Source: Candidatus Kaiserbacteria bacterium (GTDB taxonomy: Bacteria > Patescibacteriota > Minisyncoccia > Phycocordibacterales > UBA918). Taken from it: 36,890 bases of DNA. A model generated the notes under the pieces. It made no database searches, was not told where the DNA came from, and was given only the letters and a program-made list of their open reading frames with translations. The stretch lies in NCBI GenBank assembly GCA_020428815.1, contig JAGQMC010000041.1, positions 1 through 36,890 on the forward strand, in the 5' to 3' direction. Positions 1 to 36,890 of the stretch are shown here, piece after piece. The translations under genes and the position numbers were made by a program. Every line of letters starts with the position of its first letter. Position 1 is the stretch's first letter.

Positions 1-2
1 AT

Positions 3-1625
3 GTTACTGAGCAATTGCTTGATATGGAAGATATAGATGAAGAAATTATCGATGAAGAGACAGAGTTTGCAGAAACAAACTTAGCTGTAGAAACAGATGA
101 AGATGAAATTGATACAAAAAAAACTGAACTAGAGTCTAAACAGAATAATATAGCTAGCAGTACCGAAACGGACGAAGTTGGGGAAGTTGTTGTGGTTGAT
201 GATAATACTGCTTCCACTACAGTAGCAATAGATGAAAATTCAAATGAAACAACACCAAATTCGACTTCTACAACTACCAATACAGTCGGTGGTAGTCAAA
301 ACGATGAGGATATAATTAATAATAGTGCCAGTAGTACAGAAGAAACAGAAGAAACTGGTTCAAGCAGCGGCAGTACAAGCAGTGCTGACGAAGAAAAACT
401 GACCGACAGTAATGACATCGAAGAAGAAAATCTTGAGGAAGAGAATATAGACGAGGCTACCGATGAATCAGACGATTTAATTGATAGTGAGCAAATTGAA
501 AAAGGGGTGAATGATTTAGTTGACGGAGTAGTTAACGAGGTGGTCACCTTAGCCAGACAACTGGTTACTGAGGAGAATTATTTTCAATTTAGTAAGCAGT
601 CATGTGTTGCAGTAGGGGACGGTACATTCCACTGTAGTAACAAATCTGTTGTACCAGTAGATACAGACAATGCGGTGTTTGCCGATAAAGATGCTGATGG
701 TGATATGGAAATTTATATGCGAACTACTAAAGGCGAGCTAAAACAATTATCAGATAACGACTATGACGATACTGCTCCTCACCTTGATTTAGTATCAATG
801 CGCGTAGTTTGGCAGCGTATGATACAGGGCCGATATCAGGTTATTTCTTATGATCTAGAGACTAGACAAGAAAGTCAGCTAACTTTTTCTCGCACTAATA
901 ACATGGATCCTAAGTCATCAAAAGAAGGTATTGTCTGGCAAGCTTGGGATGGAAATGACTGGGAAATTATGTTTTTTGATGGCGAAATAACTGATCAGAT
1001 AACTGATAATGATATACAAGACGTGACGCCAGTAATCGAAGATGGTTACATCCTTTGGAGTATTCTTGGAGGTGAAAAATCAGAAGCTAGAGTTTACTCA
1101 TTAGAAAGCGGGGAAATAATGACTATCACAGGACACGAGGGTGGAGCCGTGGCTAATCCTCGTTTCGTGCTAGTTTACGATACTAAATTTGACAATGGTG
1201 ACGTTGTAACTCAGGGATTTGATCCAGAAACAGGCCTATCTGCACCAATTGCTGCCAAACCAGCAGATTTACCGTTTGATATACCAGAGTCTGATCCGGT
1301 CGGCGAAATTAGAGCTTTAATACAAAACAAGTCTACCCAAAAAGATAAAGATGTAGTAACAATCAAAGCCACTTCAGGTGATGGGGAGCTAGATTTGGCT
1401 ACTTCAACTGCTACTTCAAGCGACACTTTAAATATTAGTAACCCATCCCTAGACGACATAATTGACTCAGGTTCTCCTACAACGACAGAAGAATTTGTCT
1501 TAACAGATTTTGATCTTGTTATAACTAAAACTGCCAGTTCAGCCCCGTCAGAAATTAACGAAAAATTAATAGAGGTGCCTGATATATTGGTAGGAGAATT
1601 TATCGCCACTAGTACACAGGACTAA
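3..1625 (+). CDS. Acidic surface protein with propeller-like blades, 5' end outside window
   Basis: The reading frame is open to the left edge (it reads through base 3 with no stop), so the true start lies outside the window. The first ~165 codons are a low-complexity Glu/Asp/Ser/Thr linker. From about 680 to 1140 there are at least three similar segments of ~40-50 residues, each with a 'VVWQ/IVWQ/ILWS' strand followed by a strand ending in 'YDLE', 'FFDG' or 'YSLE' and an 'LT/IT' turn. These resemble TolB-type beta-propeller blades. The tail is again Thr/Ser-rich. No sortase motif or C-terminal membrane segment is seen. It sits directly upstream of the giant surface protein and is probably extracytoplasmic, perhaps a binding module held out by the acidic linker. 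The exact function is not recognised; the propeller call is by blade pattern only. Confidence 0.7.
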   Translation, partial: VTEQLLDMEDIDEEIIDEETEFAETNLAVETDEDEIDTKKTELESKQNNIASSTETDEVGEVVVVDDNTASTTVAIDENSNETTPNSTSTTTNTVGGSQNDEDIINNSASSTEETEETGSSSGSTSSADEEKLTDSNDIEEENLEEENIDEATDESDDLIDSEQIEKGVNDLVDGVVNEVVTLARQLVTEENYFQFSKQSCVAVGDGTFHCSNKSVVPVDTDNAVFADKDADGDMEIYMRTTKGELKQLSDNDYDDTAPHLDLVSMRVVWQRMIQGRYQVISYDLETRQESQLTFSRTNNMDPKSSKEGIVWQAWDGNDWEIMFFDGEITDQITDNDIQDVTPVIEDGYILWSILGGEKSEARVYSLESGEIMTITGHEGGAVANPRFVLVYDTKFDNGDVVTQGFDPETGLSAPIAAKPADLPFDIPESDPVGEIRALIQNKSTQKDKDVVTIKATSGDGELDLATSTATSSDTLNISNPSLDDIIDSGSPTTTEEFVLTDFDLVITKTASSAPSEINEKLIEVPDILVGEFIATSTQD

Positions 1626-1650
1626 AGTAGGATATAGGTAACAAATACCG

Positions 1651-1656
1651 TAAAAT
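1651..1656 (+). promoter_or_regulatory. Possible -10 box (TAAAAT) for the giant surface protein gene
   Basis: TAAAAT lies 6 bases before ATG 1663, the spacing expected if transcription starts on the A of the start codon. No convincing -35 or TG extension is visible, so this is one of the weaker examples of the leaderless pattern described in the findings. Confidence 0.35.
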
Positions 1657-1662
1657 AAAGGC

Positions 1663-4600
1663 ATGCTTCAGTGGGAGACATTGAGGGTTAGTTTGTTGTA
1701 TCCAAAATTTTGGCTAAAAATTGGAAGGCTCTTTCTATCTGTCTTATTAATTACAAGCCTCGTTTTCACAGACGTATTAAATTTACTCACCGGTGGACTT
1801 TTTTCAACAAAGTACTTTGGTGCAAAAACCACTTACGCTGACGATGGTGATTTTTCAATTTATCGAGAAGTGACAGGGACTGATTCGGTTACCACTTCAT
1901 TAGCAGATGTCACTTGGGATACAACGGTAACTGAAAGTTCTAACATTACACTGTCTGGAGGCTCAAATATAGATCTATCAGAGGGAGGTAAGTATTTAGT
2001 ACTTTACAACGTTTGGACTTTTGAAGGTGGTAGTACAGGAAATAACCGACGGGGTATGGAAACTTCTCTTAGTTTAGGTGGTTCCACCATTCCATATGGT
2101 TATGGGGCTGGATATATTCGAGACAGTGAAAACGACTTAAACGCTTATAATTCAGGAGCAGCTATTGTTGAGGCCTCCGCTGGCGATGATTTAAAAGTGC
2201 AAATTCAACGTTTTGATAATAATAGTGGTGCTGGAGTAGAAATCAGAAACAACACCAATGGTATATCAGTATTAAAGATCCCTGACTCACTTGATTACTT
2301 AAGACTACAAAGAACTACTGATATTCTGGGAGTTAATGCCAGTACGACATTTTCTGATTTAGCCTGGAATCAAGCTGATGAAGTGGATACAGATTCTTTC
2401 AGTTTTTCGCCTACAGATTCTGACATCACCTTAAAAGGTGGAAAAGATAAATTTTTCTTAGTAACTGCAAATGTAAATTTTGAGGATACAAGTGGCGGTG
2501 GCGTGCGACAAAATTATGAAATGCGGCTAACACTTGATGGTTCTGAGATACCAGGCACGAGAACGACTACTTATCTTCGCTACGATAACAATGTAATAAA
2601 GGGTACGACTCAGTACGTTGGTCTAATTAAAAAGACTGCTATTGGAGACCAAACTTTGAATGTAGAAATAAGAAACGAAAGTACGGCTGGCAGTCAAACA
2701 CAAATTAATGGCGGACAAACGGCTATCGCTATTGCCGCCATGAACGATGGGGTGGATGTTATTTCACTAACAAACACAAGCGCACAAACGTTGACTACTA
2801 GTCAAAGTGTTATAAATTTCGATGAACAAATCTTTGCCTCCTCTAGTGCGTTCACTCACTCAACCACCAGTAACCCTAGTCGTATTACCGTAAATGTTGA
2901 TGAAGACTACTTGTTCTTTTCAACTGCCTATACTTCACGAACTAGCGGCACTGCGAGAGATGTGCCGAGATTTGATTGGCGCACTGACGGAAGTGCTGTA
3001 ACCACTTATGGAGGACATGGTAGTTTCAATAGGGGAGCTCAAGGTAGTGAAGACACTTACACGAGTGGTTCAGCTGGTGGACTAATATTCAATGGTCTAA
3101 CTGATGGACAATATGTTGAAATTCTACAGTCTGACGAGACTACGGGGACACCTAATGCAGAATTTGCTGATGATGGTGTGGCATTACAAGCTGTCGTGTT
3201 AAACGATAAATTCTTTGGTACGGATGTGGTTGTGTCGGCTACTGGGACGCAAACACTTTCACCTGATATACCAAGCACCGGAGTGTATCTAGGTGGGGCT
3301 TTTGTAATAGCAGAAAATAATGCTAGCCGCAATGTAACTAATATTAGTATTACTGAATCGGGCAGTATCGATGGTAGTTCAGGCTTGGCTAATATCAAAC
3401 TTTACTACGATCTCGATACTAGCAATCCATATGACTGTAGTAGTGAATCATACTCGGGAGGGGAGTCACAGTTCGGATCAACTGATACTAATGGTTTCTC
3501 TGGAGCAAACGGGGTTTCAAGTTTTACAGGTACTGTTGGTATTTCAACTACACAAGCCCTCTGTGTGTATGTGGTGGCAGATGTGACTGACTCGGCGAAC
3601 GATGGGGAAACAATAGAGATTTCAATCAATAACCCGACTACAGATGTAGCTGTGACTAGTGGAGGTACGATAGTACCTGATAGTAGTGTCAATATAACTG
3701 GTTCAACGACTGTTCGTAATGCAGAACTAAGTCAAACTCACTACCGCTGGTTGAACGATGATGGTGTAGAGGGCTCAGCATCAGCTATAGAAAATGAAGA
3801 TACATCAGCTATCGGTTTTGCTAACGGCACCACCAGAAGATTGCGACTTCAAGTTGATGCCGCTGGTTCAACCTCTTCATTACCAACCACTTTCCAATTG
3901 GAGTTTGCCACTAAAACTGCTGCTACCTGTGGAGAGGTTAGTTCATGGTCTACTGTTGGTTCAGGTGGAGCTGATTGGATTATGTCTAGCTCAGGTTTTA
4001 TTACTGATGGTAATGATGCAACAAATATTGGAACTGGTTCAGGTGGCTTATCTGATCCATCTGGAGCTAGTTTCTTAGGAACTAACGGTGGACTTAGGGA
4101 TACTTCAGCTCAAACTGGATCCCTGACGTTAACCAGTTCGCAGTATGTTGAATTTGAGTTCGCGGTTGAACCTTCTACTACTGCTCCACAAGGCACTACT
4201 TACTGTTTCAGGTTAACGGATAATGGTTCAGAATTGCGCAATTACGCCACTTACGCTGAAGGGACGATCTCAGCTGATGTAAACGTTAGTGCCTCAAGTA
4301 CTCACATTGCTACTGTAGAAACAGGTTCTACTACAGCGTACTTAGGAGGTATTTTTGTAATTGAGCGACCAGGTACTGCGCGCACCTTAACTAACATTAC
4401 TGTAACTGAAACTGGTACTGTAGATGCTGGAGAACATTTGCGTAATCCAAGATTGTATTTTGATCTTGATACCAACCCCCCTTATGATTGTACTGGAGAG
4501 TCGTATAGTAATTTAGACAGTAGTGTAGCAGGTAGTGCCTTTACTGGACCTGATGGCTCTACTACTTTTACTGGTTCTGTCAGTATTAGTACCAACCAAT

Positions 4601-7600
4601 CATTTTGTGCTTACTTGGTGGTAGATGTGGCAGCCACCAGTAGCGACGGACAAACCATAAAATTTGAAATTAATGACCCGTCGAGTGATGTGGTAGTCAC
4701 TTCATCTTCAGTTGGACCAAGTACTGCAGTTTCACCAACCGGCAGCACAACCATTTCAGGGTCAGTTTTAACCCAGCAGCACTATCACTGGCGAAATGAT
4801 GACGGTAACGAAACTGGGGCTACTTCAGCGACGGGTGGTTCAGAGGATACTCCACTGTTAAGTGTACCTAAGGAAACCACCTACCGTCTTCGATTAGGAG
4901 TATCAAATGAGGGTGGAGTTGATGCTGCTGCCACTAATTTTAGGCTGGAATACGGAACTAAAGTTAGTACCTGTGATTTAGTGAACACATGGTTTGATGT
5001 GGGAGCGGTTGGTGGTGCTTGGGATATGTCACTTAGTTCTAATATTGCAGATGGCAATACCACTGATGTCACTCCTGGAGCTAATGGAGAAATTACTAAT
5101 GAAAATACCACCATTGATGGTGTAGGGGCTTTGCGAGAGACAACTTCAGAGACAGGAGCGATTACCCTATCAACTACAGAATTTACTGAACTAGAATATT
5201 CAATTGAAGCCACTGAAGATTCTGGGTACGACACAGACTATTGTTTTAGAGTGACAGATTCAGGAAGTCCTTTACCGATTTATATTAATTACCCAGAACT
5301 AACTACACGAGAAAAACAAGATTTTTTCATCCAAAGGGACACCGAAACAATTAGTGGCACAAGTATCACTCTAACAGCTGGAGTTGATTATATTGCTCCG
5401 TCAGCTACCACCACTGCTTTTGTAAGAATAACTGACTCTCACATGACTGGTGCAGCTAACAATCTTGGAACCGATGGTCAAAATGCAGATGACGTAACAG
5501 CCTATATATCAGATCAGAGTGACATTACCTCCTCTTTTACGATTAGCCGACCTTCCTCTGCGACTTCCAACACTAGAGTTGACTGGGAAATAGTTGAGTT
5601 TATTGGTTTACCTGGCACTGATAATGAAATTGTCGTCAGGGGTGTCGGGGAGGTAGCTTTTGCAACCAGTGAGTTTATCGACACAGGAGCAGTTATTTCA
5701 GACGTGGTTGATGATGATGACGTGGCAGTGTTTATTACCGGACAGAGAAACAATGACACTGGTAGAACTAACTACAACGACGGACTATTTACTGCTAATT
5801 GGAGTACAACAACTAGCCAACCAGAATTTGAAAGAGGCGATGCAGACTCAACAGCAGATGTTAGTTACGCAGTGGTTGAATTCACTGGAGCAAATTGGAA
5901 GATACAGAGAGTTGAACATACTTATACAGCGGCTGGGTCAACGGAAACTGAATCTATGACTGCTATAAATTCAATCTCAAGAGCTTTTGTTCACGCGCAA
6001 AAGCGCGTTGGTGAAGGGTTACGAAGCATCGATGAAGGGGGTCATTTAGTTTATATTTCTAGTATTGGTGCTGTATCATTCTATCTTCACGGAACAGCTG
6101 AGACACCTACTGACCATACGTCAATTGCTTGGGTTTTTGAGAACACCCAAATTGGTAACGGGAAAATGAACGTGTACCAACAGTCTGGTGCTCTTAATAA
6201 CCCTGACCCCGAACCAGCTACTTATAGCATTTCTATTGGCGCAACGGTAAACACCACCAATGCTAGTATTTTTGGAAACAACTACACGGTTGGTACTGGT
6301 ACTACTTACCCGCGCCTTCATACTGGTTTTACAATTGCATCATCAACTCATATTGAGGTTTATCGTAGCGACACTAATAATGATATGGAGTTTAGGTCTG
6401 AAGTGGTGGAGTGGCCGGTGGCTGAAACTTCAGTGCGACAAAATTACTATCGATTCTATGTTGATAATGATTCAATTACTCCAACTACCCCATGGCCAGC
6501 TATTGGTACACCATTGGGTGAAAATACAACTATTACAGCTGCTGACGATCCTCTAGGAGAAGGTGAAAGAGTCCGTATTAGAATGTCTCTAAAAATTAAC
6601 AATGCTACTTTGCCGCAGAATACAAAAGCGTTTAAATTACAGTATGGTCTTCAGGAAACTACTTGTAGTGCTATTTCAGTATGGACTGACGTGGGTGCAC
6701 CAGGCAGTGGAACTATCTGGCGCGGTTATAATACGTCTCTTTCTGATGGAACAGAGGTGGCTACCAGTACACCCGCCACTGGCACTTTACTACTCACGCC
6801 GTCTGATGTTGCTGGTACATTCGAAGAACAAAATAACTCAGCTGTAAATCCTTACTCAGTAGATATTGGACAGGATGTAGAATATGACTGGGTGGTTGAA
6901 CACAATGGGGCCGCACAACGTTCTGATTACTGTTTTAGAATAGTGAATTCTGATGACTCAGAAATAGATGGTTATATAAATTATCCAACCATTAGAACCA
7001 CAGGCTACACACCTATTTCTTGGGATTGGCGGTGGTTTGATGACGTTAATAATGAAACACCCAGTTCACCTTTGGCTGCTTTAAACGTAGCGCCGATCGA
7101 TATAGCAAACGAAGATGTTATCAAACTCCGTGTTATTGCTTCAGAAGTAGAAAATGCTGTTGGAAGCAATATCAAGTTTGCTCTTCAGTACTCACAATAC
7201 GCAGATTTTTCTGATGGGGGTACATTTGTTACCAGTACATCAAGTTGCCTAGCCAGCTCTACCTGGTGCTACGCAGATGGGGCTGGAGTAGATAATGAGA
7301 TTATTCAAGAAAAGGTTTTAACCAATGCCGATGGTTGTACCGGCGGAGTTGGAATTGGTTGTGGAACACACAATGAAGCGCAAAATTCGATCAGTACTTT
7401 GACTCACGTAGCTAGCGCAAATACTGAGTTTGAATTTACTATTTCCAATGCAGCTGCTCGAGCAAATGGTGTATATTACTTCAGATTATATGACGTAAAT
7501 CAAGATGAGCCTTTGGTAGCTAGTTCAAGCTATCCTTCATTAGTAACTGAAGGAGCTCAATTGGTATTTTCGGTAGCTGGATTACCCGCGGCCACTACTA

Positions 7601-8073
7601 CAGCAGGTGTCACAACTGATTATGCTACAACCCCCAGTGCGATCGGGTTTAACTCATTGCCATTTGATAGTTCACGTGAAGCAGCACAGCGCATATCAGT
7701 CACTACAAATGCCACTGAAGGTTATAAGCTCTATATGTACGCTGGGTCACAGCTGCTAAATTCATATGGTGATTCAATTCCAGCAATTACGGCGACTAAT
7801 GCAGTACCCGCTGGCTGGGCCACTGCTTGTTCAGGAGCTGCTACCGGTTGTTTTGGTTATCACACCACAGATGCCACACTTGACAATGGCTCTGCCAGAT
7901 TTTCACCAATTGATTCTTATGCAGCTTTAGAAACCACGCCACAAGAAATAATGTATAGTTCTATTCCGATTATCGATGTTCATGATGTGATTTATCGAGT
8001 TCAAGTTTCTGAACAACAGACGGCTGGAGATTACGAAACTGACATTGTCTACATAGCCGTACCAACCTTCTAA
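1663..8073 (+). CDS. Giant modular secreted surface protein (2136 residues)
   Basis: The N-terminus has a basic stretch and a hydrophobic segment (about residues 18-45), a signal peptide or anchor, then only extracellular-type sequence. Modules in order: three related beta-rich units (about 66-210, 213-365, 365-515); an A module starting near 520 and repeated near 872 ('YLGG.FVI', 'LY.DLDT..PYDC'); and a B module starting with 'HYRW.NDDG' near 689 and 1038 and in diverged form near 1591 and 1785. B modules keep two cysteines ('TC.....W..VG' and 'YCFR'), possibly a disulfide. A separate 'FIQRDTETISGTS' block fills 1219-1590. The last ~170 residues form a small beta domain with 'GYKLYMYAG' and a 'VYIAVPTF' end. 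'NDDG' repeat proteins recur in CPR genomes, but no activity is assigned. Likely an adhesin or S-layer-like protein. The following two genes are probably co-transcribed. Confidence 0.85.
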   Translation: MLQWETLRVSLLYPKFWLKIGRLFLSVLLITSLVFTDVLNLLTGGLFSTKYFGAKTTYADDGDFSIYREVTGTDSVTTSLADVTWDTTVTESSNITLSGGSNIDLSEGGKYLVLYNVWTFEGGSTGNNRRGMETSLSLGGSTIPYGYGAGYIRDSENDLNAYNSGAAIVEASAGDDLKVQIQRFDNNSGAGVEIRNNTNGISVLKIPDSLDYLRLQRTTDILGVNASTTFSDLAWNQADEVDTDSFSFSPTDSDITLKGGKDKFFLVTANVNFEDTSGGGVRQNYEMRLTLDGSEIPGTRTTTYLRYDNNVIKGTTQYVGLIKKTAIGDQTLNVEIRNESTAGSQTQINGGQTAIAIAAMNDGVDVISLTNTSAQTLTTSQSVINFDEQIFASSSAFTHSTTSNPSRITVNVDEDYLFFSTAYTSRTSGTARDVPRFDWRTDGSAVTTYGGHGSFNRGAQGSEDTYTSGSAGGLIFNGLTDGQYVEILQSDETTGTPNAEFADDGVALQAVVLNDKFFGTDVVVSATGTQTLSPDIPSTGVYLGGAFVIAENNASRNVTNISITESGSIDGSSGLANIKLYYDLDTSNPYDCSSESYSGGESQFGSTDTNGFSGANGVSSFTGTVGISTTQALCVYVVADVTDSANDGETIEISINNPTTDVAVTSGGTIVPDSSVNITGSTTVRNAELSQTHYRWLNDDGVEGSASAIENEDTSAIGFANGTTRRLRLQVDAAGSTSSLPTTFQLEFATKTAATCGEVSSWSTVGSGGADWIMSSSGFITDGNDATNIGTGSGGLSDPSGASFLGTNGGLRDTSAQTGSLTLTSSQYVEFEFAVEPSTTAPQGTTYCFRLTDNGSELRNYATYAEGTISADVNVSASSTHIATVETGSTTAYLGGIFVIERPGTARTLTNITVTETGTVDAGEHLRNPRLYFDLDTNPPYDCTGESYSNLDSSVAGSAFTGPDGSTTFTGSVSISTNQSFCAYLVVDVAATSSDGQTIKFEINDPSSDVVVTSSSVGPSTAVSPTGSTTISGSVLTQQHYHWRNDDGNETGATSATGGSEDTPLLSVPKETTYRLRLGVSNEGGVDAAATNFRLEYGTKVSTCDLVNTWFDVGAVGGAWDMSLSSNIADGNTTDVTPGANGEITNENTTIDGVGALRETTSETGAITLSTTEFTELEYSIEATEDSGYDTDYCFRVTDSGSPLPIYINYPELTTREKQDFFIQRDTETISGTSITLTAGVDYIAPSATTTAFVRITDSHMTGAANNLGTDGQNADDVTAYISDQSDITSSFTISRPSSATSNTRVDWEIVEFIGLPGTDNEIVVRGVGEVAFATSEFIDTGAVISDVVDDDDVAVFITGQRNNDTGRTNYNDGLFTANWSTTTSQPEFERGDADSTADVSYAVVEFTGANWKIQRVEHTYTAAGSTETESMTAINSISRAFVHAQKRVGEGLRSIDEGGHLVYISSIGAVSFYLHGTAETPTDHTSIAWVFENTQIGNGKMNVYQQSGALNNPDPEPATYSISIGATVNTTNASIFGNNYTVGTGTTYPRLHTGFTIASSTHIEVYRSDTNNDMEFRSEVVEWPVAETSVRQNYYRFYVDNDSITPTTPWPAIGTPLGENTTITAADDPLGEGERVRIRMSLKINNATLPQNTKAFKLQYGLQETTCSAISVWTDVGAPGSGTIWRGYNTSLSDGTEVATSTPATGTLLLTPSDVAGTFEEQNNSAVNPYSVDIGQDVEYDWVVEHNGAAQRSDYCFRIVNSDDSEIDGYINYPTIRTTGYTPISWDWRWFDDVNNETPSSPLAALNVAPIDIANEDVIKLRVIASEVENAVGSNIKFALQYSQYADFSDGGTFVTSTSSCLASSTWCYADGAGVDNEIIQEKVLTNADGCTGGVGIGCGTHNEAQNSISTLTHVASANTEFEFTISNAAARANGVYYFRLYDVNQDEPLVASSSYPSLVTEGAQLVFSVAGLPAATTTAGVTTDYATTPSAIGFNSLPFDSSREAAQRISVTTNATEGYKLYMYAGSQLLNSYGDSIPAITATNAVPAGWATACSGAATGCFGYHTTDATLDNGSARFSPIDSYAALETTPQEIMYSSIPIIDVHDVIYRVQVSEQQTAGDYETDIVYIAVPTF

Positions 8074-8078
8074 ATGTT

Positions 8079-9089
8079 ATGATAAACACTATGTTTCAAA
8101 ACCTAAAAGTATTAATTTGCATTGCAATTTTACTTTTTGTTTTACCTTTTTCAGCTTTTGCCGGTGAGATTTCCATTCGTCCTTTTTTAATAGATGAAAC
8201 CTTAATACCACGCGATATAGTATCCAAACTAATAACAGTTTCTAGTGATTACGAACATCGCAAGGCAGTTCTCTACGCTACAGTAAATGAAATAACCGTG
8301 GACAACGAGGGTGAGATTAAAGAGTTTATTTCACCAGTCATGACTGATCGCACTACTAATCCAGCTAGTTGGGTTGAGATTAGTCGTGGTCGGATTGAAG
8401 TGCCAGCCAAGGAAACTCGCGAAGTCCCCTTCATTATCAGGATTCACCCATACGCAGAGCCCGGAGTCTACCACGTTTTTGTTGGTGTAGTAGAAGCCCC
8501 GAATCGACCGACAGCCCAAGCTAAAGCTATGGCTGGAGATGCTGATGGTGTGATTGTAAAAATAACCATAGCGGATCAGAGAACTGATGCTTTGAAAATA
8601 ACTTCATTTAACATCGAACGCTTTATTACTGGTGAAGATAGTAAACAGGTAAATATTGAGCTGGAAAATATCGGTGACTTAGCAGCTGTTCCTAGTGGTG
8701 AAATTATTTTTTATGATTCACGTGGAGTCGAGGTCACATCTATGCCGGTAGAGGGTGCTGAAATTGTCCCAGGAGAAACCCAAAACTTGTCTCTGACCAT
8801 GCCACTAGAAGATGATTTGGGTAGATATAAAGCAAATTTGCGCTTAAATTATGGAAAAAATCAGACCGCATCACTTTACGACACGACTTTTTTCTATTTA
8901 ATGCCACTTCACATGATGTTAGTCCTGTTTCTAGGTGTTCTAGTTGTTAGTATATTGATCGTATTTTTACTTAGAAGAGCCTTTGCTGTACATGAGTACG
9001 ATGATACCGAAGATGTAGTAATGTATGTTCGCGAAGGACACGACCCTAATCCGCAAGATCATGATATCGACCTTAAAAACAATCAGTAG
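8079..9089 (+). CDS. DUF916/WxLIP-like secreted protein with C-terminal membrane anchor
   Basis: 336 residues. A signal peptide ends near 'SAFA|GE' (about residue 28). Two beta-sandwich-like halves follow, with 'REVPFIIRIHPYAEPGVYHV' in the first and 'IELENIGDLAAVPSGEI' in the second. A membrane helix lies at about 275-298 ('MLVLFLGVLVVSILIVFLL'), followed by a short basic then acidic cytoplasmic tail. This layout (signal, two Ig-like domains, C-terminal helix) is that of the DUF916/DUF3324 proteins that accompany WxL surface proteins in Firmicutes and bind peptidoglycan and partner proteins. The gene begins 5 bases after the giant protein and overlaps the next gene, so the three form one operon. 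ATG 8091 is an alternative start. Family call is by architecture and motif, not by a search. Confidence 0.65.
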   Translation: MINTMFQNLKVLICIAILLFVLPFSAFAGEISIRPFLIDETLIPRDIVSKLITVSSDYEHRKAVLYATVNEITVDNEGEIKEFISPVMTDRTTNPASWVEISRGRIEVPAKETREVPFIIRIHPYAEPGVYHVFVGVVEAPNRPTAQAKAMAGDADGVIVKITIADQRTDALKITSFNIERFITGEDSKQVNIELENIGDLAAVPSGEIIFYDSRGVEVTSMPVEGAEIVPGETQNLSLTMPLEDDLGRYKANLRLNYGKNQTASLYDTTFFYLMPLHMMLVLFLGVLVVSILIVFLLRRAFAVHEYDDTEDVVMYVREGHDPNPQDHDIDLKNNQ

Positions 9090-10683
9090 CCTGTTTCTAC
9101 TTTTCATATTCTTAATATCACCACTTTTTGCGAATGCTCAAAATTCTATCTCTTTAAGTGTTTCACCAACTCTTTTTGAAATGACTGCAAATCCTGCTCA
9201 GGAGTGGGACAGTAGTATAAGAGTGATAAACTCCAACCCTCAAGAGCTGGAAGTTTATATAGATATTGTAAATTTTGCACCACAAGGAGAAGTGGGTCAG
9301 GGGGTTTTTATACCAGTGTCAGAAGATGAGTCACAGGGAAAAACTCTAGCTGAGTGGATTAAACCACAAATGACATCAGTGGTTATACCTCCTGAAAAAA
9401 CTGTTGAAATCCCTTTTGGTATTGCTGTGCCTGAAGACGCTCCGCCTGGCGGCCACTTCGCAGCCATATTAATCGGGACTAAACCACCAAAAGAGCAAGC
9501 TGGTTCATCACAAGTTGAAACCTCACAAGTAGTGACTTCTTTGGTGTTTCTGAGGGTGACCGGGGATATTATTGAAAATGGTTCAATTCGTGAGTTTAGA
9601 GCGACAAAATCCTTGGTAGAGAAACCTGAAGTTGATTTTGAACTCAGATTTCAAAATGAGGGTAATGTTCACATCTTACCCCAAGGTGATATTAAAATTT
9701 ACAACATGTGGGGTCAGGAGCGAGGAGTTATTCCGGTAAATCAGCAGGCCTTATTCGGAAATGTTCTTCCAAATCAGATCAGAAAGTACACCTTTGCTTG
9801 GACGGGGGAATGGTCTATGGCCGATATGGGTCGATATACTGCTGAAGTTACATTAGGCTATGGTACAGATCAGCGGCAGTTTGCTACCAGTCGAACCTAT
9901 TTCTGGGTATTACCTTGGAAGTTAACTTTGCTGGTTTTTGCGATAATATTTGGCTTTATTTTACTAATAACTTGGGCAATCAGGTTGTATATTGAAAAAA
10001 TGTTGTCTATGGCAGGTGTATCCCCATCAGGAAGACCGATATTTGCACAGCCAGACAAACTTAAACGACCAAAAAAAGTTTCTGTTATTGCTCCACTTGA
10101 AGAAGGGATCCTTGATTTAAGTCAACGCTTTCAATCTAGTCGCTCAGTATCACAAAAAGTATCAAACTCGTTTAAGTTTATTAAGCAGTATCACAAATTC
10201 TTTTTTATTGTACTGGCGGTATTGTCATTTGTAGCTTTTATTATTTGGTTTACCAAAAACGCTACTGTGAGTGACAGAGGCTACGAGGTAATTGTAGATC
10301 CAGAAGGTAGTAACATACGTATTTCTTCTGAACAAGTTGAATATGATGATATGAAAGAAACTGATATCAAAGATATTGAAACCTTACCAAAACCTAATGA
10401 TCTACCTCTAATCAAGTTGGTAAATCGTAGCGGAGTCAGCGGTCTAGCGGCAAAGTTAAGAGTGTCACTAGAAAGCAAAGGTTATGAAATATCTGATTTA
10501 TCAACTGATTTCGGCGTAAAGGATCAAAATACAGTCATTGTGTACCACCCAGATTTCATTGACCAAGCCCTCAATCTTAGTGCTGAGATTGAAGGTGTAC
10601 TGCTATCAGCTTATGCTGACGCACCTTTAAATGAACCAATTACAATTTATGTAGGTAAGGACTATGTAAGTGAGGTAGAATAA
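9061..10683 (+). CDS. DUF916-like protein fused to a LytR_C domain
   Basis: From ATG 9061 the protein has 540 residues and opens with a clean signal peptide ending near 'FANAQ'. ATG 9025, 12 codons upstream in the same frame, would bury the signal, so 9061 is preferred; it overlaps the previous gene by 29 bases. Two Ig-like domains follow, paralogous to the upstream gene ('EIPFGIAVPEDAPPGGHF', 'FELRFQNEGNVHILPQG'). A membrane helix lies at about 283-308, a cytoplasmic stretch of ~70 residues, then a second helix at about 377-398. The C-terminal ~90 residues ('IKLVNRSGVSGLAAKLR...') match the LytR_C (cell-envelope-related attenuator C-terminal) fold. With two helices both end domains face outward. 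Probable role: anchoring or assembling the giant surface protein at the wall. Confidence 0.65.
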   Translation: MISTLKTISSLFLLFIFLISPLFANAQNSISLSVSPTLFEMTANPAQEWDSSIRVINSNPQELEVYIDIVNFAPQGEVGQGVFIPVSEDESQGKTLAEWIKPQMTSVVIPPEKTVEIPFGIAVPEDAPPGGHFAAILIGTKPPKEQAGSSQVETSQVVTSLVFLRVTGDIIENGSIREFRATKSLVEKPEVDFELRFQNEGNVHILPQGDIKIYNMWGQERGVIPVNQQALFGNVLPNQIRKYTFAWTGEWSMADMGRYTAEVTLGYGTDQRQFATSRTYFWVLPWKLTLLVFAIIFGFILLITWAIRLYIEKMLSMAGVSPSGRPIFAQPDKLKRPKKVSVIAPLEEGILDLSQRFQSSRSVSQKVSNSFKFIKQYHKFFFIVLAVLSFVAFIIWFTKNATVSDRGYEVIVDPEGSNIRISSEQVEYDDMKETDIKDIETLPKPNDLPLIKLVNRSGVSGLAAKLRVSLESKGYEISDLSTDFGVKDQNTVIVYHPDFIDQALNLSAEIEGVLLSAYADAPLNEPITIYVGKDYVSEVE

Positions 10684-10688
10684 TATAT

Positions 10689-10817
10689 ATGGATAAGAAA
10701 ACTATAATCCTTATAACCCTTTTCTTTGCTGCCATTACTTTTGGCATGCTTATTTTTGCTTATTTAAGACATCAAGAAATATCTGGTTTAGCTATCAGTT
10801 TTAATTTTTTATTGATA
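10689..10817 (+). CDS. Possible 42-residue single-helix membrane peptide
   Basis: This short frame starts ATG-GAT-AAG-AAA and ends at TGA, 6 bases before the next gene. It encodes MDKK followed by an unbroken hydrophobic stretch and 'YLRHQE', a plausible one-helix membrane peptide. It fills a 140-base gap between two genes on the same strand, as a real gene would in so compact a genome. There is no strong ribosome binding site. It could instead be chance: AT-rich DNA readily encodes hydrophobic residues. Confidence 0.4.
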
Positions 10818-10823
10818 TAAGCT

Positions 10824-11399
10824 ATGCAAACAAAAAAGGAAGCAGTCATTACTTTGAGTATAGTTGTCGCTATAGCTTTATTGGTATCTGGATATACGTA
10901 TTTTGTTCACTATAAAAATAAACATAAGGCTGATGACGTGCCATCTGCGCTTGATGATTTTTTACGTTCAGATGACGATTATAGTTACACAGATATTGAT
11001 GGCAATCGCATATATCTAGATAACTTCACAGGTTCAATTTTGGTTGTAAACTCGTGGGCTAGTTGGAGTCCAGCGTCAGCAGAGGAGCTAAATAAGTTGG
11101 GACACTTTTCAGAAAAATACCCTGAGAGTAGTGTAAAGTTTTTGGCTATCAACCGAGCTGACCGTTCAGCTCTAGCCAAACAATTCATTAAAAAGTTTGC
11201 TATTCCAAACACGGTAATGTTGGTTCTAGATCCAGAAGACAGATATTACAATTTGATTAACGGCTATAATATGCCAGAAACGGTAATTTATAACCAAGAC
11301 GGACAAGTCATAAAACATATAAGAGGCGAGATAGATTTTGTGTTACTAGAGCAAATTATCAAAGAACAATTAGCTGCAGAAAGTGTACCTCTTGACTAA
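10824..11399 (+). CDS. TlpA/ResA-like thioredoxin-fold protein lacking both active-site cysteines
   Basis: 191 residues. An N-terminal helix (about 8-28) anchors it to the membrane with the rest outside. The body follows the TlpA/ResA pattern: 'DIDGNRIYLDNFTGSILVVN', the active-site helix region 'SWASWSPASAEELNKL', then 'VKFLAINR', 'IPNTVMLVLDPE' with the cis-Pro-like region 'YNMPETVIYN', and 'DGQVIKHIRGEID'. The usual WCxxC is WSPAS here: both cysteine positions are serines (codons AGT and TCA), so it cannot do thiol-disulfide exchange. It may act as a binding or chaperone protein. It lies just downstream of surface-protein genes whose repeats contain paired cysteines. Confidence 0.8.
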   Translation: MQTKKEAVITLSIVVAIALLVSGYTYFVHYKNKHKADDVPSALDDFLRSDDDYSYTDIDGNRIYLDNFTGSILVVNSWASWSPASAEELNKLGHFSEKYPESSVKFLAINRADRSALAKQFIKKFAIPNTVMLVLDPEDRYYNLINGYNMPETVIYNQDGQVIKHIRGEIDFVLLEQIIKEQLAAESVPLD

Positions 11400-11497
11400 A
11401 GAGTATTTATCTATCAGTATACAAGTAGTAAGTTACGTTGCTTTGCGATCAGTTCAGTTTATTGAAGCTCCTGTGTCGAAAGGGGTTTCTGGTCGCA

Positions 11498-11659
11498 ATG
11501 AATTTTATGCGTAACGCAATAGGTTTTTTAATAATCCTTTGGGGGTTATCACATTTTTTCGCTTCAGCTTTCTATGCTTTAGACAGCGCTGCAAGGGAGT
11601 CTTTTAAAACGCTTGAAATGCTCGCACTAATATCACAAAGTGAGTTAGCTGAAAAGTAA
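11498..11659 (+). CDS. Small hypothetical membrane protein (53 residues)
   Basis: From ATG 11498 the product is 'MNFMRNAIGFLIILWGLSHF' followed by an amphipathic tail ending in Lys. One hydrophobic helix covers about residues 6-26. An AAGGGG stretch lies 12 bases before this ATG. The same frame is open further upstream to 11438, but those codons show no membrane-protein character. A good rho-independent terminator begins 8 bases after the stop, which supports a transcribed gene. No family is recognised. Confidence 0.5.
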   Translation: MNFMRNAIGFLIILWGLSHFFASAFYALDSAARESFKTLEMLALISQSELAEK

Positions 11660-11666
11660 TCAGTAG

Positions 11667-11697
11667 ATGGTCACACATGCAGGTGTGGCCATTTTTT
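11667..11697 (+). terminator. Rho-independent terminator
   Basis: Left arm 11667-11676 (ATGGTCACAC) pairs with 11683-11692 (GTGTGGCCAT, one G-T pair) over a 6-base loop, followed by a run of six T at 11692-11697. It closes the 53-residue gene and separates it from the AI-2E gene. Confidence 0.85.
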
Positions 11698-11713
11698 ATA
11701 TTATTATTTACTG

Positions 11714-11719
11714 TATACT
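11714..11719 (+). promoter_or_regulatory. -10 box (TATACT) 6 bases before the AI-2E start
   Basis: TATACT is followed by only six bases before ATG 11726, so transcription should start at or next to the A of the start codon. No clear -35 is seen; the expected place is taken by the preceding terminator's T-run. Confidence 0.55.
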
Positions 11720-11725
11720 ATTACT

Positions 11726-12787
11726 ATGAAATTGGGCAGAATTGTCGAATACGTTTTCTTTTTTGGTTTGTTACTTTTAGCTGGGTATCTGGTTTGGTTA
11801 TTAATGGCACCGTTTATAACTGCTTTAGCATTGGCTGTAATTATTGTGACAATTTGCCACCCGCTATACTTTCGAATCAAAAAACATGTCCCAAAAGAAA
11901 ACCGCAGCATAGCTGCTTTCTTATCGACGTTAATCGTCTTAACGATAATTGTTATACCTCTGGTTCTTATCTCATCATTAGTAGTAAGTGAGCTAGTGTC
12001 TGTCTATCAAGATTTTGGTAATGAACCATCTAGTCTACAAATGCAATTTGCTGGGTTTGAAGCAGCTGTCCAAAAGGTGGTCCCGAGCTTTAACCTCGAT
12101 TTAAATTCCCAACTGGAAGCTGTTGCCTCCAGTTTTACCGGAGGCATAGCGGCCATTTTTGCCGGTACATTATCGACCTTGTTTGTATTTTTTATTGCTC
12201 TAATTGGTTCTTTTTATTTCTTTAGAGATGGGAAAGAGTTATTGCGATTGGTGATTAAAGTTAGTCCGCTTCCTGATCACGAAGACGAAGTGATATTTAA
12301 CCGTTTAGCAATCGCTGTCCGAGCAGTCGCTACGGGCACTGTTCTAGTGGCAATCATTCAGGGTTCCTTGGTGGCTATTGGTTTTACTATTTTTGGTATT
12401 GAGAGGGCGATTCTTTGGGGGTCACTAGCTTCACTCGGTGCACTTATTCCGGGAATTGGCACAACTATTGTAACCGTTCCCGCAATAGTCTATCTATTCT
12501 TTGTCGGTGAAATGGTCAATGCTGTTGGCTTATTAATCTGGTCAGTTCTTATCGTAGGAATGATTGATAATTTCATCGGGCCGTACTTGATGAGTCGAGG
12601 AAATAATTTGCACCCTTTTATTATTCTTATCTCGGTTTTAGGCGGTATTGCACTGATGGGTCCAATAGGCTTCGTGATTGGACCAGTCATTGTTACTCTA
12701 TTTATTGTGTTGCTGGAAATTTATAGTCAGTACATAGTAAATGAAAAACCAATAGAAGAAATGGAAGAAAGTGATGAAATTATATGA
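11726..12787 (+). CDS. AI-2E family transporter / PerM-like permease
   Basis: 353 residues with about eight hydrophobic helices in the AI-2E family layout: a helix pair near the N-terminus with 'APFITALALAVIIVTICHPL', helices around 60-90, an extracytoplasmic loop of ~70 residues (about 90-155), then a second bundle with the family hallmark 'LGALIPGIGTTIV' and 'DNFIGPYLMSRGNNLHPFII' near the C-terminus. Family members are reported as exporters of autoinducer-2 or as ion antiporters and are probably oligomeric; the substrate cannot be told from sequence. The last codons overlap the start of the next gene by four bases (ATGA), so the two are translated together. The start is fixed by the -10 box six bases upstream. 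Confidence 0.9.
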   Translation: MKLGRIVEYVFFFGLLLLAGYLVWLLMAPFITALALAVIIVTICHPLYFRIKKHVPKENRSIAAFLSTLIVLTIIVIPLVLISSLVVSELVSVYQDFGNEPSSLQMQFAGFEAAVQKVVPSFNLDLNSQLEAVASSFTGGIAAIFAGTLSTLFVFFIALIGSFYFFRDGKELLRLVIKVSPLPDHEDEVIFNRLAIAVRAVATGTVLVAIIQGSLVAIGFTIFGIERAILWGSLASLGALIPGIGTTIVTVPAIVYLFFVGEMVNAVGLLIWSVLIVGMIDNFIGPYLMSRGNNLHPFIILISVLGGIALMGPIGFVIGPVIVTLFIVLLEIYSQYIVNEKPIEEMEESDEII

Positions 12788-13203
12788 TCAACCGTAAACA
12801 AGTAGAAGCAATCTTAAAAATTAATGGCATCACCCCAGCCTCTCCAGATGATGAAATTAGAGCCGTGTTGATGAGTGCTAGATATCAAGAAGATGAGATA
12901 GACTCAGCTATTATGGTCTTGCGTCAGAACGTAAAGACAAAAGAGGCGAAAGTTCAAGGTCTACACAAAGTATTTCGTTCAGATGAAACTTTGAAACCTA
13001 GTGAGATTAGTGCTTTGTTAGGTATCGACCTTGAATTAACTGACACAATAAAAATTGGTAATAAAACCACTAACAATAGTTCTGATTTACCAAAACTATT
13101 TACAGTGGCAGTGTTATCCTTTTTGTTCGCTGCAGTTTGTATTTTTGCTTATATGTATTTAAATGATATTGGTGTATTTCATCCAACGGCTGGCTTACTG
13201 TAG
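12784..13203 (+). CDS. Hypothetical tail-anchored membrane protein (139 residues)
   Basis: The gene starts inside the stop of the AI-2E gene (ATGA overlap). The N-terminal ~70 residues are charged and helical ('MINRKQVEAILKINGITPAS', 'ARYQEDEIDSAIMVLRQ'), resembling a small UBA-like or winged-helix-like bundle without a decisive motif. A polar linker follows, then one membrane helix at about 104-126 and a short external tail. Translational coupling suggests it works with the transporter, perhaps as a cytoplasmic regulatory subunit; that is inference. No family is recognised. Confidence 0.7.
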   Translation: MINRKQVEAILKINGITPASPDDEIRAVLMSARYQEDEIDSAIMVLRQNVKTKEAKVQGLHKVFRSDETLKPSEISALLGIDLELTDTIKIGNKTTNNSSDLPKLFTVAVLSFLFAAVCIFAYMYLNDIGVFHPTAGLL

Positions 13204-13210
13204 TCTAGAG

Positions 13211-13238
13211 TTGCAAATTCAGTAAAAGTCTCTATTAT
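13211..13238 (+). promoter_or_regulatory. Promoter for the FKBP gene
   Basis: TTGCAA (13211-13216) and TATTAT (13233-13238) are separated by 16 bases. The -10 box overlaps ATG 13237, so a transcript from here would begin near 13245 and could only use ATG 13252. This decides the start of the next gene. Confidence 0.55.
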
Positions 13239-13251
13239 GGAAAAAAATTTT

Positions 13252-13791
13252 ATGTTTAACAAATTTGAATTAATTGGAGCGGGAATCAGCATCGGTTTAA
13301 TGGCGATGGCTATTTATTTGGTGCAAGTTAAGACGACCTTGTTATCAACGGAGTCTTTCCAAACAGCTCAGCTGATTGAAAGTCAGCAGCCGGTCGTGGT
13401 AGCTGAAACTGGTGATAAGAATCAAGCTAGGGCTAAAGCTTATGAGACTGCTTTTAATAACGGTAATATTGATCGTATGGTAATTGATGATGTAAAAATT
13501 GGCGCTGGAGAAGAAGTAAAGTCAGGAGACACTGTTTCTGTTCACTACATAGGTACATTGCAAAACGGAACTGAGTTCGATAACTCGAGAAAACGTGGCG
13601 AACCGTTTCAATTTAAGATTGGCGCTGGAATGGTTATTAAAGGTTGGGATGAGGGCTTGCTTGGAATGAAAGTTGGTGGCCAACGAGTACTGGTTATACC
13701 ACCTGACAAAGCCTATGGTGAAGAGGGGGTTGGACCAATTCCACCAAACTCGACACTAGTATTTGCCATTGAGTTGGTTGATATTCGATAA
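13252..13791 (+). CDS. Membrane-anchored FKBP-type peptidyl-prolyl isomerase
   Basis: From ATG 13252 the protein has 179 residues. ATG 13237 is also in frame but lies inside the -10 box. An N-terminal helix ('LIGAGISIGLMAMAIYLV') anchors it with the catalytic part outside. The FKBP domain covers the last ~105 residues: 'VKSGDTVSVHYIGTLQNGTE', 'FDNSRKRGEPFQFKIGAGMV', 'IKGWDEGLLGMKVGGQRVL', 'IPPDKAYGEEGVGPIPPNST', 'LVFAIELVDI'. The usual FKBP pocket residues (Tyr in VHYIG, Phe/Asp in FDNS, Ile and Trp in VIKGWD, Tyr in KAYGE) are all present, so it should be active. It catalyses cis-trans isomerisation of prolyl bonds and probably helps fold exported proteins. The stop overlaps the tgt start by one base (TAATG). 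Confidence 0.93.
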   Translation: MFNKFELIGAGISIGLMAMAIYLVQVKTTLLSTESFQTAQLIESQQPVVVAETGDKNQARAKAYETAFNNGNIDRMVIDDVKIGAGEEVKSGDTVSVHYIGTLQNGTEFDNSRKRGEPFQFKIGAGMVIKGWDEGLLGMKVGGQRVLVIPPDKAYGEEGVGPIPPNSTLVFAIELVDIR

Positions 13792-14993
13792 TGAGTAACT
13801 CACCAATAAGATTTGAAATAATAAAAAGGCAGCTCGGTACTCTAGGCCGGGCTGGTTTAATTCATACTCCACATGGGGTTATAGAAACACCAGCTTTTGT
13901 GGTGGTAGGTACCAAGGGTACGGTTAAAAGCATAAAGCCTGAAGACATGCGGGACTATGTGGGTAATCAGGTCGCTTTAGCCAATACCTACCATTTATTT
14001 CTACAGCCGGGAGCTGATGTTATAAAAAAAGCTGGTGGCCTGCACGAATTCTCTAATTGGAATATTCCAACAATGACAGACAGCGGTGGCTTCCAAGTGT
14101 TTTCCTTGGGGGCTGCTTTTGGCAAAGGGGTGACAAAATTTGCTAAAGGAGAGTCTGTAGAACATGAAGAAAAGAAAAGTTTAAATGTTTATTCAAAAAA
14201 AGTAGCTGAAGAACATGGAAAATTATGTGTAATTGATGAAGAAGGGGTAACATTCACTTCGCATTTAGACGGATCAATGCACCGTTTTACAGCTGAGCGA
14301 TCAATTGAAATTCAGCACGATATCGGAGCAGACATCATTGTAGCTTTTGATGAGTGTACAAGCCCTACAGCAGACAAAGATTACCAACTCGAAGCGATGG
14401 AACGTACCCATCGCTGGGCCAAACGCAGCATTTTAGCCCATAAGCAAAATTACGAAGCGCTAAAAAAACAAGGTTTGTACGGTGTAGTTCAAGGAGGTCG
14501 GTATTTAGATTTACGGAAACAAAGTGCTGAGGTTTTAAGCGCTATGGATTTTGACGGTTTTGGTATCGGTGGCTCCTTTACTAAAGATGATTTAGGCGAA
14601 GCTCTGCAAGTGGTGAACGAGGTGCTGCCAGAAGATAAGCCCAGACATCTACTAGGGATAGGTGAGCCAGAAGACATCACTGAAGGGGTAGCGCTTGGCT
14701 GTGATACTTTTGATTGTGTGGCCCCTACTCGAATAGCTCGAACCGGCACTATTTATGAAATGACGAACGAAGGACATAAACGTACTAATTTACTAAATAG
14801 CAAATATCAAAGGGACTTCTCAAAACCTGATGAATCATGCGATTGCTACGTTTGTCAGAATTACACCAAGGCTTATCTAGCTCATCTTTTCCGTTCCCAA
14901 GAGATGCTTGGACCTCATTTGGCTTCATTACACAATTTGTATTACATAGTAAATTTCACAAAAAGACTGAGGGAAAATATATTGACAAGTTGA
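13791..14993 (+). CDS. tgt: Queuine/guanine tRNA-ribosyltransferase
   Basis: 400 residues. The enzyme replaces guanine at wobble position 34 of GUN-anticodon tRNAs with preQ1 or queuine. Visible motifs: 'TDSGGFQVFSLG' (the Asp/Ser-Gly-Gly base-recognition region), 'VTFTSHLDGSMHRFTAE', 'DIIVAFDECTS', 'GVVQGG', 'GFGIGGSF', 'DTFDCVAPTRIARTGT' (nucleophile Asp in DTFDCV), and a zinc site CDCYVCQ with a later His ('LHNL'). Length is slightly above the usual ~370 owing to a charged insertion after 'FSLGAAFGKG' (about 110-150). No preQ1 biosynthesis gene is in the window. The start is coupled to the FKBP stop. Confidence 0.95.
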   Translation: MSNSPIRFEIIKRQLGTLGRAGLIHTPHGVIETPAFVVVGTKGTVKSIKPEDMRDYVGNQVALANTYHLFLQPGADVIKKAGGLHEFSNWNIPTMTDSGGFQVFSLGAAFGKGVTKFAKGESVEHEEKKSLNVYSKKVAEEHGKLCVIDEEGVTFTSHLDGSMHRFTAERSIEIQHDIGADIIVAFDECTSPTADKDYQLEAMERTHRWAKRSILAHKQNYEALKKQGLYGVVQGGRYLDLRKQSAEVLSAMDFDGFGIGGSFTKDDLGEALQVVNEVLPEDKPRHLLGIGEPEDITEGVALGCDTFDCVAPTRIARTGTIYEMTNEGHKRTNLLNSKYQRDFSKPDESCDCYVCQNYTKAYLAHLFRSQEMLGPHLASLHNLYYIVNFTKRLRENILTS

Positions 14994-15030
14994 AAGTATA
15001 TGGCAATCTAGCGTCAGACATGAACATACA

Positions 15031-15037
15031 GAGGAGG
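15031..15037 (+). promoter_or_regulatory. Strong Shine-Dalgarno site (GAGGAGG) deciding the HD gene start
   Basis: GAGGAGG lies 7 bases before ATG 15045 but only 1 base before ATG 15039. Normal spacing picks 15045. It is one of the few strong Shine-Dalgarno sequences in the window. A TTGACA at 14982-14987 could be the -35 of its promoter; the matching -10 is poor. Confidence 0.7.
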
Positions 15038-15044
15038 CATGCAC

Positions 15045-15668
15045 ATGCTGAACAAAATCAGACAATATCACAAGGATTATCCTGACCGTGAAGCATTCTT
15101 CTCGATAATAGGTATGCACTTTCCAGAAGGTGGTGCAGACTATCGCCTAATCGAGGATGCCTATGAGCTAGGTAAGGAAGCCTTTCGAGGTATCTACCGA
15201 GAAGGGAATGGGGAGCGTTACTTTGAGCACTTGCGACGAGTCGCGTTAATGATACTACTGCATTTAAGGGTCATTGACGCAGAGATTATAGCCGCGTCTC
15301 TTTTGCACGATTTGGTCGAAGACATTGATTATTGGACTCATCAAAAAGTTTCAATTAGATTTTCCTCCAGAACAGGCGAATTAGTATGGTGGGTATCAAA
15401 GCCTCCCAAGTCTAATTTTGACGATAATAAAGAAAAAAGAAATCATTTTTTCCATCATCGACTCGCTGAGGCACCTCGTGAACCACTGATTATTAAATTG
15501 CCAGATAGGCTAGATAATAATATGAACATGTGGGGTCTTGATACCGAAAAACAAATAAGAAAAGTGGAAGAGACAAAGAACTTCTATTTGCCGTTGGCAG
15601 AAAAACACATAATTCTAATCCATGAAATGGAAGACGCTCTTAAGGAAAATGAGGAGAGATTCCTTTAA
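15045..15668 (+). CDS. Stand-alone HD hydrolase, RelA/SpoT hydrolase-domain-like
   Basis: 207 residues from ATG 15045. Residues follow the HD arrangement of (p)ppGpp hydrolases: the metal His in 'RYFEHLRRVA', the HD pair in 'IIAASLLHDLVEDIDYW', and the late Asp in 'LIIKLPDRLDNNMNMW' (compare IKLADRLHNM in RelA/SpoT). No synthetase, TGS or ACT domain is present, so it resembles a small alarmone hydrolase or another phosphohydrolase of the superfamily. Substrate is inferred only; the usual His of DRLHN is Asp here. It is preceded by its own Shine-Dalgarno site and followed by a strong terminator, so it is probably a single-gene unit. Confidence 0.8.
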   Translation: MLNKIRQYHKDYPDREAFFSIIGMHFPEGGADYRLIEDAYELGKEAFRGIYREGNGERYFEHLRRVALMILLHLRVIDAEIIAASLLHDLVEDIDYWTHQKVSIRFSSRTGELVWWVSKPPKSNFDDNKEKRNHFFHHRLAEAPREPLIIKLPDRLDNNMNMWGLDTEKQIRKVEETKNFYLPLAEKHIILIHEMEDALKENEERFL

Positions 15669-15690
15669 TCAGGTAAATTTAAACATCTGT

Positions 15691-15727
15691 AAAAGCTGAA
15701 CTAGCAATCGTTAGTCGGCTTTTTTTT
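15691..15727 (+). terminator. Rho-independent terminator after the HD gene
   Basis: Left arm 15691-15705 pairs with 15710-15723 (one bulged A, two G-T pairs), loop AATC, followed by a T-rich run to 15727. It lies just upstream of the uvrB promoter. Confidence 0.85.
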
Positions 15728-15742
15728 ATTTTGATCTCAGGC

Positions 15743-15748
15743 TATAGT
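15743..15748 (+). promoter_or_regulatory. -10 box (TATAGT) 7 bases before uvrB
   Basis: TATAGT is followed by seven bases and then ATG 15756, so the transcript should begin at or within one base of the start codon. No LexA-type palindrome is seen between the terminator and the gene. Confidence 0.55.
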
Positions 15749-15755
15749 AATCAAC

Positions 15756-17771
15756 ATGAAATTTGAACTAGCAACAGATAAAATTCCTGCCGGTGACCAA
15801 CCAAAGGCAATAAAACAGTTAGTGAAAGGAGTAAAAAATGGTGATAGATACCAGACCTTATTAGGTGTGACTGGTTCAGGAAAAACTTTCACTGTGGCTA
15901 ACGTCATTCAACAAATTCAAAAACCAACTTTAGTGATTGCTCATAATAAAACTTTAGCAGCTCAGTTGGCACAAGAATACAAGGACTTTTTCCCAAATAA
16001 TGCTGTTCATTATTTTGTTTCCTATTATGACTATTATCAACCTGAGGCTTATATGCCAACTAGTGATACTTACATTGAGAAAGAAGCCCAAATAAACGAA
16101 GAAATAGATCGTTTGCGTCATGCTTCTACTCAAGCACTTTTAACTCGTGAAGACGTGATTATTGTTGCCTCGGTTTCCTGTATTTACGGTTTAGGTTCAC
16201 CGAAAGAATACGAAAGTAAACATAAGCGAATTCAGAGAGGCTTTGAAACTAATAGAACTGAAATGTTACGAGTGTTAGTGGATATGTATTTTGAACGAAC
16301 AAATGCCGATTTGACTCCTGGTCACTTTAGAGCCGTCGGTAATACCATTGAAATTATGCCGACCAACGAACGAGTGATATACCGTTTGAATTTTACGGGC
16401 AATAATGTGTCCAACATCACAAAAATCGACGGTATTACACGATCAATAATTTCTGAACCTGATGTTTTCTACTTATTCCCAGCAAAACACTTTGTAACAC
16501 CTGAAGCAGAAAGGAAAATTGCTATGGAAGATATCAAGCTTGAACTTAAACAACAGCTAACAAAATTTAGAAAAGAAGGAAAAATTCTTGAAGCAGAGCG
16601 ATTGAAGCGTAGGACAGAGCATGACCTAGCACTAATTCGCGAAGTAGGGTATTGCAACGGAATTGAAAACTATTCCCGACACTTTGATAGGCGTCGTGCA
16701 GGCGAAGCCCCGTATACTTTGTTGTCATATTTTCCACACACAGAAGACGGAACGCCTGACTTTTTGACAATTATAGATGAATCACACGTCACTATCCCTC
16801 AACTTAATGGTATGTATGCTGGTGACCGCTCTAGGAAGATGACCTTAGCTGAACATGGTTTCAGACTGCCCAGCGCACTTGATAACCGGCCGCTTAAATT
16901 TGCTGAATTTCAAGAGCGCGTTGGTCAGCAGATTTATACTACTGCTACTCCCGGTAAGTTTGAAGTTAAACTGATGGAGGAAGACAATAAACTTCCTGTA
17001 GAGCAGATAATTCGTCCGACGGGACTAGTTGATCCGGAAATTGATGTGCGTGGCGTGGTTGAAAAAAGTAACTACCCAGGTCAAGTTAAGGACTTCATCA
17101 GTGAAGCAGAAAAAGTCGTGAAGTCTGGTGCTAGGGTTCTTGTTACTACGCTTACGAAGCAAATGGCTGAAGACCTGTCAGAGTTTTTAGATGATAAAGG
17201 TCTAAAGACGAAGTATATTCATAGTGACGTAGATACAATCGAAAGAATCGAAATCCTAACCAGCTATCGTAAAGGGGAGTTCGATTGTCTGGTCGGAGTA
17301 AACTTACTGAGAGAAGGTTTAGATTTACCTGAAGTTGAGCTGGTTGCCATACTTGATGCTGACAAGGAGGGTTTTCTGCGAAGTGAAACCGCTCTCATTC
17401 AGACAATTGGCAGAGCCGCCAGAAACGTGAATGGTCGAGTTGTTCTGTATGCTGATGAAATAACAAAGTCACTCAATTATGCTATATCTGAAACAAAAAG
17501 AAGACGTAAACTGCAAATAGCCTATAACAAACAGCACAATATTACCCCGCAAACCATTAAGAAAGAAATCAAATCAATAGCTGATCAATTACGAACAGAA
17601 CATGACGAAACAGTAGACGAAATGCTTAAAATTGATGTTGAACTATTTAAAAAGAATCCTAAAAAGATTTTGAAAGAAAAACGTCGTCAGATGGAAGAAG
17701 CTGTTTCTATACTTGATTTTGAGACAGCAGCCATAGTTCGTGATGAAATACGTTACTTAGAGTCCTTATAG
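15756..17771 (+). CDS. uvrB: Excinuclease ABC subunit B
   Basis: 671 residues, full length for the family. It is the DNA-loading helicase-like subunit of nucleotide excision repair, handed the lesion by UvrA and recruiting UvrC. Walker A 'GVTGSGKT' is at residues 37-44. 'VIAHNKTLAAQLAQEY' and the beta-hairpin region 'YYDYYQPEAYMPTSDTYIEK' follow, with the DEAD-type box as 'IIDESHVTIPQL', later helicase motifs 'LVTTLTKQMAEDL' and 'LLREGLDLPEVELVAILDAD', and 'QTIGRAARN'. The C-terminal UVR domain ('KEKRRQMEEAVSILDFETAA') that contacts UvrC is present. Start chosen by the -10 box and full match from residue 1. Confidence 0.98.
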   Translation: MKFELATDKIPAGDQPKAIKQLVKGVKNGDRYQTLLGVTGSGKTFTVANVIQQIQKPTLVIAHNKTLAAQLAQEYKDFFPNNAVHYFVSYYDYYQPEAYMPTSDTYIEKEAQINEEIDRLRHASTQALLTREDVIIVASVSCIYGLGSPKEYESKHKRIQRGFETNRTEMLRVLVDMYFERTNADLTPGHFRAVGNTIEIMPTNERVIYRLNFTGNNVSNITKIDGITRSIISEPDVFYLFPAKHFVTPEAERKIAMEDIKLELKQQLTKFRKEGKILEAERLKRRTEHDLALIREVGYCNGIENYSRHFDRRRAGEAPYTLLSYFPHTEDGTPDFLTIIDESHVTIPQLNGMYAGDRSRKMTLAEHGFRLPSALDNRPLKFAEFQERVGQQIYTTATPGKFEVKLMEEDNKLPVEQIIRPTGLVDPEIDVRGVVEKSNYPGQVKDFISEAEKVVKSGARVLVTTLTKQMAEDLSEFLDDKGLKTKYIHSDVDTIERIEILTSYRKGEFDCLVGVNLLREGLDLPEVELVAILDADKEGFLRSETALIQTIGRAARNVNGRVVLYADEITKSLNYAISETKRRRKLQIAYNKQHNITPQTIKKEIKSIADQLRTEHDETVDEMLKIDVELFKKNPKKILKEKRRQMEEAVSILDFETAAIVRDEIRYLESL

Positions 17772-17808
17772 AGTTCTGTGAGTTATTTAAATAAATGTAA
17801 CCCCAGAG

Positions 17809-17817
17809 TGATATTAT
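17809..17817 (+). promoter_or_regulatory. Extended -10 (TGATATTAT) 7 bases before the regulator gene
   Basis: TGn followed by TATTAT ends seven bases before ATG 17825. There is no Shine-Dalgarno sequence. It probably drives the three-gene signalling operon as a leaderless mRNA. Confidence 0.6.
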
Positions 17818-17824
17818 ATATCAT

Positions 17825-18631
17825 ATGTCACTCTTGGTAGATGCCACAGTGCTTTTTGTGGGAGAAATTAACGATAAACTTTCGTCAGTACAAGACGAGT
17901 TGTTGGGTCGTGGCTCAAAAGTGCTAAATCTGGCTTGTAGCGATGTAAGTCGCGATTATATAAATAAACAAAAAGTAAATCTTATAGTAGTAAACTATTT
18001 GGATGAAAGAAATATATGTGACACTGTACTATCACATTTAAAAGGTGAAGATTTATCAACGCCAATTCCAGTCTTTGCTTTAGTGGCAGATGATACAACA
18101 GAAATTCAAACAGTATTAACGGAGGGGGCTGCTGACTACATTACCGTAAATGAGGATTTAGAAGAAATAATGCAGAAAATCGAAGCAGTTGTTGAGGGAG
18201 ATACCGTTTTTTCAGGAAATTCCGCTATTGACATAACCCCGATTCAAGCAGACGTATCTTCAAAAGGCATTAAAGTTTTTGCAATTGAAGATGATCCACT
18301 GTTAAGAAACTTACTTTCTATTCGGATGGACAAATCAGACTTTCCCTATGAATTTAGTGTTGATGGTAAAGACGTTTTGCCAGCGATGAAAAACTTTAAT
18401 CCTGATGTAATTATTCTTGACTTAATGCTGCCTGGGAGAAGTGGTTTTGAAGTGCTTGAAGAAATTAAAAGCGATAGTCAGCTTAAAGATACGCCTGTTA
18501 TAGTTTTTTCAAATAAAGACGGAGTTGACGATAGACGTAAGGCAAAAGAGTTGGGTGCCAATAGTTTTTATGTAAAAGCGATGACAGACTTGGCAGAACT
18601 AGTCGAGACAATCGAAGAATTAGTTAAATAG
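17825..18631 (+). CDS. Two-receiver response regulator without output domain
   Basis: 268 residues. The C-terminal half (about 150-268) is a canonical receiver: acidic pair in 'FAIEDDPLL', phospho-acceptor Asp199 in 'VIILDLMLPG', Ser in 'VIVFSNKDG' and Lys in 'FYVKAMTD'. The N-terminal half (about 8-130) has the same alternating strand-helix pattern ('TVLFVGEI', 'LIVVNYLDE', 'PVFALVADDTTE', 'GAADYITVNEDLEE'), but the acceptor position reads 'NLIVVNYL' with no Asp, so it is a degenerate receiver. No DNA-binding or enzyme domain follows. It likely relays phosphate from, or acts with, the histidine kinase two genes downstream. The next gene begins 3 bases after its stop. Confidence 0.9.
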   Translation: MSLLVDATVLFVGEINDKLSSVQDELLGRGSKVLNLACSDVSRDYINKQKVNLIVVNYLDERNICDTVLSHLKGEDLSTPIPVFALVADDTTEIQTVLTEGAADYITVNEDLEEIMQKIEAVVEGDTVFSGNSAIDITPIQADVSSKGIKVFAIEDDPLLRNLLSIRMDKSDFPYEFSVDGKDVLPAMKNFNPDVIILDLMLPGRSGFEVLEEIKSDSQLKDTPVIVFSNKDGVDDRRKAKELGANSFYVKAMTDLAELVETIEELVK

Positions 18632-18634
18632 TTT

Positions 18635-21199
18635 ATGGCGGTTAAAAAACCTAAAACTAAGAGCAAGAATGCAAAAGCAGTAAAGCCGGTGCGGACAAAA
18701 GCTACCGTAAAGAAAACTGTAAAAAAGTCTAATAAACCCACTACAGAGATAGCTCGGGCGAAATCAACCAAGATAAAGGGAACCCCAAGCAAAAAGACTA
18801 AAGTGGTTAGAAAAAAAACAGTTTCTAAATCTAAGTCAAAAAGTTCAAAGGTTGTTGTAGCCGAAAAAGCAACCAGCAAGCAACCAGACAATAAAAAACT
18901 CTCATCGAAAAAAACCCCAGACGAAGTGTCTTTACCGAATGTTCCAACTACCAGAATGGTCGAAAGGACACATTTTATAGAAAAACTTTTCGATAGGGAA
19001 GTGAAGCGTTCATTTTATGTTATTGCTTATGTTTCTGCAGTTTGTTTTATTTTGGTTGGCGCAACTTATGCACTGTTTTCTACAGTGCTGCCTGATGCTA
19101 ACTTAGCAAGCGTCTATAGTACTACGGACAATAGTTCAACTACTGACGATGAAATCATAGATGAACAGGCCACTACTATAACAGGCATAAATGCCGAACC
19201 ACCAAATTTAGATTTCTTAACAACTGTGCCTAATTTGATAGATAACGAAATGTGGATTGTCTTTTCAGCAGTTTCTATTAATGATTTTTGGGTAGGTCTA
19301 AGAGCTGTGGGTACTAACAAGTACACACAATTACCATTTCAAGCTTTGAGTGAAAGAAGGTTTAAGTTTTTAGTTGACCCTAATGACCATGACAGCGGTT
19401 ATTATGCTTTGGTGGTAAAGGGTAAGGCAGCTGACGGTTCTGGAAATCGTATATTCGACTCTCGTGTTTTTTTTCTAGGCTCAGCTGAAGCAGAAATTGA
19501 GTATAATCAGCTCGATCCAGATGAAAAAGAAGAAGACATAACTAATGATGAACCGCTCGAAGAAGACACGACCACAAAATCAGAAAATGAAGATGTGGTT
19601 GAATCTACCAGTGAAGCTAGTGATGAAAATGAAAAAATAGCAGAAGAGGTTGTAGGTGAATATGATCGCAAATTGCATGAAGAAGAGGATGCTCGCGAAC
19701 CTGTACCAACAGAACCAGTCAAAGTAGAAGCTGAAAAATTTGAAACAAGCTTATCTTTTTTCAAATTTAAACCTTTCAACAAATCAGAAGTCTCTGGGGT
19801 AGTTAGTGTTCCGTTTGTAACTAACTATGATTTGAAATTCATTGAACTATATGCTCGTCCAGTGTCAGGGTCCGCTGAGCTGTTTGTTGGTTTAGCAATA
19901 AATTCAAATAACGAGTGGCGTTTTGTTTTTGATACAACTAAGCTAAAAAACGGAAAATATGAGTTCAAAGCTCTTTCAAAAACAAAAGATAACCATACTG
20001 TTAAATCAACAGCTTTAAACTTGCTGGTAAACAATCCGCAGGTAGATGTTGTTAAAACAGAAAATGAGATATCTTTATTAAAAGCAAAAACATCCTCCAC
20101 TTCAGTGACTAGTCCACGTGAATTTCTAGGGGTTGTAGATGAAGACATTAGCCCTAGTGTAAAGGCCATTGACCCAAAGGTTGATGTTGAGACAAAGAAA
20201 TTAATTGATAACAACAAGACAGAATTGAATGAGTTAGCAAAAAGGTATGCTGTCGCAATTCAAAGTGGTGATGATATTTTAATTGAAACTGTCAAACGTG
20301 AATTGACCAAAACTAAAGACACTATTGTGCTTTCCACTTTGAATGATAATGAAACACAAGCTATCTTTGATGACGTTAACGAGGAGTTTACAAAACACAT
20401 TAAGGAAATAGAAGGTCGAGTTGAAACCTTTGAGCGCTTACGTTCAGACAAAAGCTCTGGAGAAACTTCAGAAGACTCCGATAAAGATGGTATTTCCGAC
20501 TATGATGAAGTTCACATCTTTAAGACGAACCCATTACAAATTGACTCAGATAATGATGGTACACCGGATGGAATTGAAGTAGTGAAAGGCTTTGATCCAA
20601 GTGATCCTAATGACGACGCTTTAATTCAATATGATTCACCAAAAAACTTTAAAGTATTAGAGCGTGATGATGTGCTAACAGTGGAAACAGTTACCCCAAT
20701 AGAATCAATTGATTCAAATATCGGACTACCATCAGTTCGAGCAGAAATTAAAGGAAAAGCTCTACCTAATAGCTATGTCACTTTGTTTATTTACAGCACA
20801 CCAACTATTGTTACTATAAAAACTGATGCTGACGGCTCATTTATTTACACCTTTAACAAAGAGTTGGAGGATGGAGAGCATGAAGTCTATGTGGCAGTTA
20901 CTGACAATGCAGGTGCCATTATTGCACAAAGTAAACCTTTTGCTTTCGTAAAAGAAGCCCAAGCTTTTTCAGTAGTTGGTGCAAATGAGACGGATAATTT
21001 ACCGTATGTTCCACTTACTACTGAAAGTAATAATAGCAGCGCCTTACAAACTATTATTGGTTTGGGCATATTAGCTCTCGGCCTAATATTGCTGATGCTT
21101 GGAATTAGTTTACGTTCCCAAGATGAAAAAGAAGACTCTATAGTAAATTTGTCAAAAAAAACTAATAGTCAAACAAAATCTGGTCCAACTCCAGCTTAG
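18635..21199 (+). CDS. Large membrane-anchored surface protein with Lys-rich tail and TSP3-like calcium repeats
   Basis: 854 residues. Residues 1-100 are a Lys/Ser/Thr-rich, histone-H1-like tail predicted cytoplasmic. A membrane helix lies at about 126-150 ('SFYVIAYVSAVCFILVGATY'). Outside come an Ig-like domain (about 180-285), an acidic linker, a second Ig-like domain (about 370-470), a charged helical stretch, thrombospondin-type-3-like Asp repeats ('DSDKDGISDYDEVHIF', 'QIDSDNDGTPDGIEVV', about 610-660) that probably bind calcium, another Ig-like domain ('GKALPNSYVTLFIYS...'), and a second membrane helix near 805-826 with a short tail. It sits between a response regulator and a histidine kinase with gaps of 2-3 bases, so it is probably part of that signalling unit. 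Function not recognised. Confidence 0.85.
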   Translation: MAVKKPKTKSKNAKAVKPVRTKATVKKTVKKSNKPTTEIARAKSTKIKGTPSKKTKVVRKKTVSKSKSKSSKVVVAEKATSKQPDNKKLSSKKTPDEVSLPNVPTTRMVERTHFIEKLFDREVKRSFYVIAYVSAVCFILVGATYALFSTVLPDANLASVYSTTDNSSTTDDEIIDEQATTITGINAEPPNLDFLTTVPNLIDNEMWIVFSAVSINDFWVGLRAVGTNKYTQLPFQALSERRFKFLVDPNDHDSGYYALVVKGKAADGSGNRIFDSRVFFLGSAEAEIEYNQLDPDEKEEDITNDEPLEEDTTTKSENEDVVESTSEASDENEKIAEEVVGEYDRKLHEEEDAREPVPTEPVKVEAEKFETSLSFFKFKPFNKSEVSGVVSVPFVTNYDLKFIELYARPVSGSAELFVGLAINSNNEWRFVFDTTKLKNGKYEFKALSKTKDNHTVKSTALNLLVNNPQVDVVKTENEISLLKAKTSSTSVTSPREFLGVVDEDISPSVKAIDPKVDVETKKLIDNNKTELNELAKRYAVAIQSGDDILIETVKRELTKTKDTIVLSTLNDNETQAIFDDVNEEFTKHIKEIEGRVETFERLRSDKSSGETSEDSDKDGISDYDEVHIFKTNPLQIDSDNDGTPDGIEVVKGFDPSDPNDDALIQYDSPKNFKVLERDDVLTVETVTPIESIDSNIGLPSVRAEIKGKALPNSYVTLFIYSTPTIVTIKTDADGSFIYTFNKELEDGEHEVYVAVTDNAGAIIAQSKPFAFVKEAQAFSVVGANETDNLPYVPLTTESNNSSALQTIIGLGILALGLILLMLGISLRSQDEKEDSIVNLSKKTNSQTKSGPTPA

Positions 21200-21201
21200 T
21201 T

Positions 21202-22554
21202 ATGATCTCTTCTCTTCTAACAGCCATTCAAAAAGGGTTTGTAATTATGCGAACCAACTCCAAGATTTTACTAGTAGGGATACTGGTTTTTGTATTTCCA
21301 GTATTATTTTTTGTAGTAACAAATAATTTTTTTGATACAGCAAATACAAACATAGGGACAAGCCGAGGGCAAAAAATTGGAATATTGCATGATTCTTTGA
21401 GAGCCTTAACTCAGCAAACTAATGGTGTTGGTGAATCGGTTAAAGTAGTGGCAGATAGAGTTTTTTCAGATTCAGAGAATTATACAATTAAACAAATAGT
21501 AATTTTTAGAACCGCTACAACGAGCCTTGACGTTCTCTATGCTACTAGTACAAGTGAGGGTTTGAGTTTTGAAGATGTCTATACTTCTTATCGAGAAACT
21601 TCATTTGGAGAAAAGGTTACCTTCCAACAATCTGACTATTATCTATCAACTGGTAGAGTCTCACATGTGTTCAGTCGGGAGAAAGTTTCCGATGGCTATA
21701 TTTATATTTTCTCGCTACATGATTATCGATCGGTAGATATGATACTAAAAAAAAGAATGCGTGATTCATACTATGGTCTAACAGCAATTTTTGTTTTTCT
21801 GATAGCACTAGCGTATTGGATTAACCAGCAAACAAATTGGGCCAGAAAGTACACAGAAGCTAAAAACACTTTGTCAGAAAGAGATAGCTTTACCAATATG
21901 ATTGCCCATGAGTTTAGAACTCCTCTAACCGCTATTAAAGGTTACGCAAGTTTTCTAGAAGAGTCACAAACAATATCTAAAGATGAGCTAAAGTATGCTC
22001 AAAACATCAGTATTTCAACAGAACGATTAGTGTTACTAGTTAACGATTTTCTCGAAGTCGCCAGAATTCAGTCGGGCAGACTACCAATTGAAATTATCCA
22101 AGTCAAACTAGAGCCTATGTTGGTCAAGTTGACTGAAGATTTACGATCATTGGCATCTGAAAGAAACATTGAATTAAAATTTGAGTTACCACCAAAGCCA
22201 ATTATTTTTAGAACTGATCCAAATCGAGTTGTGCAGATACTAACAAATATTGTCACTAACGCCATTAAATACACTGATGCTGGTTCGGTAACTATCGCAG
22301 CCACACAAGAACCGGATAAAGTTATCATCAGAGTGAAAGATACTGGAACTGGTATTAGTGCAGATGATCAAAAAAAATTGTTTACACCCTTTACTAGGGT
22401 TGGAAACGTAGATGAGACAAAAATTGTCGGGACAGGGTTAGGGATGTGGATTACCAAGCAATTAGTGACCATTTTACACGGAACTATTGGGGTAGAGTCG
22501 ATAAAAGGGACAGGTACTCATATTGTCATTACGTTTAACACAGATAGAAACTGA
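21202..22554 (+). CDS. Membrane sensor histidine kinase
   Basis: 450 residues. Membrane helices at about 22-43 and 192-210 flank an extracytoplasmic sensor of ~150 residues with no recognised fold. The kinase core follows without a HAMP domain: H-box 'IAHEFRTPLTAIKGYASFLE' with His236, N-box 'ILTNIVTNAIKYTDAG', G1 'VKDTGTGISADDQKKLFTPF', G2 'GTGLGMWITKQLV'. All catalytic boxes are intact. In-frame ATG 21247 could be the start and would still keep the first helix; 21202 follows the previous stop by 2 bases and is kept. It is the likely partner of the receiver protein at the head of the operon. Confidence 0.93.
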   Translation: MISSLLTAIQKGFVIMRTNSKILLVGILVFVFPVLFFVVTNNFFDTANTNIGTSRGQKIGILHDSLRALTQQTNGVGESVKVVADRVFSDSENYTIKQIVIFRTATTSLDVLYATSTSEGLSFEDVYTSYRETSFGEKVTFQQSDYYLSTGRVSHVFSREKVSDGYIYIFSLHDYRSVDMILKKRMRDSYYGLTAIFVFLIALAYWINQQTNWARKYTEAKNTLSERDSFTNMIAHEFRTPLTAIKGYASFLEESQTISKDELKYAQNISISTERLVLLVNDFLEVARIQSGRLPIEIIQVKLEPMLVKLTEDLRSLASERNIELKFELPPKPIIFRTDPNRVVQILTNIVTNAIKYTDAGSVTIAATQEPDKVIIRVKDTGTGISADDQKKLFTPFTRVGNVDETKIVGTGLGMWITKQLVTILHGTIGVESIKGTGTHIVITFNTDRN

Positions 22555-22582
22555 TTGATTTAAACACTCCTCTCTGTATAAT
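22555..22582 (+). promoter_or_regulatory. Promoter of uvrA
   Basis: TTGATT (22555-22560) and a perfect TATAAT (22577-22582) are 16 bases apart. The transcript would have a leader of about 40 bases with GGGG (22621-22624) five bases before the uvrA ATG, unlike the leaderless genes nearby. Confidence 0.75.
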
Positions 22583-22629
22583 GAGCAGTACAAAACCTTC
22601 GCCACCAAGCGGAGTTTCATGGGGTATAT

Positions 22630-25290
22630 ATGGCAAAAAAAGAAAACGATAACAAAAAACCAAAAACTAGCTGGAAAAAAAAAGATTCTGACAAGATCGT
22701 TATTAAAGGTGCTCGAACTCATAATTTAAAAAACATAAACGTAGAAATGCCGCGTGGACGTATGATTGCTATTACGGGACCATCTGGCTCTGGAAAGTCA
22801 TCTTTGGCCTTCGACACAATCTTTGCTGAAGGACAAAGACGCTATGTCGAGTCGCTTTCACCATATGCCCGTCAGTTTTTAAATAAAATGCAAAAACCCG
22901 ATGTTGATGAAATAGCTGGTCTGTCTCCTGCCATTTCAATTGATCAAAAATCCGCTTCAAGAAACCCTCGCTCAACTGTAGCTACAATTACTGAAATTTA
23001 TGACTACTTACGGATAGTTTATGCTCGAATCGGTCAGCCATACTGTCTTGATACTGACGTTCCAATCGAGAAGTTGTCTCATGATGAAATTTTACGAAAT
23101 GTTCTAAAATCAATTGAAGAAAAAGAAGTGAAAGAAGCAACAAAAAAGCAGTCACAAGCAGTTCTAGGAATTGAAGTTTCTAAGGGTAGAGTAGCAATAT
23201 TTGCACCAGTGGTGGTAGGGCGGAAAGGGGAATACTATCAGTTGCTGTATGACTTGCTTAGTAAAGGTTATGAAACAGTTAAAATCGACGGTGAAGTAAA
23301 GCAACTCCGTGACAAGATCATTTTAAGTAAAAACAAACGACATGATATTGATGTCTTGATTGATGAAATTTACGTAAGTGAATTTAAAGATGATGTAAAA
23401 GGTTCAAGAGAGAGATTGTCAGAAGCGGTAGAATTAGCCTTAATTGAAGCCAATGGTTTAGTTAAAATTGAAAGTCCGGATGGTTCTGAAAGGATAATGT
23501 CAGCCAAATTTATTTGCCCAGTTGATGGTTCATCGTTTCCAGAAGTAGAACCAAGATTATTTTCTTTTAATTCGCCATATGGTGCTTGTCCTGAATGTAA
23601 TGGTTTGGGTATGGTTGGTATTTTTCAGTCTGACGAGTGTTCAGTCTGTAATGGGGCTAGATTGCGCAAGGAAGCCTTACGGGTATATTTAGGAGGTGAC
23701 GACAAAAATCTAGGTTTAAACATCGTTGACTTTACTAATTTGACTGTAGCAGAAGCAGTCAAGTTTATTAGTAATTTAAAACTGTCCAAAAAGAACGAAG
23801 AAATAGCGTGGCCTGCTTTACGTGAAGTTATTGAGCGCTTAGATTTTATGATGGATGTAGGAATTGAGTACTTAACCTTAAATAGACGGGCAAACACTCT
23901 TTCTGGCGGCGAAGCGCAACGTATTCGCCTTGCTTCCCAACTCGGTTCTGGTTTAGTCGGTGCTCTTTATGTTTTGGATGAGCCAACCATTGGTCTTCAT
24001 CAGCGTGACAATGATAAACTAATCAAAACCCTTCAAGAGTTAAGAGATTTGGGCAACACAATCATTGTAGTGGAGCATGATGAAGATACAATGTTTGCGG
24101 CAGATTATTTAGTAGATATCGGCCCTGGGGCAGGTGTTCATGGTGGAGAAATCATTGTAGCTGACGATATGCATAAACTTCTGTCTGCAAAAACTAATTC
24201 ATCAAAATCAGTTACCTTAGACTATTTAAGAGGTGATAAGGAGATTGAGATACCAGAACGACGAAGCGGTGAAAAAGGGAAGATTCAAATAAAAGGTGGT
24301 AATGCTTTCAATATTAAAAATTTAAATGTAGATATACCTCTCGGTCGACTTATTTGCGTGACAGGAGTATCTGGTTCTGGCAAGTCAACATTTATGTACG
24401 AAATTTTGGACCGTAATTTAAAAGGCAGGTTAGATAGGAAACATAGAACTGCCAAGTTATACAACTGCTCAACCTTTACTGGTACAGAATATCTGGGACG
24501 ATCAGTTTTAATAGATCAGTCACCAATTGGTCGAACTCCACGCAGTAACCCCGCGACTTATACCGGCGCTTTTACTCATATTCGTGACTTATTCGCAGCG
24601 ACCAGTGAATCTCGTGCGAGAGGTTGGAAGAGTGGACGTTTTAGTTTTAATGTTAAAGGTGGTCGTTGTGAGGCCTGTCAGGGCAATGGATTAATTGCAG
24701 TCGAAATGCACTTTTTACCAACGGTTTATGTGACTTGTGATGTTTGTGATGGTACAAGATTTACTAAAGAAACCCTTGAAGTCTACTATAAAGGTAAAAA
24801 TATTCATGAAGTACTTCATATGACCGTGGAAGAATCCCATGAGTTTTTTAAGGATGTACCTGCCATTGAGGAACGTCTAAGATCTTTAAACGATGTGGGT
24901 CTTGGCTATTTGGAACTTGGACAAAGCGCCACCACACTGTCTGGTGGAGAAGCACAGCGGGTAAAGATTGCTTCTGAATTATACCGACAGCATACTCAAA
25001 AAACTATTTATCTTCTAGATGAACCAACTATTGGATTACACTACGAGGATGTTAGAAAACTAATTGAAATATTACAAAAACTGGTAGATAGAGGAAATAC
25101 AGTGATGGTTATAGAACATAACTTAGATTTGGTAAAAAGCGCTGATTATGTTATCGATATTGGGCCAGAGGGTGGGGCTGGAGGGGGTAAGGTGATTGCT
25201 AAGGGTACCCCTGAGCAGGTAGCTGAGAATGACAAATCACATACTGGAAAATATCTAAACAGATTATTTAATAAAAAAAGAAGCGGCTAA
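22630..25290 (+). CDS. uvrA: Excinuclease ABC subunit A, shortened signature domain I
   Basis: 886 residues against the usual ~940. It is the damage-recognition ATPase of nucleotide excision repair. First ATPase half: Walker A 'GPSGSGKS' at 50-57, the UvrB-binding region (about 135-285), signature '[14 protein letters not shown]', '[14 protein letters not shown]'. Second half: 'GVSGSGKST' near 579, zinc module CEAC...CDVC, '[14 protein letters not shown]', '[13 protein letters not shown]'. Two oddities: the first zinc motif is CPVD (Cys296, Asp299) with CPEC at 320-323, and only 12 residues separate Cys323 from Cys336 of CSVC, where E. coli UvrA has over 100 (the insertion domain). The N-terminus has a ~20-residue Lys-rich extension. 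The stop lies in the loop of a hairpin shared with the convergent gene. Confidence 0.97.
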
Positions 25291-25300
25291 GCCGCTTGCT
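25268..25300 (-). terminator. Hairpin overlapping both stop codons, terminator for the minus-strand gene
   Basis: AAGCGGC (25281-25287) and GCCGCTT (25291-25297) form a perfect 7-bp stem whose loop is the uvrA stop codon TAA. Read on the minus strand it is followed by a T-rich tract (the A-run at 25272-25279), so it is a good terminator for the 93-residue gene. Plus-strand termination would be weaker (GCTTCTTG). Confidence 0.75.
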
Positions 25301-25568
25301 TCTTGAACTTGAGATCCCTCTTTTTTACCAGCCAAGGTATAAGCTTCCTCAGTTCTAAGTCAGCTTGCATCCCGCCAATTTCATGAAGGAGTTTATCCCA
25401 TTTTGGGTCCTCTAATGAATCTGGCTGGGCACAGAAGTGCCAAGTAAAAAGATTTTGCCAAAGCTCTGTACTTAAGTGGTCATAGCTAAATAACTTTGGA
25501 TTTTTAAGATAATGATTTAGTAGTGCGAGCTTGAATGCTTTAAACTTTACATCATTACGCTTACTCAT
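25287..25568 (-). CDS. Hypothetical small soluble protein (93 residues)
   Basis: A basic, Trp- and Leu-rich protein, all-helical in character: 'KFKAFKLALLNHYLKNPKLF', 'LWQNLFTWHF', 'LRKLIPWLVKKRDLKF'. No membrane helix or catalytic motif. A purine-rich site GGGGGTGG (25573-25580, minus strand) sits 4 bases before the ATG, and the gene ends in a hairpin terminator. It converges on uvrA, overlapping it by 4 bases. The good translation signal and the defined ends support a real gene; function and family are unknown. Confidence 0.7.
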   Translation of the reverse strand: MSKRNDVKFKAFKLALLNHYLKNPKLFSYDHLSTELWQNLFTWHFCAQPDSLEDPKWDKLLHEIGGMQADLELRKLIPWLVKKRDLKFKKQAA

Positions 25569-25650
25569 TGTTCCACCCCCTTTTTTGCAAATGAACCTAA
25601 CTTCCTCTAAAAATTAATAATACTCCTCCGGGTTATTTTTTTCACAAAAG

Positions 25651-25678
25651 TTGTGCACACCAATTATTTTGTTATTGT
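25651..25678 (+). promoter_or_regulatory. Promoter of uvrC
   Basis: TTGTGC (25651-25656) and TATTGT (25673-25678) with a 16-base spacer; TGT before the hexamer makes it an extended -10. Six bases then separate it from ATG 25685, so a leaderless mRNA is expected. Confidence 0.6.
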
Positions 25679-25684
25679 TTATTT

Positions 25685-26923
25685 ATGAAAAAAGAGCTAC
25701 TCAAAAAGCTTAAGTTACCAGACCAACCAGGGGTATACTTTTTCCTTGGTCCTAAAAAAGAAATTTTATACTTAGGTAAAGCCACCTCACTACGTGCCCG
25801 GGTACGTAGTTATTTCACAGATGATATTGCAGAAAAACGTTCAGAACTGATTGAGAAAATGGTTTTAGAAGCTAAAACTATTGAATTTACTGAAACTGAT
25901 AGTGTTCTAGAAGCCTTAATTCTTGAAACGAATCTGATTAGAACTCATAAACCACGATACAACACGATCGGTAAAGACGATAAAAGCTATAATCATTTAG
26001 TGATTACTCAAGAAGAGTGGCCTCGGGTACTAGTTGTCCGGGGTAAGGATTTAACTGAAAGATTTTCTAGAAAGGAGATAATGTACGAATTTGGCCCCTT
26101 CCCAAGTGGGATGCTTTTTAAAGAAGCGCTTAAAATAGTTAAGAAACTTTTTAAGTTTTATGACACAAAAATTCCAGTCGGGCAAGAAAAAAGTAAAATA
26201 GCAAAGGGAAAAATTGACTTTAACCGTCAAATCGGTTTGTATCCAAAAATTCAATCAAAATATGAATATGATATGACAATCAAGCATATTCGACTATTCT
26301 TTGAAAGTAAAAAAGAACAAATAATAAATGAGTTGCAAAAAGAAATGATGAGGTTAGCAAAAAGTGAACAATTCGAAGAGGCAGACCTTGTTAAACGAAG
26401 AATATTTGCGCTTGAGCACATCCAAGACGTCTCATTAGTAAAGTCAGATAATCGGATTTATCGGGATGAAAACAATCTGCGAATTGAGGCTTACGATATA
26501 GCACATATGGCAGGTGAAGATATGGTCGGGGCGATGACTGTCACTGAAGGAGGAATTTTAGCAAAATCAGAGTATCGCAAATTTAAAATAGAATCTCTAC
26601 AGAGTGCCAATGATACCGCGGCATTAAAGGAAGTTTTGTTAAGACGTCTGATTCATCATGATTGGCCAATGCCACAGCTGATTGTCGTTGATGGATCAAC
26701 AGCACAAAAAAATGCCGCTGAACAGGTACTGAGAGCAAAAAAACTGACAATTCCTGTAGTTGGAGTAGTAAAGGACGATAAACATAAGCCAGTTAGAATA
26801 ATCGGTCAAAAAAAACTAATTGAGCGTTACAAGGATGAGATTTTACTAAGCAACGCTGAAGCTCATCGTTTTGCTATTACCTACCACAGAAAAAAACGAC
26901 GTAAACTTCTGACAAAACCATAA
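25685..26923 (+). CDS. uvrC: Excinuclease ABC subunit C lacking the C-terminal (HhH)2 domain
   Basis: 412 residues; typical UvrC is ~600. It makes both incisions in nucleotide excision repair. The GIY-YIG nuclease domain is at about 12-92 ('QPGVYFFLGPKKEILYLGKA', 'RARVRSYF', 'VLEALILETNLIRTHKPRYN'). A UVR domain that binds UvrB lies near 215-245 ('QKEMMRLAKSEQFEEADLVK'). The RNase-H-like nuclease covers about 270-405 ('IEAYDIAHMAGEDMVGAMTV', 'LIVVDGSTAQ', 'VGVVKDDKHKP', 'EAHRFAITYHRKKRRK'). The frame stops directly after this, so the tandem helix-hairpin-helix DNA-binding domain is absent. The middle Cys cluster found in many UvrCs is also missing. The clean end shortly before the next promoter argues against sequencing error. 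Confidence 0.95.
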   Translation: MKKELLKKLKLPDQPGVYFFLGPKKEILYLGKATSLRARVRSYFTDDIAEKRSELIEKMVLEAKTIEFTETDSVLEALILETNLIRTHKPRYNTIGKDDKSYNHLVITQEEWPRVLVVRGKDLTERFSRKEIMYEFGPFPSGMLFKEALKIVKKLFKFYDTKIPVGQEKSKIAKGKIDFNRQIGLYPKIQSKYEYDMTIKHIRLFFESKKEQIINELQKEMMRLAKSEQFEEADLVKRRIFALEHIQDVSLVKSDNRIYRDENNLRIEAYDIAHMAGEDMVGAMTVTEGGILAKSEYRKFKIESLQSANDTAALKEVLLRRLIHHDWPMPQLIVVDGSTAQKNAAEQVLRAKKLTIPVVGVVKDDKHKPVRIIGQKKLIERYKDEILLSNAEAHRFAITYHRKKRRKLLTKP

Positions 26924-26938
26924 CCATTGTAGTATAGT
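26909..26938 (+). promoter_or_regulatory. Promoter of the UDP-glucose-dehydrogenase-like gene
   Basis: CTGACA (26909-26914), inside the end of uvrC, and TATAGT (26933-26938) are 18 bases apart. The transcript would carry a leader of about 48 bases. Confidence 0.6.
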
Positions 26939-26992
26939 GTCCTGCAAACAGTTTAATACAACTATTCAGCAGTAATAAAAGTTAGAAAGTAT

Positions 26993-27868
26993 ATGGTTAA
27001 AATTAAGCAAACAATAGGTTTCATTGGACAAGGATGGATTGGTAAAAATTACGCAGATGATTTCGAGAATCGAGGTTACGATGTGGTTCGTTATGCTTTG
27101 GAAGAACCTTACGCCAATAATCGTTACAAAGTTCGTCAATGTAAGATTGTTTTTATCGCCGTACCAACTCCTACCACGACGGAAGGCTTTAGCGCAGAGT
27201 TTGTCATTGATGCTTTGACAAACTTGAGTAAAGGTACGATTGCGGTCATTAAGTCGACAATGCAACCTGGCAGAACTGACCGTCTGCAACAACTGTTTCC
27301 AGATTTATACGTCTTGCATAGTCCTGAGTTTTTACGAGAAAAAACTGCCAAGTATGATGTGGAACATCCAGAGCGCAACATAATCGGTATTCCCATTGAT
27401 GACTACATTTTCGCAGAAAAGGCCAGAATAGTAATGGAATTGTTACCGAGAGCAAAATACGAAAAGGTAATGTCAGCAAAAGAGGCAGAATTAGTAAAAT
27501 ACGCAGGCAATTGTCTTTTATACTCAAAAGTTATATTTATGAATATTCTGTATGATTTAGTGATTAAGAGTGAAGCTGATTATTCTATTGTTAGAGAAGC
27601 GTTAGTAGCCGATTCAAGAGTAGGGGAGAGTCATACTGACCCTGTACACAATAGTGGCCATGATGAGTCTGAAGTTAAATCTAAAAGAGGAGCAGGCGGA
27701 CACTGTTTCATAAAAGATTTTGAAAGTTTTAGAAGACTGTATAAAGAAAAAGTTAATAATGAAAGTGCGAGTGAATTGTTGTCAGCCATGGTCAAGTACA
27801 ACAACCACCTACTATTATCAACTAAAAAAGATGTAGATTTACTAGAAGAAGTCTATGGAAAAGTGTAA
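26993..27868 (+). CDS. Short UDP-glucose/GDP-mannose dehydrogenase-like protein
   Basis: 291 residues. The N-terminal Rossmann domain shows 'IGFIGQGWIGKNYADDF' (GxGxxG) and 'IVFIAVPTPTT', then 'KGTIAVIKSTMQPGRTD' and 'LYVLHSPEFLRE', both typical of UDP-glucose 6-dehydrogenases. The central dimerisation domain has 'AKEAELVKYAGNCLLYSKVI' and the catalytic cysteine loop 'GAGGHCFIKD' (family form GGxCxPKD). The C-terminal nucleotide-sugar-binding domain is missing: family members have ~430 residues. It probably oxidises a sugar nucleotide or another C6 alcohol with NAD, but the substrate is uncertain. It stands between uvrC and ddl with its own promoter. Confidence 0.85.
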   Translation: MVKIKQTIGFIGQGWIGKNYADDFENRGYDVVRYALEEPYANNRYKVRQCKIVFIAVPTPTTTEGFSAEFVIDALTNLSKGTIAVIKSTMQPGRTDRLQQLFPDLYVLHSPEFLREKTAKYDVEHPERNIIGIPIDDYIFAEKARIVMELLPRAKYEKVMSAKEAELVKYAGNCLLYSKVIFMNILYDLVIKSEADYSIVREALVADSRVGESHTDPVHNSGHDESEVKSKRGAGGHCFIKDFESFRRLYKEKVNNESASELLSAMVKYNNHLLLSTKKDVDLLEEVYGKV

Positions 27869-27878
27869 ATTTATCCCG

Positions 27879-27887
27879 TGCTATAAT
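27879..27887 (+). promoter_or_regulatory. Extended -10 (TGCTATAAT) 7 bases before ddl
   Basis: A perfect TATAAT preceded by TGC. Seven bases separate it from ATG 27895. No Shine-Dalgarno sequence fits in the gap. A -35 is not recognisable, as is usual for extended -10 promoters. Confidence 0.75.
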
Positions 27888-27894
27888 CATACTC

Positions 27895-28857
27895 ATGAAA
27901 AGAGTAGCCGTTTTAAGAGGTGGTCCAAGTTTAGAGCATGACGTATCCATGAGGTCTGGCGCATCAGTACTTGAGGCACTTAAGCAACATCCCTACCACT
28001 GCCAAGACATTGTTATCACCAAACGAGGAGAATGGCTGGAAAATGGATTTATAAAAAATCCAGAAAAAATTCTTGATGCAGTCGATGTAGTTTTTTTGGC
28101 TTTACATGGTCAGTATGGTGAAGATGGACAAGTGCAAAAAATTTTACAAAGAAAACAAATCCCTTTTACTGGCAGTCGCTCTCTCCCATCAGCAATCGCT
28201 TTTAACAAACAGCTAACTAAAAAAACTTTAGTTGGTTACGGTGTTAAAACACCTCGATATCGCACTTTTTACCGATCTGAACTAGAAAACCTGTCAGAAA
28301 ATACTGCACAGATTATGCTTGATATTGGTCCTGAGCTTTTAATAAAACCGGTGACTGGTGGATCATCTCTTGGAATTGTGGCCACCAATGACGAGACCAG
28401 TCTAAAAAACGCGTTATTTAAACTACTTTCAGACCATGAACAGCTTTTAATTGAGGAGTTCGTGCGCGGTAGAGAAGCTACTGTGGGTGTAATCAGCAAT
28501 TTTAGAAATCAAGATATATACGCCTTACCGGTGGTTGAAATAGTTCCGCCAGAAGGTAAAAGTGTATTTACATATGACGACAAATATAGCGGTCAGACTA
28601 GGGAGATTTGTCCAGCAAATTTTACCTATCACGAAAAGTCCAGGCTAACAGAAATTGCTACTTTAGTACACAAAATTCTAGGGTGTGAACATTATACTCG
28701 CAGTGATTTCATTGTCAGAAACGGAGAAGTTTATTTTCTCGAACTGAACACTTTGCCAGGTTTGACGCCAGAGTCGTTATTTCCGAAAGCTGCTGCCGCA
28801 GTTGGTCTTAATTTCCCAGAATTGATTAAACATCTAGTAGAAACAGCCGCAGTCTAG
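27895..28857 (+). CDS. ddl: D-alanine--D-alanine ligase
   Basis: 320 residues, normal size. It joins two D-alanines with ATP to make the terminal dipeptide of the peptidoglycan stem, in the cytoplasm. The N-terminal domain has 'VLRGGPSLEHDVSMRSG' and 'VFLALHGQYGEDGQVQKIL'. The ATP-grasp part shows 'AFNKQLTKKTL', 'LLIKPVTGGSSLGIV', 'LLIEEFVRGREATVGV', and the metal-binding end 'RSDFIVRNGEVYFLELNTLP' with 'TPESLFPKAA'. All signature regions are present. Its promoter and start are given by the extended -10. Confidence 0.96.
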   Translation: MKRVAVLRGGPSLEHDVSMRSGASVLEALKQHPYHCQDIVITKRGEWLENGFIKNPEKILDAVDVVFLALHGQYGEDGQVQKILQRKQIPFTGSRSLPSAIAFNKQLTKKTLVGYGVKTPRYRTFYRSELENLSENTAQIMLDIGPELLIKPVTGGSSLGIVATNDETSLKNALFKLLSDHEQLLIEEFVRGREATVGVISNFRNQDIYALPVVEIVPPEGKSVFTYDDKYSGQTREICPANFTYHEKSRLTEIATLVHKILGCEHYTRSDFIVRNGEVYFLELNTLPGLTPESLFPKAAAAVGLNFPELIKHLVETAAV

Positions 28858-28899
28858 TCTTAGACTACTACTCAAAGACATTAAGTAAGGACATGGTTA

Positions 28900-28980
28900 C
28901 AAGTTGCTCCTACGTCGCGCTCGCGACCCCGCCTCCTTCGTAAACTCAGTCCGGCCTTCGAGTTTGCTCCAAGCAATCCA
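28900..28980. repeat. GC-rich island with short inverted repeats
   Basis: In an AT-rich background this stretch is strongly GC-rich and non-coding. It contains GTCGCG-CT-CGCGAC (28914-28927) and AAACTC...GAGTTT (28942-28947 with 28960-28965), plus two similar 'TTGCTCC' words. It lies between the end of ddl and the tRNA-Ala terminator. It looks like a short interspersed palindromic element, but only one copy is in the window. Confidence 0.5.
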
Positions 28981-28983
28981 AAG

Positions 28984-29026
28984 CCATAATAAAATGCCCG
29001 ACAAATAGTCGGACATTTTATTATGG
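28984..29026 (-). terminator. Long hairpin terminator of tRNA-Ala(UGC)
   Basis: A 19-bp stem (28984-29002 with 29008-29026) and a 5-base loop AAATA. The single imperfect pair is G-U on the minus strand but C-A on the plus, so the structure is better on the minus strand, in the direction of the tRNA. The stem overlaps the encoded CCA end of the tRNA by three bases. It can also stop plus-strand transcripts coming from ddl. Confidence 0.8.
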
Positions 29027-29100
29027 TGGACCAGAGAGGACTCGAACCCCCGGCCTCCTCAGTGCAAATGAGGCGCTCTAGCCAACTGAGCTACTGGCCC
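29024..29100 (-). tRNA. tRNA-Ala, anticodon UGC
   Basis: Read on the minus strand: acceptor GGGCCAG paired with CTGGTCC, D-arm GCTC...GAGC, anticodon stem CCTCA/TGAGG with loop TTTGCAC (anticodon TGC), and T-arm with TTCGAGT loop and two G-U pairs. The G3:U70 pair, the main alanine identity element, is present. CCA is encoded (29024-29026). Confidence 0.95.
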
Positions 29101-29137
29101 AAGCGAGGAAAAATAAAAGTCTATTTTTATATTTTCC

Positions 29138-29172
29138 GAGCGAAGGGTCAGAAAGTTTTGCTTACTGGCCCA
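29138..29172. repeat. Direct repeat copy 1 (35 bp), resembles tRNA-Ala 5' end
   Basis: It starts GAGCGAAGGGTCAGAAAG and ends CTTACTGGCCCA, and is repeated at 29208-29242 with three differences. On the minus strand the unit begins with the first nine bases of the neighbouring tRNA-Ala (GGGCCAGTA) and can fold back on itself. Confidence 0.8.
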
Positions 29173-29207
29173 GACACTCAAACTACTTGGAATTTGATTT
29201 ATCTAGT

Positions 29208-29242
29208 GAGCGAAGGGTCAGAAAGCTTTGCTTAATGGTCCA
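29208..29242. repeat. Direct repeat copy 2 (35 bp)
   Basis: Second copy of the 29138 unit, 70 bp further on, with three substitutions. Its tRNA-like end reads GGACCATTA on the minus strand, and its inner part forms AAGC-AAA-GCTT. A 10-bp inverted repeat, CCGAGCGAAG (29136-29145) with CTTCGCTCGG (29259-29268), brackets the two copies. Confidence 0.8.
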
Positions 29243-29270
29243 AGTGAGACCAAATATTCTTCGCTCGGAT

Positions 29271-29288
29271 TTGAGAATCTCTTCTCAA
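29271..29288. repeat. Perfect 7-bp hairpin TTGAGAA-TCTC-TTCTCAA
   Basis: Arms 29271-29277 and 29282-29288, loop TCTC. No T-run follows on either strand, so it is not an obvious terminator. It closes the repeat-rich segment beside tRNA-Ala. Confidence 0.5.
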
Positions 29289-29360
29289 GTGCGCATCATA
29301 ATACCGATATGTAATAAGAAAGTCAATCACTATACATGTTTTTGTGTATATAAGACAATA

Positions 29361-29369
29361 TGCTAAAAT
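29361..29369 (+). promoter_or_regulatory. Extended -10 (TGCTAAAAT) for the 77-residue gene
   Basis: TGC plus TAAAAT. Transcription would start near 29376, downstream of ATG 29373, so translation must begin at ATG 29379. Confidence 0.6.
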
Positions 29370-29378
29370 CTCATGGTT

Positions 29379-29612
29379 ATGCCAGATATTAAATCAACCG
29401 TTGGTCAACTTGGAAGCAGTGTTACTCAAATTATTCACTTTACCAACGGCAACAAAAGAACTTTTTCTGGCATCATTACTGACACAATCAAACAGGGGGA
29501 GTTTACAAAGATGATGATGAAAGATGGCAGAATGCTAATGATAAACACGGCCAATGTTGATTGTATCGAAGTATTTAATGAGGAAATCGATGTAATGTTA
29601 ACAGATAATTAA
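29379..29612 (+). CDS. Small hypothetical beta-rich protein (77 residues)
   Basis: The promoter places the start at ATG 29379 (MPDIKSTVGQ) rather than 29373. The sequence alternates short strands and polar turns ('VTQIIHFTNGNKRTFSGIIT', 'MMMKDGRMLMINTANVDCIE'), compatible with a small SH3- or Sm-like barrel; this is only a pattern impression. No signal peptide or membrane helix. It ends 14 bases before tRNA-Ala(GGC) on the same strand, so one transcript may carry both. Confidence 0.65.
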   Translation: MPDIKSTVGQLGSSVTQIIHFTNGNKRTFSGIITDTIKQGEFTKMMMKDGRMLMINTANVDCIEVFNEEIDVMLTDN

Positions 29613-29626
29613 CAATACCTTAAAAT

Positions 29627-29699
29627 GGGCCGTTAGCTCAGCTGGTAGAGCGCTTCCATGGCATGGAAGAGGTCGCAAGTTCAAGTCTTGTACGGTCCA
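29627..29699 (+). tRNA. tRNA-Ala, anticodon GGC
   Basis: Acceptor GGGCCGT with ACGGTCC, D-arm GCTC...GAGC, anticodon stem CTTCC/GGAAG with loop ATGGCAT (anticodon GGC), T-arm GCAAG-TTCAAGT-CTTGT, discriminator A. G3:U70 is present. The 3' CCA is not encoded (the sequence continues CTAA), unlike the tRNA-Ala(UGC) 530 bases away. Confidence 0.95.
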
Positions 29700-29716
29700 C
29701 TAATAGTTAAAAGCTA

Positions 29717-29748
29717 TTGACAAATACACTATATTGTAGTTTTATTGT
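29717..29748 (+). promoter_or_regulatory. Promoter with perfect TTGACA -35
   Basis: TTGACA at 29717-29722. The -10 is either TTTATT (29741-29746, spacer 18) or TATTGT (29743-29748, spacer 20). Both put the transcript start within a few bases of ATG 29756. Confidence 0.55.
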
Positions 29749-29755
29749 TAAATCA

Positions 29756-30112
29756 ATGAAAACTTTTGTCAAAGTACTAATTATCACTATCCTGGTATTG
29801 CCTGCAGTAGGTAGAGCATTTGCTGTACCTAGTACTTATACAAATGAAAACTTTTCAAATTCTTTCCAAGACAAACCCTTAACCTTTAGTAAAACAGCCG
29901 ATAATGTTTTTTATGGTGTAACTGAGTCTGGAAAAATATTTACTCAGACACCTGTTATTTCTACGATATCAGTAAGATTACACAGGTTTTCCATAGATGA
30001 CGCGACTTTTTATATTTCAAACAAGGGTACTTTTACAGCTGTCTCTGATCTCGAGGCTTTGTCTATATATCTATCCTTATACTCACTGGTTTCAGAAGAC
30101 TTTATTTCATAA
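29756..30112 (+). CDS. Small secreted protein of unknown function (118 residues)
   Basis: ATG 29756 gives a clear signal peptide: 'MKTFVKVLIITILVLPAVG' then 'RAFA|VP'. The mature part (~95 residues) is Ser/Thr/Phe-rich with beta character ('FSKTADNVFYGVTESGKIFT', 'FTAVSDLEALSIYL'). No cysteines and no known motif. The upstream in-frame TTG at 29717 coincides with the -35 box, so it is not the start. A GC-rich hairpin begins 5 bases after the stop. Confidence 0.75.
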   Translation: MKTFVKVLIITILVLPAVGRAFAVPSTYTNENFSNSFQDKPLTFSKTADNVFYGVTESGKIFTQTPVISTISVRLHRFSIDDATFYISNKGTFTAVSDLEALSIYLSLYSLVSEDFIS

Positions 30113-30116
30113 ACAA

Positions 30117-30264
30117 AGCCCGCGTGGTAAGCGGGCTAAGGGTGGCGCACAATGTGATACGCTCAGAGCTTTTGGCTCATATGTTACTACTTGCTCTGTT
30201 TAGTATAGCAGTAACAGGTAACTACAATCTTGTACAAAAATTCCGGCTCAGTGCCGGTTTTTGT
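30117..30264 (+). ncRNA. Candidate structured RNA or long structured 3' UTR
   Basis: Four hairpins in a row: AGCCCGC/GCGGGCT (30117-30137); GAGC/GGCTC-type (around 30165-30178); TGTTACTACT with AGCAGTAACA (30182-30191 and 30208-30217, one mismatch); and a final terminator hairpin at 30234-30264. No open frame explains it. It may be the 3' UTR of the secreted-protein gene or an independent small RNA. It does not show SRP RNA, tmRNA or RNase P landmarks. Confidence 0.35.
30234..30264. terminator. Bidirectional terminator hairpin
   Basis: CCGGC (30243-30247), loop TCAGT, GCCGG (30253-30257), with ACAAAAA before and TTTTTGT after, so the A- and T-runs also pair. It ends plus-strand transcription from the 29756 gene and can end minus-strand transcription from the phosphomannomutase gene. 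Confidence 0.85.
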
Positions 30265-30287
30265 AGTTTAACAATACAACAAAAGCC

Positions 30288-30377
30288 GACACCTAATGCC
30301 TAATCAGGGCGACCACTAGCATGTTTTGCTTGATTCGTTGCATTAACTTGAAGATACTCCTTACTACAAAAGGTGTC
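30288..30377. ncRNA. Candidate structured element with nested inverted repeats
   Basis: GACACCT (30288-30294) pairs with AGGTGTC (30371-30377). Nested inside in correct order are AATGC/GCATT (30295-30299, 30340-30344), AATCA/TGATT (30302-30306, 30331-30335) and AGCA/TGCT (30318-30321, 30327-30330). It lies 6 bases beyond the stop of the minus-strand phosphomannomutase gene, between it and the terminator at 30264. All pairs are Watson-Crick, so strand cannot be told from G-U pairs. Confidence 0.35.
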
Positions 30378-30383
30378 AACTCT

Positions 30384-31094
30384 TTAGGTGTGTTTATTGA
30401 ACTGAGCATTTAACTTAGTGTAAGTATCTATATGGTCTTCGACCGGAATAGTATCAATTACTCCTATTACCACCTCGTCGTTACCACCTTGGTACAGACC
30501 GTCACCGTAGTACACACAGTCATCCTTGTTCCAATTCATTAATTTGATTAACTTGGCCACATTCGAGCCTTTGTGGCCCTTAATTGGGAAATAGTCGAAA
30601 CTGGTTGAACCACCAATCTTCATCATGATAGTCTCAGAAATAAAAGGCACTTTCTTCATCATAGTCATTCGCTTGGAACGATCAGGATCAAATTGCTTTT
30701 TCAACTCAACTGGAGCAGTATTTCCAATAGGACTAAAGGTTATTTGTGAGCCACGATCTTCAACTGGTGACCAGTCTTCATTAGGTATAAAGTCTAAAAG
30801 AACTTTAAGTTTGTCTGTGTGAGCAAGTATTTCTTCTCTCTCTTTATTATTCAAATTTGGGTTTTTCCAAAGCTCTTTTCCTGTAGGAGAGAAGGCGTGA
30901 TTGCCGTTATTACCTAAGTAAAAGGCTGGCAAGTTGTTCGTTTGCCAAGCAATTTTCTCCGCAGTCTGCCCAGAAACAATGATAATGTCTTCTGACAGGC
31001 TACTTAAGAGTTCAAACATTTCTGGCAAAATAGGTAGCCTCGCCGGAGCTATAGTCATGTCCATATCAAAAAAGAGGTGCTTGTATTTTTTCAT
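30384..31094 (-). CDS. Eukaryotic-type phosphomannomutase (HAD superfamily)
   Basis: From ATG 31094 the protein has 236 residues; ATG 31106 adds four more. A TATGCT -10-like box 7 bases before 31094 favours the shorter form. HAD motif I is 'LFFDMDMTIAPAR', with nucleophile and acid Asp in DxD but Met in place of the usual Gly. Motif II is 'IIIVSGQT', followed by 'FYLGNNGNHAF'. The PMM-type substrate region is 'VEDRGSQITFSPIGNTA', with the basic 'DPDRSKRM', 'SFDYFPIKGHKG' and the metal motif 'YYGDGLYQGGNDEVV' (compare GDxTxxGGNDxE in PMM2). It should interconvert mannose-6-phosphate and mannose-1-phosphate for GDP-mannose and glycan synthesis. Small size (236-246) fits this type. Confidence 0.85.
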   Translation of the reverse strand: MKKYKHLFFDMDMTIAPARLPILPEMFELLSSLSEDIIIVSGQTAEKIAWQTNNLPAFYLGNNGNHAFSPTGKELWKNPNLNNKEREEILAHTDKLKVLLDFIPNEDWSPVEDRGSQITFSPIGNTAPVELKKQFDPDRSKRMTMMKKVPFISETIMMKIGGSTSFDYFPIKGHKGSNVAKLIKLMNWNKDDCVYYGDGLYQGGNDEVVIGVIDTIPVEDHIDTYTKLNAQFNKHT

Positions 31095-31141
31095 ACGAAC
31101 AAGCATAAACTTAAATGAAAAACATGTAAATTAACAAAAGT

Positions 31142-31172
31142 CTGACAGTTTTACAAAATTGTTTGCTATTAT
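31142..31172 (+). promoter_or_regulatory. Promoter with extended -10 (TGCTATTAT)
   Basis: CTGACA (31142-31147), a 19-base spacer, TGC and TATTAT (31167-31172). Six bases later is ATG 31179, so the transcript should begin exactly on the start codon. Confidence 0.65.
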
Positions 31173-31178
31173 TTACGT

Positions 31179-31700
31179 ATGACATTTTTTATTGCCCTAG
31201 TTACCATTCTTCAAGTGGTCGGCGTTTCGTTGGGAGTGGGCTCCTCAACTTTAGCTATTACCAATTTCTTTGTTGCTATAGCCGACGGTAAAATAGATGA
31301 TACTGAGCGCAGAATGATGGGTGTGGTCTATGTGGTCCTTCGAGTAGCTATGGTTGTTATCTTGGTAACAACAGTTATTTTAATTTCTTACGAGTTCGGA
31401 GGGGCAGGAGTTTTAAACATGCCAGGCTTTGCTTGGGCAGAAATTATCGTTTTGTTAGTTTTGTATACCAACGCCCTCTTAATGACTCACCACTTGATGC
31501 CGAGTACTTTTGGGCCCGCCTTGCAGGGAGGAAGTTGGTATACGCTGGGTGTTTTAGCAGCTTTACAAATACTAGATTACACTGGATTTACGCTTGGACT
31601 ATTTATCATGGCTTATATCAGCTGGCTGATTCTAGCAGTAGGAATTGTAAATGGAATAATGGCAATGATGAAAGCAAAAAAAGAAAATAAACAAGTATAG
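31179..31700 (+). CDS. Hypothetical multi-pass membrane protein (173 residues)
   Basis: About five hydrophobic helices (about 2-30, 47-70, 85-105, 115-135, 138-160) and a Lys-rich C-terminal tail. After the first helix comes 'VAIADGKIDDTERRMMGVV', which resembles the ADGxIxxxE motif of TerB-like proteins, here next to a membrane helix; the match is short and could be chance. No transporter signature. A strong terminator follows 8 bases after the stop, and the promoter gives a leaderless start, so it is a single-gene unit. Confidence 0.7.
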   Translation: MTFFIALVTILQVVGVSLGVGSSTLAITNFFVAIADGKIDDTERRMMGVVYVVLRVAMVVILVTTVILISYEFGGAGVLNMPGFAWAEIIVLLVLYTNALLMTHHLMPSTFGPALQGGSWYTLGVLAALQILDYTGFTLGLFIMAYISWLILAVGIVNGIMAMMKAKKENKQV

Positions 31701-31707
31701 AAATAAG

Positions 31708-31737
31708 AGAGCGCCGGCAAAGCCGGCGCTCTTTTTT
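31708..31737. terminator. Bidirectional terminator between convergent genes
   Basis: Perfect 11-bp stem AGAGCGCCGGC (31708-31718), loop AAA, GCCGGCGCTCT (31722-31732), then T-run to 31737. On the minus strand the stem is followed by CTTATTT. It serves the 31179 gene and, from the other side, the RND operon that ends at 31741. Confidence 0.93.
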
Positions 31738-31740
31738 ACT

Positions 31741-34700
31741 TTAGTTTCTCACTTCACCAGGTTTATTCAGATAGGTAATCGGGATTAGTAGTAGTGTAAT
31801 AAAAACTGAGAATATCAATCCAAACATTACCGCATAAGCTAGCGGTGCCCACAAATCTCCAGCGTAAGTGAGTGGGATCATTCCGAATACTGTGGTAATG
31901 GTTGTTAGTAGAATTGGTCGTAATCGACTAGCTGCGGTTATAGTGATTACTTCATCAATTGACCTACTCGGATCTTCCTTTCGCAACTTATTCATCATGT
32001 CTATTAAGAGAATCGAGTTATTAACGACAATACCAGATAAAGCAATGAAGCCCATCATAGAAGGGAAGGAGAGAGTGCTTCCAGTGATAGCTAAGCCGAA
32101 AAAGATTCCAATTAGTGAATAAGGTAAGATTGAGAGAACGTACCTCATATGTAGATATGAATTAAACTGCAGTGTCAAAACACACACCATTAGACCAACA
32201 CCCACAATCAATGCTAAGAACATTTCCATAAAGGCTTTGTTTGATTCATCTGATTCACCACCACCGGTACTTATGATTACTCCATCTGGTAAGTTAATGT
32301 TTGATTCAATTTCTGCAAGTAAAAGCGCTTGTACTTCTCGAGCATTTGCACCTTCAATTACATCAGCTTCAACGCTAACAACTCGTTTTCCGTCTTGATG
32401 GTTGATTACTGAACTAGATTCTCGTAACGATACATTTACTAAACTAGAAAGAGGCACCGGTCCTACCTGGGAGGGAACAGTTATGTCTCCTAAAGCATTA
32501 ATTGAGGTGCGGTTTACAGTATCGGTGGTAGGTAGATTATCGTTACTGACGTTAAGCTTGACTACTACATCAATATCATCAACTAAAGTGGTAATTGATG
32601 TAGCGTCAGAGCCATAAATCGCAGTACGGGCTAACTGTGAAACCAAAAATGGACTGACTCCAACTGCCGCTGCTTTATCTTTATCCAACTCTAGAACAAA
32701 CTCAGTACTGTTGTTATTTGTGCTAGTTCTTACATTAATTGTTTGACTCTGTTCTTTAAAAAGTTCTGCTGTTTGATTTGCTAGATTTGTTAAGTCAGTT
32801 AGGTTGTCACCCAAAAACTTTACTAGGATTGGCGCTCCAGTTGGCGGACCGTCACTAGGTTGATCAATTGTTACATCGATATCTTTAAGAGTAGAAAACT
32901 GTTTTCTAAGTTCAGTTACAATATCAGTACTAGTTCGTTTCCTATCTAAATCTAAGTTGATAAAAATATTAGCAAATTTTTCACCTGTACCACCATTACC
33001 CCACTGACTACCACTGCCGACAGTAACACTATATGAATCAATTTCTGGGATTGAATAAAGAAACTCTTCTACTCTGCGAACAGAAATGTCCGTCACATCT
33101 TTAGTGGTACCTTCAGGCTCTTCTATCTCAACAATTAGATAGTCACTATCACTTTGTTCAAAAAATACCACTTCGACGATTCGAGCAGAGGGAAGGATTG
33201 TGCTCGATATCAGTGACGAAATAACGATAACTAAGATAAACTGCGGAAACCAAATAATTTTTCTTTTCCAGTTTGGCCAGCTTCTCTTATCCTGAGTTTG
33301 TAGTGATTTTAAGGTGATTAGATAAGTGAATGGTCCAGCTAGTGCGCCCGCAAAAACATTAATTGCCAAAAAGATGGAAAACACTAACAAAGAAATAATA
33401 AGAGCTTGGAATTTTTGCTGCTTTGTTTTGTCATGTAAGTAAAGTTCTAGATGACGTTTATACCAAGATTCTAATTTGCGAGCATATTCTAGTTGCTTTA
33501 TCTCAAACTGGGTTGTGTTTCGACGGTGAAGGAAGTTGGAGGCAAGTAAGGGTAAGATTGCTAACGAAACAAACAAAGAAGCAAACAACAGAAAAATAAG
33601 TGTGAAGGGTATACTGGCAATAAATTGTCCAGTTACTCCAGAAACAATGAATAGACCGACAAACATTGATACAGTAGTCAGAGTACCGGAAATTAGTGGT
33701 AATTTGAACTCTGCAATCGCTTGAATAGCAGCCTCCTTTTTGTTGATATGAACATTATCCTTCATTTTTCTATTAATGCCCTCAACCATCACAATAGCTG
33801 AATCGACTAAAATACCAATCCCTAAAATTAAAGAAAAAAGACTTAAAAAATTTATGGTATTGCCAGAAAAATAAAGGCCGATGAAACCAATCATAAACGA
33901 CAAAGGAATAGCTGTTCCAGCCAGCAAGCCTTCTCTCCAGCCAATTGCAAATACCAAAAGAATTACAACAAGCAGAACTGTTTGCAGACCAGAACCACCG
34001 AGACGAAGCAGGTCCTTATTAATCATATCTCCTGAATCAATCACTGGTACGGTTGTGATTCCAAATAGTAAACCATCAACCTTTTTGAGCTCTTCAACAC
34101 GTTTGTTAACTGCTTTTGTGATGGCTGTAATGTCGCCACCAACTTGTTTATAGACATCAATAGTGGCTGAATTTTGCGACGGATCACCATTTACACTAAG
34201 TCTTGATAGGGAGCTGGCAGGAGCTAAAGCATCTTCTACTTTTGCAATATCACTTACATAAACTGGTTGACCACCTAAACTAGAAATAGGAATATCAGCT
34301 ATTTCTGACGTATCAGTTATATCACCATCAAAAGCTATGTTGTAAGAAACTCCCTCATTAATGATTTGTCCAATTGGGAAGGTCAGATTGGCATTTCTAA
34401 TCGCCTGCGTAATATCCAGTAAACTCAAGTTGTAACGCAAAAGACTTTTTTGATCGACAATAACTGTCACCTCACGATCACGCACGCCATTTATTTCAAC
34501 TTTTGACACACCGGTCACTGATTCAATTTCTTTTTCTAACTGACTAGTTAAGTCTGTCAGCTCTAAATCAGATAAATCAGCTGAAATAGCCACAGTTAGT
34601 ATAGGCTGGTCAACAAAGTTAACTTCGGACACAAAGGGGTCGTTAGCGTCAGAGGGTAGATCAGGTTTTATTGCATCCACTTTATCCTTTAGGTCTAAAA

Positions 34701-35007
34701 TCGATTTGTCTAAATCAGCACTTTCGTCAAACTCAATTATGACGCTAGACACTGACTCCCTTGAAGTAGAGGTTATTTCTTTAACATTTTCAAGACTGGA
34801 TAGGCCTCGCTCTATCTCATTAGTGACAAGCGATTCAACGTCAGCGGCGGGTGCTCCAGGTAGAACGGTAGAAACTACACCGATTGGAATTACTACTTCG
34901 GGCGAAGACTCACGAGGAATTGATGAAATGCTATACAAACCAACACCTATGAGAGCAGTCAAAAATAGATATGCGAAGCGATTATTTTTAATGAAAAAAT
35001 CCCACAT
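31741..35007 (-). CDS. RND-family (AcrB/HAE1-like) transporter with extra membrane segments
   Basis: 1088 residues. Standard RND layout: helix 1 at about 10-28, a large periplasmic-type loop with 'VSTVLPGAPAADVESLVTNE' and 'LLDITQAIRNANLTFPIG', helices 2-6 (about 335-500), helix 7, a second large loop, and helices 8-12 at the end. Helix 4 carries 'GIGILVDSAIVMVEG' with the proton-relay Asp (one Asp where AcrB has two). Helix 10 carries 'FIALSGIVVNNSILLIDMMN'. About 45 residues at 530-575 between helices 6 and 7 add two hydrophobic segments not found in AcrB. It should export small molecules driven by protons. The upstream adaptor gene ends 2 bases before its start, so they are one operon. No outer-membrane channel gene is visible. 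Confidence 0.93.
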   Translation of the reverse strand: MWDFFIKNNRFAYLFLTALIGVGLYSISSIPRESSPEVVIPIGVVSTVLPGAPAADVESLVTNEIERGLSSLENVKEITSTSRESVSSVIIEFDESADLDKSILDLKDKVDAIKPDLPSDANDPFVSEVNFVDQPILTVAISADLSDLELTDLTSQLEKEIESVTGVSKVEINGVRDREVTVIVDQKSLLRYNLSLLDITQAIRNANLTFPIGQIINEGVSYNIAFDGDITDTSEIADIPISSLGGQPVYVSDIAKVEDALAPASSLSRLSVNGDPSQNSATIDVYKQVGGDITAITKAVNKRVEELKKVDGLLFGITTVPVIDSGDMINKDLLRLGGSGLQTVLLVVILLVFAIGWREGLLAGTAIPLSFMIGFIGLYFSGNTINFLSLFSLILGIGILVDSAIVMVEGINRKMKDNVHINKKEAAIQAIAEFKLPLISGTLTTVSMFVGLFIVSGVTGQFIASIPFTLIFLLFASLFVSLAILPLLASNFLHRRNTTQFEIKQLEYARKLESWYKRHLELYLHDKTKQQKFQALIISLLVFSIFLAINVFAGALAGPFTYLITLKSLQTQDKRSWPNWKRKIIWFPQFILVIVISSLISSTILPSARIVEVVFFEQSDSDYLIVEIEEPEGTTKDVTDISVRRVEEFLYSIPEIDSYSVTVGSGSQWGNGGTGEKFANIFINLDLDRKRTSTDIVTELRKQFSTLKDIDVTIDQPSDGPPTGAPILVKFLGDNLTDLTNLANQTAELFKEQSQTINVRTSTNNNSTEFVLELDKDKAAAVGVSPFLVSQLARTAIYGSDATSITTLVDDIDVVVKLNVSNDNLPTTDTVNRTSINALGDITVPSQVGPVPLSSLVNVSLRESSSVINHQDGKRVVSVEADVIEGANAREVQALLLAEIESNINLPDGVIISTGGGESDESNKAFMEMFLALIVGVGLMVCVLTLQFNSYLHMRYVLSILPYSLIGIFFGLAITGSTLSFPSMMGFIALSGIVVNNSILLIDMMNKLRKEDPSRSIDEVITITAASRLRPILLTTITTVFGMIPLTYAGDLWAPLAYAVMFGLIFSVFITLLLIPITYLNKPGEVRN

Positions 35008-35009
35008 AA

Positions 35010-36533
35010 TTACTCAATTACTTCAACTGATTCACCAACCACTAAACCTCTGACGTCTTTGACAAACTTGTCAGATGATTCGAGCCCCTCTTTCACCTCC
35101 ACCGAACCACCAAATACAGCACCTAGTACTACTGGCACAGCCACTAATTTATTGTCTTTTACCTGCATTACGAACCCATTTTCACGCTCAAACTTAACCG
35201 CAGTTAAAGGAATCTTAGTAGTTGAAGGTTTTGTGTCCGCTAGAATTACATTTTTTTCTATACGAACAGTGTCACCATTCGCTATTTCTGTGCCTTCTGT
35301 TGCAATTCTTACTTCAGTTTTTCTAGTTAAGCTATCTACCGCCGGAGCCACGTGGGTTATTACTCCTTCGTAGTCTCCTTCAATTATCACCAAATCACCG
35401 ACTTCTATAAGTTCTCTATCGTTATCACTAACGAAAGTAACAACCTCTAGCGCATTGTTGTTGGCTACTACTGCCACCTCACTCATGGCATTAAGGTAAT
35501 CTCCTGCTTTAACGTTAAGTGAGTTTACGGTTCCAGCAATTGGAGTACGTAAAATGGTTCTAGATAGATTGGCTTGAGCTGATCTTAGGGTACCCAAAGC
35601 CTGTTTAACTTGAGCATCAGCACTTGAAGTGTTGCTGCCGGAAGCCGCGAGTTGTGCTCGTTTAAGTGCTGTTTCAGCACTGTTTAAACCACTTTTTGCG
35701 TTATTAAGACTGCTTACTAATGAAATCACAGAAGTTCTAAGAGTTGTAAACTCAACTAAATCAGCTTGGTACTTACCGACAACAGTTTGGTCGCTAAATA
35801 CAGTCAAAAAAGTATCTACTATGCTTAATAAATCATTTACAATTGATTCTGAAGTATTTAACAAGGCATTTAAATCACTTTCATTTGAAGAGATTTCTAA
35901 CTGCTCTTGCCAGACAGATAAATCTTTACCTAAACTAACCCTAGCCCTTTCAAGTTCTTTGTCGTATCCACGCATTCCGATTTTAAGACGTGCTGCCAGT
36001 GATTGCGGTTGATTATAGTATCTATCGATAGTGGTCTCGATAATGTTGTTAACGGTATTAAAAGCTGAACGAGAAGTAGTGATTACGTTAATTTCAGCGT
36101 TATTAAGAGCTATCTCTGCTTCATCTATGCCTAGATTTGTTTGAGCGGCAGCTGCTAAAGCTGCTTCATAGACACCTTCAGCTTGCAGCACAGCAGCTTG
36201 TTCGGCAGCATTCTCAAGTGTAGCCAAAACAGTGCCAGCCGGCACTTCATCACCTAGGTCCACTCGCACTGATACTACCCGTCCCGAACTTTCAGCTGTA
36301 ACAGCTGCTTCACTAAAGGCACGCACAGTACCAATTACTGACAAGGTTTGTTCACCAGCATAAATTGCTGAACTGGTTAGTTGTACTACAGGATATTTGT
36401 TTGTGGCATCAACGACAGGGTTATCGTTTCTTTTTCCCAACAAGTTGATTGCAAAAACGACCAAAAGTAACCCGAATAGTACTCGGACTGATTTTCGGTT
36501 CGACCACATTTTTATTTTTTGAAAAATAGTCAT
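35010..36533 (-). CDS. RND efflux periplasmic adaptor (HlyD/MFP family)
   Basis: From ATG 36533 the product has 507 residues; the 36 codons further upstream in frame read through the divergent intergenic region and look non-coding. A membrane anchor is at about 16-32 ('RVLFGLLLVVFAINLLG'). The lipoyl half 'GRVVSVRVDLGDEVPAGTVL' leads into a long Ala/Leu-rich helical hairpin (about 110-325), longer than in AcrA. The second lipoyl half is 'ILRTPIAGTVNSLNVKAGDY', then a beta-barrel ('VTFVSDNDRELIEVGDLVII') and a membrane-proximal domain. It bridges the transporter to whatever lies outside. First gene of a two-gene operon with the RND pump. Confidence 0.9.
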   Translation of the reverse strand: MTIFQKIKMWSNRKSVRVLFGLLLVVFAINLLGKRNDNPVVDATNKYPVVQLTSSAIYAGEQTLSVIGTVRAFSEAAVTAESSGRVVSVRVDLGDEVPAGTVLATLENAAEQAAVLQAEGVYEAALAAAAQTNLGIDEAEIALNNAEINVITTSRSAFNTVNNIIETTIDRYYNQPQSLAARLKIGMRGYDKELERARVSLGKDLSVWQEQLEISSNESDLNALLNTSESIVNDLLSIVDTFLTVFSDQTVVGKYQADLVEFTTLRTSVISLVSSLNNAKSGLNSAETALKRAQLAASGSNTSSADAQVKQALGTLRSAQANLSRTILRTPIAGTVNSLNVKAGDYLNAMSEVAVVANNNALEVVTFVSDNDRELIEVGDLVIIEGDYEGVITHVAPAVDSLTRKTEVRIATEGTEIANGDTVRIEKNVILADTKPSTTKIPLTAVKFERENGFVMQVKDNKLVAVPVVLGAVFGGSVEVKEGLESSDKFVKDVRGLVVGESVEVIE

Positions 36534-36633
36534 ATAAATAAAGTTAAATTTTTCGCAACATACCATCAAAATCACTTTTTGTCCATCGTTTTGTTGGCTA
36601 TATAATTTTATTACTCTGATACTACGCAGATTG

Positions 36634-36642
36634 TGGTACAAT
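36634..36642 (+). promoter_or_regulatory. Extended -10 (TGGTACAAT) for the last gene
   Basis: TGG plus TACAAT, nine bases before ATG 36652; the transcript would start 2-3 bases before or at the start codon. It lies in the divergent region shared with the adaptor gene. Confidence 0.55.
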
Positions 36643-36651
36643 CTTGCACAT

Positions 36652-36890
36652 ATGTTTGGAAAAGTGAAAAATTTTGCGATGAAAAAAGTCCTCGATTCGC
36701 AAATGAAAAATGTACCAGAGGATCAAAAACAAATGATAATGGAGATGGTTGAAAAAGATCCAAAATTGTTTGAAAAAATTGCCAAGGAAATGCAAGCAGA
36801 ACTGAAGACTAATGGTAACAATCAAATGGCAGCCGCCACTAAGGTTTTACCGAAATACCAAGCTGAAATCATGGCTGTGATGAGTCCTGA
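36652..36890 (+). CDS. Start of a hypothetical helical protein, cut by the window edge
   Basis: Frame open from ATG 36652 to the edge with no stop (79 codons seen). The product is charged and Met-rich: 'MFGKVKNFAMKKVLDSQMKN', 'QMIMEMVEKDPKLFEKIAKE', then 'NNQMAAATKVLPKYQAEIMA'. It is all-helical in appearance, with no membrane helix yet. The promoter is well placed, so it is very likely real. It is not recognised. Confidence 0.7.
   Translation, partial: MFGKVKNFAMKKVLDSQMKNVPEDQKQMIMEMVEKDPKLFEKIAKEMQAELKTNGNNQMAAATKVLPKYQAEIMAVMSP

Follow-up and report, generated by a model that had tools for sequence, protein, structure and literature searches.

The window analyzed here, 36,890 nucleotides in length, is a whole contig (C32) of a Candidatus Kaiserbacteria genome of 0.88 Mb that is 99% complete. 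Patescibacteria (CPR) are tiny, mostly parasitic bacteria; the WxL/WxLIP surface system is known from gut Firmicutes. The three open reading frames first described at the locus were all present (Table 1). The first encodes a giant protein in which both "GYKLYMYAG" and the terminal "VYIAVPTF" were located; the other two encode smaller proteins, here called WxLIP1 and WxLIP2. As had been described, the genes adjoin: 5 bases separate the giant gene from that of WxLIP1, and the two WxLIP genes overlap by 65 bases. The named nearest relatives were Patescibacteria (Parcubacteria, Paceibacterota, Kaiserbacteria, Elulimicrobium). Elsewhere in the window, a Big_13/TSP3 surface-type protein (854 residues) is encoded between response regulator and histidine kinase genes (17825-22554), and the stretch 31741-36641 has genes for an RND transporter (ACR_tran) together with one for an HlyD-type fusion protein. 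Matches to DarA_N, NB-LRR and DUF entries that were under cut-off were taken as chance.

Table 1. Features of the locus, with positions in the window
Feature	Position	Strand	Basis and remarks
Giant secreted stalk protein, 2136 aa	1663..8073	+	ORF; signal segment, no C-terminal membrane helix, no LPxTG
Stalk repeat 1, aa 689-868	3727..4266	+	
Stalk repeat 2, aa 1036-1215	4768..5307	+	
Stalk repeat 3, aa 1590-1779	6430..6999	+	
Stalk repeat 4, aa 1784-1962	7012..7548	+	Immediately N-terminal to C-terminal domain
C-terminal WxL-like domain, aa 1960-2136	7540..8070	+	All beta; AlphaFold2 pLDDT 90.6, pTM 0.86
Motif 1, G-Y-K-L	7720..7731	+	Aligns with G-W-x-L of WxL
Motif 2, Y-x5-Y-I-A	8032..8058	+	Aligns with Y-x5-W-x-L of WxL, identical spacing
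WxLIP1, 336 aa: signal peptide, two Ig-like domains, membrane helix	8079..9089	+	Model, profiles, fold
WxLIP2, 552 aa: signal peptide, two Ig-like domains, two membrane helices, extracellular LytR_C (predicted)	9025..10683	+	Pfam, profiles
WxLIP_PGBD (PF06030) match in WxLIP2	9169..9468	+	24.7 bits, E 1.4e-5 for genome, cut-off 27.3
LytR_C (PF13399) of WxLIP2, aa 464-547	10414..10665	+	35.5 bits, cut-off 22.2, E 2e-8

The giant has a single N-terminal hydrophobic segment (residues 18-36); a C-terminal membrane helix and an LPxTG motif were looked for, and neither was found. The genome encodes one sortase, and other routes of surface attachment therefore exist in this organism. Open frames of 3681 to 4924 residues with a WxL-like domain at the end were observed in four other places (G274:C6, G248:C4, G104:C9 and G012:C1), and a PF06030 gene directly followed three of the four.

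WxLIP1 and WxLIP2 were paralogous (99.9% in a profile-profile comparison). The preliminary description was correct in giving both a signal peptide and two Ig-like domains; its single membrane helix holds for WxLIP1 (residues 280-298) but not for WxLIP2, in which two were found (301-319 and 392-410). The fusion of one of them to LytR_C was borne out by Pfam in WxLIP2. Because LytR_C sits after the second helix and a basic loop lies between the helices, this domain should be outside the cell. In the WxLIPs of five PF13731-type Patescibacterial clusters (L158, L160, L161, L162 and L165), a LysM domain follows a single membrane helix, an order that would place the wall-binding domain on the cytoplasmic side.

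No Pfam entry matched WxLIP1. The PF06030 match of WxLIP2 was under the cut-off of 27.3 bits, as was that of a second scan (21.4 bits); its orthologue at L192 scored 27.3 bits, at the cut-off, and PF06030 was found in two further loci of the same genome, at one of them (the C23 protein) above cut-off. A control genome, that of Thermotoga maritima, also scored above the PF06030 cut-off, and DUF916-like domains thus extend beyond Bacillota and Patescibacteria. For reference, Firmicute WxL/WxLIP clusters were retrieved with the published sequence NQIDKxxxYFDLK as query; when this sequence was sought in WxLIP2, the aligned position read SPTLFEMTANP. Full-length comparison to the Firmicute WxLIP profile gave 78% for WxLIP1, 93% for WxLIP2 and 99% for other CPR WxLIPs, with 1.3% or less for reversed controls, and the matched region took in the two Ig-like domains as well as the membrane helix. 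Domain 1 alone matched its Firmicute counterpart at 93-98% (93% for WxLIP1). The similarity of domain 2 to DUF3324 was weak (1-6% for WxLIP1 and WxLIP2, 50% for other CPR WxLIPs), in agreement with the absence of PF11797, the second WxLIP domain, from the genomes in which it was sought (0/11). A sequence search of the PDB with the WxLIP1 profile returned nothing relevant, and a search of plasmid DNA with a CPR WxLIP locus returned no match.

The AlphaFold2 model of WxLIP1 (pLDDT 81) comprised two beta domains and a helix (277-303). When it was compared with 350,542 PDB chains in Foldseek, the top three matches were chains of the Enterococcus faecium WxLIP (9i25_C, 9i1y_A and 9i1y_B; E values 1.3e-11 to 1.9e-10), the first of which is titled "bound to long WxL". 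The TM-scores to this protein were low (0.31-0.41), as would be expected were the inter-domain angle different. By PF06030, full-length profiles and the fold search, WxLIP1 and WxLIP2 are confirmed as true relatives of the Firmicute WxLIP; the kinship to WxL-interacting DUF916/DUF3324 proteins proposed for them at the outset was accordingly upheld.

The same WxLIP1 model also matched the chaperone-usher chaperones CsuC (5d6h, 6fqa) and Caf1M (4b0m), and the model of the giant's C-terminal domain weakly resembled pilin domains and TasA. Such matches would be expected were the WxLIP-like proteins membrane-bound chaperones of the PapD/CsuC kind, donating strands only during export or assembly, with the giant then released or polymerised. 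This alternative is regarded as quite unlikely: WxLIP was the better match (E 1.3e-11 vs 2.7e-7 for CsuC), no usher gene was recognised nearby among the proteins scanned, and a membrane helix combined with wall-type domains (LytR_C, LysM) suggests a lasting tether.

The two Trp-x-Leu motifs of WxL were sought in the C-terminal domain of the giant and were absent, YxL and YxA being present instead; PF13731 matched neither this domain nor anything else in the genome. A degenerate-pattern search was effective when built from three close sequences. The glycine of motif 1 was invariant (84/84 relatives) and was followed by Tyr in 68 and Phe in 11; the first Tyr of motif 2 was likewise found in 84/84, with Tyr (67) or Phe (10) at the second aromatic position. 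The resulting consensus sequences were G-[YF]-x-[VIL] vs G-W-x-[LV] in WxL for motif 1, and Y-x5-[YF]-x-[AVI] vs Y-x5-W-x-L in WxL for motif 2, with equal spacing. Since both motifs line up in register with those of WxL and keep their spacing, the earlier reading of "YxL for WxL" was right. The position of the domain was also conserved: 96 of about 102 family members in the fetched loci ended exactly at the last residue. The genome of the window carries two paralogues of the domain, one of them encoded directly upstream of the C23 WxLIP. A contig labelled Syntrophomonadaceae (L188, PWVN01000053.1) encodes a giant with a C-terminal domain 51% identical to that of the window and the start of a WxLIP1; it is probably a misbinned Patescibacteria contig.

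Compared directly in hhalign, the domain family matched Firmicute WxL weakly and not significantly (6.7%), for which reason CPR WxL domains were used as intermediates. PF13731 matches were present in 15/380 Patescibacteria genomes (above cut-off in 5), and 13 of these 15 also carried PF06030. The Firmicute WxL HMM matched the CPR-WxL domains (best up to 5e-14), and the two profiles matched at 98%. In reciprocal searches, the CPR-WxL HMM found 28/84 members of the window domain family (best 5.9e-5), and the HMM of that family found 22/47 CPR-WxL domains (best 1.4e-6); none of the reversed sequences matched. Between the two sets, hhalign gave 76-95% across several alignments and 64% with the default MAFFT alignment. 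Reversed profiles, WxLIP profiles and stalk profiles served as controls in the profile comparisons. The stalk repeat of about 180 residues that occurs four times in the giant was also found in five WxL-type-cluster proteins of other Patescibacteria genomes. In four of them the C-terminal domain was assigned to the CPR-WxL set, to which the fifth has a weak match; both kinds of C-terminal domain thus occur on the same cargo, beside the same kind of partner. Through the Pfam-recognised CPR WxL domains and the common stalk module, the identification of the C-terminal domain as a diverged WxL-like module gained support, and its sequence appears, indirectly, to be homologous to WxL by way of the CPR-WxL intermediates.

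The AlphaFold2 model of the C-terminal domain was confident (Table 1). In Foldseek, the isolated domain had no PDB match below 1e-3, and its best matches were assorted beta-sandwiches, including pilin domains, CupB6 and TasA. The 50 matches listed for the C-terminal model did not include 9i25_A, a solved WxL chain that is present in the PDB sequence set; in the structural comparison by which the preliminary description was to be checked, this is the chief weak point. An isolated domain, lacking the strand of a partner, may have been modelled differently from the solved WxL. A fold search of BFVD with the domain gave no meaningful match. A PDB sequence search with the domain family yielded beta-propeller matches only, which were rejected as chance.

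The weak direct match to Firmicute WxL, the lack of a Pfam match and the absence of 9i25_A from the fold matches listed are also what would be seen if the WxLIPs were genuine and the C-terminal domain an unrelated beta domain that had taken the place of WxL as a convergent partner. This account overlaps in function with descent from WxL and differs from it in ancestry. It is judged unlikely, given the HMM matches in both directions, with none among the reversed controls, the register and equal spacing of both motifs, and the stalk module common to WxL-type proteins.

With a profile made from the three paralogues of this genome, 132 copies of the C-terminal domain were found in 77/380 Patescibacteria genomes; WxLIP domain 1 was found in 114/380 (about 30%). 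The predicted co-occurrence of the domain with genes for two-Ig anchors was observed: PF06030 lay within 2 kb of 50/132 domain copies vs 0.8 expected. Of these 50 neighbours, 45 were downstream on the same strand, as were all 32 within 500 bp. Among the PF06030 matches listed, 54/77 genomes with the domain had one vs 60/303 without it (Fisher p 1.6e-16), which leaves 23/77 domain-bearing genomes without PF06030 among those matches. At 19 homologous loci in other Patescibacteria, a WxLIP1-type gene directly followed the domain gene in 15 (one cut by a contig end), a degree of conservation that shows the layout not to be chance; 14 of these 15 also had a WxLIP2-type gene, with a LytR_C-like part in 11 of the 14, and at two more of the 19 the WxLIP pair lay about 5 kb downstream. 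Ig-like beta-sandwich folds are common and yield spurious structural matches, so the possibility that these are ordinary secreted beta proteins, neighbours by chance and without a shared function, was also weighed. It is contradicted by the co-occurrence data (50 adjacent pairs vs 0.8 expected, 45 of them in one orientation) and by an arrangement kept across 14 loci, and is considered highly improbable.

Viewed from the WxLIP side, 20 of the best 29 PF06030 loci had WxL or a WxL-like domain no more than 1.5 kb away, and another six had one at up to 4 kb. With the initial thresholds, half of the 150 PF06030 places listed had neither domain in a radius of 2.5 kb. The C18 locus in the genome of the window is among these, and its neighbour was found only by an iterated profile, so that the count of pairings is a lower bound. 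At that locus (L009, G000:C18, 7692-10296), a WxLIP of 362 residues is encoded between small secreted proteins of 239 and 254 residues, the latter being a match (E 2e-14) to the profile of the WxL-like family; the arrangement is close to that of the small-WxL clusters of Firmicutes. The same genome encodes two more WxL-like proteins (L007, G000:C23:20000-32879, and L008, G000:C22), which adjoin type I cohesin proteins (PF00963, above cut-off) and dockerin proteins, one of which is above the PF00404 cut-off; this suggests that a surface assembly based on cohesin and dockerin is connected with the WxL-like system.

According to PMC10599100, the WxL system occurs almost solely in Lactobacillales and Bacillales. 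WxLIP binds WxL (PMC10599100; titles of the entries 9i25 and 9i1y), and a hairpin of DUF916 has been predicted to fill out the sandwich of WxL (PMC10599100). The window domain resembles WxL (PF13731) of these orders in its C-terminal place, its length of about 175 residues, its all-beta structure, the position of its gene just upstream of WxLIP, the G-aromatic-x-aliphatic motif and the terminal Y-x5-aromatic motif; it differs in having Tyr for both Trp and Ala for the second Leu, in the absence of a Pfam match and in the weakness of the direct profile match. With WxLIP (DUF916/DUF3324; PF06030/PF11797), the downstream proteins have in common the signal peptide, two Ig-like domains, a membrane helix, a homologous domain 1 and the fold match to 9i25_C and 9i1y. 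Unlike WxLIP, they are two tandem paralogues with a second domain too diverged for PF11797, and LytR_C and an extra membrane helix are present in WxLIP2, LysM in other Patescibacterial WxLIPs. The Csc/WxL clusters of Lactobacillus plantarum, Listeria and Enterococcus likewise have the WxL gene or genes immediately upstream of WxLIP, but they combine small and large WxL proteins with one WxLIP, whereas one giant stalk protein and two WxLIPs are encoded here. In the literature searched (subscription papers and preprints lay outside it), no paper linked WxL or DUF916 with Patescibacteria, CPR or Parcubacteria. A single text match for "Patescibacteria" was unrelated. The "peptidoglycan-binding domains" reported to be highly expressed in Paceibacteria (PMC10936435) were weighed as candidates for these proteins, but the wording of that paper indicates another type of domain, with no mention of WxL. 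Judged against that literature, what is new is the presence of WxLIPs in a phylum without an earlier description of them, a diverged WxL-like family, the giant cargo and the LytR_C and LysM fusions.

The explanation that is held with good, though not full, confidence is that the locus encodes a Patescibacterial surface-display system of the WxL/WxLIP type, in which the C-terminal domain is a diverged WxL-like domain and the WxLIPs tether the giant. The giant would be exported through Sec. Its repeats would make up a long stalk, and the final ~175 residues, a diverged WxL-like beta-sandwich, would stay near the cell. WxLIP1 and WxLIP2 would be held in the membrane with both Ig-like domains outside. 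If the solved complex of E. faecium WxLIP with WxL is a guide, Ig-like domain 1 would act as receptor, binding the C-terminal domain non-covalently, probably through a WxLIP strand added to its sandwich. The giant would so be tethered without sortase, by WxLIP1, WxLIP2 or both. WxLIP2 would re-cross the membrane to place LytR_C outside, where it could attach the assembly to peptidoglycan or glycopolymer of the wall. We infer this binding, strand insertion and wall attachment, as well as an adhesive role of the proteins. The helix of WxLIP has been proposed to enter the host membrane (PMC10599100); a re-entrant course of WxLIP2 (helix, basic loop, helix, LytR_C) would fit the bacterium's own membrane better.

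A diverged and widespread version of WxL/WxLIP thus occurs in Patescibacteria, where it apparently holds giant stalk-like proteins on the cell. This offers a testable mechanism for the display of large surface proteins in these bacteria, with a bearing on how they grip their hosts. WxLIP domain 1 occurs in about 30% of the sampled genomes, beside giants of up to 4924 residues, which provides named genes and a specific candidate binding pair, and the profiles make it possible to annotate such proteins in the whole phylum. More tentatively, as a possibility that is somewhat doubtful at present, the WxL/WxLIP pairing, with a WxL-like family of its own and WxLIPs fused to wall-type domains, may be a general and old non-covalent platform of Patescibacteria for displaying giant adhesive stalks, with which epibionts would grip host cells.
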